From assembly GCF_020966775.1 (NCBI RefSeq), contig NZ_JAJKFV010000029.1, positions 1,109,001-1,173,000 of the forward strand: a stretch of DNA of 64,000 bases, in the 5' to 3' direction. This DNA comes from Rhodopirellula halodulae. Lineage in GTDB: Bacteria > Planctomycetota > Planctomycetia > Pirellulales > Pirellulaceae. Position 1 is the first letter of the stretch; the number at the start of each line of letters is the position of its first letter. Of this stretch, positions 1 through 64,000 are shown one piece after another. Under the pieces are notes generated by a model. The model saw nothing but the letters and a program-made list of their open reading frames with translations. It searched no databases and was not told the origin of the DNA. The position numbers and the translations under genes are program-made.

Positions 1-1602
1 TGCCGCGACGCCATCGGGCTGTTCAAACAAATCACCGATGCCGATCACATTCCCGATGCCACGCAAGGCTTCGACAAACCAGCTCGGGCGAGAATCGGGC
101 GACAACCCATAGCCATCGAACCACGGTTCACCCGCGTCCATCACCAACACGCCACGTGTCGGATCTTTTTCGTTGACTCGATACAGGCTATACGGAGTGC
201 CTTCACCCGCACCCGTGTCGGCAGTCAGCACGACGGCTTGCAAGTCACCCGTGACGATCTGCAGACCGCTGTCTTCGGTCTCGACAAACTGGATGCCCAT
301 GCGTTTGGAATACAGGTCCAGGACTTCGCGCGCACGTTCCTTTTGAGCTTCCGTGATCGCGTTGGAAAGCTTTTGCCCTTGAGTGCCCGTGCCGTACAAC
401 TCCGCGAAGTTGTAAGGGTAGACGTTGATGCCTGTCGTGGTGTCGACTTGCTGCGTCAGTTGCCCTTCTCGGCGGTATTCACGCAGACCGGCGGCATCGT
501 AAGCACCGGGCCAATCGGGAATGACGTCTTTGGCGGATCGAATCAATCCACCGTCGACCAACACACTTTGAGACGCGTTGCCAAACGTCGTTCCAAGTGA
601 CTGCGCATTGCTGAATGTATCGGGCAATTCGCTCGCGGTGATTTCGCTGGGTGCCGCTGGAATCGCGTCCCCGCGTCCGATTCGCAAACGGAACGTGCCG
701 CTTCCGCTATTGGATTGTGGGCCTTGCAAGACATCCGTTCCGGAAACCACATCGGGCAGTTCCGAAAGATCGCTGTCAAAAGTCAACGTCGCACGATTCA
801 GCGCTGGGTCGTACTCGACCAGAGTCGGGACGTAGACCGGATCGTCAGTGTTCTCCACCGTGTCATTGGTGAAGATCAACTTGTAGTAGTCAGGATTGAC
901 AACGGGCAGTTGCACGGCGTCCGTCGATCGGACGATGCCCGCGTTCAGGTTCGACAACGGGTCATCGTTGAAATAGACGTGCACCTCATCGCGAGCCTGC
1001 ACACGCGTGTTGCCATTGAGCGACACGGGCTGCGGCACGACGGCGACGACCTTGGGACCGACTTCGATTTCAAAGTCGATGTTGACCGCGGGACGCTGTG
1101 GATCGTCCGGTTGAGCTGGCGTGACCGCTTCGCCCGATTCATTTCGCAACGCGACCACACCGTTGGTCGTGTCGTCGTAACCCGAGATCACAATGCGGTA
1201 GCGATCGTCGGACAGTGTTTCTGCAAAGCGTGCAACAACGACTCGGCCGCCGGTTTGGTCTCCCTCAAAACCTAAGAAACCGGGCTGAATCGGATTGTTG
1301 AAATCTTCGCTGTCGAACGTGCCGTCACCCCCGGCGGCAACAAAACGAATGCCGTCCAAAGTGCTGCCGTCGACTTGCGAACCACCGTCGAAACGGAACG
1401 TCAACTCAGACGGGGCGACGGACAGAACATTGTTGTCGTTCAGGTCAAATTGAGATCCGGTGTTGGCCGCCACGCTGACCAATCGGGGCCCACTGACAAT
1501 TTCCGCTGCGAGCAATTCGCGTCGTTCGAGTGTTTGGTGGTGCAAACGGCGAGGTTGCGTCGAAGAACTGCCGCGTCGGCGAAGATTTCGTCGTTGGGTC
1601 AT
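1..1602 (-). CDS. Giant LEPR-XLL-type secreted protein, N-terminal 534 residues (truncated by window edge)
   Basis: An open minus-strand frame runs from ATG at 1602 off the left edge. The N-terminus is Arg/Ser-rich and carries LERRELLAAE, the planctomycete LEPR-XLL-type export signature. It is followed by beta-rich sequence with FRFDGG, YFNDDPL and a GTFRLRIG motif. Residues of about 430-534 resemble the start of a zincin-like metalloprotease domain (ITEAQKERAREVLDLYSKRM). The position expected for HExxHxxGxxH reads LRGIGNVIGIGD, so the zinc ligands are absent. The protein is clearly homologous to its upstream neighbour (1701-20180) in order and motifs, which points to tandem duplication. It is probably exported and surface-associated. 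The C-terminus is not visible. The frame and homology are certain; the function is unknown. Confidence 0.9.
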   Translation of the reverse strand, partial: MTQRRNLRRRGSSSTQPRRLHHQTLERRELLAAEIVSGPRLVSVAANTGSQFDLNDNNVLSVAPSELTFRFDGGSQVDGSTLDGIRFVAAGGDGTFDSEDFNNPIQPGFLGFEGDQTGGRVVVARFAETLSDDRYRIVISGYDDTTNGVVALRNESGEAVTPAQPDDPQRPAVNIDFEIEVGPKVVAVVPQPVSLNGNTRVQARDEVHVYFNDDPLSNLNAGIVRSTDAVQLPVVNPDYYKLIFTNDTVENTDDPVYVPTLVEYDPALNRATLTFDSDLSELPDVVSGTDVLQGPQSNSGSGTFRLRIGRGDAIPAAPSEITASELPDTFSNAQSLGTTFGNASQSVLVDGGLIRSAKDVIPDWPGAYDAAGLREYRREGQLTQQVDTTTGINVYPYNFAELYGTGTQGQKLSNAITEAQKERAREVLDLYSKRMGIQFVETEDSGLQIVTGDLQAVVLTADTGAGEGTPYSLYRVNEKDPTRGVLVMDAGEPWFDGYGLSPDSRPSWFVEALRGIGNVIGIGDLFEQPDGVAA

Positions 1603-1658
1603 GGGTGACCGATGCCTTGCAGAATATGAATCAAAAACGGGAGGGAATAATGGGGCCG

Positions 1659-1687
1659 ACGTCGGGAACGAAAAACGTTCCCGACGT
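1659..1687 (-). terminator. Perfect 12-bp hairpin between the two giant genes
   Basis: Arms acgtcgggaacg (1659-1670) and cgttcccgacgt (1676-1687) are exact complements around an AAAAA loop (UUUUU in the minus transcript). It begins 14 bases past the stop of the 6159-residue gene and lies 57 bases before the next start. No T-run follows the stem on the minus strand, so a classical intrinsic terminator is not certain. It may instead protect a 3' end or tune read-through into the second giant gene. Confidence 0.55.
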
Positions 1688-1700
1688 GGATTCATTGATA

Positions 1701-4700
1701 TTAGTTGTGATCGTTCTCGTCCGAGAACAAGTCGATCAAGGCGGAGTCAATGGCTCCACCCAAGTCGGCGGTCGAATCCGAAAGAGACGATTCTAAATCG
1801 TCCGCCAACTCGTTTGCCAACAAATCGGTGCGTTGAGACTGAGTGGAATCGATCTCGAAGCCTACGGAGAGCAGACTGTCCAGCGAATCTTCCGTGGACA
1901 TCATCCATTCACCCGCTGCCTGACGGTCGCTGGTGTTGGTCGATGAAACCGGGACTTCGTTGGTGGCTCCCACAGCAACAGAGGCTGCAGAAGCGAGCGT
2001 TTGGGTCGCAGCAAAACGCCCCGCTGCCGAAGAATCGAACGTTGTCGCGACGATGGAACTGCCGTCGGCCAGCAACGATTCTCCATTCGGGTTGCTGCCA
2101 TCGACCGAACGAGCGTTCAGTTCGTTGATGACTTGCAACGCGTCCAAGGCCGAGATTCGACCATCGCCGTTGACGTCGTAGTAATCAGGCGGCGAGGTTG
2201 GAATCCGATCGATCGTCAGGTCCGCACTTGGATTGTTCGGGTCGCGAAGTTCGTCGCGGTTCAGCAAGTTGATCACTCGCAACGCGTCGATCGCCGTGAC
2301 AAACCCGTCCGCCGTCACATCGAAGCGATCCGATGGGTTTTGGTAAGCGGATTGCCCAAAGGTGATGGTGACCGTCACCGGAGGACTCAAACGACCGGTG
2401 TTGTCCTGCACGCGATACGTGAAACTGTCGCCGGTTGGCAGTGGGTTCAACAGGCTCGATTCAGGATTGAACGTGTAGATGAACGTCCCATCATTGTTGC
2501 CATCGAGCGAGATCGTACCGTACGTCGGTTGTGTCACCGACCCAGATGCAATCGACAAGGTCGAGTTGAGATCCGGATCGAAATCGTTTCGCAGCAGTCC
2601 CAACGCTGGGTCAGAGATTTCCAAACGGCCACCCAGTGGCACGGAGTAGGCGTCTTCAACACCGGTTGGGGCATCTTCTGCGGACAAGACCTGCAACTGG
2701 AACTGGTGAGTGGCTTGGAACTGAGCGTCGCGAGCCGACAGCTCAATCAAGACTTCACCGGACTGGTTGGCCCGCGGCGTGATCCGAAGCGAGTTGCCAA
2801 AGAATTCGATCGATTGCACCAACGGATGCGACGCGATTTGTGCCGCAGTTGGATTCACGATCGACCCCAGACGAGTCACCGTGTAGGTCAACGTGTCGCC
2901 ATCTGGATCGAAGAACACCTGGGTGAGGTCTTCCACCGCGACCTGGTCTTCGATGATGACCAATGGATCCAGGCTGCCCTGAACCACAGGGGCGTCAGGC
3001 GAACCGGTCACGGTCACTTGAATCGTTTGATCCGTTGTCAAACCAGATGGATCACGTGCGGTGATCAAGAACGGGATGTCGTCGCCGTTTTGGAATGGAA
3101 CAAAGTCCAGTGTCAACTCGTTGCCACTGATCGACGGGTTGAAGACCGAGGTGCCTCCCGTTGCGGAGACCGTGTAGGTCAACGTGTCGTTGTCGGGATC
3201 GTCGAACCAAGCATTCAAGTCGAACGTGACCTGCTCACCCGGTTGTTTGCGTTCTTCGAACTGCAGCGTCGTTTGACCGGCAACACCGTTGACGCCGACA
3301 AACTCAGGAGCATTGTTCACGCTGCCGACGTTGATCGTCACGGTTGCGGTGGAAACGCCACCTTCCGAATCTTGAACCTGATAGGTGAAGCGATCCGTGC
3401 CACTGAATTGACTTCGTGGCGTGTAGATCAGCTCATCATCATCCGTGGTGGCCGTGCCTTTGTCGTCTAGGCGAACCGTTCCACCCGATTCGGTGAAGCG
3501 ATTGTTGATGACTTGCCCGTTCACGATGCGTTGGAACTGATTCGGAACCAGCGAGATGGTTTGCCCATCGGCTTGTTCGTCGGCAGGTCCGGCCGAATCG
3601 TTGTTCAGGATGCCACCCGTTCCAGTCACCGGAATGTTCAACGGGGTGTCTTCGTTGGTGCTGTACGAATCGTTCACCAAGCGAGGATTGTCGTTGATTG
3701 CTGAGATGACAATGCTGACACGTCCCACGGTTGCGGCGGTCTCGCTCACGATCGGATCTTGGCCAGGAGCTTCCCGGTCGGCGACTCGGTAGATGAACGT
3801 GTCTGGCGTTGCACCGTTGTAGTCCGCCGGAGGCGTGTACAGGATGGTGCGTCCATTGTTGGTGATCGCCAGCGTTCCACCTTGCGTGGTTTGGAACGCG
3901 GTGGAGCCTGTGCCAGCGAACTGGAAGAACAATTCTTGCTCGTTCGGCTCCGATCCTGGGCCGGCCAAGAAGTATGGATCGATCAATTCGGATGCGTTGA
4001 AGACAACCGGGCCGAGCGACGTTTGATCCGCTTGGCTGACAACGTTGTCTTCCAAGATCGATCGGGTCGTCAACACATCGCTGGGTTGAACGCCCGTCTG
4101 CAACGTTGGGGCATCATTGACCGGTGTCACCGTGATGGTCGCGGTGATCGGTACGGAGCTGACCAATTGACCACCAGGGTTGCCCGGCGCGATGTCGGTG
4201 GCTCGGACAACAAAGGTCGTTTGACCAGAGAAGTCCGCATCGGCATCGAAGGTGAACGTGCCATCGGAGGCAATGTTCAAGATACCGGCCACACGTGTCG
4301 GATCGTTGATGTCATACAGCGTTCGCATGCCGACGTCGGAAGCGAAGATCGCCACGTCCTGTCCATCGGGATCGGTCACCTGGCTCACCAATCCATCGTC
4401 GTTGCCGATGGTTGGTGTCAGGGTGCCGGTGGCATCAATGGCCTGCAACGTTGCACCTTCCGCAACGCTGTAGTTGCGGTTCGCGGCGGCGTCGCTGACG
4501 GTTGGTGGCAATCCGGGAAGCAACGTGACCAAGTAGTCTTCAACTTCACCCGACAATGCCAAGCCGCTCGGTGACAAGCCACCTTCGGTCGACACGCGGA
4601 AGCGAGCGTACGTCTGAGTCACACCGCTAGTTGGAGCGGGGGCCGTGTCAGGGAACTGAATGATGAACTGGCGAGTGATCTGGCCCGGGGTATCAGGATC

Positions 4701-7700
4701 GCTCTCAAACTGGATGTCTTGCAAGACATACTCGCCCGCGTCGTCCCAGTCACCATCGGCGTTGAAGTCGATCCATGCTTGCAGGACGCTGCCAGGCGAA
4801 GCGGTAACTTCGATTGGTGTGATCACACCTGGGTTGATAATTCCACCCGGGTTGGTCGCACTGGAGAAGTTCACTCCGTCCTCGTCATCACCGCTGAAGG
4901 TGACGGTATACACACCGTTGACAAGGGCAACGGATCTTTCAGCCGGTTGAAGCGGGCTCTGGTCGATCGCACGCAAGATGGCGTCGGCGATGTCTTCTTC
5001 GTTGATCAATGCGTTGACCACGTTTCCGTTTTCGTCCAACGCGTCGATTGAGATCGCGAAGTTGTCTTCGTCGAAGCGGCCGTCCACGTCGTATTCCAAG
5101 GTGGCTTGAACGCCGCCGAGAGTAAGCGTGATCGTTTCGCCATCGAACAAGTTCAACGACGAGAAGTTCGATGGGTTGACGGCAATTTTTACGTCGCCAC
5201 CCTCGATCGTGTTAGAGAACAACGTGTTCGGAAGAGGGTCGCCCGCAGCGGTCAATGGCGAAACGTCGATGGTGAGATCGTCGCCGTCGGCCGTGCGTAC
5301 TGCCAAAGCGTCGGTTTCGGCGTCGACTCGGTAACCCAAGATCGGATTGTTGTCACCACCGATGACGTGACGAGGACCGTCCTGGGCCAGAGTCGTTGGG
5401 TAACGACCCGGAACACCAGCCACCGGATCCGGAGCGTCACCGAAGTCCAATCCGATGCCAGGCATCAGGATGGTGAACTGCGTCGAGCGGTCTTCGCGGT
5501 TGGGTGCCAGCGGGTTACCGGCCAAGTCTTTGATTGCAGGCAGATAGTAGTTGCTGACGGGACCGTCGATGATCGATGCGTTCTCGATGAACAGCGTCGA
5601 GCCGCCACGGTTTTCCGCGACCAACGTCGTGGTTTCGGGCTGACCAGGAGTGTTCACACCCTGCAATGCACGCAAGATGCTTCGTTTGACGTCTTCCGAG
5701 TTGTTGTCGGGTGAGATCGGAATCGCGATGGCACCGCCGGGGACGCCGACGACATTCAGCGTGGTCGATCCAGAAATGTCGACTTGAGTACCCGGCAAAT
5801 CGTTCAGTTGCACGGTACCAGCGTCCACATCGGCTACCGGCATCAATTCCTGACCGGTCGCAGGATCAATTGCGAAGCGAAGTCCACCACGGTTGTTGCT
5901 AATCGTGGCCGCCAAGCTTTGAGCGATCTCGCCGATCGAGCTGCTGGAGTTGAATGTGACTGGCACGTTTCCAGGACGGACACCACCGCCGCCATCGCTG
6001 AGTTCGAATTCGAATGAGATGTCGACGTCGCCTTGACGCAGGCGAAGGACTTCGCCGTCGGCCACGATTCCGCGATCGACCGAGATGCCTGGAGTTCCGG
6101 GAACGGACAAGCCAGGCAAACCGTTGTTGTCGACGCGGTCGCGATCGATTCGGCCCAAGGAGATTTGGTTGTTTGCGTTCACGGTTGCGGTCATGTCCGC
6201 GGGTGACGCATTGATGATCGCCGCCAAGTTGGTCGCCAGTGTGGCACCGTTTTGGTTCGAGTCATAAGGAACCAAGATGGCTCCTGGGACAGCGGTGACC
6301 GCGTTCAATCCGGTTGGCAAGACGAATTGCAGGATGACATCGTTTCCGGCGTCGTCTCGCAGGATGAGCACGCTGCCGTTGGTAATGCTGAATCCGCCGA
6401 GTTGTGGCATGGTCAACAGCAGCGGGCCAAAGACCTGAACGGTGCTGCTTTCCGTGACGCCGGGTTCGCCGCGAACTTCCAGCGAGCTGCCGGCACTGAC
6501 GGTGATGATCGCCGGTTTCGGAATGACGTCCTGACCGTTGACGGTGATGGTCTCGTTGGATTCCACCTGAACTTGACCAGGAGCGACCACACGGGAACCG
6601 GTGGCCAAACCTTGAATCAGGTCAGCGGAGTTGTTCAAGGCGTCGCGAACCGCGATTGCCAAATCACCTGCGGTGTCGGTCAAGCGGAATGGCAAACGGA
6701 GGTGACCGGGTTCGACACCGTCAGAGGTGTCCTGTCCGTTCTCATCCTGAGTGATCAGATCGAATTCGATCGTGCGACGCACTTCGAACTCGGAAGTCTC
6801 GTTCAGCAAGAGTCCGCCGTAATCGGATTGCAGCGAAGCCGTCACGCCGGTCGGCAGGTTCAAGAAGACGAATTGGTCTTGGGCAACCGGATCCGCAACC
6901 AGGTCCGTGTTGCGAAGCAAGCCAGCCAAGCGACGAGCGAATTCGTCACGCGAAACCAGAACGAGCGTCTCATTTCCGATGTCATCGACCACTGTCTCGG
7001 TGATGTCCAAGACGAAGCTGCCAATGGTTGGAATCAGGACGGTTTCATCGGCACTGATCTGAATGCGAATGCGTTCGCCAGCACTGGTTTGCAGGACAAC
7101 CACGCTGTCGTGCAACGTCGCTCCGAAATCAGCGACCGCCAGACCGGCGGGATAGGCCGTGCCCAATTCAATGGAGGTCGAAACCGTTGCCGGGGTCTCG
7201 GTGACACGAATGATATCGCCATCGCTGACCGGTCGGCTGACGCCGATGACGGACAACTGACCCGTCGCAATGTTCACGAATCCGTTGGAGGGCAGGTTTA
7301 GGTAAACGCTGTCGCCATCGACCGTTGGAACCAAGCCCAGGGCCGAGTTCTGAAGCGTCGTCGCGATGGTCTGTGCGAGCTCGGCGGAGGTCAATGCGTT
7401 CGGTGCGGTCGTGATGACCACGGGGGTGAAGGTTGGATCACTGAGCGTTCCGTCTTCGGTGAATTCGAAGGTTCGCGTCACGTTGCCATTGCTGACGATG
7501 AACGTGTCGCCCACCTGCACACCACCGAATTCGGTGCCCTGCGAGGGAGCTTGCAAAGCCAGCGTTCGCGAATCTTGCTCCAGTCCACCTGCGGAGGTGT
7601 CCACCGTGTAGCCGGCGGGTGAGCCCAGCACAACTCGAGCACCATCGACCACAACTTCAATCTCGAAGTCTTCGTTGCCAACGAGTGCTGAGTTGATTGC

Positions 7701-10700
7701 CGTTTCGATGTCGCGAGCGATGCGTTCGCGAATTTCTTGGCGGCCTTCTGGCGTGTCGACTTGCGTCTCAGGCAGGATGATCGGCGTGGCGTCGCCCAAG
7801 ACGGTGCCATCACGATCAAACTCAAACACCAAGACATCATTGTCGTTGTTGCTGATCCGGAACGAGTCGCCATCGCTCAGACCACCGGCGTCGATCCCAA
7901 CTTCGGGGACAACCAAGGTCAAGGTCTCGGGCAAGAACAACTGGTAGCCCGATTCGAATTCGAAGACGACGGTGCCGCCATCGGAATCGGTGATGCGAAC
8001 TTGGTCGCCATCATTCACTTCGCTCGGATCAGGAGCGACGATCACGCTGCGATCGCGGTTGTTGAGCGAGATGCTGTAAGCATTGCCCTCTCGCCAGACT
8101 CCGGCCAGTGGTGTGAGCGTGATCAGGTTGCTGGTCTCGTCGTAATCGAAGGTGTAGTCGATGCCCTCGGTCAACAACTTTTCGTTTTCGAAGACAGCGA
8201 CGTTGGCACCCACGGGACGCAGGCCATCAATCCCAGCGACCACCACGGTGTCGTCGTCAATGCCGATTCCGGTGAATGGGTTGGACGAATCGCCCGTGTC
8301 ACGCAACTGAATGGTGAAGTTCTGTTGGTTGCCACCGGTCAGACGCAAGAAGCTGTCCGCCGCATCGCCGTCACGACCTTCCGAGTCGTTGTCCAATGGA
8401 TCCTGCAGCGTCGCCACGGGACCGTTGAAATCGGCCAGTTCGATCGCACCACGGTCGATGAACAGGCTGCCGCCGATACCGGATGGAGGCGCGGCCAAAT
8501 CGTTGTCAGCACGCAGCACACCGTTGCCGTCGCGGGTCGGTGCGAGAATGTTGCTGGTCCCCAGACCAACGCTTTCTTTCACGCCGCCAAACGCATCACG
8601 TTCAACGATCGAGGTGGCACCGGTGTCGATCGCCAATGAGAACAAGGCGGGCACGAAGTTGTCGCCGTCCGCGTTGACGAACAGGACATCGTTGTTGCCA
8701 AGCGTCTCGTTGAAGTCGTCTGTTCCGCCGTTGATATTACTGGGCCCGTTTCGGCCATCCGTCGACAAGCCAACGCCGGCGTTGTTAACGCTGTTGATAT
8801 TCTGCCGGAACAGTGTCGTGGCAGGCTGGTCATGTTGGAACAGGTTGTTGGTGACAACCACTTCGGACGGCTTGGCATGCAAGTCCTGCCCCGTGGAACT
8901 GAACCCGAGGAATTTCGTTTCCTCCATCACGACGCTTTGGTTCAAATTCGACAACACATTATTGATCAATGTGGCGCTGCTGCCACCAGTCAACAACACG
9001 CCGGTTTCGGGCAGTAGTTGATCGAGTTCGGTACCCGGTTGGGGATCCAAACGCAACGGTGTCGTGCCATCTTCCGGCGGAATGATTTCTACTTTCGCAG
9101 CGTTCTTGATCAGTAGGTATTGCTCGGTTGCACCTGCACCCGTGCTCAACGCGGCGGGGCCAACACTGTTGACTTGTCCGATGCGGTCGTGGCCGTATCC
9201 ATATTGGAAGTCTGATCCAGCACCGAATGGGAAAGGAATTCGGAAGTTGAAGTTTTCCAGTCCGGCTGCGCGACCTTCCTCGCCACCGATTGCAGTCGCC
9301 TCGACACGAGTGATTGGACCGGAGGTGGCTCCAATGTCATCGTCGATTGGGCCATTGTTGAATTCATGGTTGGGGAGCGGCGGACTGGTCAGTGTCGAAC
9401 TGTCCGCAAGACCTTCGCCGTTGATTGCGGCCTGCAGTGCTCGCATGATTTCCGAGGTGCGATAGCCGTTATTCGGTTGAACGGGAACATTGACAACCGT
9501 TTCGCCGTTGTCGTTGGTTCTAGCGCCACCAATGGTCCCATCGGTGAACAAGAACCGGATCGAGTTTGTGGTGCCAGGGGCAACGAAGTTGTCGATGCGA
9601 TCTGGGATCTGAGTGATGACGACGGAGGTTCCAACCAAGTCAGCACCGGTGGTTCCCAAGTTGCCCCCATTTCGAGTCAGGACTTGATCATCGATGCTCA
9701 GCACGAAGTCACGTGCAGCGTATGCCTCGATTGCGATCGTATAATCGCCCGTGATGTCGTTGCTTCTGGCTCGGCCTGACAACGCATTTGGGTCGTACTC
9801 ATCGTTGGACTGCAGCGAGACAGCAACGTAGTACGTGCCCTTCGACGTCGCAGTGTAATCCATGAATGGGTCGACCGCACGCAGATTGGGCTGCGTGTCG
9901 TCGGCCGGGTCATCTACATCAGGACCCGGGTCGACGTAGGTGTCTTCCTGCGTCGGATCGGTTGCAGTTTCCAAGTGCGTCGGTGCAACACCGGATCCGT
10001 TCGATGCCACCATGACTCCATTGGAATCGAACAGCCGCAGAACCAAGTCGGGGCCTTCAGGGATGTCTAGGGCAAGGTCCTCGGCCAAGGTGTCGATATC
10101 GACGGTCAGACGGTCTCCTTCACGAAGTTCAACCTCGTAGAAGTCCACATCTTGCTGAGCGGTCAACAACGTGTCGCCGTTGCCGATGGTGCCGTTCGTG
10201 ATGTAAGCACCGTTGTGAGCTTGGCCGACCTTCGTGTCGCGAGCACCACTGATCAGATCGTCGCCATCCACCCCGTTGATAATCGCGGCTTGTGAAAACT
10301 GAGACTCCGTGCCGTCCTGTCCGTAGATCGTATTGTTAACGATCCGCGAGAACGGTTGAGGAGCTTCAGCAACCGCAGCCTGACTAGCGGTGAACGGGTT
10401 GAGTCGGTTGCCCTTCGCAAACGAGGTGTCGAAGTAGACGCCGCTGACGCCTTCGAGAAAGACAGTTGGGCTTGGGAACGAAATGTCGCTGAGATAGCGG
10501 TTCTCCTCGAGCTCGCTACCGTTCACAATCGACGGCCCAATAGTCGGCTCGACCAGTTGCACCAAGTCATTCGTTACCAGAATGCTTCCCTGAATGGCTT
10601 GGTAGATCGCCATCATCACTTCGTGACGCGTGTGGGCGTAATCACGGTTGTTGTAACCCACGAAGGTACGACGGTAGAAAATAGGCACGTGCCCATCAAC

Positions 10701-13700
10701 ATGTCCATCGCCACCGTCCTCGGTACTTCCATCGACACTCGGATCGCCGGAGATGTCGTCGAACTCGAAGGTCACACGAGTACCGGCGGCATCGATCGTC
10801 ATGGTCAAACCATCGCTGATCAAATCGCCAAATCCGAGGTCACCGATGAAGTCGCCGATCGAGAAGGAGTCGATCATCCATGGACGAGACTCACCATCGA
10901 CCTTGATGCCTGTGTAGCCCGCACTATCGATCGTGTTGTTGACGATCGATACCGAAGGCGCCAAACCACCGACCACGGAGTTGTTCAGCGTCGGCAGGTT
11001 GCGGACGCTACCTGGCGTCGTGTTACCGATTGGTGGTTGCTGCAGATACTCGTTTTCGTCACCGAAGAAAAAGTCGGTATTGTTGAACCCGAAGAAGTTT
11101 CCAAGGTCCAATGCGAACTGCGAACGAGTTTTGATGTCTTGTGGGTCGACACCTCGGTCACCGGGTTCACTCCAGATACCAATCGCGTGCACGTCGCTGA
11201 TCTTATTGGAGTCGATGAAAACCTGATCTTGGCGGCGTTGGACATTGGTGTCACCGATCGCATTGCTGTAAATCGCTGGCAAGCGGAATGGCGTGCCAGC
11301 AGGAACGATGGGTTCTGATGCATCCGGAACGTCGGCGGCACTATCGACTTTATAGAAATCGCCTACAACCGAGTCGGATAGCGCGATTCGAATGTCGTTG
11401 TTTCCACCGATAAGATCACCCGACGAATCGGTTGCAGTGATGGGAACTAAAGCTTGAACCGCAGGCAGGTTGAAGGCGGTTCGCATGCGTTCCGCGACCT
11501 CAATTTGTGTAGTCACACCGCTGATGTCGATTGGGATATTACCAGCGACCACTGAACCTGTGCTGTTGAACTCAAACGTGACACTACGGACGTTGTCCGA
11601 CATCGAGAATGTGTCACCATCGCTGATTTGCGAAGGGTGGGGTGCAACGATCGTCATCGTCCGTGCCAATCGATCGTTGGTATCGAACGTCGTGGTCGGC
11701 GTTTGAATCGTTGCCGAAGTTGTGGTTGTGTAGTCCTGACCAGGGCGGATTTCCAACTGGTATTCGCCCAGCACCGATTGCGACGCACCAGTGAATCCGG
11801 TCCGTCCAGATGCTGCTCCCACAACCATTTCGCCACGCTCGGCAAAGCCGACAATGAAGTTGTCCAGATACAGACCTTCGCCGCCAAATACAGGGCCGGT
11901 ACCAGCGGCCAAGTCGGTGTCGTACTCGAATCGAATCACCACGTTGGTGTCGCCAGCGAATTGACCCAAGTCCAGGCGTGCTTGGTACCAATTTTCCGCT
12001 GCGTCTTGTTGCAGCAATTCACCGTTGGTTCCGGCAATACCGGCCGCGTTGCCAGCCAAGACGGTGTCGCCTTGTTGATCGCTGCGAGCAATGACTCGAA
12101 CTTCATCGTTGCCGATGTCGCTCAGCAGATAATCGAAGTACAGGTGAGGTTGGTCTGCATCGCTGTAGCCCGACAAGTCGAACGCAACGCTGTCCAAGTC
12201 GCCGCGAATTTCAGATCGATCGAAATACAGCGATTGGTTGTTCGGATCGCCACCGTTGACCACGTGGTTCTCAACCGACACGTTCAGTTCATACGTGCCC
12301 TGCTGTGGGCGGTCGTCAACGTCCAGCGAGAAGACCTGCGTATCCGGATCGTACGCGGTGTCTTCTGGCGAAACGGCGACGTAGTAGACACCCGCTTGCA
12401 AGAACGTTTCGATGTATGGGTCATCTGAGAACAGGCTCAACGCGTTCCCGAGACTGCCTTCCGCACCATCGCTGGTTGGTGAGAAACGGTTGGTTGCGAT
12501 AACCGTCCCAAAGGCATCCAGTAGCTGCAGTTTTAGGTCGACACTATCGCTCTCGAAGTCCTCGATATCCGGGTCGATGTCGATGCCACCGAAACCCGGG
12601 TTGGCGTCATACGCGTATGGGATCACGCCGTTGTCAATGTCGAGGATCACTCGCGAGCCATCAACGGGAACCACAAACTGATAAACATCGACCACCTCGT
12701 TGATGGTCGTGCCCAGCACCTTCGTGTGTGGGATCTGTTGTGAAGTGTTGGTTCCAAATGTGTTGCCCACATTCGGGTCGTCGTTCAGGCTCCAACCCAG
12801 GCCGGCCTCGAGATCATCCGCCGTCAGCAACGAATTGTTGGTTTCGGTTTCGAACGTGATGCTGTCAGGGAACAAGTCCACATTGCGAGAACCGTTGAAG
12901 GTTTGTTTCGCGTTGTGCCCCACGTCGCGTGCACGATTGAGCGTCGTTGACCATCCGAACGGTAACACACTGGTGTCGATGAAGAATGGCTCGATTGGAG
13001 CATCCGCTGTCGTCTGGATCGAGTTGGCAATCTGGTCGTCAACAATTCGCAAAATGGAATCGATGGGTTCCAACCGGACCAATGGGTCGGACAGGACATC
13101 AGGTGTCGTTCCCTCGCCTGTGACAGCGACGTAGTAGGTTCCTGCTCCACCGGGCATCGCAATCGGACCGATGTAAGGGTCGCCCGAATCGATGCTACCG
13201 CCTTCCAGCAAGTCAATCGGATCGTCACCCGCTAGCGTACGGTCTTCTAGAATGTTGCTGTCGTTGCCAACCAATACCAAACGTGGCTGAGCATCACCGT
13301 CTTCACCGTCTGGATCGTAGAAGACTGACAACATGGTATCAGGACGATTGAAGCCATCGGCATAGTCGATGTCGAAGATCAAAGTGTCTCGGCTGACGGC
13401 ACCCTGTGAGCCCAGCACGTCGATTTGGTAGTGGTCGATGTCAGACAGATCGTCTAACGCACCGCCGACGCTGATCACACCGTTGCGACTGGCCAAGGTG
13501 TTTCCGAGATACTGAGCACGTTGACCTGGCGTATTAAAACTGGTGACAGCGATGTCATTGCTCGAAGCGTTGCCGAGTTGCTCATTCTCTTGAGCTTCGC
13601 CCAACAGTGGTGAGTTGGCCATTGCACCGCGGACATGGATTCCGTGGTTGGCGTAGCGAATATCAGCGAAACGAACCATGCTTCCGCTGAACTCTTGCTC

Positions 13701-16700
13701 TTCACGCAAGCGAACTTGGAAACGATATCCGCCTCGGGTCAAACCGCCTTCGGCGTCGTCTGGGTTCACCGAGGCACTGCGGACTCGGATGAAGTAACTC
13801 GACGAATTACCAACGGGACCGGGCAACGTGATGCGGAGGCCCGCGTCGCGTGGGTTGACGGTGTCGTAGTCCATGAACCCATCGAAGTTTGCATTGGCTT
13901 GCAGAGGACCCGCGAGGCCTTCTGCACTTGGATCCAAAATGTCAACTTCGGCATCGCCATTGAGTTCGTCGAATGAGTTGTCACTGCGAGCGATGACGGT
14001 CCCATTGGGATCAAGAACTTCGAGGACGGAGTCCAGCGTGAACGAGGTGTGGTCCAAGTCCACCCAAATCTGGGTTCCAGCTTCCGCGGTGAAGGCATAC
14101 GTGTCGATGTCGTCGGCTTGCGAGAGGAAACCTTCGACTTCAAAGCCCAATCGGTTTTCTTCGTCGCTGTAAAGCTCGTTTGGTGCCAGCGTGCCCAGAG
14201 CTTGTGCCGTGACGACCGATCCATTCAGGCCGGGGCTGATCTCCGACTTCAACTCGCGTTCGAGGATGAATTCGATGTTGGTGAAGTTCGAGTTCTCATC
14301 GAACAAAACACTTCGCCAATCGTTCGAGTCCGGACGGCTCGAGAACGAATCACCATTGGTGTCCAAGAATGCCGTGCCATCGGGCATCAAGCCAGCACCG
14401 ACGGTATCGTCAGCAATGCTGGTCAAGACAACCGGCGATCCCGGCATCCCGATGATTTGAACTGTTCCGCCGATACGGTCATCGATGTCGCCGACGGTAC
14501 CCGTCGCGGTCAGGCCGGTTCCGCTTGTGGGGCTGAACGCCGTTCCCGAACCGGACAACTTGACGACCAAACTCTCCTCGGCGCGACTGAACAATCGCAG
14601 GCCACCGCTGCTGTGCAGGTTGCCGACTTCGATGCTGTCAAACAGCATGTGCACGATATCAGTGTCATCCCAAATGCTTTCCGTGGTGAGCTGGCCACCG
14701 CGAATTTCGAGGCCGCTGAGTTGACGTTCCGCAGCGGCACCGTTGGCGACCACTTCGTATCGGTTGAGTCGGATCAACGGGCCGTAGTTGTCATCCAGCT
14801 CCGAGAAGTTGTCGACGGAACCCGTTTGGCGACCTAAGTCCACCACGCGTTCCGCGGTCATCGAGTTGCTATCGATGTCGATGATGCTGCCGCGGTTATC
14901 GACAAATTCATTGCCAACGATGATTGGCTGGCTGCCACGGACGTGAATCGTGGATGGGGTGACACCAGGACGACCGAATCGGCCGACCGCACCCGCACCG
15001 TCTTGTCCGTCATCGTTGAACTCGAATCGTGAATTCACAACGCGGGCGGTGGCTTGTTGCAATTGCAGCGGCACAAAGCCGCGGCTCTCACCGCCGGGGA
15101 TCAAACTCACGCCACCGGCGTAGGCGATCGTGGCGGAATCCAAACTGACATGAGCATTCGGGCTGGCGTAGATGCCGGACCAGTCGCCTCGTTCAGGATC
15201 AAAAACGGTGCCCGTCGCGTTGTCATTGCTGGTGTCGAATGTGCCACCGGCACCAAAGCGATCGTCCAGCAAGCTGGTGAAGACAACCGGACGCTGAGCG
15301 GTGCCTTCGGCGAGTAGCTGCGTGCCGTGGCCAAGTTCAATGCGTGCACCGTTGAGTTTGACAATCAAACCTGGGTCGATCGTCAACGACGCATCCAGAC
15401 GACCGCGAACGCCGTCCAGATCCGTGTCGAGAAGCGTGCTGTTGTCGACCGTTTGGCTGCCATCATCGACGAAGGTTTGACGCGTCGAATCTAATTGTGC
15501 GACGAACACGTAGTCGCTGGTTCCCGGGACGCTGCGGTACAAGCGACGCGCAACGAAGTTGCTGACATCACCAATCGCGGGAAGGTTGCGAAGTTCAATG
15601 GAGGAACCGCTGAGCGTGGCGGGCACCACAAAGTCGCCACTTGGATCGCTCGGAGCCGATTCAAAACCGAATACGTCGACAAACGTCATGCGGTAGTTGA
15701 ACGTGGCGTCTTGCAGATCGCCGCCCAGATTCACGTTGCCCGCGGAACTGGTCAGGTCAGGACGAATGCCATCCTCGATGCTGCCGCCGGGAGTGCCAAC
15801 CACGGACAGGTTTTCGGCCAGGTAGTGAACCACGTCGATGTCGTCGAAGCGACCGGAAACCGTCAACTCACGAGGCGGCTGATTCGCAGTCGTTTGAACT
15901 CGAATGAACAGACCGTTGATGCTGTTGTCGAGCAGTTGATTGGAGTAGATGTCCGGACCAATGCGATCGTAGTCGGCAATGAAGCGTCCAGCGACTTGGA
16001 ATTTCGGACCTTGGAACGTGGTTTCCTCGAACGTGTCTGGTGAGGCGCTGATCGCCGCATCGGCACTTTGGGTGATTTCGTTGAACGAGATGGTTGGGCG
16101 ACGTCCAATCATGGTGATTGGATTGACCAACTGTTGAACCGCATCGATCAACAGGTTGCTGCCACCGCCGAAGCGAATTTCCGCATGGTTCACGCGGTCC
16201 ATGAAGATCCCTTGATCTTCCAGCGAGCTGCGTCCCTGAACGGAATCAAAATCACTGCGATAGACGATCCCGCCCCAATCTCCGGGGCCGGCTGCTGGGG
16301 CGATTCCCGCGGCGGAGGCGTCCACACCACGATCACGCATGCTGGTGAGGATCACGCTCCCGTTGGTGTAAGCCGAGAGTGCGTCGGACTCGTCCGTCAG
16401 CAACGTTGTGGTTGGTTCGAAGTTCGGGTCGGTGAGGTCGTTGTCCGTGGACAGTTGGACCAAGCGAGGCGTGCCGAGAACTTGCAGCAACGATCCACTA
16501 CGGTCGATCTGCAAACTGCTGCTACCGACGCCAATGCGTGCGCTGCGGAACTTCAAGGCGGCACCCGCGTCGATCACGGCGGTGACGCCCTTCGGGATTT
16601 CCATGTTGCGTCCGTCTTCCAGGACGCGACCGCCGGTTTCCGTGATGCCGAACTGATAGCTGAAGTTATCCGCTTCCGTCTCGATGTCGCCGTCCACGCC

Positions 16701-19700
16701 ACCGTTGCCGATGATTCGGACTTGATCGCCTTCACGAGCGATGGAGAACGCACTCAAAACATCGGTGCTGGCGATGTTGTTGATAGGCGAGTCGATGCTG
16801 CCGTCGGCCTGTGCCGCACCCAGTTTGTCGACGAAGATTGTGCGGCCGTGGACCGTCATCCCGCGGAAATCGTTAGACGTTTCAACGGAGCGATCACCGG
16901 TCAATTGGACCAATGATCCTGAGCCAACCACCGATGCGGCAACACCAGTGATGCCGGTTAGCAAATTGATGCTGGTGGCGAGTTCGTTTGCCAAGCCCGC
17001 AGCCGGCGATCCGGCACCGACCGTCGCGTTGTACTGAACCACAACGCTGCCGGGGACAGTGCTGCTTTGGCCGATCGGCACAAATTCATAAACGCGGCGA
17101 ACACCTGATCCGCTGACGATCTCGATGGTTTGGTTCGGCGTGATCGCATTTCCGCTGAGTTCAAATTCCAAGATGCGTTCTTCGGGACGCGTTTGGAACC
17201 AGAACTGATGCAGTCCTCCGGGCGCACCGTCCCCATCGCCATCAAGCGGCGTGCCGGGGACACCATTGCGGTCACCCGCGTTGTTGCCGTCCAAGTCCAT
17301 GTCGCGAAGCACATTCACTTCGTCAACATTGGGATTGAATTTGACGAGCAGCTCGTAGTCACCCTGCGATGTGCCGCCAAAGCCGCTGTCCGGGATCAGC
17401 GGGTTGTACTCGTCGTTGCCGCTGGCGGCGACACCGATGTAATACGTGCCTGCACCCAAGGACGCGGTTAGGAAGGAATCTTCGCTGAAGTAGTCATCAT
17501 TGCGGCTGAGTTGTTCCAGTCCGCCGCCACTGAGGCTGATGGTGCTGAAGTCCAGCACTTCGTTCGGACGCGAAATGTCGGTGGACGCATCGCCTTCCAC
17601 CAGTGTTGCCTGGACCAACGACGAAGCAAACGGATCGTTGTTGATCGCAGCGATCAGATCGGAAACCGGAACGTCACCAACGCTGCTGCGACGAGGCACA
17701 TCGAGCAAGATGACGTTGCTCAGTGGCTGACCATCATCACCATTGCGACGCAGGACGCGAATCGCATCATCGTTGGCGGCACGGTCGCTTTGAACAAACT
17801 CGATCCGAGTTTGATTGCCTTCCGCTCCCGCCGCGACGGCGGTGAACTGAATGGTCAACGAAGGACCCAGGTCGAAGTCAGAGGTCGCGGTTGCGGCGAC
17901 TTCTTGGAACAAGGTCAACGTGGTATCGAGCAAGCTGGATTGCGCCAAACGTTCTGCAAACGTTTCGACGGTTAGCGTGCCGACGCGGTCCGCGTCATTC
18001 AGGTTGACTTCGAACCGGTACATGTCGATGTCGACGCTGTCCGGACGATAGAGGTGCTGGCCATGAAGCACGTCCGCGTTCCCCGGGAAAACAGGTTCCA
18101 GGTTATTCAGGGCGGCTTCGGTCGCGGGATTGATGGTGTCGTTGAGGAACGTGAACGATCCGTTCAGCAAGTTCTCAGGTGGCAACTCAGGAGCGAACTC
18201 CAGACCTAACAGCAAACCGACACCCGCGGCGGCTTTGCGAGTGAAGTCTTCGCCGTAGGCCGTGCCAAAAGTGACTTGGTTGCTGAAGACGATCGCCGGA
18301 TCAGCAAACGTTTCGTCAACGCGAACATTCGCATTGATGACGTTGAAGCCTTGCGAATTGGCCAAACGGGTGTTGTCGCCGACGGCGAACGTGATGCCTT
18401 CGGACACCGTTTCACGGAATTGAACGCCGATCTTGGTCGACCACAGGTCCAACACTTCTCGAACGCGGGTGCGTTGGCGTTCGGTGATTTGGTTGCTGAA
18501 CGTCGTGCCACCCGCTGCTGCGACGCTGGCTTCGAAGTTGTAAGCAATCTCGGTGATGCCGTCCGTGGAATCAGCGCCGAACAATGGGTTCAGGTGTCCA
18601 ACAAAGCCGGTGTCGACATCTCGGTGACCGGGATCATCGTTGCCGCCGGGGAGATCCAACGCGAACGGCATCGGCGAAATCGATTCGCGGATCAGAACGC
18701 TGGCCAGTTGGCCGGTCGATCCCAATTCACCCAAGTCGTAGGCGGTGGTCAGCGTGCCACCCAGACCCACCAATTCGAATGCGCTTCGGTTGGTCAGGCT
18801 GAGCGGAAGATCGACGGAACCAAAGCTGTTCGGATCCACTTCGATCAAGCCAGCGACCGACGGCGTGCTCGCCACCGCGACGCGAAGATCGTTGACCGTC
18901 GGTGTGTCACCACCAAAGTCGACCACAACGCGGCCGTTGCCATCGAGGCTGACCGCCAAACCGCCGGCAGCGGAATTAACGAAGACGACCGAGCGATCAG
19001 GCTGGTCTTCGCCCAGCAGAAGCGAACGCACTAAGAACTCACTGCCACTGTTGTCCAAACCAATGCTGGTGAATGGACGTGGAATGACCTGGGTGGGCTG
19101 CAGTTGCAACTCGGCGGATGAGCTGATGGCATTGCCGATTCGCAAACGGAAGGTACCGCCGCCAACTGGCACTGCAAAACTATCTTTGAACGCGGCCAGG
19201 TTGGCTTCCGCTTCGGCAACCGAAGGCGTGCCTGCGACCAGGGCGGCTTCCAGTTGACTGAGCTGAGCGCTGTCGGCGGCTGTCAGGACGGCTTCGTCGA
19301 ACGACAGTTCATTGATGTCAGTGTCGAAGAACAATCGAGCCGTGAAGGTTTCTTCGTCGTAGACGACCTTGCTGGGCAGATAGACAACGTCGTCGGTTGT
19401 GCGGACCGTGTCTTGCGTCAACAGCAGTTGATAGAAACGTGGGTTCTCAGCCGAACGTGAGGTGGGATTGCCGGCCGCGTCGTTTTCGACAAACAGCGGG
19501 TCTTCGTTGAAGTAAACAACGACCTCATTGCGGTTCTGCGTCAGGCTGCCGTCTTCGTTGCGAACGACGGGTTGAGGAACCACAGATTCGATCAGGGCTC
19601 CCAAGTCGAGATCGAAGTTGATCGTCTCAACTCGTTCGCCTGGCGTGCTGGGAACAAACAGTTCGCCGTTCAGGTTTCGGATCCCGACAATGCCTTCATC

Positions 19701-20180
19701 AGGATTGTCGTACCCAAACAGCTTGATTTGATAATCGTCGTCGGGAAGGTTCTCGGCGAAGCGAACAACGATCTCGTTTTCGTTAGGATCGCCCAGCGAA
19801 ATCGCACCAGGTTCGATCACGATGCGTTCGTTGAAGTCTTTGTCGCCACCGGCGCGGCTGATCTCAATGCCGCTCAGCGTGTTCGGGTCGATCTGTTGAG
19901 TCTCGTCGAAACGGAACGTCAACACGCGAGGAGCTGTTTGGCGGACCGTTCCGTCGTCAATCAAGTCGCCTTGGTTCGGCTGCACGCCGATCAATTGGGG
20001 ACCGGCGAGCAATTGACGTGCTTCGAGCGACTCGAGCAGATGACGTCGACGCTGAAGTCGGCTTGCGCCGCCGCGTTTGGACGCCTTCGACCGACGCCGT
20101 GAAGGCATCGCACCGGAGCGATCGCTGGAGGAAGCATTATCTGTGGACGGAGACACTGTGTTTCGCTGACGCGAGGTCAT
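1701..20180 (-). CDS. 6159-residue giant secreted multidomain protein with pseudo-peptidase, GEVED, cadherin-like and dockerin regions
   Basis: Starts at ATG 20180 with AGAAGG upstream. Residues 1-60 are basic and end in LESLEARQLLAG, a LEPR-XLL-type planctomycete export signature. Residues of about 560-670 resemble a matrixin/reprolysin-like fold, but the zinc-site segment reads AAAGVGLLLGLEFA instead of HExxHxxGxxH. Several PPC-like (pre-peptidase C-terminal) beta domains follow, for example near residue 907 (GTYYIGVAASGND) and further on (GTYYVAVS). Asn-rich right-handed beta-helix-like stretches (IVNNTIDSAGYTGIKV) also occur. From about residue 4045 there is a tandem of repeats with a DGDxFxI...FEF core. 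A GEVED domain ends in GEVEDYLVTL near 5215, cadherin-like/Big_9 repeats fill about 5225-5940, and a two-motif type I dockerin (DVTADGFVTAIDAL, DVNGDGRISALDAL) lies at about 5947-6030. An acidic Ser/Asp-rich tail of about 130 residues follows. A surface adhesin or matrix protein is likely; the substrate is unknown. Confidence 0.93.
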   Translation of the reverse strand: MTSRQRNTVSPSTDNASSSDRSGAMPSRRRSKASKRGGASRLQRRRHLLESLEARQLLAGPQLIGVQPNQGDLIDDGTVRQTAPRVLTFRFDETQQIDPNTLSGIEISRAGGDKDFNERIVIEPGAISLGDPNENEIVVRFAENLPDDDYQIKLFGYDNPDEGIVGIRNLNGELFVPSTPGERVETINFDLDLGALIESVVPQPVVRNEDGSLTQNRNEVVVYFNEDPLFVENDAAGNPTSRSAENPRFYQLLLTQDTVRTTDDVVYLPSKVVYDEETFTARLFFDTDINELSFDEAVLTAADSAQLSQLEAALVAGTPSVAEAEANLAAFKDSFAVPVGGGTFRLRIGNAISSSAELQLQPTQVIPRPFTSIGLDNSGSEFLVRSLLLGEDQPDRSVVFVNSAAGGLAVSLDGNGRVVVDFGGDTPTVNDLRVAVASTPSVAGLIEVDPNSFGSVDLPLSLTNRSAFELVGLGGTLTTAYDLGELGSTGQLASVLIRESISPMPFALDLPGGNDDPGHRDVDTGFVGHLNPLFGADSTDGITEIAYNFEASVAAAGGTTFSNQITERQRTRVREVLDLWSTKIGVQFRETVSEGITFAVGDNTRLANSQGFNVINANVRVDETFADPAIVFSNQVTFGTAYGEDFTRKAAAGVGLLLGLEFAPELPPENLLNGSFTFLNDTINPATEAALNNLEPVFPGNADVLHGQHLYRPDSVDIDMYRFEVNLNDADRVGTLTVETFAERLAQSSLLDTTLTLFQEVAATATSDFDLGPSLTIQFTAVAAGAEGNQTRIEFVQSDRAANDDAIRVLRRNGDDGQPLSNVILLDVPRRSSVGDVPVSDLIAAINNDPFASSLVQATLVEGDASTDISRPNEVLDFSTISLSGGGLEQLSRNDDYFSEDSFLTASLGAGTYYIGVAASGNDEYNPLIPDSGFGGTSQGDYELLVKFNPNVDEVNVLRDMDLDGNNAGDRNGVPGTPLDGDGDGAPGGLHQFWFQTRPEERILEFELSGNAITPNQTIEIVSGSGVRRVYEFVPIGQSSTVPGSVVVQYNATVGAGSPAAGLANELATSINLLTGITGVAASVVGSGSLVQLTGDRSVETSNDFRGMTVHGRTIFVDKLGAAQADGSIDSPINNIASTDVLSAFSIAREGDQVRIIGNGGVDGDIETEADNFSYQFGITETGGRVLEDGRNMEIPKGVTAVIDAGAALKFRSARIGVGSSSLQIDRSGSLLQVLGTPRLVQLSTDNDLTDPNFEPTTTLLTDESDALSAYTNGSVILTSMRDRGVDASAAGIAPAAGPGDWGGIVYRSDFDSVQGRSSLEDQGIFMDRVNHAEIRFGGGSNLLIDAVQQLVNPITMIGRRPTISFNEITQSADAAISASPDTFEETTFQGPKFQVAGRFIADYDRIGPDIYSNQLLDNSINGLFIRVQTTANQPPRELTVSGRFDDIDVVHYLAENLSVVGTPGGSIEDGIRPDLTSSAGNVNLGGDLQDATFNYRMTFVDVFGFESAPSDPSGDFVVPATLSGSSIELRNLPAIGDVSNFVARRLYRSVPGTSDYVFVAQLDSTRQTFVDDGSQTVDNSTLLDTDLDGVRGRLDASLTIDPGLIVKLNGARIELGHGTQLLAEGTAQRPVVFTSLLDDRFGAGGTFDTSNDNATGTVFDPERGDWSGIYASPNAHVSLDSATIAYAGGVSLIPGGESRGFVPLQLQQATARVVNSRFEFNDDGQDGAGAVGRFGRPGVTPSTIHVRGSQPIIVGNEFVDNRGSIIDIDSNSMTAERVVDLGRQTGSVDNFSELDDNYGPLIRLNRYEVVANGAAAERQLSGLEIRGGQLTTESIWDDTDIVHMLFDSIEVGNLHSSGGLRLFSRAEESLVVKLSGSGTAFSPTSGTGLTATGTVGDIDDRIGGTVQIIGMPGSPVVLTSIADDTVGAGLMPDGTAFLDTNGDSFSSRPDSNDWRSVLFDENSNFTNIEFILERELKSEISPGLNGSVVTAQALGTLAPNELYSDEENRLGFEVEGFLSQADDIDTYAFTAEAGTQIWVDLDHTSFTLDSVLEVLDPNGTVIARSDNSFDELNGDAEVDILDPSAEGLAGPLQANANFDGFMDYDTVNPRDAGLRITLPGPVGNSSSYFIRVRSASVNPDDAEGGLTRGGYRFQVRLREEQEFSGSMVRFADIRYANHGIHVRGAMANSPLLGEAQENEQLGNASSNDIAVTSFNTPGQRAQYLGNTLASRNGVISVGGALDDLSDIDHYQIDVLGSQGAVSRDTLIFDIDYADGFNRPDTMLSVFYDPDGEDGDAQPRLVLVGNDSNILEDRTLAGDDPIDLLEGGSIDSGDPYIGPIAMPGGAGTYYVAVTGEGTTPDVLSDPLVRLEPIDSILRIVDDQIANSIQTTADAPIEPFFIDTSVLPFGWSTTLNRARDVGHNAKQTFNGSRNVDLFPDSITFETETNNSLLTADDLEAGLGWSLNDDPNVGNTFGTNTSQQIPHTKVLGTTINEVVDVYQFVVPVDGSRVILDIDNGVIPYAYDANPGFGGIDIDPDIEDFESDSVDLKLQLLDAFGTVIATNRFSPTSDGAEGSLGNALSLFSDDPYIETFLQAGVYYVAVSPEDTAYDPDTQVFSLDVDDRPQQGTYELNVSVENHVVNGGDPNNQSLYFDRSEIRGDLDSVAFDLSGYSDADQPHLYFDYLLSDIGNDEVRVIARSDQQGDTVLAGNAAGIAGTNGELLQQDAAENWYQARLDLGQFAGDTNVVIRFEYDTDLAAGTGPVFGGEGLYLDNFIVGFAERGEMVVGAASGRTGFTGASQSVLGEYQLEIRPGQDYTTTTSATIQTPTTTFDTNDRLARTMTIVAPHPSQISDGDTFSMSDNVRSVTFEFNSTGSVVAGNIPIDISGVTTQIEVAERMRTAFNLPAVQALVPITATDSSGDLIGGNNDIRIALSDSVVGDFYKVDSAADVPDASEPIVPAGTPFRLPAIYSNAIGDTNVQRRQDQVFIDSNKISDVHAIGIWSEPGDRGVDPQDIKTRSQFALDLGNFFGFNNTDFFFGDENEYLQQPPIGNTTPGSVRNLPTLNNSVVGGLAPSVSIVNNTIDSAGYTGIKVDGESRPWMIDSFSIGDFIGDLGFGDLISDGLTMTIDAAGTRVTFEFDDISGDPSVDGSTEDGGDGHVDGHVPIFYRRTFVGYNNRDYAHTRHEVMMAIYQAIQGSILVTNDLVQLVEPTIGPSIVNGSELEENRYLSDISFPSPTVFLEGVSGVYFDTSFAKGNRLNPFTASQAAVAEAPQPFSRIVNNTIYGQDGTESQFSQAAIINGVDGDDLISGARDTKVGQAHNGAYITNGTIGNGDTLLTAQQDVDFYEVELREGDRLTVDIDTLAEDLALDIPEGPDLVLRLFDSNGVMVASNGSGVAPTHLETATDPTQEDTYVDPGPDVDDPADDTQPNLRAVDPFMDYTATSKGTYYVAVSLQSNDEYDPNALSGRARSNDITGDYTIAIEAYAARDFVLSIDDQVLTRNGGNLGTTGADLVGTSVVITQIPDRIDNFVAPGTTNSIRFLFTDGTIGGARTNDNGETVVNVPVQPNNGYRTSEIMRALQAAINGEGLADSSTLTSPPLPNHEFNNGPIDDDIGATSGPITRVEATAIGGEEGRAAGLENFNFRIPFPFGAGSDFQYGYGHDRIGQVNSVGPAALSTGAGATEQYLLIKNAAKVEIIPPEDGTTPLRLDPQPGTELDQLLPETGVLLTGGSSATLINNVLSNLNQSVVMEETKFLGFSSTGQDLHAKPSEVVVTNNLFQHDQPATTLFRQNINSVNNAGVGLSTDGRNGPSNINGGTDDFNETLGNNDVLFVNADGDNFVPALFSLAIDTGATSIVERDAFGGVKESVGLGTSNILAPTRDGNGVLRADNDLAAPPSGIGGSLFIDRGAIELADFNGPVATLQDPLDNDSEGRDGDAADSFLRLTGGNQQNFTIQLRDTGDSSNPFTGIGIDDDTVVVAGIDGLRPVGANVAVFENEKLLTEGIDYTFDYDETSNLITLTPLAGVWREGNAYSISLNNRDRSVIVAPDPSEVNDGDQVRITDSDGGTVVFEFESGYQLFLPETLTLVVPEVGIDAGGLSDGDSFRISNNDNDVLVFEFDRDGTVLGDATPIILPETQVDTPEGRQEIRERIARDIETAINSALVGNEDFEIEVVVDGARVVLGSPAGYTVDTSAGGLEQDSRTLALQAPSQGTEFGGVQVGDTFIVSNGNVTRTFEFTEDGTLSDPTFTPVVITTAPNALTSAELAQTIATTLQNSALGLVPTVDGDSVYLNLPSNGFVNIATGQLSVIGVSRPVSDGDIIRVTETPATVSTSIELGTAYPAGLAVADFGATLHDSVVVLQTSAGERIRIQISADETVLIPTIGSFVLDITETVVDDIGNETLVLVSRDEFARRLAGLLRNTDLVADPVAQDQFVFLNLPTGVTASLQSDYGGLLLNETSEFEVRRTIEFDLITQDENGQDTSDGVEPGHLRLPFRLTDTAGDLAIAVRDALNNSADLIQGLATGSRVVAPGQVQVESNETITVNGQDVIPKPAIITVSAGSSLEVRGEPGVTESSTVQVFGPLLLTMPQLGGFSITNGSVLILRDDAGNDVILQFVLPTGLNAVTAVPGAILVPYDSNQNGATLATNLAAIINASPADMTATVNANNQISLGRIDRDRVDNNGLPGLSVPGTPGISVDRGIVADGEVLRLRQGDVDISFEFELSDGGGGVRPGNVPVTFNSSSSIGEIAQSLAATISNNRGGLRFAIDPATGQELMPVADVDAGTVQLNDLPGTQVDISGSTTLNVVGVPGGAIAIPISPDNNSEDVKRSILRALQGVNTPGQPETTTLVAENRGGSTLFIENASIIDGPVSNYYLPAIKDLAGNPLAPNREDRSTQFTILMPGIGLDFGDAPDPVAGVPGRYPTTLAQDGPRHVIGGDNNPILGYRVDAETDALAVRTADGDDLTIDVSPLTAAGDPLPNTLFSNTIEGGDVKIAVNPSNFSSLNLFDGETITLTLGGVQATLEYDVDGRFDEDNFAISIDALDENGNVVNALINEEDIADAILRAIDQSPLQPAERSVALVNGVYTVTFSGDDEDGVNFSSATNPGGIINPGVITPIEVTASPGSVLQAWIDFNADGDWDDAGEYVLQDIQFESDPDTPGQITRQFIIQFPDTAPAPTSGVTQTYARFRVSTEGGLSPSGLALSGEVEDYLVTLLPGLPPTVSDAAANRNYSVAEGATLQAIDATGTLTPTIGNDDGLVSQVTDPDGQDVAIFASDVGMRTLYDINDPTRVAGILNIASDGTFTFDADADFSGQTTFVVRATDIAPGNPGGQLVSSVPITATITVTPVNDAPTLQTGVQPSDVLTTRSILEDNVVSQADQTSLGPVVFNASELIDPYFLAGPGSEPNEQELFFQFAGTGSTAFQTTQGGTLAITNNGRTILYTPPADYNGATPDTFIYRVADREAPGQDPIVSETAATVGRVSIVISAINDNPRLVNDSYSTNEDTPLNIPVTGTGGILNNDSAGPADEQADGQTISLVPNQFQRIVNGQVINNRFTESGGTVRLDDKGTATTDDDELIYTPRSQFSGTDRFTYQVQDSEGGVSTATVTINVGSVNNAPEFVGVNGVAGQTTLQFEERKQPGEQVTFDLNAWFDDPDNDTLTYTVSATGGTSVFNPSISGNELTLDFVPFQNGDDIPFLITARDPSGLTTDQTIQVTVTGSPDAPVVQGSLDPLVIIEDQVAVEDLTQVFFDPDGDTLTYTVTRLGSIVNPTAAQIASHPLVQSIEFFGNSLRITPRANQSGEVLIELSARDAQFQATHQFQLQVLSAEDAPTGVEDAYSVPLGGRLEISDPALGLLRNDFDPDLNSTLSIASGSVTQPTYGTISLDGNNDGTFIYTFNPESSLLNPLPTGDSFTYRVQDNTGRLSPPVTVTITFGQSAYQNPSDRFDVTADGFVTAIDALRVINLLNRDELRDPNNPSADLTIDRIPTSPPDYYDVNGDGRISALDALQVINELNARSVDGSNPNGESLLADGSSIVATTFDSSAAGRFAATQTLASAASVAVGATNEVPVSSTNTSDRQAAGEWMMSTEDSLDSLLSVGFEIDSTQSQRTDLLANELADDLESSLSDSTADLGGAIDSALIDLFSDENDHN

Positions 20181-20654
20181 AGACCGAACCTTCTTGGCAG
20201 ACCAGAGATTGGGTCATCGATGGCTTCCAAAACAGCCATTTTTCAACCCAATCCGCCGAACTTGATGTGAATCTCGGAGCTCCGATTTCCCACGAAAAAC
20301 GCGGTCAATCGAAGATCAGTCGTGGATGACAAGGTTGATCCCACGGCGTTGCTTGCGACGGCACCGACTGTTAAGTCAGGCAATTTGGGCACAGCTCGCG
20401 CGATCAGTCCGCCGAGTATAGTTGGGGTAAATAACGCCGCAAATTTTTGCGTCATCGTCACTTACCGCAGGCCAACCTCGCCGGACAAATGTGCCAATTG
20501 CACCGATTCTGATGACAGAAACGACCGACTCGATCAGTCCCGTAGAGGGGGCGGTTCGCGGCGGGAAAGAAGCTTCGCGTCATACAGCCGTCACAATTGA
20601 CACATTCTTGCGTCAGTTGGACGTTGGCCCCGCGAAAAAGTTCCCTGGTAGAAA
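20181..20654. other. Intergenic region upstream of the giant gene; one possible promoter
   Basis: These 474 bases separate two minus-strand genes. I see no convincing small gene. On the minus strand TTGCGG (20437-20442), a 16-base spacer and TATACT (20415-20420) form a plausible sigma70-type promoter. It would give the giant gene a 5' leader of roughly 230 bases. This is pattern matching only, and promoter rules in planctomycetes are poorly constrained. Confidence 0.3.
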
Positions 20655-22013
20655 TCAACGCCGCCGGGGGCGTTTCCGTGTCATAGGGTTGAGGGTCCGC
20701 TTTGTCTCTTTCTCCGGAGCGGGCGCTGCTGCCGCCACCGCTGCGGCCTTCTCTGCCGGAGTTTGGAAACCGTCCAATTTGTCCTGAATGAGCAGCTTGT
20801 TAATGCGCTGTTCGATGCTGGTCAGGATCTCGCCTTCGCCGGGAACGACAAAGGTGTACGCCACACCATCGCGGCCCATTCGGCCGGTTCGTCCAACGCG
20901 GTGCACATAATCATCGCAGTCTTGCGGGACGTCGAAGTTGACAATGTGTGAGATCGTACTGATATCAATTCCGCGACCCACGACATCCGTCGCGACCAAC
21001 AGTTTCAATTTGCCATCTCGCAGATTCTGCAGCACACGGTCTCGCTCGCGTTGTTGCAAATCGCCGTGAATCGCACCGCAGGCCGATCCGTATTCCCGAG
21101 AGAGTTTTCGGTAGAGCCGATCGGTTCCGCGTTTGGTGCGGCAGAATATGATCGCCTGTTCAGGTTTTTCTCGCTTCAGTAGCGATTCCAGCAGGTCAAA
21201 CTTTTCGTCTTGCGCAATCGTGAAGTAGCGCTGTTCGATCGTGTCGACCGCCATTTCGTCTCGGCAGCAATCGATCACGATGGGTTCGTGCATGTAGCTT
21301 TCAGCTAAACGGCGGACGACCGGTGGAAGTGTTGCGGACAGCAGCAACGTTTGGCGGCTGCGAGGGCACTGACGCATGATCCGCTCGATCTGAGGCCGAA
21401 ACCCAATGTCGAGCATTCGGTCAGCTTCGTCCAACACGACGCACCAAACCTTGTGAGTCCGCAGGGTGCCGCGTTTGAGGTGATCGTGGACACGACCCGG
21501 GGTGCCGACGACCATTTGGACGCCGTTTTCCAGTTGCCGCAATTGGCGATTCATGTTCTTGCCGCCGGAGAGGACGGCGATTTCTGTGGGGACGCCACGA
21601 GCGAGCCTTTCGGCCTCACTGGCGACTTGGTCCGCCAACTCACGCGTTGGAACGATCACGATCGCCTGGGGATCACGACAATCTTCCAGCGAATCGAGTT
21701 GTTCCAGGATCGGAATGCTGAAGGCGGCGGTTTTCCCGGTGCCGGTGCGAGCCTGCCCGATCACGTCTTTGCCATCCAAGGCATGCGGGATCAACGCGCC
21801 TTGGATGGGTGAGGGTTTGGTGAAGCCTGCTTCGGCGACCGCCCGACGCATGACTGGTGAAAGATCCAGCTCGTCAAAGGACTCGACGTCGGTGGGTGTT
21901 TCCACCGGGCCGACGGATTCCAAAAGGGCGATGGTGTCGACCGGTTCTTCGAAGCGTGCCGGCCGTGATCCGCGTCCTGTACGCGGTGCTCGTTGGTTTC
22001 TCATTCTGTTCAT
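20655..22013 (-). CDS. DEAD-box ATP-dependent RNA helicase (RhlE-like)
   Basis: 452 residues, ATG start. It unwinds RNA duplexes using ATP, probably in ribosome assembly or mRNA turnover in the cytoplasm. All family motifs are visible in order: Q motif (FTKPSPIQ), motif I (ARTGTGKT), Ia (PTREL), GG, Ib (TPGR), II (DEAD), III (SAT), the RecA2 motifs including IIFCRTKRG and ATDVVGRGID, and VI (HRVGRTGR). The C-terminus is a short basic tail ending in RKRPRRR, which probably helps bind RNA. It has no CsdA-like or DbpA-like C-terminal domain, which favours the short RhlE/RhlB-like group. It sits 173 bases downstream of the binding-protein gene on the same strand; co-transcription is possible but not shown. 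Confidence 0.95.
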   Translation of the reverse strand: MNRMRNQRAPRTGRGSRPARFEEPVDTIALLESVGPVETPTDVESFDELDLSPVMRRAVAEAGFTKPSPIQGALIPHALDGKDVIGQARTGTGKTAAFSIPILEQLDSLEDCRDPQAIVIVPTRELADQVASEAERLARGVPTEIAVLSGGKNMNRQLRQLENGVQMVVGTPGRVHDHLKRGTLRTHKVWCVVLDEADRMLDIGFRPQIERIMRQCPRSRQTLLLSATLPPVVRRLAESYMHEPIVIDCCRDEMAVDTIEQRYFTIAQDEKFDLLESLLKREKPEQAIIFCRTKRGTDRLYRKLSREYGSACGAIHGDLQQRERDRVLQNLRDGKLKLLVATDVVGRGIDISTISHIVNFDVPQDCDDYVHRVGRTGRMGRDGVAYTFVVPGEGEILTSIEQRINKLLIQDKLDGFQTPAEKAAAVAAAAPAPEKETKRTLNPMTRKRPRRR

Positions 22014-22186
22014 GTGAGAAGTCTATCCGGTGCTTCCGAATTGCGACACTGAGTAGACCGACCCGAAAGCCATTTTTGTTGACTTCCGGGCGTCGCTGCA
22101 AGAACCCGCCTTGGCCGGTCTTGTCTGTCGATTCAGCGTTGGCAGGCCCCTTCAACGAGGCTTGCCTGCGCGTTCGGGTTTGTCGC

Positions 22187-23350
22187 TCAGTCGCTGGCGA
22201 TCGCCGGGCTGAGCAACCGTGCGTAGGGTTCCTCGTCTTGGTTTTCTGCCGTGGCGACGAAGACACCGGTGTCGATGAAGGCTTCTGGCGTTTCGCCACG
22301 CAGGTGAGCCGCCATCGTTTTGACGGCTTGGTAACCCATTGCGACAGGGTCTTGGAGGACAATGGCGTCGACTTCACCGGCGGACAGAGCGTTTCGCAGG
22401 GAGTCGCTGCTGTCGAACGTCACCAGTTTGACTTTGCCAGCCAAGTTACGTTCGCGAAGCGCTCGCAGAACTCCTTCGGCGGTGGGCTCGCAAACGGTGT
22501 AGATCGCATCGACTTCATCGCCAAAGCGGTTCAGCAAGGCTTGAGCTTTGTCGATCGCCGATTCGGTGGTCGAACCCGCGTACTGATCGCTGCTAAGGAC
22601 TTCGATCTTGGGGAACTTTTGCATTTCGGCCAAGAAACCTTCTTCGCGTTGGTGCGTGCTTTCGCTGCCCTTTTCGTATCGCAGCACGATCACCTTGCCG
22701 CTTTCTTCGCCGAGGCTCTTCGCCATGGTCTGTGCGGCGAGTTTGCCGCCTTCCAAGTTGTCCGTGGCCACGTACGAAACGTAGTCACCCGAGTCCGTGT
22801 TCAATCCGCTGTCAAAGACCACCACGGGGACTCCCGCACGGCTTGCTTCTTTTACAGGACGGACCAATGCGTCCGCGTCCAAGGGGGCCAGCAAGATGCC
22901 ATCGACCTTCGCGTTCAAGAAACCTTGAACGACGCTGATCTGTTCGTCGCGATCGTTCTCTTTGCTTGGACCGCGAAATGTGATTTTGGCATCAATCTCT
23001 TGGCCGGCTTTTTCGGCACCGTGTTTGACCGATTGCCAAAAAATGTGAGTCGTACCCTTGGGTACGACCGCGAAATGCAACGTGGAGTCGTCTTTGTCGG
23101 TTTTGGTTTCCGCGGGAGGTTGGCAGCCGAGACTGGTCACTAGGAAACACATGGTCATCAATCCGCACCCGCGAATCCAGGTGCTGGTTTGTCGCTGCTT
23201 TGATGGGAATTGACCACGCGAAGCCCCCAAACGAGTCGCACGTCGGAAGGACCACGCGAGCATCGAGAATGCAGCACGGATTGGATATGCGGGATGGCCT
23301 GTATGGACGGGCGCAGATTTCTGCGCTTTGGAGTGGGGCGTCGTTGTCAT
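22187..23350 (-). CDS. Sugar-type ABC substrate-binding lipoprotein (Peripla_BP_4 / RbsB-like)
   Basis: 387 residues from the ATG at 23350. The mature part has the type I periplasmic-binding fold typical of RbsB and XylF: FAVVPKGTTHIFWQSVKHGAEKA at the start, a repeated 'DGILLAPLDADALVRPVKEA' segment, then VVVFDSGLNTD and an AIYTVCEPTAEGVLRAL hinge half. A lipobox LVTSLGC lies near residue 75, so the protein should be a lipoprotein. The stretch of about 60 residues before the signal peptide is unusually long. The true start may be internal (for example the Met at residue 30), but no internal start has a clear RBS. No permease or ATPase gene is adjacent, so it is an orphan component or a sensor partner. 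The ligand cannot be read from the sequence. Confidence 0.88.
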   Translation of the reverse strand: MTTTPHSKAQKSAPVHTGHPAYPIRAAFSMLAWSFRRATRLGASRGQFPSKQRQTSTWIRGCGLMTMCFLVTSLGCQPPAETKTDKDDSTLHFAVVPKGTTHIFWQSVKHGAEKAGQEIDAKITFRGPSKENDRDEQISVVQGFLNAKVDGILLAPLDADALVRPVKEASRAGVPVVVFDSGLNTDSGDYVSYVATDNLEGGKLAAQTMAKSLGEESGKVIVLRYEKGSESTHQREEGFLAEMQKFPKIEVLSSDQYAGSTTESAIDKAQALLNRFGDEVDAIYTVCEPTAEGVLRALRERNLAGKVKLVTFDSSDSLRNALSAGEVDAIVLQDPVAMGYQAVKTMAAHLRGETPEAFIDTGVFVATAENQDEEPYARLLSPAIASD

Positions 23351-23684
23351 GAAGGAACGTTGTGTAAAAGAAATTCAAGAAACTTTCGACGCGAATTCTA
23401 AACGATTTTCGGGACCAAAATGGGTTGGCTGCGGATCGCTTTGACGAAGACTGTGGACTTTTTGACAACTCGGCTTGACCCACGAAAGCGGCCCCCGCTA
23501 AGTTTCCCCCATCGTCGCAAACGGACCTCCAACCCGGTCCGCTTTCGACGTGCGATGTTTCAAGATTGCACTTCGCATTGGTCGTCTTTGGATTCATTCG
23601 AGGATTGGCTGCGAGGTTCCCAAAATGTTTTGTTTGGTCACGGATTGACCTGGAAAGCCTTGGCAGGATTTTGAGATAACGGAC
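23351..23684. other. Gene-free stretch between the divergent units
   Basis: It lies between the start of the minus-strand binding-protein gene and the candidate RNA at 23685. It should hold promoters for both directions. TTGACC at 23645-23650 could be a -35 box for the RNA, but I see no good -10 at the right distance. Nothing else is supported. Confidence 0.4.
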
Positions 23685-23805
23685 GTTCGAAAAGTGATCA
23701 CAAGGATGTGCTCACTTGTTCGAACAAACCGACCACCGGCTCCCGGAAATGTAGCGCGTTGTCCTCCGCCCCCCTAGGACCTCGTACTCTCCGGGAGCTT
23801 TTTTT
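23685..23805 (+). ncRNA. Candidate structured small RNA or leader with CsrA-type GGA hairpin
   Basis: The first hairpin pairs gttcgaaaagtga (23685-23697) with tcacttgttcgaac (23712-23725), with one bulged base. It is capped by CACA-AGGA-TGTG (23699-23710). The apical ACAAGGATGT (23700-23709) matches the CsrA/RsmA SELEX consensus RUACARGGAUGU over its last ten positions, with GGA in the loop as the family requires. The second element pairs gctcccgga (23739-23747) with tccgggagc (23790-23798), encloses GTCCT/AGGAC (23761-23765/23776-23780), and ends in seven Ts. Further GGA triplets occur at 23681, 23744 and 23777. It could be a free-standing RNA or an attenuated leader of the AsmA-like gene about 190 bases downstream. 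It does not match 6S, SRP, RNase P or tmRNA by eye. Confidence 0.6.
23739..23805 (+). terminator. Intrinsic terminator ending the candidate RNA
   Basis: A 9-bp GC-rich stem (23739-23747 with 23790-23798) is followed directly by TTTTTTT at 23799-23805, the standard Rho-independent layout. The 42-base loop holds a smaller hairpin. It points away from the minus-strand gene upstream, so it must end a plus-strand transcript that begins in this intergenic region. Confidence 0.75.
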
Positions 23806-23990
23806 ATGCGCCGACCGAAGTGGCGGGCTGAGTTGTTGCGTCTCGTGCGAGTGCGAATCAGGCCAGGGTTTTGTCGCTGCAAAACAGGCGATTGGTTCAC
23901 GCAAAAAACGTCTCTTGGGTGGATTCGCGAAAAAGGGGTATGCTCTGCAAGATCGTGTTCAGATGGATAGAACACGTCTTCTCTTCATGG

Positions 23991-26900
23991 ATGGAATCGA
24001 TGGCAATGCGACGCAAAGCGGCCAGGGACTTTGATCTCGATGCCAAGTTTGGTGTCATGGAACGCTCGCAAGAGAACCGGACTCGCCGGCGTCGTGAAGG
24101 TCGGCTTCGTCGTCGCCGGACGGTGGTGTTGGTCCTGCTTGTGTTTGCCGTCCTTTCAATTGCGGCCATGCCGAGTTTGGTCAGTCATTCACCCATCGGG
24201 CGATCGCTGCTGGTCAGTACGCTGGATTCCTACGACCTGGATGCCGAAGTCGATTCGGTGCAGCTTGGTTGGCTGACCCCACTTCAAATTCGCGGGCTAA
24301 AACTGTCCGGTCGGCGAAGCGATTCGCAAGTGGCGGTCGACGAGTTGCAGACCTCCCTCTCGATTGGTGACTTCTGGTCAGGGGATCCGCAATCAGGTCG
24401 CTTCGGCGAGATTCTGCTTCGTGGTGTGAATGTTACCTGCACGGTCGAAGACGGAATCACTTCGCTTGAAAACGATCTGCAAACACTGTTGGCCCCGTCG
24501 GACGAGCCTTCCCAGATCGTTCCCGAAGGCGTGGTCAAACTACAAGACATCACGGTGGACGTCACCAACGCGGGAACTAATCAGACTTGGAAATTGAGCC
24601 AATCGCACGCGGTCGCCACACTCGATCCCGTTTGGTTGGATGTGACGTTTGATGGTGTGCTGAGCCAACCGGGAGGCGGTGATGGTTCGATGGCGGGACA
24701 CATCAAATCTGCCATGCAACCCACTGCGACCTCCACTGATGCTGAACAGTTGTGGGTGGAGATCAATGCCGAGTCATTGCCGTTGTCAGTCCTGACCTTG
24801 GTTCAACGACGGTTCCCACAAAGCGAATTGCCCACCGCCATCACGGGAGATGTCTCGGGCCAAACGCAGTTGACGCTGAGTGCATCGGGCGAACCGAATG
24901 TTTCGCTGCGTCAGTTCCAAGTCAGAAACTTGATCGCCGCGGACATGCAAACCGGCAAGCGATTGTGGAACAACGAATTGGCGTCTTTCAACGGCGACCT
25001 GCAACTGTCCGGTGGACGTGTCTACGCCCGACAAGTCGACGCGAAAACCGATTTCGCGAATGTTCAGATGAATGGTTCGTTCCCTGATTCAGTCTCCTTG
25101 GCTGGGACGGCGACCAACCCGTTGGCTTGGTTGAACCAAGTGGATGCGACAGCAACGGTGCAGATCGATTTGCCTCGGTTGCGTCGTGCGTTGCCCGAGT
25201 TGATGCCGCTTCGTGAAGGCGTGCAGTTGAAAGCTGGTGTCGTTGATGCCCGTATCGAACCGATTGTTGGTGCACCGGCAAATGCTTCCTTGCAACGAGA
25301 GACTCGCCGTCGTCGTTTACTGGTTCGAACCGGGGTCATCGAAGCTACCTCCAAACAAGGTGATGTACGCATTGCACCGGTGGATGCCGTTGCCGTGGTG
25401 GCGAGCGATGCTCAACACCTATTCGCCGAAGAGTTTCAACTGCAAGGCCCCTTTGCCGCGATCAATGGGCAAGGCGATTTGCGAAACGGTTCCGCCAATG
25501 TCGATGTGAACTTTGGGAAGCTGGCCAGGATTCTGCGTCCTTTGATCGATCTCGATGAACGTCGATTGGAAGGCAACGTCCAGGGCGCGTTGACCTGGAA
25601 TGCTCAGCCCGATGGCCTGTGGCGTCTGCGAGGCGATGGCCAGATGACTGGCGTGGCGATCGAATTGAATCCGGGCCAGAGTTTCGAGCCGTCTTCACTT
25701 CAGTCGAATTTGGACGTGACCGGACGCTGGCAAGCCCAAGGCGGTTACTTGTCCGAACTGACCGGCGGACGCCTGAGTTTGGTTGGGCAAGGATTGGAAT
25801 TGGATGTGGAGTTGGTCCAATCGATTTCCGGCCTGGACGCGGAACGTTTGATTCCGCTGCGGATGAACGGGCAGGGACAAATCAACGCCGTTGCTCAACT
25901 GTTGTCACCATGGATTCCATCACCTTATGAGCTGACCGAAGGCGGTTTTCGCTTTCACGCTCGAGGTGGGGTGAGTCAATCCGGGGCGGCGTTATTGGAG
26001 TCCGCTGACGCGCAATTGACGTCGGTCGAGGTGCCGGTTTCCAACCAGATTTGGGAACAGCAGTTGGTCAAACTGCACTTCGATGGCAAAGCGAGCTACC
26101 CACAAAACGACGTCATCATTCGTTCGTTAACCGTCGCCGGGGATGCGGCGTCGGCCGCGGTCCAAGGTGAATGGATCGGTGGAATGACCGATATCGAAGT
26201 CGCTTGGCAAGCGGAGCTGGAACGATTGCAAACGAGCATGCGGGAACGGATCGCACAAGGATCGTCTCAGACGCGTTTGTCCAATTTGAATCAAGCTTCT
26301 TCCGTGCGATCGGTGGCGTACCGAGGTGACAATGCAACTTCACCCGATAGTGAATGGCTGTTAAAGGGCAAGATGGAAGGCAACGTGGTGGCCACCGGTG
26401 ATGCCGCTGTTTTGTTCTTGGATTCGCATTTGACCGGTCGCGGGTTTGAGTTGGTGGAGACGCAGCCAGCGGCATCACGCAATGTGCGGCCTGTTCAGCG
26501 TGTGGTGTGGTCCGAGCCCAATTTGAAAGTCGACGGGCGGGCGGAATGGAAGATCAACGATTCCGCGTTGCAGTCAAAGTCGCTGCAAATCGCGGGCGAC
26601 TGGTTCGCCAGCACGTTGGGCGGAACCATTCAGTGGAAGGGCGATCAACAAACGGTCCAGCTCGAGGGCCCGGCAAATTTCAAAATGGACGAAGTTGCCA
26701 AACGTTTATCGCTGCTAACGGGCACATCCATCGTGGCCGAGGGGGTGCACCCAACGCCGCTGAAGCTGGAGTACTCGCAAGTCGGTGATCAGCCATCCAA
26801 ATTTCGGATCAATGGAAGTTTGGGGTGGGAAAGTGTTGATGCCGCGGGGATGTGGTTCGGTCCATCTTCCGTTCCGTTCAACATGACGGAGTCCGTGGTT

Positions 26901-27815
26901 TCAATCGCGCCGAGCACGATTCCTGTGCTTGGACCAAGCCGTTCGATGACGCCGCGTTACGGCCCTCAGGTCGCGCCGCTGGACTATGACGCCAACGACC
27001 CATCCACGTTCCAAACGAGCGTCGATCCCTCGGCGTCCTATGGCAAGCTGTTGCTCGCCGGCGACGTGCATTATCGACCCGCGATTTGGATCGACTTGAA
27101 ACCCGGGCCAGTTGCCAAAAACGTCAAGCTAACACCGGAGATCACGGGCAAGTGGTTGAAGTATGTTGCCCCGATTGCATCGGATGCAGCGTTGATCGAT
27201 GGGACGTTCAGTGCAACGGTCGAAACCGGAATGGTCTCGATAGATGATCCGCGTCAGTCCGTCATTCGTGGGCGGTTGGATGTCGATCAAGTTCGCATGA
27301 ATGCGGGACCGCTGGCCGACCAAGTGATTGCGGGAGCCAGACAATTGCAGGCGATGGCCGCGATTGGTTCACGGGTCAATCCACCGCGAAGTGGCCGCAC
27401 GCTGATCACCATGCCGGCACAGACAATTGAGTTCAACGTCGCGGGTGGGGCGGTGGATCACCGCGCGTTGTTGCTGGAAATCGATCGTGCAAAGGTCACC
27501 ACCAGTGGTCGGGTCACCATGGACGGTCAACTTGATTTGATCGCTCAGATTCCGTTGGATGCGTCTTGGATTGGAAACGATTTGAGTTTCTTGACGGGAC
27601 AAACGATCACGGTTCCCGTTGGCGGAACCTTGGACCGTCCCCGATTGGATTCGTCCGGGATCCAACGGATTGTCGCGGACATGGGAACTCGCGCCGCGCA
27701 AGAAGCGGGAGCGAACTTCTTGCAGGAACAAATCGGCCGAGGACAGCAGCAGTTGGAAGACAGCCTGAACAAAGGCTTTGAGAAGCTTCGAATTGACAAA
27801 CTGTTCGGTCGGTGA
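23991..27815 (+). CDS. AsmA-like envelope protein with N-terminal membrane anchor
   Basis: About 1274 residues from the ATG at 23991. The basic N-terminus (RTRRRREGRLRRRR) leads into one membrane helix (VVLVLLVFAVLSIAAM); the rest is long, beta-rich and periplasmic. Recurrent segments such as VQLGWLTPLQIRGLKLSG, GRLDVDQVRM and VTMDGQLDLIAQIPLD are typical of AsmA/TamB-type proteins, which bridge inner and outer membranes and move or limit lipids. The C-terminus (GTLDRPRLDSSGIQRIV then a Gln-rich helix) looks like an AsmA C-terminal region. The open frame extends upstream to a TTG at 23871. In-frame ATGs at 24006 and 24057 are also possible starts, since no RBS decides. The family call rests on architecture, not on a diagnostic motif. 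Confidence 0.75.
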   Translation: MESMAMRRKAARDFDLDAKFGVMERSQENRTRRRREGRLRRRRTVVLVLLVFAVLSIAAMPSLVSHSPIGRSLLVSTLDSYDLDAEVDSVQLGWLTPLQIRGLKLSGRRSDSQVAVDELQTSLSIGDFWSGDPQSGRFGEILLRGVNVTCTVEDGITSLENDLQTLLAPSDEPSQIVPEGVVKLQDITVDVTNAGTNQTWKLSQSHAVATLDPVWLDVTFDGVLSQPGGGDGSMAGHIKSAMQPTATSTDAEQLWVEINAESLPLSVLTLVQRRFPQSELPTAITGDVSGQTQLTLSASGEPNVSLRQFQVRNLIAADMQTGKRLWNNELASFNGDLQLSGGRVYARQVDAKTDFANVQMNGSFPDSVSLAGTATNPLAWLNQVDATATVQIDLPRLRRALPELMPLREGVQLKAGVVDARIEPIVGAPANASLQRETRRRRLLVRTGVIEATSKQGDVRIAPVDAVAVVASDAQHLFAEEFQLQGPFAAINGQGDLRNGSANVDVNFGKLARILRPLIDLDERRLEGNVQGALTWNAQPDGLWRLRGDGQMTGVAIELNPGQSFEPSSLQSNLDVTGRWQAQGGYLSELTGGRLSLVGQGLELDVELVQSISGLDAERLIPLRMNGQGQINAVAQLLSPWIPSPYELTEGGFRFHARGGVSQSGAALLESADAQLTSVEVPVSNQIWEQQLVKLHFDGKASYPQNDVIIRSLTVAGDAASAAVQGEWIGGMTDIEVAWQAELERLQTSMRERIAQGSSQTRLSNLNQASSVRSVAYRGDNATSPDSEWLLKGKMEGNVVATGDAAVLFLDSHLTGRGFELVETQPAASRNVRPVQRVVWSEPNLKVDGRAEWKINDSALQSKSLQIAGDWFASTLGGTIQWKGDQQTVQLEGPANFKMDEVAKRLSLLTGTSIVAEGVHPTPLKLEYSQVGDQPSKFRINGSLGWESVDAAGMWFGPSSVPFNMTESVVSIAPSTIPVLGPSRSMTPRYGPQVAPLDYDANDPSTFQTSVDPSASYGKLLLAGDVHYRPAIWIDLKPGPVAKNVKLTPEITGKWLKYVAPIASDAALIDGTFSATVETGMVSIDDPRQSVIRGRLDVDQVRMNAGPLADQVIAGARQLQAMAAIGSRVNPPRSGRTLITMPAQTIEFNVAGGAVDHRALLLEIDRAKVTTSGRVTMDGQLDLIAQIPLDASWIGNDLSFLTGQTITVPVGGTLDRPRLDSSGIQRIVADMGTRAAQEAGANFLQEQIGRGQQQLEDSLNKGFEKLRIDKLFGR

Positions 27816-27830
27816 GCGATCGTTTGCTAA

Positions 27831-30668
27831 TCACCCAATGATGGCAGGCGACATTTCCGTCGTGTCCGTGATTGGAAGTGCCGGTGTCGCGACAGGTTCG
27901 GTTGCGCTGTTTTGTTTCTGACGCGGCAAGGTCAGCCGGAACGTGGTACCCTCGCCCACCGCTGTTTGCAGTTCGACCTGTCCGTGATGCAGCTTGGTCA
28001 CCACGTCGTAGGTGATCGACAAGCCTTGCCCGGTGCCTTTGCCGACTTCTTTGGTAGTGAAGAAGGGCTCAAACACTTTGGCTTTGACTTCGTCTGGCAT
28101 GCCCGGGCCATCGTCCGTTAACTCAACGTAGATGTTTTCGTCGTCGAAGTGTGTGTCGATGGTGATGTTTCCGAGATCGCCACGCCCGTTTTCTATCTGT
28201 TCGCCAATGGCGTCGGCTGCATTGACGATCAAGTTGAGAAAGACCTGGCTGAGTTCGGCGGCCAAGGCATCGATTGTTGGCAAGTCTTCCGCGAGAGAAA
28301 GCTCGACCAAGGCCAGTGTTTTCCATCGGTTGCGACTAAGAATGCTGGCATCTTGGATCAGCTCGTTGATGTTGGTTGGGCTCTTGGATTGGGAGCCCGG
28401 GTGCGACATGACTCGCATGGCGCGAACGATTTCGGTCACGCGGCTCGCGGCGATGGAAGATTCTTCCAAGGCGAGCGGGAACTGCGAGCGAATGAAGTCA
28501 AAACGGTTCTTTTTCAGCATCTCGTTGATGGCGTCAAGCCGCGATTCCCAACTCTGCGGTCCTTTCTCCAGCAACTCTTGATACGCGTCGACGACGTCCA
28601 GCAAGCGGCCGGAGTAGTCCTGCAAGAAATCAAAATTCCCGCAAATGCACTGCATCGGTGTGTTGATTTCGTGCGCGATGCCGGTTGCGAGTTGGCCGAT
28701 TGATTCCAACTTCTGAGCTTGGTTGAGCTGGCTTTCAAGTTGCTTGTAGATCGTCATGTCCGTCGCACAGGACACAAACGCGAATCGCGAATCGTGTTCG
28801 ATCGTTAAAGTGCGAACGTGCACCGGATATGTCGTTCCGTCGGCCCGGGTGAGGACGGCTTCGTATTCGACTTCTTTCAGTTCACCCGATATAATTGGCG
28901 CCAAGTGCTGCGCCAGATCTTTTCCGTTGGCATCTTGCATGTAGTTGCAAAGCGACTGTCCTCGGGCGTCTTGTTCTTCCACGCGAAGGTTGTGGCAAGC
29001 GGCATGGTTCAGTTCCAACAGCTCAAACGTCTCGGTGTCGAAGACGTAGATCTCGCTCGGGCATTCGGCCTGGATTTTGGCCAAACCATTGAGCCGTTCT
29101 TCGGCCGCCTTGCGTTCCGTGATGTCGATGTAGGTGCCAACCAAACCAACGTTGTCACTTTCCAAGTTGCGAAGTGGCGTCTTGCTTGCAAGCACCACCG
29201 TCTGTTGGCCACTGGATTGGGTCTTGGTTTGCTCTTGGTTCTGAATCGGGATCCCATATCGCATGATGGATTGATCCAGCAGCAACTCGTGCTCACAGGT
29301 TTCTGGATTCCATGGAAGGTCTTCGTCGGTGAGTCCAACCACATCGGATTCCGATTCGAAGCCCATCCACTCGCTGAACGAACGGCTGCAGCCTTGGTAG
29401 CGACCTGATTCATCTTTCCAGTAAAGCGGAATCGGCAGATCGGATACGACGGACGCGAGCAGAAGCTTTTCGTTTGCCAATTCGTTGGCAGTCTTGTCGA
29501 TCTCGTCCACTTGTTTGGCGATGTCCTGTGACACTCTGCGTGTCAAAATCCAAAACACCAAGACGATCAACACACCCGAGGCCAGGTTCACGCTCCAAAC
29601 GGTGCGGAGCGTTCTGGCAAACGTTTCGGTGTATTGGTTTTTGAGCCGGTCACCAGCAGTCGCCAGGTTGCTGCGTTGCAGATCCAAGACGTCCGCATGC
29701 TGGGCTGCTTCTTCGACCAACGTTTGACGTTCGTCCGAGGATTGCGCCAATGCGAACTGGATCGGCAACATGCCCACTCCGGTGGACTTCGTGTCCGAAG
29801 TATTTGTCAGCGGTGCGAAGATGAAAGATTCAATTTCTTCAATCGTCTGGGACTCTCCCCATTCCTCGCTCGATGCTCCGAGGCGGAGCAGAAGCGGACG
29901 GATCTGGTTTTGACCGATGTCCGCCAACTCGTCCACATTCGGATTCATGCGGAGTTGGCTCAAGTGCAGCCGAAGCTGTCGAAGGTCGCCACTCATTTGA
30001 TAGGCCAGTGTGGAACCGGCACAGTCATGAAGAATGGTTTCAATTGGCTGAGGTTGGTCTGTGAAGTGACTTCGCAGACCAATCGCGAGGCGGAGGCGGT
30101 GGACGCCACGCTGTTCGTCGGCCACTTTCAACAAGTTTTCGAGCAAAGAATCCAGTTCCGCGAAACGATGCTCTGAAGCTTCGGTCAGTTTTCGGTGGCG
30201 ATGATTCCAAGCCGAAGCACGCTCACTCCAATCAACCAGCGGATTGAGGTCGATCCGCAGTTGCTCTTCCTCCGGAAGGTCCAGTTCGTGATTCAGGGAT
30301 TCGAAGATCTTTTGCACGCTAGATAGCTTGGTCTGCCACTCATCGATTTCGGCTGACGCGTCAACATCAGACGCCACATCGTCATCGGATGTCGGGGAAT
30401 CAGACAGCAGTTGTGTCCACTTGCTATTTCTAGCCACCGTCGCCTGGCTCATCGCAAGTCTGGCTTCGTTAACTTGCGCTTCGATCATGTTGGCCTTGGA
30501 TCGGCTTTCTTGGTGCCAATTCAAAAGTGCAGTCGAAATGGCCAAGATCAGAACACCACTGCATACACCCGTGAAGCTCAGCCATCGGACTCGTCTTTGA
30601 GCGATGTGTGACTTTTGCGTCGCTTGAGGTCTCGCTGCTTCCGGCGCCGGGTGGATTGACTTACTCAT
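27831..30668 (-). CDS. Transmembrane PAS-sensor histidine kinase
   Basis: 945 residues from the ATG at 30668. A membrane helix lies near residues 30-50 ([16 protein letters not shown]). A helical periplasmic region of about 300 residues follows, then a second helix ([15 protein letters not shown]). The cytoplasmic part has two PAS domains ([36 protein letters not shown]). Next come a HisKA domain with the phospho-acceptor in AHEINTP and an HATPase with N box ([10 protein letters not shown]), G1 (DDGPGMP), F box (FEPFFTTK) and G2 (GTGQGLS). There is no HAMP and no receiver domain, and no response regulator is nearby. The start codon lies inside the end of the binding-protein gene, so the two are almost certainly co-translated and probably form one signalling unit. 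Confidence 0.93.
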
Positions 30669-31905
30669 GATCAACTCCTTCCCAAGAAACCGGGTGACAA
30701 CCATCGGCTCCAATCATCACCGGCCAAACACGGCCGCTGGCCTGATGATCATCTGGACCCAGGGTCAACGGAGTGCCCAAGCCAAGATCAAAACTTCCGA
30801 GTGCCTCCAAGGCTTCGGTGATTCGTGAACGGGTGATGTCGCCTTCGATGGAATCGATCGCTTGGACCATGATCCGGCCAACGATGTAGCCCTCCAGTGA
30901 AACGAAAGAGAAAGGGACGTCGGGTGAATGGGCACGCATCGCGGCTCGATACTGTCGCACCAAAAGCAGCTCGCTGTTGAAGTGTGGAACGACTTGCGTT
31001 GCAATGATTCCGTTGGCTTGTTCACCCAGGGATCGTTTCAGCGATTGTGATCCGACAAAGGAGACGGCCAAGAACTGCGGGTGAAAGTTGTTTTCGCGAG
31101 CCAGCCGAACCAGTTTGGAACATGGCCCATAGGTGCCCACCATGATCACGGCTTTGGGAAGAGGTTGGTGCAACAGCAAGTCAGCCAGTCCGTCTTCTAC
31201 GTGCGATGTGTTGCGTCGATACCTGCCGTGCGCGACGCTGGAAATCTTGACGGCTTGGTGATTGCGGATGGCTGCGAGTCCTCCGAAGAAGCCATCATCG
31301 CCATAGCTGTCGTTTTGAGTGAAGAAAGCGATTTCTTCCGGGCGAATTCCGTTGGCGATCAATGCGTCCACCATCGCGGCCGTTTCCTCGGCGTAGCTGG
31401 CTCGATAGTTGATCACCACGTCGGGAGTGCCCGCTTTTCGCAACGCACTTGCACCGGTGAAGGCGCCGAAGAATGGCGTTCCGGTTTTCTCGGCGATTGG
31501 AATCGCGGTGATCGCCGTTGGCGTGCCGACGTTTCCAACAACCGCTAACACTTGCATCTCTTGAGTCAATCGATGCATGTTCGGGGCGGTTCGGGCGGGC
31601 TCGTAGCCGTCGTCCAACGCGATCAGTTCAAGTTTTCGTCCCCGTAGCAGTTCGCCCTCGTTGGCTTCGCGAAACGCTGCCAGCACCCCATGGCGCATTG
31701 CGATCCCGAGTTCGGCGGATGGTCCCGTCAGAGCGGTCGACATGCCGATTGGAAGGACCGTTGCGGTTTCCTTGATTGACTGGTCCGAAACGCTTTCGGT
31801 CCGATCGGCATCGACGCGTGCCACGAAGAACAAGCTGCAAAAAATAGCGGTCGCTGCGATCTTCCAGCATGGACGGACGCGCAGCATGGCCCCATAAGTC
31901 TTCAT
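30661..31905 (-). CDS. Periplasmic amino-acid/amide-type binding protein (Peripla_BP_6), partner of the sensor kinase
   Basis: 414 residues from the ATG at 31905. The start is chosen because it opens a signal peptide (KIAATAIFCSLFFVARVDA). The mature protein has the LivK/UrtA fold: IGMSTALTGPSAELGIAMRHGVLAAFREAN, LIALDDGYEP, VVGNVGTPTA, FFTQNDSYGDDGFFGG and FVSLEGYIVGRIMVQAI. Such proteins bind branched amino acids, urea or short amides. Here no ABC permease or ATPase follows. Instead the stop codon overlaps the start of the kinase gene (ATGAGTAA), which suggests ligand sensing rather than uptake. The ligand is not known. The frame is open upstream to 32109, but that part has no signal-peptide logic. 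Confidence 0.88.
   Translation of the reverse strand: MKTYGAMLRVRPCWKIAATAIFCSLFFVARVDADRTESVSDQSIKETATVLPIGMSTALTGPSAELGIAMRHGVLAAFREANEGELLRGRKLELIALDDGYEPARTAPNMHRLTQEMQVLAVVGNVGTPTAITAIPIAEKTGTPFFGAFTGASALRKAGTPDVVINYRASYAEETAAMVDALIANGIRPEEIAFFTQNDSYGDDGFFGGLAAIRNHQAVKISSVAHGRYRRNTSHVEDGLADLLLHQPLPKAVIMVGTYGPCSKLVRLARENNFHPQFLAVSFVGSQSLKRSLGEQANGIIATQVVPHFNSELLLVRQYRAAMRAHSPDVPFSFVSLEGYIVGRIMVQAIDSIEGDITRSRITEALEALGSFDLGLGTPLTLGPDDHQASGRVWPVMIGADGCHPVSWEGVDHE
30675..30680 (-). promoter_or_regulatory. Ribosome binding site of the histidine kinase
   Basis: AAGGAG lies 6 bases before the ATG at 30668, inside the coding end of the binding-protein gene. It decides this start over an in-frame ATG 45 bases upstream and supports translational coupling. 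Confidence 0.8.
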
Positions 31906-32225
31906 CAAAGTGCCCCTTTTTCTTGAATGACTTGCTAGGAGCCTAGCTCTGAAAAGCCGATGCTTCTGACCACGGGACAACAATCCGCCCGCACAGGCGG
32001 TTGTGGAAAGCACTCGTGCCGAACATTCCAATTGCACGGCAAAATGGCCGGGTGCAGGTGTAGAAATGAGCCCCCTCGAACACTTGGTTTGCGATTGCTC
32101 AGAGGTCACCCGAGTTCACGGATGAGTGAATGACGGCTCGCAACTGTGGTGACTCTGATTGCGAAATCTGTCCCTGGTGGTCCTGGACTTCGGGCAGCCG
32201 TAAACAGGTCGGTTGTGCTACAAAC
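31906..32225. other. Divergent intergenic region
   Basis: About 320 bases between the binding-protein gene (minus) and the helicase gene (plus). A short inverted repeat, gctagg-ag-cctagc, lies at 31934-31947, close to the minus-strand start. It could be an operator half-site pair, but it may be chance. No gene is visible. Confidence 0.35.
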
Positions 32226-34853
32226 ATGCCCATGAATGCCAACTCGCACCTGACGCCTGATACGAACGACGCCCCAGCCGCTGAAGTTGATCCCGATCTG
32301 GATCGCGACACGCTGGCGGGCGAATATTTCGAGCTGCTTCCGTACGAGCCCTACCCCGTGCAGGAAGAGGCTTTGCTCGCGTATTTCACCGGTCAAACCG
32401 AAGCCGCCGAAGACGGTCCGGCCGCCCAGCACGGTGTGTTGGTCTGCGCGCCGACCGGAACGGGTAAAACCATGATCGCGGAAGCGGCGGTCTATGAAGC
32501 GTTGCGGACCGGGAAGCGGATGTATTACACGACGCCACTGATCGCATTGACGGATCAGAAGTTGGACGAGCTGCGTGAATCCGCGGTCAGGTGGGGATTC
32601 TCTGCGGACCAGGTCGGCTTGGTGACCGGGAACCGAAGCGTCAATGCGGACGCGCCGGTCCTAGTCGTCGTCGCGGAAATTTTGCTCAATCGACTGCTGA
32701 ATCCAGAAGCCTTCGAATTCGATGACGTCTCGTGCGTTGTGATGGATGAATTTCATTCGTTCAACGATTACCAACGCGGGGTGGTTTGGGAATTGACTTT
32801 GGGACTTCTTCCAAAACACGTTCGCACGTTGTTGCTCAGTGCGACGGTTGGCAACTCAGTCGCGTTCACCGGTTGGCTCCGGAAAGCCCACGGTCGCAAT
32901 CTTCAGTTGGTTCAAGGAACCGAACGAAAGGTCCCACTGCAATACGAATGGGTGGACGACGAACTGCTGAACGACTTTTGTGAAAAGATCGCTGCCGGGG
33001 ACGAGGAAGAGCGACGAACACCAGCTCTGCTGTTTTGTTTCAGCCGTTCACTTTGCTGGACCAATGCGGAGATGCTGAAAGGCAAATCGCTCATCGATAA
33101 ATCGAGACAAAAGGAATTGGCGGACATTCTGAACGCTGCCGATTTCAGCAATGGAGTGGGACCGAAACTGAAGCAGATTTTGATGCGAGGCGTCGGTGTT
33201 CACCACGCTGGAATCTTGCCTCGCTATCGTCGGATCGTCGAAGAGTTGTTTCAAAAGAAATTGCTGAGCATCTGCGTCTGCACCGAGACTCTCGCGGCGG
33301 GGATCAACTTGCCCGCGCGAAGCGTGGTGTTGCCGAATCTATTGAAAGGTCCGAAAGACAAAAAGAAATTGGTTGACATCGCGTCGGCCCAGCAAATCTT
33401 CGGTCGCGCCGGTCGACCTCAGTTCGACGACCGAGGGTACGTTTACGCATTGGCTCACGAAGACGATGTCAAAATCAATCGTTGGCGGGAGAAGTACGAT
33501 TCGATCCCCGAGGACACCAAGGATCCGGGATTGTTAAAAGCCAAGAAGCAACTCAAAAAGAAAATGCCCAAACGTCGTGCGGGCGAATCGTATTGGACAG
33601 AATCACAATTTGAACAATTGCAAGTCGCGAAGTCAGCGGACTTGGCCAGTCGAGGCAAAGTGCCGTGGCGATTGCTCGCGTACCTGTTGTCGAAAGATGA
33701 GGCGGTCCAGCCCATTCGGGATTTGGTGGATCGGCGATTGATGCCGCCGGCTCGGATCGAGGTTGCCCAAAAAGACCTCAACCGGATGTTGATCACGCTT
33801 TGGTCAGGTGGCTACGTCGAACTGGATCCGCTTCCGAAAATCGCGGCGGAAAAGAAGCCCACGCCAAAAGGCACCAAGCCCGGTCAAAGCGACAATGCGA
33901 AAGTGGAAGAGCCACCCGCCACGGGAGGTTTGTTTGGCGAACTGCTGGACACAATGCGAGCCAGTGAGGCGGAGACCAAATCAGAAGAGAATGAAGAGTC
34001 GTCGGAGCCCGTTGATGACGCCGAGGCACTCGCCAAACGGGGTTACGAACTTGCCGACTATCATCCGGTCAAGGCAACACCGACGGTCAGACTGGAACGC
34101 CTAGTTCAGTTGAAAAGCGTCAACCCGTTGCTGGGTGTCTTCATCGCGGATCAATTGGCGGATGCCGATGAACAAGAACGCATCGCCGTGTTGGAAAGCC
34201 TTTTAGAGGTCCCGGGGTCCGTTGCGAAATTCGCGAGAATGCCGTCTTACGATGTCATGCCACCGGGACAACTGGCTCGCACACGATTGGACACTCAGTT
34301 GCTTCAGCGAGGTCTGGCGACACCGGAGGAGCTCGGTGCTGGCCCCGAGGAGGAGGAAGAAGAGGTTCGCGATCGTGGGTTTGGCCGGGTGATGTTCGAA
34401 GAGCCAAAGGTGTGGCCTTTGACGATCGGAGAAAAACTGCTGAGACTGTTTCGCGATGAGTTTCCTAAAGTGGACGATGTGCAGGTTCGTCCGGTTTGGA
34501 TTGTTGGGGAACTGTTGGAGTTCGGTGGCGATTTCAACAAGTACGTCACCGCTCGCAAACTTCAGAAGGAAGAGGGGATTCTCTTTCGTCACTGTTTGCG
34601 AATGATTTTGTTGTGTGACGAGATGGCCAATGTGCCTCCCAAGGGAACCACGGTCGAAACGTGGGAGGATTGGTTGGATGACATTGCCGACACGTTGACG
34701 GAAGCTTGTCGAAGAATTGACCCGCAAAGCACCGATGAAACACTCAGCCAATCCGAATCACCGTTGACGGATGATTTGGCGGGTGGACGACGAAACGCTG
34801 GCACGAAACAGACGTCCGTGGCCAGCAACGAAGAGGAAAAAAGCGAAGCATGA
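32226..34853 (+). CDS. Ski2-like DEAD/DEAH-box helicase
   Basis: 875 residues from the ATG at 32226; another ATG follows at 32232. It is a superfamily 2 helicase of the Ski2 type: YPVQEEAL, Walker [24 protein letters not shown] as motif II, SATVGN as motif [28 protein letters not shown] and the motif VI segment [15 protein letters not shown]. Ski2 relatives unwind RNA or DNA; related bacterial and archaeal proteins act in RNA decay or repair. The region after about residue 430 is Lys-rich and acidic in turn, with an EEEEEE run, and matches no domain I know. The gene overlaps lpxK by ATGA, so the two are translated from one message even though their roles appear unrelated. Confidence 0.88.
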
Positions 34854-35947
34854 GTTGGGACTACCGGCCGCTTTTAAGCGGGCAACGAAAAGACCCTTTG
34901 TCGACACTCGCTCGTGGAGCACTTTGGTGCACCAGTCATTTTTATGGGCTGGGGGCTCGGTATCGACGTCGACAATACGACACGCGAAAACGAGAGATCT
35001 GTTCGGCCGACGTGCCCGTGATCAGCGTGGGAAATTTAACGACCGGCGGGACCGGAAAGACTCCCGTGGTCGCGGATCTTTGCCGGCGACTACGAGCAAT
35101 GAACCACCGCGTGGCGATCATCAGTCGCGGATATGGGGCGGGCGGTCAAGGTTTCAACGACGAGGCGCTCGAGCTTCAGGAACGTTTGCCTGACGTGCCG
35201 CACGTGCAACACCCTGATCGAGTGGAGGCGGCTCGGATTGCGGTGGAAGAATTGGCGGCGGAAGTCTTGGTGATGGACGATGGGTTCCAACATCGAAGGT
35301 TGAAACGAGATCTCGATATCTTAGTGGTCGACGCGACTTGCCCGTTTGGGTTTGGTCACGTGCTTCCGCGAGGCACCTTGCGGGAACCCATCGACAGCTT
35401 GTCTCGCGCCGATTGGGTTTTGATCACTCGAGTGGATCAGGTGACCGAAGAAGAGGTTGCTGAAATCCGATCGACGATCGCGCAGTACGCGCTGGACTGC
35501 CCCATTCTCGAAACGGAGCATCGACCGTCGACGGTTCAGAACTCGTTGGGCGAATGGGAACCCGTCGAATCGCTTTGCGACCAAAACGTCGCGTTGATTT
35601 CCGCGATTGGCAATCCAGGAGCGTTCAAGCAAACGGTGCAATCCTGTGGAGCGAACGTCGTCGCGCACTATCGTTTGCCTGACCACGACGCGTTCGAGCG
35701 AAGCACACGCGACAAATTGCGTCGGTGGGTGGAGCAATTGAAATCAACCGACCAATCACCGGCACGTTTGTTGTGCACTCACAAGGACGCGGTCAAACTC
35801 GCCACCGATGCGATCGCCGGCGTACCACTGGGATTCATTCCCATTGAGTTGGCTTACCGGACGTCCGAAGAGCCGCTGCAGTTGCGGCTAGAATTGATGA
35901 TGGGTGGCGCGGTGGACAATCAATCGTCGCGAGATGATTCCGCTTGA
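34850..35947 (+). CDS. lpxK: Tetraacyldisaccharide 4'-kinase
   Basis: 365 residues. LpxK phosphorylates the 4'-position of the lipid A disaccharide precursor at the inner membrane, the sixth step of the Raetz pathway. Diagnostic motifs are present: [15 protein letters not shown] (P-loop), [14 protein letters not shown], and PRGTLREP. The length is slightly above the usual 320-350 residues. Its ATG overlaps the helicase stop codon (34850-34853). Its 3' end overlaps the convergent rimK gene by 28 bases. With the LpxL-like gene at 42905-43936 it supports a lipid-A-bearing outer membrane in this organism. Confidence 0.96.
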
Positions 35948-37137
35948 ATTGCGGCGGCCGAGTCGGGCAACCGTTTGATCTTGGGACGACGTTGTTTGCG
36001 AACTTTTTCAGGCACCATCCCACGCATGGCTTCCAGCTTTCCAAAGCAAAGCAAGCGATCGTTGGGTTCCAGCGTTCGCTTCAATCGAGGGTTGGGAATC
36101 ACCGTCGTGCCTCGATACAACGTCAACACGTTGATATCAAGCTCCGGCAATCCTGATTCGTCGATCGATTTGCCAACGTATTCCGATCCATCGCGAACGT
36201 GCAATTCCGTCACTCCGTAGCCGCGACTGACGGTCAAACGTTGTCGCACGTCGACTTCGGGGAAGTCCACTTGAGCCGACATGTAATCGATGATCGCGCC
36301 GGCGATGTCCAGCTTGGTCGCCGACTCGATGCCTTCTAGTCCCGGGGAGGAATTCACCTCCATGACCTGCGGCCCATTGGTTCCCTCTAGCATGTCGACG
36401 CCCGCGACTCGTAGTCCCATGATTTGAGCGGCACGCACGGCCGTTTCCGCATAAGTCTCATCGAGCACAACTGGTTCGGTTCGTCCACCACGGTGAACGT
36501 TGCTACGAAACTCCGCCCCAACCGCAACGCGACGCATGGCCGCGACGACTCGGTCGCCAATCACGAACGCCCGAATGTCTTTGCCTCGACTTTCCGAGAC
36601 AAATTGCTGAACGAGCACGTTTTGCTTGGTGCTTTGAAGCGTTTCGATGATCGCTTCGGCGACCTTGACGTTCTCGGCCAAAATCACGCCTACGCCCTGG
36701 GTTCCTTCCAGCAGTTTGATGATCACCGGCGAACCGCCCACGCGTTCAATCGCAGGAAGAATGTCTTTCCGGTCTCGCACGAAGGTGGTTTTGGGGATGC
36801 CGATTTGATGACGTGACAGGATTTGCAAACTGCGAAGTTTGTCACGCGAATTACTGATTCCCGCGGACGAGTTCGCGCTGAACACATCCATCTGTTCGAA
36901 CTGGCGAACAACCGCGGTGCCGAAGTAAGTGATCGACGCGCCGATGCGAGGCAGCACGCCGTCATAGTCACTGAGTTGCTTGCTGCGGTAATAGAGATCG
37001 GGTTCACCCTCGGCCAAGTCGATTGCGAATTTCAGGGTGTTGAGGACTTTGGCTTTGATGCCACGTTGCTCCGCGGCTTCAACCAAGCGGCGGGTGCTGT
37101 AACAACGAGGGGAGCAGGACAGGATGGCAAGTTTCAA
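35920..37137 (-). CDS. rimK: RimK-type alpha-L-glutamate ligase fused to a TrkA-C (RCK_C)-like domain
   Basis: 405 residues. The start is TTG at 37137, fixed by alignment with the RimK N-terminus ([21 protein letters not shown]). RimK adds glutamates to the C-terminus of ribosomal protein S6. ATP-grasp motifs are clear: [63 protein letters not shown] and [13 protein letters not shown]. Ordinary RimK ends near residue 300. Here about 110 further residues contain [23 protein letters not shown] and NDRLLCFGK, which resemble the RCK_C ligand-binding domain of potassium channel regulators. It lies 83 bases after the RimB-like gene on the same strand, which recalls the rimABK operon of Pseudomonas. 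Confidence 0.93.
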
Positions 37138-37220
37138 GGGACGACTCTTATTTGGATCAGAAAGAAGCGGCGTGTGAGAGAGGGCGACTCAAGCGGATGC
37201 AAAGCGACCACGCGGAAGAG

Positions 37221-37772
37221 CTAGGACGGCGGAAGGTCGTGTGAAGTTGGCATGTTCGAACCCGCCGGGCGTTTTCGTTTTCGGCGACCTGCCAAAAAGG
37301 ACGCGGCCGAGTCCACCAGGAAGCGATTGCGGATGGCTTCGCGACCCACCAACATTCGGAATCCCATCGAGTCGCGATTGGCCAAGGTCAGATCCACCAT
37401 GATGCGACGCCGAAGGATTTCGAGCGACGTGCGGATCACAATTCGTTCGCTCGTTTCGCCGTTGCTGCTGCGGACGTGACGTCGTTCCAAGATCGGAACG
37501 TCGGCTTCCACATGCACGTCGTCTCGCTTCTGAACCGGATGGATCGAGAAACGAACTCGTTCGATGTCACCGTCAAAATAAGTCTCCACGTCGAAGGCGT
37601 GCAGCGAGCTTGAGCGGGCGCCAGTATCAATCTTGGCTTTGACGTGCCGCACCTTCAGTTCCGGCAAACCGACCCATTCTCTCCATCCGATGACCACCAA
37701 CGGATCGGTCGGAAGCAGTTTGGATCGTGTTGTCGGCGTGTCTTCTGTGTCGTGGCTAGGATCGTTTGTCAT
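37221..37772 (-). CDS. RimB-like retropepsin-type protease (ATP-dependent zinc protease family, PF05618)
   Basis: 183 residues, ATG start. The core VKAKIDTGARSSSLHA contains the aspartyl-protease-like DTGA motif. The closing LANRDSMGFRMLVGREAI matches the family signature near the C-terminus. In Pseudomonas RimB is reported to work with RimK by trimming poly-glutamate tails on ribosomal protein S6. The gene is immediately upstream of the RimK ligase, so an add-and-trim pair is the simplest reading. The family name 'zinc protease' is historical; the motif fits an aspartyl mechanism. The basic C-terminal tail (GRRKRKR) could aid ribosome contact. Confidence 0.88.
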   Translation of the reverse strand: MTNDPSHDTEDTPTTRSKLLPTDPLVVIGWREWVGLPELKVRHVKAKIDTGARSSSLHAFDVETYFDGDIERVRFSIHPVQKRDDVHVEADVPILERRHVRSSNGETSERIVIRTSLEILRRRIMVDLTLANRDSMGFRMLVGREAIRNRFLVDSAASFLAGRRKRKRPAGSNMPTSHDLPPS

Positions 37773-38072
37773 GTGCCGTGCCGTGGGGGCGGGATCGCCA
37801 TTGGCGAATGAAACAGATCACTCGGGGCTGACCACCTGGTTCAGGTGGTGCTTGGTGCCTCGGTTTGCCAACGGGGACAAATTCGAGCAGGGATATCGTT
37901 GCAAATTGACGACTCACCAAGGTCAGCGTCAAGTCAACGAACAAAGATTGGCCGGCGAAAGGCCAGTTCAATCAACGAAAGAGGTCGAGTTGGCTATACT
38001 TCTCTTCACTTTTGCAGCAAAATGGATGCCCAATGAGTTTCCGGATTGCCGTTGTCCCCTGGAGCCGAATGA
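37773..38072. other. Divergent promoter region
   Basis: 300 bases between the rimB-like gene (minus) and the SDR gene (plus). I see no gene or strong hairpin. Just before 38073 there is GGAG about 9 bases from the ATG, a usable RBS. Confidence 0.4.
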
Positions 38073-38921
38073 ATGTCTGCTGAATCCCCCGAGTCCGCCT
38101 CGCCTGCTTCCTCCACGCCAATCCTTCAGGGAAAACGCGTCCTGATCTCGGGAGCCTCGCGTGGAATCGGCCGCGGAATTGCTCTGGAGATGGCTTCGGT
38201 GGGGGCTGAGGTTACGATCAATTATCATTCAAACGAAAGCGAAGCCGAGGACGTCGTCCGCGAATGTGAAGCAATGGGAACCACGGCTCACGCGGTTGGG
38301 GCTGACATTTCGGACGAAACCAAGGTTCAGGAACTGGTCGACCAAGCTTGCGAGCGGATGGGCGGACTGGACATCGTTGTCAGCAACGCGGCCTACAGCG
38401 ACCGACATTTGATGTTGGAGTCGGACATGGATGAGTTTCGCCGAACCATCGATGTCAGCATGTGGGGAGCGTTCCACCTCGTGCGATGCGGTGCTCGGAA
38501 GATGGTGGATGCCGGCAACGGTGGGAACATCGTGGTGATCAGCAGTCCCCACGCTCACATGCCGATGCCGGGTGCGATGGCCTACAACATGGCCAAAGCG
38601 GCCAACGATCAAATGGCTCGCACCGCGGCGGTGGAACTGGCTTCCCATCGAATTCGCGTGAACATCATTCACCCGGGGTGGATTGATACTCCGGGGGAGC
38701 GGAAGTTCTTTCAAGAAGAAACTCTGCAGACAGAAGGAGCTAAATTGCCGTGGGGGCGTCTTGGGCAAATTCGTGAAATCGGTCGTGGTGCGGTCTTCTT
38801 GTGTGACCCCAAGAGCGAATACATCACCGGCAGCACGCTAACCATCGATGGCGGCATCCAACTTCCGTGGCGAGAAATGTATCGCGTGGAAGAAGCCCGT
38901 CGTGAACCAGTTGGCTCGTGA
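38073..38921 (+). CDS. Short-chain dehydrogenase/reductase (SDR) family oxidoreductase
   Basis: 282 residues, ATG preceded by GGAG. It is a classical SDR with Rossmann fold. The cofactor loop is SGASRGIGRGIA, the structural motif is SNAAY, the catalytic Ser lies in VVISSPHAHM, and the Tyr/Lys pair is in YNMAKAAND. The C-terminal GSTLTIDGGIQL is typical of glucose-1-dehydrogenase and FabG-like members. NADPH use is possible (Arg in the loop after the first glycine), but the substrate is unknown. The gene stands alone; the MBL gene downstream is convergent with a 10-base gap. Confidence 0.93.
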   Translation: MSAESPESASPASSTPILQGKRVLISGASRGIGRGIALEMASVGAEVTINYHSNESEAEDVVRECEAMGTTAHAVGADISDETKVQELVDQACERMGGLDIVVSNAAYSDRHLMLESDMDEFRRTIDVSMWGAFHLVRCGARKMVDAGNGGNIVVISSPHAHMPMPGAMAYNMAKAANDQMARTAAVELASHRIRVNIIHPGWIDTPGERKFFQEETLQTEGAKLPWGRLGQIREIGRGAVFLCDPKSEYITGSTLTIDGGIQLPWREMYRVEEARREPVGS

Positions 38922-38931
38922 TCGAGTCGCG

Positions 38932-39690
38932 TTAAAGCGAGACGCATGTTCCGTCATGAGCGATTTGAACCTCACAAGGCAAATCGCGGCAGGCGTCGGA
39001 CAGTTCCAGTTCCGCAATCGGGTTGATGTGCGTTAGCAGCAATTGCTTGGGAGTCGTTCGTTTCGCGATCCGGACGACTTTGTCCAGGTAACAATGGCCG
39101 GTCTTTTCCGCCCAGGATTGATTCTTGTCATCGAAGTTGCACTCGTGCATCAGCAGGTCAACGTCGGACATCCAATCTAAAGTAACGTCGTCTTCCGCAC
39201 CCAATGTGTCCGTGGCGTACAGCAATCGAGTGCTCGAATCGGAGCCATCGGGCAATTCGATTTTGTAAGCGACCGAACCGCCCGGATGTTCCTGCGGACG
39301 CCACGAAAACGAAGCGTCTTGCATCTGCCAAGTGTCGTTCTCGTCAATCGACTTCCACGTCACCGGAAGCTCGACGGGAAAGATGTCGGGGTGAAACAGA
39401 TGCTCCCGAATCGAATTCAGTTTTTCGCGTTGCCCCCAAATACAAACGTCTTGAACGGGACGTTGGTAGAGAATGTCCAACAAAAACGTGAGCCCCACGA
39501 TGTGATCGAGATGGGCATGGCTGAGCAAAATGTTCAGATGATCTGTTTGGATCAGGTTGGGCAATCGGAAGATCCCGGTCCCGGCATCCAGAACCAGTCC
39601 ACACTCAGGGACGAAGTAGCACGAGGTGTGACGAGATTCGTTCGGGTGATACCCTGCTGTTCCTAGGCAATGCAGTTCCAATGTCTTCAT
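38932..39690 (-). CDS. MBL-fold metallo-hydrolase (ribonuclease Z-like)
   Basis: 252 residues. The metal site HAHLDH (residues 58-63) is a full HxHxDH motif. Downstream ligands are likely the Asp in LLYATDTLG, the His in MHECNF and the His in LLTHINP. The order and length resemble RNase Z, phosphodiesterase PhnP and related beta-lactamase-fold hydrolases, but no exosite or flexible arm typical of tRNase Z is seen. It probably hydrolyses a phosphodiester. The substrate cannot be named. Confidence 0.88.
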   Translation of the reverse strand: MKTLELHCLGTAGYHPNESRHTSCYFVPECGLVLDAGTGIFRLPNLIQTDHLNILLSHAHLDHIVGLTFLLDILYQRPVQDVCIWGQREKLNSIREHLFHPDIFPVELPVTWKSIDENDTWQMQDASFSWRPQEHPGGSVAYKIELPDGSDSSTRLLYATDTLGAEDDVTLDWMSDVDLLMHECNFDDKNQSWAEKTGHCYLDKVVRIAKRTTPKQLLLTHINPIAELELSDACRDLPCEVQIAHDGTCVSL

Positions 39691-39941
39691 CCAACTTTCG
39701 GTGGGCCGTCTGATTCAACTGGCCGATGGCAAATGACCTTGTGGCAATCATCCCGCGGATATCAACCCTGTGTGGGCGGGTTCGCGGGTGCCTATCCTAT
39801 CATCGCAGCCCATCCGTGTATGTGTCGATCACGAACGCATCGGATCCCAGATTGCCGCGAGTTCCAGCTTATCGGTGTCATCGAGCAATCAGGCTGATTG
39901 AAATTCCAAGTCGCAACGTCTGAATTGTCACGTGAGCCCCG

Positions 39942-40823
39942 ATGTGCCCATCCGCTGAATCTGATGACGTCCCGTTGAGCTCGAACAAAGAATCTCCGCT
40001 CGGACGCTCGCCGCAATCGTCGCAAGCGGTGATCTGCAAGAATGCCAGTGTGGTCTTCCCCAATGACGTCAGAGCACTTCGCGATGTCAACCTGTCGATT
40101 CCCCAGGGGGCTCGAATCGCTTTGGTGGGGCCAAGTGGCTGTGGGAAAACCACCTTGCTACGCGTGATCGCCGGATTGCAAACGCTGTCCGCTGGCGAAT
40201 GTCAGCGGATGGAAGTGAAAGAGCGAGAGGAAGGGCAGAACGACCGGCGACGCTGTGCGACTTCATTTGTGTTTCAACAGCCCGCCTTGCTTCCGTGGGC
40301 AACCGTCCAAAGAAACGTCGAGTTGCCACTCAAGCTTGGTCGACGCGGTGCGGACGTTGACCTTGCGACCGGGCAACAACGTGTCAAGGATGTATTGATG
40401 GAGGTCCAACTGGACGACGTAATGAACAGGTTTCCGCATCAGTTGTCCGGTGGCATGAAGATGCGAGCTTCGATCGCGCGAGCTTTGGTGACCAATCCCG
40501 ATCTGTTGCTGCTCGACGAACCATTCGCGGCGCTGGATGACCTGCTGCGAAATCAACTCGGACGTTTGGTCACCAAGTTGTGGCGCAGTCATCGATTCAC
40601 CAGCGTCTTGGTGACCCACAACATCGCCGAAGCGATTCAGCTTTGCGAGAGAATCGTTGTGATGCATCGCGGACGTTTGGTCACGCAGCTTCAAAATCCG
40701 CTTCGCGAGAAAATGGAGTCCTCGGATGTCAGACGCAGCCCCGAATTCGCGGACTTCTATGGAATGATCAGCGACACATTGGAAGCGGCTGCCAAGTCCG
40801 ATGATTCGGGGGACCCGTTGTGA
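39942..40823 (+). CDS. ABC transporter ATP-binding protein (nitrate/sulfonate/taurine/HMP type)
   Basis: 293 residues. Energises the importer encoded with the next two genes. Motifs: Walker A VGPSGCGKTT, Q-loop FVFQQPALLPW, signature LSGGMKMRASIARAL, Walker B LLLLDEPFAAL, switch His VTHNIAEA. The FQQPALLPW segment and the short C-terminus are typical of the SsuB/TauB/ThiZ subfamily. The stop overlaps the GTG start of the permease gene. Confidence 0.94.
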   Translation: MCPSAESDDVPLSSNKESPLGRSPQSSQAVICKNASVVFPNDVRALRDVNLSIPQGARIALVGPSGCGKTTLLRVIAGLQTLSAGECQRMEVKEREEGQNDRRRCATSFVFQQPALLPWATVQRNVELPLKLGRRGADVDLATGQQRVKDVLMEVQLDDVMNRFPHQLSGGMKMRASIARALVTNPDLLLLDEPFAALDDLLRNQLGRLVTKLWRSHRFTSVLVTHNIAEAIQLCERIVVMHRGRLVTQLQNPLREKMESSDVRRSPEFADFYGMISDTLEAAAKSDDSGDPL

Positions 40824-41644
40824 AAGAATCCCGCCCATCGAGCGACCTTTCGAAAGAGTCGGGAATGGTTCGCTCGCACGAATTGCTAATGAGCCTGGTC
40901 TGTGTGGGTGTGGTTGCCGTGTTGGGCATGATCCTGTGGCACGCTGCCGTCGTCGTGTTCGATCTTCCAAAGTTGTTGTTGCCGACACCTCAGCAAGTCG
41001 CGGAGGCCGGATGGACGCATCGGTCTGAGTTGATTCGTTCCGGAGCGATCACGTTGTGGACAGCCACCGTGAGTTTGATGGTGGCAATTGTGTTCGGAGG
41101 CGGTTTATCGATTCTGTTCAGTCAATCGCAACTGCTCCGCCGTGCCTTTTTCCCGTACGTGATCTTTTTGCAGACCGTACCAATCGTCGCCATTGCTCCA
41201 CTGCTGATTGTTTGGTCGGGGTACGAATTTCGAACCGCGGTGATCGCGACGGTGGTGATTTGCTTGTTTCCAATCGTCAACAATGTGACGACCGGGCTGA
41301 TGTCGGTTCGACCGGAACATCGGGATCTGTTACAGCTCTACGGAGCCACTCGCTGGCAGCGACTTGTGTACGTCCAGCTACCAACGGCCGTGCCCTATTT
41401 GGTTTTAGGGGCTCGCGTGAGCAGTGGATTGGCGGTGATCGGTGCGATCGTTGCGGAGTTCTTTGTCAGTAACGGTGCTGACTACGAAGGGTTGGGGGCA
41501 TTGATGACCGGTTGGCAAGGACGAACCATGACCGATGCTTTGATGGCGGCGTTGGCCGTTTCAACTTTGCTAGGATTGGTGCTGTTCGGTGGCGTCAATT
41601 TGCTGAGTCATTGGTTGTTGAAACGCTATCTGAGAGTCGACTGA
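40820..41644 (+). CDS. ABC transporter permease (SsuC/TauC/ThiX-like)
   Basis: 274 residues, GTG start inside the stop of the ATPase gene. About six membrane helices are visible. The coupling-helix EAA-type loop reads LLQLYGATRWQRLVYVQLPTAVPYLVLGAR, as in BPD_transp_1 permeases for nitrate, taurine, sulfonate and pyrimidine precursors. It serves as the membrane channel for the ATPase upstream and the binding lipoprotein downstream. Confidence 0.94.
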   Translation: MKESRPSSDLSKESGMVRSHELLMSLVCVGVVAVLGMILWHAAVVVFDLPKLLLPTPQQVAEAGWTHRSELIRSGAITLWTATVSLMVAIVFGGGLSILFSQSQLLRRAFFPYVIFLQTVPIVAIAPLLIVWSGYEFRTAVIATVVICLFPIVNNVTTGLMSVRPEHRDLLQLYGATRWQRLVYVQLPTAVPYLVLGARVSSGLAVIGAIVAEFFVSNGADYEGLGALMTGWQGRTMTDALMAALAVSTLLGLVLFGGVNLLSHWLLKRYLRVD

Positions 41645-41802
41645 TCATCACGTTGTCGCCAACTTCGGAACCGCCGGTTGTCGTTGAAAACTTTCGGTTG
41701 GATGCCATCGGCGTACAATTTCTACAACTCCTTCAGTTTCGAATGACACATCAGTGAGCATGCTCGAAACAGCAGGTTCCCTATGCTGGAAAGAAATGCT
41801 TC

Positions 41803-42858
41803 GTGCCTACCCCGTCATCAAAAATGGTTTCGATGAACTCGCCTCAAAATGTCGCTGGATCGCCAACTCCGGTTTCGCGTTTGCTTGCCAGCGTCGCAAA
41901 GTGCACGGTGGCCTGTGTCCTCCTTTTGCAAACGACAGGATGCGGTCGTCAACCCGAGGCGACCGATGGTTTGCAAGCGATCTCTGTCCAACTGAACTGG
42001 TACCCGGAAGTCGAGCACGGTGGCGTTTACCAATCCGTGGTGGATGGGACTTACCGATCGCTGGATTTGCAAGTTGCAATCGAGCCTGGCGGGCGAGCTA
42101 CCCCGATTGCACCCGAACTCGAAATGGAACGCAGCCAATTCGCCATCACCAACGCGGATGACGTTGTGCTCTTTCGGGTTCAAGGGGCCGACGTGGTGGC
42201 GGTGGCTGCGGCGGTGCAAAATCATCCTCGTTGCATCTTAGTGCGTGCCGACAGCGGTGTGATGGAATGGTCCGACTTGGCGGGCATGACGCTTCAAAGG
42301 CAGGCCGGGCGTGCGTTTTTAGACTTTTTGGAGCAACGAGGGCATCTGAACGATGTGCGGCAGGTTCCCTATCACGGCAGCATCGCCGGAATGCTGACGG
42401 ATCCAAAAGTGGCGGTTCAAGCTTACAGCGTTGCCGAACCGTTGATTGCTCAACAGCAAGGTTTGGAAGTCAAGACTTTGATGGTCAGCGACCTTGGTTG
42501 GAATCCCTACTCCAGTGTCCTGGTCACCACGGGAGATATGATTCGCGATCAACCGGAGGTGGTTCGTGCCATGGTGAAAGGCACCGTGGACGGTTGGCGT
42601 CAGTACCTGCAGTCGCCAGACGAGGCCAATGCAGCGATACTTCAGGCGAATCAACATGGAATGACTGCAGAGGCGTTGCAATTCGGAGCAGAGCAAATGC
42701 GACCGTTGGCGATGCCCAATGGAGACCTTGACGAGGTCGGGCAGATGACATCGGAGCGATGGACCGAACTGGTTCAGCAGATGTCTGAGTTGGGGCTGGT
42801 GGATCTGGAAAAAGTCCAACCGTCAGATTGCTTCACAACAGAGTTCTTGCAGCTCTGA
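41803..42858 (+). CDS. NMT1/THI5-like substrate-binding lipoprotein of the ABC importer
   Basis: 351 residues from the GTG at 41803; ATGs at 41824 and 41833 are equally possible. Signal peptide with lipobox LLQTTGC. The mature start VQLNWYPEVEHGGVYQSV resembles ThiY and RibY proteins, which bind the thiamine pyrimidine precursor or riboflavin. The NMT1 family also covers nitrate, sulfonate and other small anions. Later motifs FAITNADDVVLFR and SDLAGMTLQ fit the type II binding fold. It lies 158 bases after the permease. No TPP or FMN riboswitch was found upstream of the operon, so the ligand stays open. Confidence 0.88.
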   Translation: MPTPSSKMVSMNSPQNVAGSPTPVSRLLASVAKCTVACVLLLQTTGCGRQPEATDGLQAISVQLNWYPEVEHGGVYQSVVDGTYRSLDLQVAIEPGGRATPIAPELEMERSQFAITNADDVVLFRVQGADVVAVAAAVQNHPRCILVRADSGVMEWSDLAGMTLQRQAGRAFLDFLEQRGHLNDVRQVPYHGSIAGMLTDPKVAVQAYSVAEPLIAQQQGLEVKTLMVSDLGWNPYSSVLVTTGDMIRDQPEVVRAMVKGTVDGWRQYLQSPDEANAAILQANQHGMTAEALQFGAEQMRPLAMPNGDLDEVGQMTSERWTELVQQMSELGLVDLEKVQPSDCFTTEFLQL

Positions 42859-42904
42859 GAATGAAGGCTTCGGCGTGTCTGGCCGCCCAGGGCGACTCAT
42901 GAGA

Positions 42905-43936
42905 TCAAGCGGCGTTTGAAGACGGTGGAGTTGCGGTGTTGCTGGCGGACAAACGTTCTGAGGAGTTGATTTGCATTTGACGCCGCTTTTCGCGTTTCTT
43001 TTCCAACCGAGCTGCAACCTTCTCCGGTGGAGTTCGCCAGCGTCGGTGCAGCCACCAATATTGTTCTGGCGCGATGTCGATCATGGCTTCCAGTTGTGAG
43101 TTGTACCATTCGGTCATCTGACCCACCGACTGAGCGTTCTCGTCATCGGTGATTGGATCGACCACGCCTAGCAATCCGGATTCGAATTGCATCGGCTTGC
43201 CATTCAGTCGACGGGTGTAGACGCTCAACATCGGTGCTTTCGATGTGAGCGAGAACAACGCCAGTGCCTTGTGGCAGGATGCGGGGACGCCACAGAAATC
43301 GGTCCAGTATCCTTTGTGGCCCGCATGTTGATCCGCCAACAAAGACAACAAACCGCCATCTTGAAGGTGTTGGTCGACGATTGGAGCGCAGCCAATTTTG
43401 TCGACCATGTCTTGACCCTTCGCACTCCGAAAATCTTCGACCCAGTCATGGAGATAAGGATTGTCCAGCCGACGGGCAATGGCCAGCGTGCGAACTCCCA
43501 TCAACCCCATCGTGTAACCACCCACTTCAAAATTTCCGAAGTGACCGGTGACGTAAACGGAGGGACGCTCGCTCAGCATGTGCTGCAGCATCGTTTGGTT
43601 GCCGCGAAAGCGAACATGCTGGTGCCAATTGCAGCGATGCAGTCGACGCTGCGCCCACGCGACTTCGCAAACCATCAGCATCAAATGGTGCCACATGTCA
43701 AAAGTCAGTCGATGCTGGTCTTCCAATGACAAACCAGGCAGGACTTGTTGGAACGCGGAGTCAATCACGTTCTTGCGAATCGGCAGCGGGCCAGAAAGCA
43801 ACGCCGCCACCACTCGGCAGAAGCGGTCTCCCATGTCCAAGGGCATGACTTGGATGACAGCAACGATCATCCGCACCAATGCGTAGGCAGAAGCGTCGAT
43901 CAATCGTTGACGCATCGCACGCATGGGCGTCTTCAC
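42905..43936 (-). CDS. LpxL/HtrB-like lipid A acyltransferase
   Basis: 343 residues from a GTG at 43936 (ATG at 43924 also possible). It transfers a secondary acyl chain to lipid A or a related lipid at the inner membrane. The catalytic motif HFGNFE (H-x4-E) is intact. Other family segments are DMWHHLMLMVCEV, DNPYLHDWVEDFRSAKG, LLSLLADQHAG and the late PEQYWWLHRRWRTPP. The N-terminal helix acts as anchor. The acyl donor is probably acyl-ACP. It supports lipid A synthesis together with lpxK in this window. Confidence 0.9.
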   Translation of the reverse strand: MKTPMRAMRQRLIDASAYALVRMIVAVIQVMPLDMGDRFCRVVAALLSGPLPIRKNVIDSAFQQVLPGLSLEDQHRLTFDMWHHLMLMVCEVAWAQRRLHRCNWHQHVRFRGNQTMLQHMLSERPSVYVTGHFGNFEVGGYTMGLMGVRTLAIARRLDNPYLHDWVEDFRSAKGQDMVDKIGCAPIVDQHLQDGGLLSLLADQHAGHKGYWTDFCGVPASCHKALALFSLTSKAPMLSVYTRRLNGKPMQFESGLLGVVDPITDDENAQSVGQMTEWYNSQLEAMIDIAPEQYWWLHRRWRTPPEKVAARLEKKREKRRQMQINSSERLSASNTATPPSSNAA

Positions 43937-44068
43937 GTTGTCCGTCCTTGGAATTGAATGAGTTCGTGCAGGCTGGGATTGCTATCCCTTTCGCCTACCG
44001 CCGTGGCGGCAGCGATGATCGCTCGACCCCTCATTTTGCCGAAATTCGCAATCCGTCGCCAGACAGAT

Positions 44069-44728
44069 TCAGCGTCTGCCCAACGCCGAAGACGCCCGTG
44101 GATTCATGGGAGCACGGACGGTCGTTTCGATCACCAAACGATTTTCGTCGCGAAATTCGGTGACGGTTCCAGTGATCGTCCAGCGGTCGTCGTTGGGGTC
44201 TTCTTCAATGGCCCGAGAAATTCGATCGAGCATCAAGTTTTCATTGACCAACGTCATCGGGACCGCGATCGCGACGGGAGCAATTGGCAGGGTGGGATCG
44301 TCCAGGTGAGACCCGTCCAAGGATTCAACGCCTCGCCCCATTGGAGTTTTGCGACCGAGTAAACTTTCTTCTTCATCGGTTGGCTTGCGAGCCAAACCGT
44401 GTTCCACCAGCGTGTCCACGTGCGAATCGTGAACCGAGTTGGATTGTTCGGGAATGAATCGCCAGCGTTGGCCACTCATGACGAATCGACCAGTGACCGG
44501 ACCAACGCGGGTTCCCTCACGAAGAATGATCCCCGCCGCGGTCAACGGATCGGTCGAGCTTTCGCGGCCGGTGCCGTTGGCTGGACCGGCTGAGGAAGAC
44601 TGTCGTCCGAAACCAGGCGACGCTCCGGCGGAATCCGCAGCACGGACCTGCGAAGGGTGGCTCTGTCCGGCAATCGCAACGGCGATCAATGCGGCAACAA
44701 AGAACCGATCATTTGAAAGACGCCACAT
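44069..44728 (-). CDS. Secreted protein of unknown function
   Basis: 219 residues from the ATG at 44728. The start is chosen because it opens a signal peptide (RFFVAALIAVAIAGQ) that ends near HPSQVRAA. The mature part has a Ser/Gly-rich linker and then a compact region with RFVMSGQRWRFIPEQ and DDRWTITGTVTEFRDENRLVIET, which looks like one small beta-barrel or OB-like domain. I do not recognise a family. It sits between the small membrane protein gene (64 bases upstream) and the acyltransferase gene (132 bases downstream), all on one strand, so an envelope operon is possible. Confidence 0.75.
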   Translation of the reverse strand: MWRLSNDRFFVAALIAVAIAGQSHPSQVRAADSAGASPGFGRQSSSAGPANGTGRESSTDPLTAAGIILREGTRVGPVTGRFVMSGQRWRFIPEQSNSVHDSHVDTLVEHGLARKPTDEEESLLGRKTPMGRGVESLDGSHLDDPTLPIAPVAIAVPMTLVNENLMLDRISRAIEEDPNDDRWTITGTVTEFRDENRLVIETTVRAPMNPRASSALGRR

Positions 44729-44792
44729 GAGAGCACTCGTGAATGTTTGGAAGACTTGATTTCTTGGAATCACCCAGAGTGAAAACGGGCGT

Positions 44793-45095
44793 TCACTCTC
44801 GGGGCATGGCAATCGCGTGCAAGCTGACAACGGTTCCCACGGCGATCATGGCCAGACCCAACCAACGAGGTGGATGGACTCGTTTGGTGGGTTTGGGATG
44901 CACTTGCATCAGGAAATTGCTGAAGGAATCCTGGGCGACCACGTTCGATTTGCGCGACATCTTTGCCATCGCCCGAGTGGTGGGTTCATTCAAAACAAAT
45001 GAGTCGACCATCCGAAACTGAACGCCCAGCAAAATGAGCAGAACGCCGATCAGGAAGTATTTGTTTCGATTCATGTCCATTGCGATCATTCCCAT
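44793..45095 (-). CDS. Small two-helix membrane protein of unknown function
   Basis: About 100 residues. Two hydrophobic helices (YFLIGVLLILLGVQF; LGLAMIAVGTVVSLHAIAM) flank a polar loop with VHPKPTKRVHPPRW. The frame opens with GTG at 45098 and ATG at 45095; 45095 is used. No family is recognised. It is followed closely by the secreted protein gene. Confidence 0.7.
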   Translation of the reverse strand: MGMIAMDMNRNKYFLIGVLLILLGVQFRMVDSFVLNEPTTRAMAKMSRKSNVVAQDSFSNFLMQVHPKPTKRVHPPRWLGLAMIAVGTVVSLHAIAMPRE

Positions 45096-45245
45096 CACGC
45101 GTGAAGCCTACGCTCCGAATTGAGCGCTGCTGGAAATCATCGACTTGGACCACGGGAACGCTCGAACGTTCCGAGGGCGATTTGCTTTGTCGTGACTGGT
45201 GCAAATGTCACAAGCAGTTTCAATGCATCGATCGCAACGATTGCA

Positions 45246-45536
45246 TCACTTGGCGAACAAGCCGTCGACCAATGAATGGACGTCGTTTCGAAAGCCAGAA
45301 AGAGCCGAATCGGACAGCACTTCAGAACGGTTGCTGTTCATGATCGCGGCCGCCAAAGGCTTGTGACCTTTCCAATCTTCCAGCGTGAATTCACGAATGT
45401 CGACGTAGACGTCCTGGAGGTTGTTGCTGATCTTCGGAACCAGAAAGAAACCGTCGTCGCCACGTACCAGGTGATAGTGCATCGACCCGTGCATCAGCAC
45501 GGCACCGGTGATCATTCCGAAGAAAAAACGAGACAT
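45246..45536 (-). CDS. Small conserved-looking protein with N-terminal membrane segment
   Basis: 96 residues, ATG with AAGGA 8-9 bases upstream. A short hydrophobic N-terminus (FFFGMITGAVLMHGSMHYHLV) is followed by VRGDDGFFLVPKISNNLQDVYVDIREFTLEDW, a soluble part that looks well folded. No family is named. It is 92 bases downstream of the Cys-type hydrolase gene and could be the tail of that operon. Confidence 0.75.
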   Translation of the reverse strand: MSRFFFGMITGAVLMHGSMHYHLVRGDDGFFLVPKISNNLQDVYVDIREFTLEDWKGHKPLAAAIMNSNRSEVLSDSALSGFRNDVHSLVDGLFAK

Positions 45537-45628
45537 CCAACCATTCCTTGATCAACAAATCGAGGCTCAAAACACCTCGTCTTCCTTCATCGTTCGCCAT
45601 CGACGCCGGAAAATCAAGGGGCTCAAAG

Positions 45629-46597
45629 TCATCGCGACGGTTGCGTTGGACCCGTGTGGACAAATTCGATCATTTGCTCGCAGACCCGATTCACCAACCA
45701 TTTACGGTCTTCGCAGAGCATTGCGACGTGGTCCATTTCAGGCCGAAAATCCACCGTGGCATGATTCTTCCAACGCACACCGTGAAGCATGTCGAAAAAC
45801 TGATTCTCGTAGTTGTAGTATTCCGAAACGCCGCCGGTGTAGACCAGATGCAGGCGACATCCTCGATCGACCAGCCTTTGAAATTCCCGCAACGCAATTT
45901 TTCGCGACGGGAATTCGCGAAGGTCGGTGCCCATCGGAATGCTGCGGTACGCGGGGGCCGAGTTTTTGCTGCGACGCGGCAACCGTCGACCGAGCATTCG
46001 TTTCCATGCGCGTGCGGACACCAAACGCGATGCGTAGTGGCCAACTCGATGAATCCAAAAGCGACCAGTTCGATAACCACATGCGTCCATGGCAACCACA
46101 CCGCTGACGCGAGGATCCCGAACGGCGGCGTGCAGCGAATCGTCGGCTCCTGAACACAGGCCAAACAAGATGACTTGTTCAATTCCGTGCTCTCGTTGCA
46201 ACCAGTCGATCGCCTGTCGAATCTCGTCGGTGGCTCGTTCGATCGATTGACCGCGGGATCCGACCGGCAAACTTTCCCCGATTCCCGATAGGTCAAAACG
46301 GAAGGAGGCGAGACCTCGACAGCCAAGCGTTCTCGCCAGATCGACATGCAGCCGAAATGGGCCGACATGATGCAGCATGCCAGGAGTGACAAAGATGGCG
46401 GCCGTTTTCGCATCGATGGATTGCGCCGGTTGATGATAGACGCCCACCAAGTGGTGATGACTCCCAAAAACCACCGCCTGTTCGGCGAATGTCTCACCGC
46501 CACGTGTGGTCGGCACGTCGGTCGACTTGGTTGCGGCAACCGTCGCGGGTGTTGTGGTGCTGGCGAAGGAGGCAGGAAAAAGATCGGTGGTACTCAT
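45629..46597 (-). CDS. Alpha/beta hydrolase with Cys nucleophile, last gene of the EctB-NRPS cluster
   Basis: 322 residues. The nucleophile elbow reads GLCSG (residues 146-150), which puts Cys148 where most alpha/beta hydrolases carry Ser, as in dienelactone hydrolase. The oxyanion segment FVTPGMLHHVGPFR and the strand FRFDLSGIGES are standard. The closing His is probably in MDHVAML. The family shape recalls 'hydrolase 1, exosortase A system-associated'. The gene overlaps the NRPS-like gene by 4 bases and has its own strong RBS inside that gene. Thioester release or transfer of the carrier-bound product is the likely role (inference). Confidence 0.85.
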   Translation of the reverse strand: MSTTDLFPASFASTTTPATVAATKSTDVPTTRGGETFAEQAVVFGSHHHLVGVYHQPAQSIDAKTAAIFVTPGMLHHVGPFRLHVDLARTLGCRGLASFRFDLSGIGESLPVGSRGQSIERATDEIRQAIDWLQREHGIEQVILFGLCSGADDSLHAAVRDPRVSGVVAMDACGYRTGRFWIHRVGHYASRLVSARAWKRMLGRRLPRRSKNSAPAYRSIPMGTDLREFPSRKIALREFQRLVDRGCRLHLVYTGGVSEYYNYENQFFDMLHGVRWKNHATVDFRPEMDHVAMLCEDRKWLVNRVCEQMIEFVHTGPTQPSR

Positions 46598-49356
46598 GTG
46601 GTCACCTCCTGATTGGATGAACAGGTTTCACTGACTAGCAGCGAACTGATTTTTCGCATCGCGTCGGGCGAGGCAAACGCCGATTCGTTCCAGTGAGCGA
46701 CATGCCACCCAATCTCATCACTCAAAGGCACTACCGTTTTGGACTCAAGGTGTGTTGCATCGATGCCTTCCATCGATGCGTAGTCTTGGCTGAGCAAAAA
46801 TGTGCACGACGAATGGTCGGTCGATATGTCGGGAGCAAGCTTGAGTTCCTCCAGTTGCCGTCGTACGACATGGTTGAGTCGTACGCCGTAGGCTTGATCA
46901 ATCGAGCCCGCCAATCGAGGTTGTGAGAATCTGGATCCATTGACCAGAGTTGCCGAATGCAGATCATCCAATCGCCGCAAGAACGTTTGGCCATTCACGA
47001 CTGGGTCCCAAAGCAATCGTTGATCGACCATCGGGTGCTGGCATTGACTTGCAAGCGTGGCACCCAGCCGGATGCCCAACAGTGTCACCGGAGTGGTGGA
47101 ATGACGTTGCGTCATCCACTGGACCGCGTCGTGAATGTTTCGTTTCATCACCTGCGGAGCGGCCTCCACCGCGGTGCCATGTGAATTTCCGGTTCCCGCG
47201 TAATCAAATCGAAGCACGTTCCATCCCTGTTGCGTCAGATGCACCGACAGTTGTTGTAAGTTTCGATAGGAACGTTGGTATTCGTGTCCGATCGAATGGC
47301 AAATCACGACAGATCGATTTGCGACCGGCTGGTTGGCCGGCGGTGTGTAGTGAACTCCGAATAGGTCGTGCGAGCCGCTTCGAAAGAAGAATGCTTCGAC
47401 CTGAGGTAGCCGGGCCCGCTGTGCTTCCACTTGCGAAGAGTCGTTGTTTGCCGAGCAAGGTTGGTCACGCATCAATGATTGAAGATGGCGAGCCGCCAAT
47501 TCAATCGTTGGATTCGCGAAAAAGTCTCGGACAGGCAGTTCGATACCAAGCTGGTCTTTGATCTTGGCCACAACCTGCGTCACCAACAGCGAACTACCGC
47601 CAAGCAAGAAAAAATCGTCGTCGATACCCATTTCTGGGATTTGCAGCACCGTGCACCAAATGTCGTGCAAGCGATGCTCTAGCTCAGTTCGCGGTGCCAC
47701 CAAACGGTTGTCTCGTGCCACCACCGCCGCATGATGGTCGGGCAGTTGAGACCGATCGATCTTGCCATTGATGGTCTTGGGGAAACGATCCAGCAACACA
47801 AATCGCGATGGGATCATGTAGGCCGGCAATTCCTCACGCAGTTGTTCGCGTAGATCATGTGCGATTTGCGATCGCACCGCGTCAGACGATTGTTCGTAAG
47901 AAACTTGCGAATCACTGTCGAAACACAACGCAACGAATGCGATCAAGTTGGTTTGTCCATCGATCTTGTCGGCACGAACGAGTGCTTCGCTGACGTTCGT
48001 GATGGAGGTCAACGCGGCTTCAATTTCACCCGGCTCGATTCGGTACGAACCCAATTTGATTTGATGGTCCAAGCGTCCGCCGAAGTCGATGTTTCCGTCG
48101 GGCATCCATCGAGCAACGTCGCCTGTGCGATAGAGTCGACGTTGGACGCCAGTGTTATCTGTGTGCTGTACGAAGGCAGCCTCGGTCAAGTCTGGTCGAT
48201 TCAGATAGCCGTCCGCGAGTGCTGGGCCGGCTAAAAAGAGTTGTCCCGTTTCCCCCATCGCGACTTCTCGCATGTCGGAATCGAGAATCAACGCTTCGTA
48301 GCCAGGAAGAGGCTTTCCAATCGGCATGTTGGCATCCGAAAACTCACCGTCGGGAATGAACACCGTCGCTGAGACGGTGGCTTCTGTCGGGCCGTATGCA
48401 TTGCACCAGAGCACTTCTGATTCACAGATGGAAAGCCACCGTTGATAGTGATCGACACTGATCTTTTCGCCCGTCACGACCATCAGACGAATGCAATCGG
48501 GGACTTTCGCGTCGGTTGCGATCATCAAATCAACCCACTCGTGCCAGTAGGCGGTAGCCAGGTGAATGGCGGTGATTTGATGTTGCTGGATCAAGTGCGA
48601 AAGTTCGTTGACTGAATCGGCCCGCTCCAACGGACGCACGACGACGCAGCTCCCCACCAGCAACGGAGGAAAAATCTCCTCCATGGCGATGTCGAACGTG
48701 AGTGTTGAGAACTGAAGCGTCCGATCGTTTGGGAGCAAGCGGTAAATGTCGCAGTCAGCCAAGCAATAGGTGGTCAATGCGGTATGGTTGATCAACACGC
48801 CTTTGGGGCGGCCAGTCGACCCCGAGGTGTACATCACATAGGCGAGGTGATCGCTGTCCAAATCCGGAAAGTCACCGCGAAAAAAAGTGGTGCTCGAAAG
48901 GTTGCCGGTGACTAGGCGGTCGGCATCCAACCAAAGCCGTTGTTGATCTCCATCAACCTGGGGTGCATGGTCGTGGTCGACACTTCCGGGGAATAGCGAT
49001 CGGTGATGTGCGTGTCCAATCAACGTGCGGATATCAGCGTCATCGACCATGTACTGCAAGCGGTCGGCCGGATAGTCGGGATCCAGCGGAACAAAGGCGG
49101 CTCCGGCCAAATGGGTGCCAAGCATCGAAGCAATCGCGATGGGTGTTCGATCCAAACACATTCCGACGCGGTCCCCCGGGCAAACGCCAACCTCTTTCAA
49201 TTGCTCCGCGACCAAACAGCTTTGGACACGGAGTTCGCGGTAGGTCCATTCCTGGTCTCCTTGGACCACGGCAATTCGGTCCGGTGTCGCATCGCATTGT
49301 TGCCAGAAAAGGTCAATGAAGGGACGTGCCGGAGGAGGTGTTGTTGCGGCACTCAC
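46594..49356 (-). CDS. NRPS-like protein: adenylation domain, carrier domain, nucleophile-less alpha/beta-hydrolase domain
   Basis: 920 residues, GTG start overlapping the aminotransferase stop. The adenylation domain (about 10-540) shows YTSGSTGRPKG (176-186), NAYGPTE (319-325), YRTGD, GRLDHQIKLGSYRIEPGEIE (427-446) and the catalytic Lys in NGKIDR (532). The carrier domain (about 555-630) has DDFFLLGGSSL with Ser589 as the phosphopantetheine site. The C-terminal domain (about 650-900) has an alpha/beta-hydrolase fold, but its elbow is GIRLG (761-765), with Arg763 at the nucleophile position. This GxRLGA form is known from 'hydrolase 2, exosortase A system-associated'. My manual reading of the substrate code is DIEHVTAVSK, which matches nothing I can name. 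There is no condensation domain, so it loads and holds one amino acid. Confidence 0.92.
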   Translation of the reverse strand: MSAATTPPPARPFIDLFWQQCDATPDRIAVVQGDQEWTYRELRVQSCLVAEQLKEVGVCPGDRVGMCLDRTPIAIASMLGTHLAGAAFVPLDPDYPADRLQYMVDDADIRTLIGHAHHRSLFPGSVDHDHAPQVDGDQQRLWLDADRLVTGNLSSTTFFRGDFPDLDSDHLAYVMYTSGSTGRPKGVLINHTALTTYCLADCDIYRLLPNDRTLQFSTLTFDIAMEEIFPPLLVGSCVVVRPLERADSVNELSHLIQQHQITAIHLATAYWHEWVDLMIATDAKVPDCIRLMVVTGEKISVDHYQRWLSICESEVLWCNAYGPTEATVSATVFIPDGEFSDANMPIGKPLPGYEALILDSDMREVAMGETGQLFLAGPALADGYLNRPDLTEAAFVQHTDNTGVQRRLYRTGDVARWMPDGNIDFGGRLDHQIKLGSYRIEPGEIEAALTSITNVSEALVRADKIDGQTNLIAFVALCFDSDSQVSYEQSSDAVRSQIAHDLREQLREELPAYMIPSRFVLLDRFPKTINGKIDRSQLPDHHAAVVARDNRLVAPRTELEHRLHDIWCTVLQIPEMGIDDDFFLLGGSSLLVTQVVAKIKDQLGIELPVRDFFANPTIELAARHLQSLMRDQPCSANNDSSQVEAQRARLPQVEAFFFRSGSHDLFGVHYTPPANQPVANRSVVICHSIGHEYQRSYRNLQQLSVHLTQQGWNVLRFDYAGTGNSHGTAVEAAPQVMKRNIHDAVQWMTQRHSTTPVTLLGIRLGATLASQCQHPMVDQRLLWDPVVNGQTFLRRLDDLHSATLVNGSRFSQPRLAGSIDQAYGVRLNHVVRRQLEELKLAPDISTDHSSCTFLLSQDYASMEGIDATHLESKTVVPLSDEIGWHVAHWNESAFASPDAMRKISSLLVSETCSSNQEVTT
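46602..46610 (-). promoter_or_regulatory. Strong ribosome binding site for the hydrolase gene
   Basis: AGGAGGTGA, a full anti-SD match, sits inside the last codons of the NRPS-like gene, 4 bases before the ATG at 46597. Strong SD sites are rare in this window, so this one suggests that high or coupled output of the hydrolase matters. Confidence 0.85.
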
Positions 49357-50720
49357 GAGATGACCTCACCATTGCAATCAACGGGGTTTGCAGCCTTCTT
49401 CGAGGCAGACGCTGTTTTGGGCGAGGTGCCACTTGCCATCGCTTGACGAAGGCTTTGACCGAATCGTTGAAGTCCTTCCTCCAGCAAAGGCATAGGGATG
49501 TTCAACGCCGGCATGAACTTCAAGACCTCATCCTGTGATCCCGAAGCTTCCAACAGCAAGCCATTCTTGAATGCGACATCGATGATGCGTCGAGCCAGCT
49601 TGCCGTCGCCCACATCCAGGCCCCAGATCATTCCTCGACCGCGCACATCCCAGTTCGGCTGAGGCGACTGCCAAAGCAGCGACGAGAGAAATTCCCGCAG
49701 CACATCGCTGCGTTGCTGGATGCCACGGACGAAGTCATCGTTTTGCCAGTTCTGAAGGACTTCCGTTGCCGCGATGAAAGCCAAGTTGTTGCCACGGAAG
49801 GTGCCGGTATGTTGTCCAGGCTGCCAAACATCGCATTCAGGACGCATGAGCAAAACGGAGAGTGGCAATCCTCCGCCGATGGATTTGGAGAGGCAAACCA
49901 TGTCAGGTTGCAGTCCCACTCTTTCGAAGCTGAAGAACTCCCCGGTTCTTCCATTGCCAACTTGGATGTCGTCGACGATCAGCAACACATCGTGTTCGCG
50001 ACACAGCGATTGAACCCGTTGCAACCAAGGGTCACTGGCAACGTGGATGCCGCCTTCACCTTGGACGGTTTCCAGAATCACCGCCGCGGGAAGTGGCAAA
50101 CCACTGCTGCGATCGGACAACATTTTTTCGAGCAAAATGGTGGTGTCAAAATCACCAAGGTATCCATCGAATGGCAGGAAGCTGACGTTGTTGTGCGAAC
50201 CGAAGTATTCGCTGTGGTAGCTTTGATTGCCAGTCACGGACAGTGAACCCAGCGAGTGCCCGTGGTATCCGTTCGTGAAGGCGACGATGTGAGAACGCTG
50301 CGTCCGCTTCTTGGCCAATTTCAGTGCCGCCTCAACCGCATTGGTGCCGGTTGGACCTGTGAACTGAAGCTTGTAGTCCATTGATCGTGGTTGCAGGATC
50401 ACCTCGTCGAACGTCCGGAGGAACCGTTCTTTGGCCTGCGTCATCATGTCGAGCGAGTGAAGAATGCCGTCGCTAGACACATAGTCAATGAGGGCTCGCT
50501 TCACCTCGGGGGGATTGTGCCCATAGTTCAATGATCCCGCGCCGCAGAAGAAGTCGATCAGTTCTCGTCCATCGTTGGTTCGCATGACGGAACCCACGGC
50601 GGAAGTGAACACGTTCGGGAAGAGTCGGCTGTACCCACGGACTTTTGATTCCAAACGGTCAAAGGTTGCGGTGGGAACCGATGTTTGGAAAGACTGGCTC
50701 AAGCGATGACCTGCGATCAA
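49353..50720 (-). CDS. Diaminobutyrate-2-oxoglutarate aminotransferase, EctB-like
   Basis: 455 residues; the frame opens at a TTG (50720) and no ATG precedes the conserved start TFDRLESKVRGYSR, so the start is uncertain. It is a class III PLP aminotransferase. EctB-type hallmarks are TGPTGTNAVEAALKLAKK, GYHGHSLGSLS, DDIQVGNGRTGEFFSFE and the PLP lysine in CLSKSIGGGLP. EctB converts aspartate semialdehyde to L-2,4-diaminobutyrate. Neither ectA nor ectC is nearby, so ectoine is not the product here. Coupling to the adenylation-carrier gene suggests diaminobutyrate, or a derivative, feeds that enzyme. RhbA-type siderophore enzymes are close relatives, which is another reading. Confidence 0.92.
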   Translation of the reverse strand: MIAGHRLSQSFQTSVPTATFDRLESKVRGYSRLFPNVFTSAVGSVMRTNDGRELIDFFCGAGSLNYGHNPPEVKRALIDYVSSDGILHSLDMMTQAKERFLRTFDEVILQPRSMDYKLQFTGPTGTNAVEAALKLAKKRTQRSHIVAFTNGYHGHSLGSLSVTGNQSYHSEYFGSHNNVSFLPFDGYLGDFDTTILLEKMLSDRSSGLPLPAAVILETVQGEGGIHVASDPWLQRVQSLCREHDVLLIVDDIQVGNGRTGEFFSFERVGLQPDMVCLSKSIGGGLPLSVLLMRPECDVWQPGQHTGTFRGNNLAFIAATEVLQNWQNDDFVRGIQQRSDVLREFLSSLLWQSPQPNWDVRGRGMIWGLDVGDGKLARRIIDVAFKNGLLLEASGSQDEVLKFMPALNIPMPLLEEGLQRFGQSLRQAMASGTSPKTASASKKAANPVDCNGEVIS

Positions 50721-50941
50721 TGAAGTTGCCGAATAGAAATTGGGTTCGAGCGCAGAAGGCTGGCAAACTCGAAAAGCATTGAAAGCTAGGACGCAACTGA
50801 TCGCCGCGATTTCGTCGTTGAATGACGTCGTTCAGTTCTGGCAGTGGGACGACCGGGTTTGAGGATTGTGCGGGTTGCACGGACGCGAATTGGTTGAGTC
50901 TTCGCAGACCGAGTCACGCTGAAGCATGAGCCCGTCGTAAC

Positions 50942-51199
50942 TCAATCGTCGCCGGACTTCTGGTCTCGAAACCCCTTGCGGTCTGCTTCGTACTGCTCCG
51001 AATCGGGCAGGTCAATCGCATCTGGTTGTGCGGCTTCGAACAGCCGTTGCAAGAAGGGACGGCACCAACCGCAGCCGGTCCCCGCACCGTAGCACTGCGA
51101 GAGCTCACTTGCTCGGCGGGGTTTCTGAACGCGAATGAACTGCTCGACCTTGCGCCGCGACACATGAAAGCACAGGCAAAGGTCTTCTTCGGGCTTCAT
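50942..51199 (-). CDS. Bfd-like [2Fe-2S] ferredoxin
   Basis: 85 residues from the ATG at 51199. The cluster ligands C8-x-C10 and C43-x2-C46 in GAGTGCGWC match the Fer2_BFD family (bacterioferritin-associated ferredoxin and related NirB/CopZ domains). One more Cys (C36) is present. Bfd reduces bacterioferritin to release iron. No bacterioferritin gene is nearby. It lies 57 bases after the beta-barrel gene and 221 bases before the EctB-like gene on the same strand, so an iron or redox role in either unit is possible. It is too short for an easy start decision, but the Cys pattern is clear. Confidence 0.85.
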   Translation of the reverse strand: MKPEEDLCLCFHVSRRKVEQFIRVQKPRRASELSQCYGAGTGCGWCRPFLQRLFEAAQPDAIDLPDSEQYEADRKGFRDQKSGDD

Positions 51200-51256
51200 G
51201 AGAGATGCAGTTGAAGAGGTCGAGACGCGGAAGAGGATCTGCAATCAACGATGAGA

Positions 51257-52978
51257 TCAGAACTTCCAACGATACTCCATTCTCGTTCCGTACACGTCAG
51301 GAAGATCGCTTCGCCAGCCGTGCATCACGTCGAATCGCAACAGTGTGCTGTTGGAAACCGGGAATTGATAACGTGCCCCCAATCCGAACTGATCGCCTTG
51401 AACAAACGGATTGGAATCGCCGTGTTCGGTCAGATAGGAAGCTTCCAAAAGCAACTGCCGGTCCAATTGGTTTCCGATCAAATCAATTCCGATGGAGCCA
51501 CCGGCGGTATCAAAAGCATTCGGATCCAATGTGGCAAACCCGTTCAGGCCATCCGTGTCAAAGTTGATCCCGGTGTTTCGAAGGATACCACCACTCCCGC
51601 CTGCTCGTGCCACGGATTGAGGACGTCCCCAACCAAAGAAGAAGTTGGCGTACGGGACCACGGTCAATGGCGACGACGTGATCCAGCTATTTTCCCACAG
51701 AAACAAACCACCATCTGCGGTGACGTCGGCGTCGGAAAGGTTTTGGCCCGTGTTGATGATCAATCGCAATGAGTTGCTGATGCGATCGAAGTAGCGTTTC
51801 GTGAAGCTGACGGTCATGTTGTGATAGCTGCGACGCGAATCGTCGCGGTCACGCAGGTAAGCGTAGCCTGCCTCGATGTACCCGTTGTAGGCTTCGATAA
51901 AACACGCCGTGCCGAAGACTTGAGCTGCATGGTCGTCGGAACCAAATGCTGCGCTGTCAATTCGATCGATCGCAGCAAAGAAGGTCCAGTCGAAATTGGC
52001 CCAGTTCAACGCGCGACTGTGACGTGCCGGGAGTGCAAATGCGGCACCGGTCACAGCGTCTTCCATCCAAATGCCGTTTTGGAAAAGCAGCGGAATCAAA
52101 CCAATGGTCACCGGCAATTCCGCGGGCGAGGATTTACCGTGAAAGCCTCCCCACATCGCACCCAGGTCACCTTCGAAGAACGCGGTGACAAAGTTCGGAT
52201 CAAAGACGCCTTGGTAGTCGAATTTACCATCCTGAAAATCGACCCGAGTGAATTGCCCATTGCGATCCAAGGGGCCAATGAATCCGTGGAAACGCTCCGA
52301 ATCCGTCAAGCGTAGATCGAGATCCAGGTTCAATCGCGATGCCCAGTTGTCGGTGCGTCCAGCGGCATTGCGGCCGGTGATGATTCCGGAACGCATGTCA
52401 CCGTAGAGGTAGAACTGCGGCCGAGCCAAATTGGTTGGTCCGAACCAGTTTTTACCGCGAGGCGTGATGCCATTGCCGTAGAAGGTCCGCCCCCATTCGA
52501 TCCAGGGACTCTGCGTGGGAACCGCCGCTTTCGCGTCATAAACCCACTGTTCGCGACTGCCGTCGTGCCAATCCGATTGATGCGGCAATGGCGTTGGCGA
52601 GAAGTCGTGAGCGAAATGCTTGAGACTACCCATCCCTGCTGCGTGAGCGAAATCCGCTGCGGTTTCCTCTTGCAATACGGAATGGCCGGTCAGAGACGGA
52701 GTGCCCAAAGAGGCGCTCTTCGAGGCAGTCGTTAAGCCAGGAAAAACTGCTGTTTCCGGGATGGATGTTTGCGCTGGATGGACAGAGATCGCTGGAGTTG
52801 GCTGTTTCTGTGTGACCGCTGCGGCGGTGGCGGCCGATGGATCCGGTGCAACGATTGGTAAACGTTGGGGACGGCGATGCGGTGATTGCGCACTCAGTGG
52901 TGTACCGACCAACCCAATCAGGCTGCCGGCCAAGACTGCAATCCAGTGCCACGGCTTTGAGCTGCGAATGAACCGCAT
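51257..52978 (-). CDS. Putative outer-membrane beta-barrel protein (porin-like), paired with the cytochrome
   Basis: 573 residues from the ATG at 52978, only 2 bases after the cytochrome stop codon. It has a signal peptide (WIAVLAGSLIGLVGTPLSAQ), then a Pro/Ala-rich linker. The rest shows alternating short strands rich in Tyr, Trp and Phe (WASRLNLDLDLRLTDSERFHGFIG; EAYNGYIEAGYAYLRDRDD; LRFDVMHGWRSDL). The last residue is Phe (MEYRWKF), the usual C-terminal signal of barrel proteins. No known porin family motif is seen. Its tight link to a multiheme cytochrome suggests a porin-cytochrome conduit, but an independent porin is possible. Confidence 0.8.
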   Translation of the reverse strand: MRFIRSSKPWHWIAVLAGSLIGLVGTPLSAQSPHRRPQRLPIVAPDPSAATAAAVTQKQPTPAISVHPAQTSIPETAVFPGLTTASKSASLGTPSLTGHSVLQEETAADFAHAAGMGSLKHFAHDFSPTPLPHQSDWHDGSREQWVYDAKAAVPTQSPWIEWGRTFYGNGITPRGKNWFGPTNLARPQFYLYGDMRSGIITGRNAAGRTDNWASRLNLDLDLRLTDSERFHGFIGPLDRNGQFTRVDFQDGKFDYQGVFDPNFVTAFFEGDLGAMWGGFHGKSSPAELPVTIGLIPLLFQNGIWMEDAVTGAAFALPARHSRALNWANFDWTFFAAIDRIDSAAFGSDDHAAQVFGTACFIEAYNGYIEAGYAYLRDRDDSRRSYHNMTVSFTKRYFDRISNSLRLIINTGQNLSDADVTADGGLFLWENSWITSSPLTVVPYANFFFGWGRPQSVARAGGSGGILRNTGINFDTDGLNGFATLDPNAFDTAGGSIGIDLIGNQLDRQLLLEASYLTEHGDSNPFVQGDQFGLGARYQFPVSNSTLLRFDVMHGWRSDLPDVYGTRMEYRWKF

Positions 52979-52980
52979 GA

Positions 52981-55107
52981 TCAACGCACCATGAACGTGT
53001 GCGAGCCATGGCAGATGTCAATCATCCGCTCGTTCATTCGTCGAATCATATCGGGTGTGCTATTGATCTGACGCATGAAGTACATCGGTTCGGTGCGGCT
53101 GCGCATCCGGACGCTCAATCGATAAGGTCCAGGAACACGAAATGCCTCCGCGGGAATCGTGTACTTGGCGATGCGGTGATCCAGTGGCGGGATGCTGTGC
53201 GCTTCCATGCGAATCAGCGGCGGATGGTTCAGCACGCTGATGGGCAGAGCCCCCGGACGCAGAAAGGCGAGTTGATCCAGACTGAAGTTCAGGGGCAGGG
53301 CCGCTTCACGGTCGGTGCCACGAACGTTGTTGATCAAAAACTTGGTTTGCAGGTTGAACAGGTTCTTGTCACGCGGAATCCGGCCTTTGGCAACTTCGAC
53401 GCTGTGCATATCACACAGGTCGGCGTTGGCGTCCAAGTAGCCCGTTTCCCAAACCCGTTGTCCGTTGGGATTGATCAACACGGCATTGAGCCATAGCTGC
53501 GGCTGGGCACCCAGGGAACCGGTTGGCAAGTTGTGGCCAGTGCTGATGTTGTCGACTCGGTAGCCGAGTTTCAGCGGCATGCCAATTTGGGGCTTGGTGT
53601 AGAACATCGGGTCGCTAACGTGTGCTCCTGCTTCCAGCGTCATCGCGGAATAGCCACGCTTTTCGTTCATCTTCGCGATGTTTGTATCGATCACTTTTCT
53701 CGCGTCACGACGATCGTCGGCGTTGTCCCAAGGTTTGGGGAAGTGCATGCCGTCGGGAACATTCTTTTCAAACGCTTCCGTTCCCCAACCCGCGCGATCA
53801 TCAAACGTCAGCCACTGGCGAGGCGTGAATGCTTTGGCCTTGGGGTTGTGTGGGAAAATTCCGGGATGTGCGATGGAATATCCCGGACCCCAGAACGTAT
53901 GGTTGGAATGTTTGCGAGGTTCTCCGTAGGGCTTGCCCGACAGCTCAGCCACATGGCATTCCTCGTAGCCTTCGGCTTTTCCAGGCACCGCGCCCATGTG
54001 GCAATCTTGGCAGGAAATGCCCGCCTTCGCCGCCGGACCACTTCGGTATTGTGCGTGAACCACCTCCAGCCAAATGCCGGGGTGCACGGCGACTTGATGG
54101 CACGAGATGCAAATGTCCGTCTTCGTCAGCGGTTCGAAGAAGTAAGAACCATTGTGAATGGCTTGGCCGGTGCCCTTCTGCGACGCATCCGTTTTGAGTT
54201 TGTTCTTTTCCGCGTTTGCCAGAGCTTTCGCCAAGCCCGCGCCGTTTCCACCGCTGCCGACGGGAGCGTGAATGTTGCCCGGTTCGATGCGACGGTCGCC
54301 GTTGCTGCGGCCGTAGTGCTCGTTGATACGGTGGCAACTGATGCAGGTCACGCCCTCACGCGCAACGGGTGGTTGATCCAGAACGCTGACCGTGCGAGGA
54401 ATGTTCAGTTGGGTTGCGACGGGCGAATGACATCGCATGCAAAAATGGCCAACTGTCCCTTCAGTCAATTCCGTCATGGCCTGTTCGAATCGCTGGAACA
54501 TCGGGGAGACCGATGCGTAGGCGTGGCTGCTCACGCTCCATTCGTCATAGTGCTTGGGGTGGCATGCTCGACAGGATTCGGCTGAGGGATAGCAATCCTC
54601 CGTCCAAAGGTCTTCGTGAGGGTCCTTCTTACCAGCATCGTCAGGTGATTTCGCGGGAGGCGAAATTGGTTCCTCGCTGCCCAGCCCCGCAAGTGGATCA
54701 TCGCCGAAGTCTCCCAGCGGGTCGACATCGGCCGCCAATTGCCCGGCGTCGTTGGCGGACACCGAATGCATGGGAACTTGGTTGCCGAACAGATGATGAA
54801 TCGATGGTTCCACACCGCCCGTGGGGTGACGGTAGGCGGAAGGCGTCGGTTGAGAGGTTGGTCGATGGGCCGGTTCTGCCGTGGCGATTCGGGCCGCGGG
54901 TTGTCGTCCGTAGAGTCGGTTGCCAACGCCCAATAACTCGCCGACCTGCAGCAACTCTTCATCGCTCATCGATGGTTGCCCACGCCATGCCGAGCCGTCG
55001 TCCGCGGTGACGGACGGGGGCTGCGAGAGGATGCCTGCTATGCCAATCGCGGCAAACAGCGACATCAAACCATTGGTGATCGTTTCACGACGAGGAATGA
55101 TGGGCAT
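52981..55107 (-). CDS. Multiheme c-type cytochrome with five CxxCH motifs
   Basis: 708 residues from the ATG at 55107, chosen because it opens a signal peptide (GLMSLFAAIGIAGILS). Five heme sites lie at about residues 178-370: CRACH, CMRCH, CISCH, CISCH and CQDCH, in an arrangement like cytochrome c554 relatives. Several conserved His could be distal ligands. The preceding 120 residues are Pro/Gly/Asp-rich and may be a linker. The C-terminal 300 residues are heme-free and beta-rich (MPLKLGYRVDNISTGHNLPTGSLGAQ). The protein should be periplasmic or surface-exposed and carry electrons. The barrel gene follows after 2 bases. Confidence 0.92.
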   Translation of the reverse strand: MPIIPRRETITNGLMSLFAAIGIAGILSQPPSVTADDGSAWRGQPSMSDEELLQVGELLGVGNRLYGRQPAARIATAEPAHRPTSQPTPSAYRHPTGGVEPSIHHLFGNQVPMHSVSANDAGQLAADVDPLGDFGDDPLAGLGSEEPISPPAKSPDDAGKKDPHEDLWTEDCYPSAESCRACHPKHYDEWSVSSHAYASVSPMFQRFEQAMTELTEGTVGHFCMRCHSPVATQLNIPRTVSVLDQPPVAREGVTCISCHRINEHYGRSNGDRRIEPGNIHAPVGSGGNGAGLAKALANAEKNKLKTDASQKGTGQAIHNGSYFFEPLTKTDICISCHQVAVHPGIWLEVVHAQYRSGPAAKAGISCQDCHMGAVPGKAEGYEECHVAELSGKPYGEPRKHSNHTFWGPGYSIAHPGIFPHNPKAKAFTPRQWLTFDDRAGWGTEAFEKNVPDGMHFPKPWDNADDRRDARKVIDTNIAKMNEKRGYSAMTLEAGAHVSDPMFYTKPQIGMPLKLGYRVDNISTGHNLPTGSLGAQPQLWLNAVLINPNGQRVWETGYLDANADLCDMHSVEVAKGRIPRDKNLFNLQTKFLINNVRGTDREAALPLNFSLDQLAFLRPGALPISVLNHPPLIRMEAHSIPPLDHRIAKYTIPAEAFRVPGPYRLSVRMRSRTEPMYFMRQINSTPDMIRRMNERMIDICHGSHTFMVR

Positions 55108-55347
55108 CACCGTGTGAACCTGAACAACCCGAAAGAGCCTGGACAATCGGCACAATGCCGACAAACACACTGCCTCCATCGTCTGGTGCTCAGCGGATTG
55201 TCCAGAAGCATCCGCGGGACGCGACCAAAGGACTCAATCGATAAACTTTGCCACCTTTGAGCATGCGCCGAAACGCATCCCGGTTTCACTGGCAATGTTT
55301 CACGATGGGGCGGCCCTCGGGCTGAATTCGCTATCGGCGAACGTGCT

Positions 55348-55929
55348 TCATTCGCCGCCGGCAGCACTCATCATTCGAATCGCCTCGGGCAGCGCTTCGC
55401 ATTCAATTTCGAACACGCGAGCGGCTAGGTCATCTGGCGAATCAGTGGGCAAAACCGGGCACGTCCGTTGATGAATGATGGGACCATTGTCGTAGACGTT
55501 GTCCACGTAATGAATCGTGCAGCCGCTGATTTTGACACCACGCTGGATGGCGGCTGCGTGGACATTGTGCCCGTACATTCCTTTTCCACCAAAGGCCGGC
55601 AACAGCGACGGATGGATGTTGATCACACGATGTTCAAAATCGCTGGGGATCAACACATGTTTCAGAAAGCCTGCCATGATCACATGCGTCGCGCCCGCAT
55701 CGCGGCAAGGCCCAAACATTGCGTCACGATAAGATTCATCCGTTGAGTGATCCGACTTGCGAACCACCTGAGTTGGAATCCCTGCGTCTTGGGCGATCTT
55801 GATGCCGCCCAATCCTTCGCGACTGGCGATCACCAAACGGAAATCGATGGGCAGTTTGTGTTCATCACGATGCCGAATCAGGTTAGCGAGCGTGCGGCCG
55901 CCCCCGCTGAGGAACACGGCCGCTTTCAT
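55348..55929 (-). CDS. purN: Phosphoribosylglycinamide formyltransferase
   Basis: 193 residues from the ATG at 55929, which gives the family N-terminus MKAAVFLSGGGRTLANLI. A GTG at 55947 that overlaps the ileS stop is the alternative. PurN transfers a formyl group from 10-formyl-THF to GAR in purine synthesis. The catalytic set is visible: Asn-Ile-His in VINIHPSLLPAFGG and the Asp in TIHYVDNVYDNGPII. The gene follows ileS with no gap, so both are probably on one message. Confidence 0.95.
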   Translation of the reverse strand: MKAAVFLSGGGRTLANLIRHRDEHKLPIDFRLVIASREGLGGIKIAQDAGIPTQVVRKSDHSTDESYRDAMFGPCRDAGATHVIMAGFLKHVLIPSDFEHRVINIHPSLLPAFGGKGMYGHNVHAAAIQRGVKISGCTIHYVDNVYDNGPIIHQRTCPVLPTDSPDDLAARVFEIECEALPEAIRMMSAAGGE

Positions 55930-55943
55930 GGCGTGGGAATCGG

Positions 55944-58900
55944 TCACGCGTTTTCCACCTTCGCAACAGACAGCTCGCCACCTTCGATCGTGGTCGTGGA
56001 TGAACCGGGGATGGTTCCCGACTTCAACTCCTCGGCCAACGTTTCGTTGCAGATCATTTCGCGGTGAGCCTCGATCGCGGATTGCAAGTCAGCATCGGAT
56101 GTTTCCACGGCAACGCGAATGCGATCGGTGTATTGGCAATCGATCTCTTTGCGTTGACTTTGGATCGCACGGATCAAATCCTTAGCCAAACCTTCGCGAC
56201 GGAGTTCGTCGGTGACCTCGGTGTTTAGCACGACCACGCAACCGGCACCCTGTGCAGCCGCCCATCCATCGCGAGCTTGCAAACGCACCTCAATGTCATC
56301 GCTGTCGAGTTTCAACGGTCCCGATGGAAGTTCCAGTTCGACATAGCCGGTCGATTGCAACTGGGTGAGCAGCAGATTTCCATCGGCTTCCCCGAGCATC
56401 TTTTTGACAACCGGAATGTTCTTACCGACTTTTGGGCCAAGTCGTTTGAAGTTGGGAACGATGGTGTACTGCACGTAATCGCCGCCATCCGTGGTGTACT
56501 CCACCGATTTCACATTCAATTCTTCGCGAACCAAAGCGTCGTGACTTTGCAGCCATCCGATTGCGGAATCGTCGGTCAGGATGACCTCGACCTTGGAAAG
56601 TGGCAAACGAACTTTCAGCTTGGCATCGGCCCGAGCGGATCGGCCCATCGAAGCGATTTCTCGCAGCAGACGCATTGAGTCGGAAAGTTTCTGATCGACG
56701 CGTGAAGCATCGGGTTGAGGAAAGTCGCACAAGTGAACGCTGGGCAGGACTTTGTCACCAAACGGCGCGGTCAGCTCACGCCACAGTGTATCGGCCAAGA
56801 ACGGCACAAACGGTGCGATGACCTTGGTCAGCTCCACCATGACTTCGTACAGCGTCCAATAAGCGTCGTGCTTGTCGGCCGAGTCCGAATCCGATGCCCA
56901 GAAACGATCTCGAGAACGACGAACATACCAATTGCTCAAACCATCCAGCAGATTCGTGATTGCTTGGCAGGCGTTGTAATTGTCAAACGCATCCATCCGA
57001 TCGACGACGGTTGCCAACGTTCGATTCAACTCGGAATGGATCCACCGATCGATCTCACTACGTTCGCTGATGGGCCGGTAAGTCGGAGCCGATGCGAGCG
57101 AAGCCGATGTCAGCTGGTCATCCGCTTCGGTTGCGACCGTCGGATCAAAGCCGTCGATCTCCGCGTAGATGGAGAAGAAGCTGAACGTATTCCAAAGACG
57201 CAGCAGGAACTCAGGGATCGAATCGCGAATGGCTTGATCCGCGTAGATGATCGAATTCCATGGGGCTTGGTTGGCGAAGAAGTACCAACGCATCGCGTCG
57301 GCACCATACTTGTCAAAGATCTCCGACGGGCTGCGATAGTTCCGCAGACTCTTGGACATCTTGCCGGTCTTCTTGGTGAATTTGCCGTCGGCTTGTTCGA
57401 CCTCCGCCTCTGAAAGCAGGACCGTTTTGGGTTGTCCCTCTTTTCCAGCCGACTCGTACCACTGCGATAGCATCAGTCCCAGCACGATGCAGTTTCGGAA
57501 TGGATGCGGGTAGTCCGAATCGCTCTTGGGAGCGTTGACGTTGTCCGCCCCGGGCGTGCCGGCTTCTTGGATGGACGCCCCTTCGCCGAACAGCATCGTG
57601 CTGATCGCCAACTGGCTGTAGAACCAGCCTCGCGTTTGATCGATCGCTTCGCTGATGAAGTCCGCCGGGAATTGTTCGGCGAATTGATCCGCGTTTTGGT
57701 GAGGCCATCCCCATTGAGCGAACGGCATCGCTCCGCTGTCGTACCAGCAATCGATGACCTCGGGGACACGTTGCATCCGCGCGTCCGATTCAAACGGCGA
57801 ATCGTAAGTGATGGCGTCGATGTAGGGTTTGTGAACTCGCAGGTCGTCGGGCAGTTCAGGGTTCGCGGCTTTGGCTTGTTCCCAAACTTCGGTGCCCTGC
57901 ACTCCCGTCTTGGCCAGCAATTCATCGTAGCTTTCGATGGCTTCCATTCGGCCCGTCGACTCGCAGACCCAAATCGGCAGGGGCGTTCCCCAATAGCGTT
58001 CTCGCGACAACGCCCAGTCGACGTTGCTTTCCAAAAAGTTGCCGAACCGACCATCGCGAATGTGCTCGGGCAACCAGCCGATCTTGGAATTGTTCTTCAA
58101 CATCAAGTCGCGGAACTTGGTCGTGCGAATGAACCAACTTTCGCGAGGGTACTGGATCAACGGGTCGTCTTCCGCACGCCAGCAAAACGGATAGTCGTGC
58201 AGGTACTGTTCGAGGTGCAGCAAGCGGCCCGCTTCACGAAGCGTTCGCGTGAGTGTCTTGTCCGCTTCCTTGACCCAGACGCCTTTCATCGAGGGGAATT
58301 CGTCCGTGAACTTTCCATCGGGTCCCACCGCGCACAGCAAACCGGGACGCTGGCCGTCTTTGAATCGCGTCCGCTCGGTGATCAACACCTCGTAGTCGAC
58401 TTCACCAAAGGCCGGTGCCAAGTGGACCAAGCCACTTCCTGATTCCGTCGTGACAAAGTCCGCCGCGACAACTCGCCAGTACAACGATTCCTCACCACCG
58501 GCAACCAGTTCGCCGGTCGGATCGTTCAGTCGTGTGTGGTAGTCCTCAAACGGTGGTTGATACCGTTTCCCGACGAGCGATTCACCGGACACGGTATCGA
58601 TCACGGTCAGGTCGCGTTTTAGTTTTCCGGCCAAGGTTTCCACCAAGGCGGCGGCTAAAACCAGCTCCTGTCCCGTTTCTGAGTCCTTGACAACGGCGTA
58701 TTCCAAATCGGACTTCACCGCCGCATACATGTTGCTGGGCAATGTCCATGGTGTCGTGGTCCAAACGACCAACGATCGTTCGGGGTGATCCACCAAGGGG
58801 AACAGCACATAGACGCTGGGGTCGGCGACCTCTCGGTAGCCCTGTCCAACTTCGCCCGACGACAGCGCGGTGCCGCCTTGTGCCCACCACCAAACGATCT

Positions 58901-59450
58901 TGTGCCCTTGGTACAGCAAGCCACGATTGAACAAGTTCTTCAGCGACCACCAAACGCTTTCAACATACGATTGGTGATAGGTGACGTAGGCTTCTTCCAG
59001 GTTGACCCAGAACCCCAAACGTCGGGTGAGCGTTTGCCATTCCTGCATGTAACGCCAAACGCTGGATTGGCATTTTTGGATGAACGGCTCGACACCGTAG
59101 GCTTCGATTTCTTCTTTGCTATGGATGCCCAGTTCTTTGCCGACTTCGACCTCGACGGGTAATCCGTGCGTGTCCCAGCCCGCTTTGCGTTCGCATCGAT
59201 AACCCCGCATGGTTTTGTAGCGAGGGAAAACATCCTTGATTGCTCGGGTCAAACAGTGCCCCGGGTGAGGCATGCCGTTCGCCGTCGGTGGGCCTTCGTA
59301 GAAAACGAAGGTGGGAGCATCGGCGCGGCGGGCGAGCGACTGCTCATAGATCGAGTGCTGGTCCCAAAAAGCCAGCACTTGTTCTTCGAGAGTCGGGAAA
59401 TGGGGGCTCGCGGCGGCGGCCCGAAAAGCAGCGGTCGAATTCGCGGACAC
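55944..59450 (-). CDS. ileS: Isoleucyl-tRNA synthetase, eukaryote-like (type 2)
   Basis: 1168 residues from the GTG at 59450; a TTG at 59489 is a less likely start. It charges tRNA-Ile. The class I motifs are PHPGH (HIGH) and KMSKS. The editing (CP1) domain is present, with [11 protein letters not shown]. The length and the [14 protein letters not shown] segment, rather than bacterial GWDCHGLPIE, place it in the eukaryote-like IleS2 group. Many IleS2 enzymes resist mupirocin, so resistance can be inferred but not shown. It is directly followed by purN. Confidence 0.96.
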
Positions 59451-59614
59451 GTGATAACCGAACGAATGGGATGGGAATGTCAAAATCAACGCCTAGTTTT
59501 ATGCGTTGAGAGGCATTTTCCCTACCCCCAGCGTTTTGGCCGGTGGCAAATTTTCGGTCGCGATGAGCTTGGTCACCAGTCGCCCACACAATCTGGGTGC
59601 GGCGGCTGAATCGG

Positions 59615-61741
59615 TCAGGACGCGGTGGCCGGATTGGAGCTGGCGGCGGCTCGTTTGGCCGCCACCATTTCTTGGTACTTCAGACGCAGGACGTTCAGCC
59701 AATACATCAAATACAAATTGGCAACGAAGGATACCAGCAGCAATGCGTTGAACAGCGTCTGCGTGGCCACTTTTTCTCGGTCGGAACGCGAATCTTGGTT
59801 GCCACTGTCCATTCCACCGCCGGATGTGCTCGTCGAGTTGCGATCTCCTGGCGAGGAGATCGAGCGATCGACGTTCGAGCTTCCCGTGGTGGGTGGCTGG
59901 TTCGCATTGGCGATCAGCGGGGGAACGGTCGGCGAGTAGCCGACGTTCGTGTAGGGCTGGCCCGTCATGGGTGCGTTGGGCTGAGCACCAGGAGCGTACG
60001 GCACCGTCGGTTGGTTGTAGTTTGGAACGGTGGGGTAGCCCGGTGCTTGGTTGGCGTAGGCTGGATGCTGGCTATTGGGGTTTGCCGCGTACTGAGGTGG
60101 CTGGTTGGTGTAGCCGCTGGGCGGCTGCACACCGGGGGTCTGAGCGTTGGGCTGATTCGTCGCTGTGTATCCTGGATGGGTTCCACCGTTCGCATTCGGA
60201 TTGGGGTACAGCGAATTCGGTTGTCCAGAATTCGCATTCGCGTTCGTGTTGGCAGCGGACGAGTTGCCAGCGGACGAGTTGCCAGGATGGCTCGCGAAGG
60301 TCGGGTCCGAGTAGCCTTGTCCGAGGTGGTTGGAAGCCGTGTTGCCGGTAGCGGTATTTCCTCGAGAAGCGTTCGGCGACGCACCGGTTGGCGGGGTGTT
60401 GGCGAAGCCGTTGTTGGAACCCGGCGTCTGCCCGTTGGTGGCGGTGTAGTTGGTGTCGCTGAGGGGACGCCCGTAGGCATCGATTCGTTGACCGTATGCA
60501 TTCAGGCGATTGCCTTCGCGATCGATTGGCTCGCCCGCGGCGTTGAAGGAGTAGCCGTTCTGCGGCAGACGATCCGCTTCCGCGGGCGTGAGTCGAGGGT
60601 CGTATTCGTTGGGCTGAATGGTGCTTGAGGAACTGTTGCTGGCCGATCCGGTGGAAGCGGCGTAGGCATTCGTATTGCCCAATCCGCTTGGGAATTGATT
60701 GAAATTGCCGGTGCTGAATCCATTGCCGCCGGCGGTCGGCGCGGTTGTTCGGTCTTGGGATGTGCTGGCCGCGGTGGCGTCGGTGCTGCTTCGCGGAGTG
60801 GTCGACGGGCGGCCTGCGGGACGGTTGTTCAGGGAGTACCAATCCTGATCGTCGCTTGCCCATGGGCGTTGACCGGAGTTTGTTGTGCTGGAAGCTCCCG
60901 TGCTGGGTGCGGTCGAAGGGCCACCGGCTCGCGCTGCGCGATCTGTGTTCATGCCGGTGTTGGTGTTACCGGTGAAGGGTGGAGGAGCAACGGTGGACGA
61001 AGCCGCGGTGTTGTTGGCGGAGTTGGCAGTGGGTTGTTTGTCCAATCCAAAGTTGCGACGTGCGGCATCGCTGAAGCTTTCGGCAGCGGAGCGAAGTGCG
61101 TCGTTCATGGTGCCTTGCATGGAACCGGCTGCGTCGTTCATCGCGTTTGCCGTGGTCGAGGCAGCCGGCGTGGCGCCTTGCGTCAACGAAGGTGGGATTC
61201 CGAATCCATTGCTGGGGGCGGCTGCTCCGGCGGCCGCGGAATTGGCGGCTGTGGAGGGTGCGGTGGATGGCATATCAAAACCGCCGGGCAGATTCATGCC
61301 GCCGGACTGCGGTTTCATCAATCGCGTGGTGCTGGGCGAATTGACGTTTCCCGGAATGATCGTGGGTTGGCCGAGGTAAGTTGGGCCGGTGGCGGGAATC
61401 GGAACCGGGCAAAGATCATCCGACGCCAGTGGCAGTCCGTGCAGAGCGTTCTCGTCCGAAACGACGTGGGAAACACCGGAGGGATGCGACGCGTTGGTGG
61501 TTTTCCAGGAAGCGGGCGTCACGCGTGGAACGTTCCCGTTTCCAATGCGGATGACGATTTCGCTGACACGTCCTCGCACCTCAGGCGATACCGTGCTGCT
61601 GATTTCGCCGACGCGGCTCAGCTGATCCAACTGGTCAGGCGGAACCTGGATGATGTATTTCACTCCATCGGCACCGTCCGGAGTCCATCCGAAGGTGATG
61701 CCCATTGTCGCGACCATCAATAACATCACAGCGCCACCCAT
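59615..61741 (-). CDS. Low-complexity Asn/Pro/Gly/Thr-rich protein with N- and C-terminal membrane segments
   Basis: 708 residues from the ATG at 61741 (the frame is open to 61783). The N-terminus is a signal-like helix (GGAVMLLMVATMGITFGW). A folded region of about 100 residues follows (YIIQVPPDQLDQLSRVGEISSTV). The middle, roughly residues 150-620, is low-complexity and rich in Asn, Pro, Ala, Ser, Thr and Gly. It includes a repeat-like DREGNRLNAYGQRIDAYGR. Near the C-terminus lies a clear membrane helix (LFNALLLVSFVANLYLMYWL) and a short basic tail. No family is recognised. The layout suggests a long disordered extracytoplasmic stalk anchored in the membrane. Confidence 0.85.
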   Translation of the reverse strand: MGGAVMLLMVATMGITFGWTPDGADGVKYIIQVPPDQLDQLSRVGEISSTVSPEVRGRVSEIVIRIGNGNVPRVTPASWKTTNASHPSGVSHVVSDENALHGLPLASDDLCPVPIPATGPTYLGQPTIIPGNVNSPSTTRLMKPQSGGMNLPGGFDMPSTAPSTAANSAAAGAAAPSNGFGIPPSLTQGATPAASTTANAMNDAAGSMQGTMNDALRSAAESFSDAARRNFGLDKQPTANSANNTAASSTVAPPPFTGNTNTGMNTDRAARAGGPSTAPSTGASSTTNSGQRPWASDDQDWYSLNNRPAGRPSTTPRSSTDATAASTSQDRTTAPTAGGNGFSTGNFNQFPSGLGNTNAYAASTGSASNSSSSTIQPNEYDPRLTPAEADRLPQNGYSFNAAGEPIDREGNRLNAYGQRIDAYGRPLSDTNYTATNGQTPGSNNGFANTPPTGASPNASRGNTATGNTASNHLGQGYSDPTFASHPGNSSAGNSSAANTNANANSGQPNSLYPNPNANGGTHPGYTATNQPNAQTPGVQPPSGYTNQPPQYAANPNSQHPAYANQAPGYPTVPNYNQPTVPYAPGAQPNAPMTGQPYTNVGYSPTVPPLIANANQPPTTGSSNVDRSISSPGDRNSTSTSGGGMDSGNQDSRSDREKVATQTLFNALLLVSFVANLYLMYWLNVLRLKYQEMVAAKRAAASSNPATAS

Positions 61742-62180
61742 GGCACAATCCTTTGCTGTGTTTGGTTCAGGCCTCGCAATCACACTCCCGGTGATTCAGC
61801 ACGCGGCCCGTCAAGTTTCACGCCAAATCGTACCGGCGATGCCCGATCGGGGTAAAGCCCGATGTGGAATGAAATGAAAACTGCAATGCGATCGCGAGTC
61901 TTCGGTCCCAGACGACCACGCATTTTTAGGTTGGTTAGCAGTCAAGTTAAGTTTCTGCTGCACCCAAAATCGTCCGGACCTCCAGGTGTCCAGCGTTGCG
62001 CAAAACCGAATAATGTCGTTGGCGGGACCGGTTTCAGTGGTTTGGGGTCGATTATTTCTCGTTAATTCCGTCGGAGCGGAAGCGGGTTTCGCGTCCTGGT
62101 GCCGATTTGTCCCTAAGATGGAATATCGACGCTGCGTTTTTTGCAGTGCTTTCTTCGTTTTCGTTATGGGAGATTTCGTT
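61742..62180. other. Divergent intergenic region upstream of the DUF1559 gene
   Basis: About 440 bases separate the low-complexity gene (minus) and the DUF1559 gene (plus). GGGAGA lies 8 bases before the ATG at 62181 and supports that start. No other feature can be supported. Confidence 0.4.
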
Positions 62181-63455
62181 ATGAAACGATCTGAAGTTCG
62201 GCCACAGGGTTTCACATTGGTGGAGCTCTTGGTGGTCATCGCCATCATTGGCGTTTTGGTGGGGTTACTTCTGCCAGCTGTGCAAGCGGCTCGAGAAGCG
62301 GCCCGTCGAATGAGTTGCAGCAACAATTTCAAGCAATTGGGGCTCGCTATTCACAATTATCATTCGGCCTACAATCAATTGCCGATGCACGGGGCAGGAA
62401 CAGACGGCCCTGGTGGTACACCAGCGATCGCTCGGGGCAATTCTGCCAATGCATCCACTGATTGGTGGGGCAACTTTGCTACCAACAATTCATGGCGATT
62501 GTCGGCGTTGGTTGGAATGACTCCCTTCATCGAACAGCAGGCAATTTGGGAAGAAATTAGCAATCCAAGCACATACAACGCGTTGGCGCCAGATACACCA
62601 CTTGGAACTCCTTGGCCACCGATGGGGCCCACAATGGAGTTTCTCGAGTATCGTCCATGGGTGACAAACATTGCGACGCTTCGATGCCCAAGTGACCCAG
62701 GGCAAGGGTTGCCCGGTCAAGGACGCACGAACTACGGCATTTGCCTTGGCGATTCCATGGAATGGTCAGTTCGAGGGCCAGCGAACCCACCGATCCGCAC
62801 CGGTGGAGGCGGGACGCCCAACTGGAAATACGCAAAACATAGTGGTTGGGCCCAAAGGTCGCGTGCCGCTGACCGAGGTATTTTCGTTCCGCACGACGGT
62901 GCCAAATTTCGTGACATCTTGGACGGTCTGTCCAACACGATTGCGATGGCGGAATTGGTGACTGATTTGGGAGACCGGGATACTCGTGGCATCCAGTCGA
63001 TCAATGGGAACCCACCCAATGAAGTTCGCGCCAATCCCTCGTTCTGCATCGACGATGGCCAGATCGATGCGCAGCGACCTCAGTTTTGGGCTGCAGGCGT
63101 TCCCACGCAGAATGCAAATGGCGGACGTGGCTTTAAGTGGGCCGACTTCCGTCCGAACTTTAGCGGTGTGCACACGATCGCTCCACCAAATGCTGCCATC
63201 TGTGGTGGTAATAACGCGGGGCAAACTGGCATGTTCCCGCCTTCGAGTCGTCATCAAGGAGGTGTGCACGTGTTGATGGGAGACGGTGCCGTCAAGTTCA
63301 TCACTGATTCGATCGAGGCGGGAAACCAGCGTCATGAGATGGTGTGGCAAAACGCGTCGACGCCCACGGCAGCCCCGGGGTCAAAAAGTCCCTACGGTAT
63401 TTGGGGAGCTCTGGGAACCAAGGCCAGCAAAGAAGTGGTAGACCAAGAGTTCTAA
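62181..63455 (+). CDS. DUF1559 domain-containing protein with prepilin-type N-terminus
   Basis: 424 residues from the ATG at 62181, which has GGGAGA upstream; ATG at 62166 is the alternative. The N-terminus is a type IV prepilin signal: [26 protein letters not shown], cut after the Gly by a prepilin peptidase. The rest is the DUF1559 (SBP_bac_10) domain, one of the largest paralogous families in planctomycetes. It carries [24 protein letters not shown] and, near the end, [18 protein letters not shown]. It probably assembles as a pseudopilin-like subunit at the cell surface or in a type II-like secretion machine. The role is unknown. Confidence 0.95.
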
Positions 63456-63500
63456 TTGGCAGTCTTCCAATTCGCTGCAATGCTCAGTTCTGTGAATTAG

Positions 63501-63537
63501 AAAAAAGCTCGCTCCAGGTTTGGGGCGAGCTTTTTTT
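63501..63537 (+). terminator. Intrinsic terminator after the DUF1559 gene (bidirectional)
   Basis: aaaaaagctcgctcc (63501-63515) pairs with ggggcgagct (63522-63531) with one G-T wobble, followed by TTTTTTT. The A-run on the left arm makes it work for the convergent lipoprotein gene as well. It starts 46 bases after the DUF1559 stop. Confidence 0.85.
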
Positions 63538-63559
63538 GTTGAAAGACGGTTGGGCGTTT

Positions 63560-63739
63560 CTATTTGCTGCCGGTTTCCATTTCGCCGCTGAGTGCAGCTT
63601 GCTCTTCAGCTTGCAAGGCCATGTATTTGTCAATTTCGGATTGCTCAGCGTTTTCCACTGCACTGGAGTTGCTGCCGGAGCAACCGGTGTGGAACATCAA
63701 TGTGGCTGAAAAGAGTGTGCACAGTAGAAGGCGTGTCAT
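63560..63739 (-). CDS. 59-residue lipoprotein
   Basis: An open frame runs from ATG at 63739 to TAG at 63560. It begins MTRLLLCTLFSATLMF, a short signal peptide, and continues HTGC, a lipobox with Cys20. The mature part is only 39 residues, polar and helical (EIDKYMALQAEEQAAL). It ends just before the shared terminator and is convergent with the DUF1559 gene. A small lipoprotein next to a DUF1559 gene looks like a functional partner, but that is inference. Confidence 0.8.
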   Translation of the reverse strand: MTRLLLCTLFSATLMFHTGCSGSNSSAVENAEQSEIDKYMALQAEEQAALSGEMETGSK

Positions 63740-63869
63740 GGGTTGGCCTTTACGAAGAAGGGATGGAGAATATGTCTTTGATTATAGCGCGTTCATCTGC
63801 TCAGTTGTTTTGTTTTGAGTGTTTTATCTGATTGCCATATCCTTCTTTGTTTGCGATGTCCCAACAAAA

Positions 63870-63901
63870 AAATGCCGAGCCACGGAGGTGACTCGGCATT
63901 T
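63870..63901 (-). terminator. Intrinsic terminator of a minus-strand gene beyond the right edge
   Basis: aaatgccgag (63870-63879) pairs with ctcggcattt (63892-63901). CAC/GTG pairing extends the stem around a GGAG loop. On the minus strand the stem is followed by a run of Ts. A minus-strand gene should therefore end between about 63902 and the window edge. All three frames have a stop there, so its reading frame cannot be chosen. Confidence 0.75.
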
Positions 63902-64000
63902 GCGTTTTGGGAGTGGATTCGAGTTTCCAACACAGTGGCTTTCATTCGAATCGGCTCAGCAGCCTGGGCCGGAATCGCGGATCAGACGCCGGCGGGAACG

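Follow-up and report, generated by a model that had tools for sequence, protein, structure and literature searches.

The stretch of DNA considered here (the window; 64,000 nucleotides of Rhodopirellula halodulae) carries three adjoining genes whose reading frames overlap by 4 bases at each junction, with an EctB-type aminotransferase, a carrier and two hydrolases all contained in 5.1 kb (Table 1). Specifically, the 920-aa protein encoded by the middle gene combines AMP-binding, AMP-binding_C, PP-binding and Hydrolase_4 domains in one chain, with no Pfam match to the Condensation domain, while the third gene encodes a separate Hydrolase_4 protein. An earlier, sequence-only reading had described precisely this layout of an EctB, an adenylation-thiolation (A-T) protein with a fused hydrolase (H2) and a free hydrolase (H1), and it is confirmed by the coordinates of the open reading frames, by TIGR02407 and by the Pfam domains. 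The start of EctB is uncertain, as the TTG codon lies a few residues ahead of the conserved start. The domain order recalls that of the A-T-TE single-module NRPS-like enzymes, in which A, T and alpha/beta-hydrolase domains also share a chain. The cassette differs from them in that its fused hydrolase has an Arg in place of the nucleophile (67/67 domains), is a Hydrolase_4 rather than a Thioesterase domain according to Pfam, and is followed by a second hydrolase of Cys type.

Table 1. Features of the three-gene cassette, in positions of the window
Feature	Position	Strand	Details
EctB-type L-2,4-diaminobutyrate transaminase (PLP, class III)	49353..50720	-	455 aa; TTG start; first gene of the unit
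A-T-H2 protein	46594..49356	-	920 aa; GTG start
Adenylation domain (aa 1-545 of the 920-aa protein)	47722..49356	-	TIGR01733, 395.4 bits (cut-off 317.4); PF00501/PF13193
Thiolation (carrier) domain	47437..47721	-	GGSS motif; PF00550, 62.8 bits, aa 562-625
H2, alpha/beta-hydrolase domain without nucleophile	46597..47436	-	Arg763 at elbow, Glu692; PF12146
H1, free alpha/beta hydrolase	45629..46597	-	322 aa; ATG start; Cys148 at elbow (GLCSGADD), His290

The aminotransferase scores 619.6 bits against TIGR02407 (cut-off 552.2) and matches PF00202, and a profile of seven cassette EctBs matches the solved EctB 6rl5 with 568.6 bits. In these respects it resembles the EctB of the ectoine pathway. In a phylogenetic tree, however, 26 cassette EctBs stand apart from 19 EctBs of ectABC-type loci with a support of 100/100 (L146 of genome G192 was left out of this classification), and neither ectA nor ectC was found alongside. 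The ectoine synthase family PF06339 has no match in the genome of the window, nor in any of 14 control genomes. An ectoine remnant was rejected as an explanation, given that the cassette EctBs form a distinct clade whose linkage to A-T-H2 extends across phyla.

Cassettes of this type, with no condensation domain, ectA or ectC detected, occur at 29 loci including the window, in Pirellulales and proteobacteria, and isolates such as Rhodopirellula europaea, Rubripirellula obstinata and Neorhodopirellula pilleata are among the carriers (L050, L052, L054, L056 and L059, on the same contigs as G237, G258, G125, G200 and G279, were dropped before counting). H2 is present in all of them. EctB lies alongside in 26, directly upstream in each case, either overlapping or at most 140 bases away, and was not found in the examined flanks of L065 and L073. 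Among 296 genomes of the same order, 7 of the 17 that are positive for H1 carry the whole set, a linkage therefore above chance. A-T, H2 and H1 form a single chain in L041, L065 and L073, and likewise in L063, there across a masked stretch. H1 also matches 54 plasmid records, two of which were examined.

The flanks vary among loci, with the exception of the nearest relative (L040, Rhodopirellula europaea), which has all nine tested flanking genes in common with the window; none of the nine turned up in the remaining 27. A comparison of neighbour families (29 loci, including L047 and L048 and without L073; ORFs of at least 90 aa) revealed no conserved fourth gene, the commonest non-cassette families being found in only 3-4 of 29 loci. 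In addition, tblastn searches of the window and 28 related loci gave no match for ectA, ectC, ectD, a condensation domain, PKS, the XrtU exosortase or an exosortase-A-like decarboxylase. These searches employed one query per family, with ect queries named by reading of an ectABC-type locus and with self-matches as the only positive controls, and the condensation query missed an NRPS protein in L047 that reads, in its N-terminal part, as a partial condensation domain. Within this limited sensitivity, the proposed lack of a condensation domain, ectA, ectC and NRPS partner holds. Homologues of the cassette are not confined to full NRPS clusters, as no NRPS partner was found beside it in 29 loci; the variant loci L047 and L048 adjoin an NRPS gene, and H2/H1 pairs of more distant kinship are found at the end of PKS/NRPS lines.

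As regards the substrate, Ser589 of the T domain, which from the family motif we take to be the phosphopantetheine site, is invariant in an alignment of seven rows. The computed pocket of the A domain (D222, I223, E226, H265, V293, T295, A320, V328, S329 and K532) reads DIEHVTAVSK, and the pattern D[IV]EH[VIL]TAV[ST]K is found in 29/29 cassette A domains, of which one could be read at 8/10 positions. In particular, the Glu at position 3 is constant in 29/29 and the Asp at position 1 in 28/28 readable domains. For comparison, PMC10522769 describes the crystallographically tested ornithine pocket of PosA, DMEHNGTVSK, in which the Asp at position 1 contacts the alpha-amine and the Glu at position 3 the side-chain amine, mutants of both being inactive. 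The window pocket equals this code at 6/10 positions, and relatives with Thr at position 9 equal it at 5/10. A lysine pocket given in PMC12195549 is DAEDHGTVTK. At position 2, PMC10522769 reports Phe in poly-DAP/poly-DAB synthetases, Met for ornithine and Ala for lysine; the cassette has Ile or Val there, differing from all three, so the code leaves the chain length unfixed. Both the resemblance to the ornithine code and the deviant position 2 would suit an A domain that loads ornithine, lysine or diaminopropionate, with EctB merely supplying or sharing a precursor. Against this, 26/29 loci have an EctB of a dedicated clade immediately upstream, and we regard another diamino acid as unlikely.

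A pocket published for (beta-hydroxylated) 2,4-diaminobutyrate (DAB) in modular NRPS, DVWQMIGDDK (PMC12283262), looks unlike the cassette pocket and counts against a DAB carrier. Because an ornithine-like pocket stands beside an EctB clade of its own, carrier-bound diaminobutyrate is nevertheless the likely intermediate of the cassette, and we consider the formation of DAB on the carrier quite probable. The carrier-bound diaminobutyryl unit proposed earlier thus gains support from the EctB family and from the constancy of a diamino-acid pocket, as compared with PMC10522769. The cassette shares A-T and the pocket D-x-E-x-x-x-x-V-[ST]-K with the synthetases of cationic homo-poly-amino acids (PosA, epsilon-poly-lysine, poly-DAB/DAP). 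These continue with a membrane-embedded synthetase part, as described in PMC10522769, whereas in the cassette the T domain is followed, up to the C-terminus, by a Hydrolase_4/TIGR03101-like domain in place of the polymerising part.

The two hydrolases have their best NCBIfam matches in TIGR03100 (H1, 83.4 bits, below the cut-off of 168.45) and TIGR03101 (H2, 94.4 bits, below the cut-off of 202.75). The elbow Cys of H1 is present in 79/79 relatives, a count that leans towards Cys since one of the patterns used for the collection contains the Cys motif, and the His in 77/79. The H2 domains, which were selected independently of their Arg, have this residue at the nucleophile elbow in 67/67 cases and the Glu in 67/67. 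In an AlphaFold2 model of H1 (pLDDT 87.5) the Cys is placed between strand and helix. The closest solved folds are esterases and lipases, and the acid of the classical triad is not conserved in H1; both observations count against transfer of DAB from a carrier. A model of fused H2-H1 chains (3 rows) failed, with a pLDDT of 39.2, and gives no structural support to an interface between the two. When H2, H1 and fused chains were aligned jointly, H2 rows fell on the H1 half, and this alignment was left out. It is conceivable, though highly improbable, that H1 works as an editing (type II) thioesterase next to a vestigial H2, with the loaded carrier serving an unlinked synthetase. The 920-aa protein has no C domain, so any use of T-bound DAB in a peptide must occur in trans, but the retention of Arg and Glu in 67/67 and of H2 in all 29 cassettes is ill-suited to a vestige, and A-T-H2-H1 chains exist.

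Relatives of the twin hydrolases accompany several carrier systems. A readable A domain near H1 has a Gly-type code in 23/28 non-cassette loci, an assignment based on PMC5466765 and PMC12283262; the count excludes loci in which H1 had no readable A domain in its vicinity, as well as 14/91 loci in which H1 went uncalled, simple ORF calling having failed in some GC-rich loci (L024, L030, L038, L039, L061, L077, L082, L088, L103, L104, L105, L107, L112 and L117), and L034 and L035, whose fused hydrolases are unrelated, were dropped from it. L038 encodes a TIGR03101/TIGR03100-like fusion protein together with an amino acid:[acyl carrier protein] ligase (522 bits against a cut-off of 357). Such loci (PRK07080, class-II aaRS-like) are akin to the cassette in pairing a lone amino acid on a carrier with a fused H2-H1-like protein, and differ in their unrelated loader and in extra DUF1839, GH2 and acyl-CoA dehydrogenase genes; our literature search found no paper on this point. 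L039, a polysaccharide locus, encodes a protein of 602 aa, TIGR03100-like in its C-terminal half, next to a TIGR03098-like ligase and a TIGR03099-like decarboxylase. The presence of H1/H2 relatives beside these other amino-acid:carrier loaders was counted for the DAB-carrier explanation.

The same families invite comparison with the exosortase-A set, which consists of a ligase (TIGR03098), a decarboxylase (TIGR03099), an ACP, hydrolase 1 (TIGR03100) and hydrolase 2 (TIGR03101), and which the sequence-only reading had taken as a parallel. The kinship of the hydrolases stands: the cassette likewise has an AMP-forming loader, a carrier and a pair of hydrolases whose best matches are those two hydrolase families, and the motifs GLCDGA (H1) and GLRLGA (H2) are also found in the pair of L030, which scores over the cut-offs. 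Membership does not stand, and was rejected on the below-cut-off ligase and hydrolases, the missing decarboxylase and the position of the genome's exosortase. Specifically, the ligase reaches 212.7 bits against TIGR03098 (cut-off 592.35), its A domain is of NRPS type and its carrier is fused; a class-III aminotransferase is the PLP enzyme here, in place of the TIGR03099 decarboxylase, and the L039 decarboxylase as query had no tblastn match in the 29 loci. No exosortase A with EPS genes was found alongside: the only exosortase match of the genome is XrtU, on contig C9 (the window is on C29), with no exosortase-A-type enzyme genes seen in the 20 kb around it. Accordingly, the cassette is not an exosortase-A set, yet it has the twin-hydrolase module in common with that set, a module that also accompanies the unrelated amino acid:ACP ligase and PKS/NRPS lines. 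A diverged exosortase-A set, modifying surface proteins or EPS with the genome's exosortase, could draw on the hydrolase matches and on an exosortase match in 6/7 cassette genomes. It is very unlikely given the scores under the cut-offs, the location of the exosortases of these six genomes on contigs other than the cassette's (weak evidence for fragmented assemblies), the isolation of XrtU from such enzyme genes, the lack of a match to the XrtU query in the 29 cassette loci, and genome G279 (91% complete), which has the cassette and no exosortase match.

Taken as a whole, the locus would encode a self-contained pathway in which a cationic amino acid, DAB, is bound to a carrier and handed on by H1 and H2, a reading to which we assign a probability of roughly 0.5. 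Gene content, conservation, motifs, pocket and phylogeny are observed; the identity of the substrate, the partnership of H2 with H1 and an acyl intermediate on the Cys are predictions. From its family, EctB would convert aspartate semialdehyde and glutamate to L-2,4-diaminobutyrate. The A domain would adenylate DAB, with Asp222 predicted from the pocket to hold the alpha-amine and Glu226 the gamma-amine, and would attach it through a thioester to the T domain, activated by a phosphopantetheinyl transferase (PPTase) encoded elsewhere in the genome. The fused H2, with Arg replacing its nucleophile, may act as a non-catalytic partner positioning T-DAB and H1; H1 may then receive the aminoacyl group at Cys148, together with His290, and deliver it to an acceptor that genes outside the operon would provide, a glycan or a small molecule being the likeliest. 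Counted in favour are a PPTase gene immediately after H1 in 6/29 loci, in two sequence groups (PF01648 confirmation covers L022 and L049 only), an aspartate-kinase-like gene in the same position in L045 (TIGR00656, 129.3 bits, below its cut-off) and a polysaccharide flippase gene before EctB in L067. The lack of a conserved acceptor gene among the neighbour families of the 29 loci counts against it.

Transfer of the DAB unit is the outcome we favour over its release, although we put its odds slightly short of even. A possible, less probable alternative is that H1, with H2, frees or cyclises the thioester to 3-aminopyrrolidin-2-one (the gamma-lactam), a diketopiperazine or a short DAB oligomer, with no further gene needed. 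This would agree with three genes occurring without a conserved fourth enzyme, with the esterase and lipase folds nearest to H1, and with the other H2/H1 pairs that end PKS/NRPS lines, where release is expected (the Gly-type code in 23/28 loci). Hydrolysis, however, needs fewer than two proteins, one of them without a nucleophile in 67/67, and relatives are found in loci of polysaccharide type whose carriers hold a single amino acid (L030, L039), where freeing it would be futile. Returning to transfer, we tentatively extend it to TIGR03101/TIGR03100 and their kin, which may form a two-protein aminoacyl-carrier transferase, composed of a Cys-type hydrolase fold and an Arg/Glu partner devoid of a nucleophile, with DAB used here as a cationic tag on an acceptor. 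Such a transferase might work with four kinds of loader, a suggestion just as tentative: the exosortase-A ligase, the aaRS-like amino acid:ACP ligase, the mostly Gly-coded PKS/NRPS lines and the EctB-A-T cassette.

Neither the cassette nor its pocket was found in the literature searched (open-licence PMC papers). No paper explaining the exosortase-A hydrolases 1 and 2 was found in the literature search, and the main text of the founding PEP-CTERM/EpsH paper (PMC1569441) is without the words hydrolase, ligase, decarboxylase and carrier. As the cassette shows, a gene called as EctB does not necessarily signify ectoine when ectA and ectC are lacking. Moreover, these three genes, with their predictable substrate and with twin hydrolases of the exosortase-A kind, represent a small test system. 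If the two-protein transferase reading is true, the cassette would be its smallest complete example and would offer a handle on exosortase-A chemistry.

The three genes of the cassette, encoding an EctB-type aminotransferase, an adenylation-carrier protein with a C-terminally fused hydrolase domain (A-T-H2) and a free hydrolase (H1), are joined successively by 4-base overlaps; open reading frames, overlaps and family matches agree with the arrangement described in the sequence-only reading. Moreover, a profile built from seven cassette EctBs found the solved EctB 6rl5 at 568.6 bits. Downstream, beyond small ORFs, come genes for a lipid A acyltransferase-like protein and for an NMT1-type ABC-transporter protein. 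Nine flanking genes were searched by tblastn in 28 related loci: all nine also surround the cassette of the nearest relative, Rhodopirellula europaea (L040), the only locus sharing the three-gene upstream group, and none was found in the other 27. Elsewhere, just beyond the window start, a frame of 7576 codons also matches PPC; this frame and the 6170-codon frame of the window perhaps encode giant secreted proteins.

Coordinates of the cassette, its flank and features of compared loci
Location	Feature	Coordinates	Strand	Description
Window	EctB	49353-50720	-	ORF; TIGR02407, 619.6 bits against a cut-off of 552.2
Window	920-aa protein (A-T-H2)	46594-49356	-	A (PF00501, PF13193), T (PF00550), alpha/beta-hydrolase domain (PF12146)
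Window	322-aa protein (H1)	45629-46597	-	free alpha/beta hydrolase
Window	EctB upstream flank	50942-55179	-	BFD-type [2Fe-2S] protein; 575-aa protein without family match; cytochrome c554-like protein
Window	Open frame of 6170 codons	~9816-14108	-	three PPC (PF04151) matches
L148 (genome G208)	Lone cassette-clade EctB	258-1661		4.7-kb contig, without A-T-H2
L047	T-H2 protein and H1	2188-7882		without EctB or usual A domain
L048	T-H2 protein and H1	3-5203		without EctB or usual A domain
L065 (Granulosicoccaceae)	DegT-type aminotransferase gene upstream of cassette	4383-7021		with DAO-type oxidoreductase
L067 (Granulosicoccaceae)	DegT-type aminotransferase gene upstream of cassette	3088-5927		with polysaccharide flippase
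L037 (window's genome G000, contig C9)	XrtU and its neighbours	1-19901		chain-length/tyrosine-kinase-type EPS protein, asparagine synthase, glycosyltransferases (by sequence reading)
L038 (Azospirillum lipoferum plasmid AZO_p5)	Locus of the fused TIGR03101/TIGR03100-like protein	2387-9975		with ACP

The cassette is a real unit. In the neighbourhood comparison across planctomycetes, 17 of 296 same-order genomes matched H1, and inspection of their neighbourhoods found EctB, A-T-H2 and H1 together in seven, the window counted. When 397 genomes drawn from the class were searched with an alignment of the seven H1 proteins, 10 matched at E 1e-30 or better, namely six of the seven order-search cassettes, G208, and three genomes (G196, G255, G320) in which PKS/NRPS genes accompany the match. 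The same alignment, scanned against the GTDB collection, returned 171 stretches, 104 of them relatives, from which 80 loci were retained (five being contigs already in the order search). A cassette-type A domain is present in 29 loci including the window, with EctB adjacent in 26; the contig of L064 starts inside the A domain, and no EctB was found in the flank covered in L065 and L073. Carriers outside the Pirellulales are assemblies named Thiotrichaceae, Leucothrix and Granulosicoccaceae and an unnamed proteobacterium, which we take to be gammaproteobacteria. A, T, H2 and H1 form a single chain in L041, L065 and L073, and likewise in L063, provided that a masked internal stretch is open. The reduced variant of L047 and L048 is adjoined by a divergently oriented NRPS protein (pocket DIWEVTADDK) and, by sequence reading, a ketoacyl-synthase-III-like protein.

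At E 1e-80 or better, EctB matched at 28 places in the same 296 genomes, spread over 27 of them. Seven are cassettes and, in a classification that leaves out G192 and relies on sequence reading rather than a family scan, 19 others have a neighbour that is like EctA or EctC in both size and appearance. In a 46-row tree, a branch with 100/100 support separates 26 cassette EctBs from 19 ectABC EctBs, and G279 holds one of each type. The lone EctB of G208, perhaps a relic, falls on the cassette side on a long branch. Judged from sequence, EctB is part of the cassette unit. Since the EctBs of L049, L051 and L053 sit among planctomycete rows (a 13-row set, support 100/99), the tree suggests horizontal transfer. 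Ectoine synthase gave no match in the window's genome, the family model being equally silent in every control genome. In a 2026 survey of Planctomycetota ectoine genes, ectC is reported in 23 genomes, all with ectA and ectB immediately adjacent (PMC13342039). By the tests applied, the cassette does not qualify as an ectoine locus, as a modular NRPS or as a homopolymer synthetase.

Ten pocket positions, chosen from what we take to be the GrsA motif positions, were read off an alignment of the A domains from fetched loci. The mapping works, because it yields DILQLG..WK for many PKS/NRPS modules, a pattern that two papers assign to glycine (PMC5466765, PMC12283262). Cassette A domains read D[IV]EH[VIL]TAV[ST]K in 29/29 loci, one being readable at eight positions. 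In the ornithine-activating synthetase PosA (pocket DMEHNGTVSK), the first Asp touches the alpha-amine and the position-3 Glu the side-chain amine, mutants of either have no activity, and position 2 is Phe in poly-DAP/poly-DAB synthetases, Met for ornithine and Ala for lysine (PMC10522769); a lysine pocket of a pyoverdine synthetase is DAEDHGTVTK (PMC12195549). Set against these published pockets, the cassette pocket suits a diamino acid; the Ile/Val of position 2 does not by itself decide which. With EctB adjoining the A-T-H2 gene, L-2,4-diaminobutyrate (DAB) is the natural choice, and the carrier-bound diaminobutyryl unit postulated earlier is likely. PPTase genes lie 3' of H1 in six of the 29 loci (L022, L055 and L066 in one sequence group; L049, L051 and L053 in another), and PF01648 is matched twice away from the cassette in the window's genome, once inside a 264-codon frame. 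In one of the 29 loci (L045), an aspartate-kinase-like gene scoring under family cut-offs lies directly 3' of H1 and could feed aspartate semialdehyde.

The resemblance to the exosortase-A set holds insofar as H1 and H2 match TIGR03100 and TIGR03101 best, but all scores, including that of the ligase, lie below cut-offs and the decarboxylase was not found. Nor did the exosortase search of the genome uncover exosortase A: the single match, on another contig, is XrtU (TIGR02602, 268.3 bits; XrtU C-terminal model, 166.5; XrtA, 96.4 against a cut-off of 208). On these grounds the cassette is not the exosortase-A set. Exosortase matches occur in six of the seven cassette genomes, none on the cassette's contig, while G279 gave none; an exosortase link is less likely.

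In the alignments, the H1 elbow residue is Cys in 79/79 domains, a count partly selected since one of two motifs in the scan yielding most H1 proteins contains it, and the histidine is kept in 77/79; the H2 elbow residue, not so selected, is Arg in 67/67, and a Glu (Glu692 in the window) is kept in 67/67. In a model of H1 (26 rows, pLDDT 87.5), strand 104-110 and helix 112-123, in modelled-stretch numbering, flank the Cys, and the His follows the final strand; among solved structures, feruloyl esterases and lipases are the nearest. From these residues and the model, H2 appears to be a non-catalytic partner and H1 the acyl-enzyme. Because the model of the fused pair failed, their contact is something we infer.

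The pair recurs elsewhere, most commonly at the end of a PKS/NRPS line. Outside the cassette, 28 loci have an A domain near H1 that could be read, and 23 of these show a Gly-type code, although not in the last A domain of L094 and L099; in these Gly-coded loci (L026, L028, L029 and 20 more), H2-H1 pairs stand beside PKS/aminotransferase/NRPS genes. Three of the other five have codes that are presumably Ser-type, L109 is partly readable and L116 reads DISDITGVWK; in further loci with H1, no A domain could be read in its vicinity. An exosortase-A type pair above cut-off occurs in L030 (H2, 249.6 bits; H1, 323.5 bits), with ACP-like, asparagine-synthase-like and glycosyltransferase-like neighbours by sequence reading. 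Two of 54 plasmid records matching H1 were examined. One, L038, includes an aaRS-like amino acid:ACP ligase (522 bits against a cut-off of 357). The other, L039 (Shinella), encodes a protein of 602 aa whose C-terminal half is TIGR03100-like and whose N-terminal half gave no match at 1e-10, together with ACP, polysaccharide genes, a TIGR03098-like ligase (566.8 against 592.35) and a TIGR03099-like decarboxylase (413.1 against 478.45). Fused H2-H1-like proteins lie near DUF1839-like and acyl-CoA-dehydrogenase-like genes in L038, L031 and L032 (3/3), with GH2 genes in L038 and L031; a separate amino-acid:carrier system common to planctomycetes and Azospirillum is possible. What the H2/H1 contexts share, as we see it, is a carrier-bound amino acid.

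We propose, from families and pocket, that EctB would convert aspartate semialdehyde into DAB, which the A-T part would turn into DAB-AMP and then DAB-S-T. From conservation and context, we further propose that H2 would dock and the acyl group would pass to Cys148 of H1, and from there to an acceptor produced by genes outside the operon. Since the cassette is not accompanied by a conserved acceptor gene, the chief rival is release of DAB as a lactam, diketopiperazine or oligomer. An editing role is less likely.

The individual domains are all of known kinds; in the literature searched, we found neither the way they are combined here, nor the spread of the set as one unit, nor the likely DAB carrier. 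The cassette is of moderate interest alone, and of higher interest if it explains the exosortase-A hydrolases.
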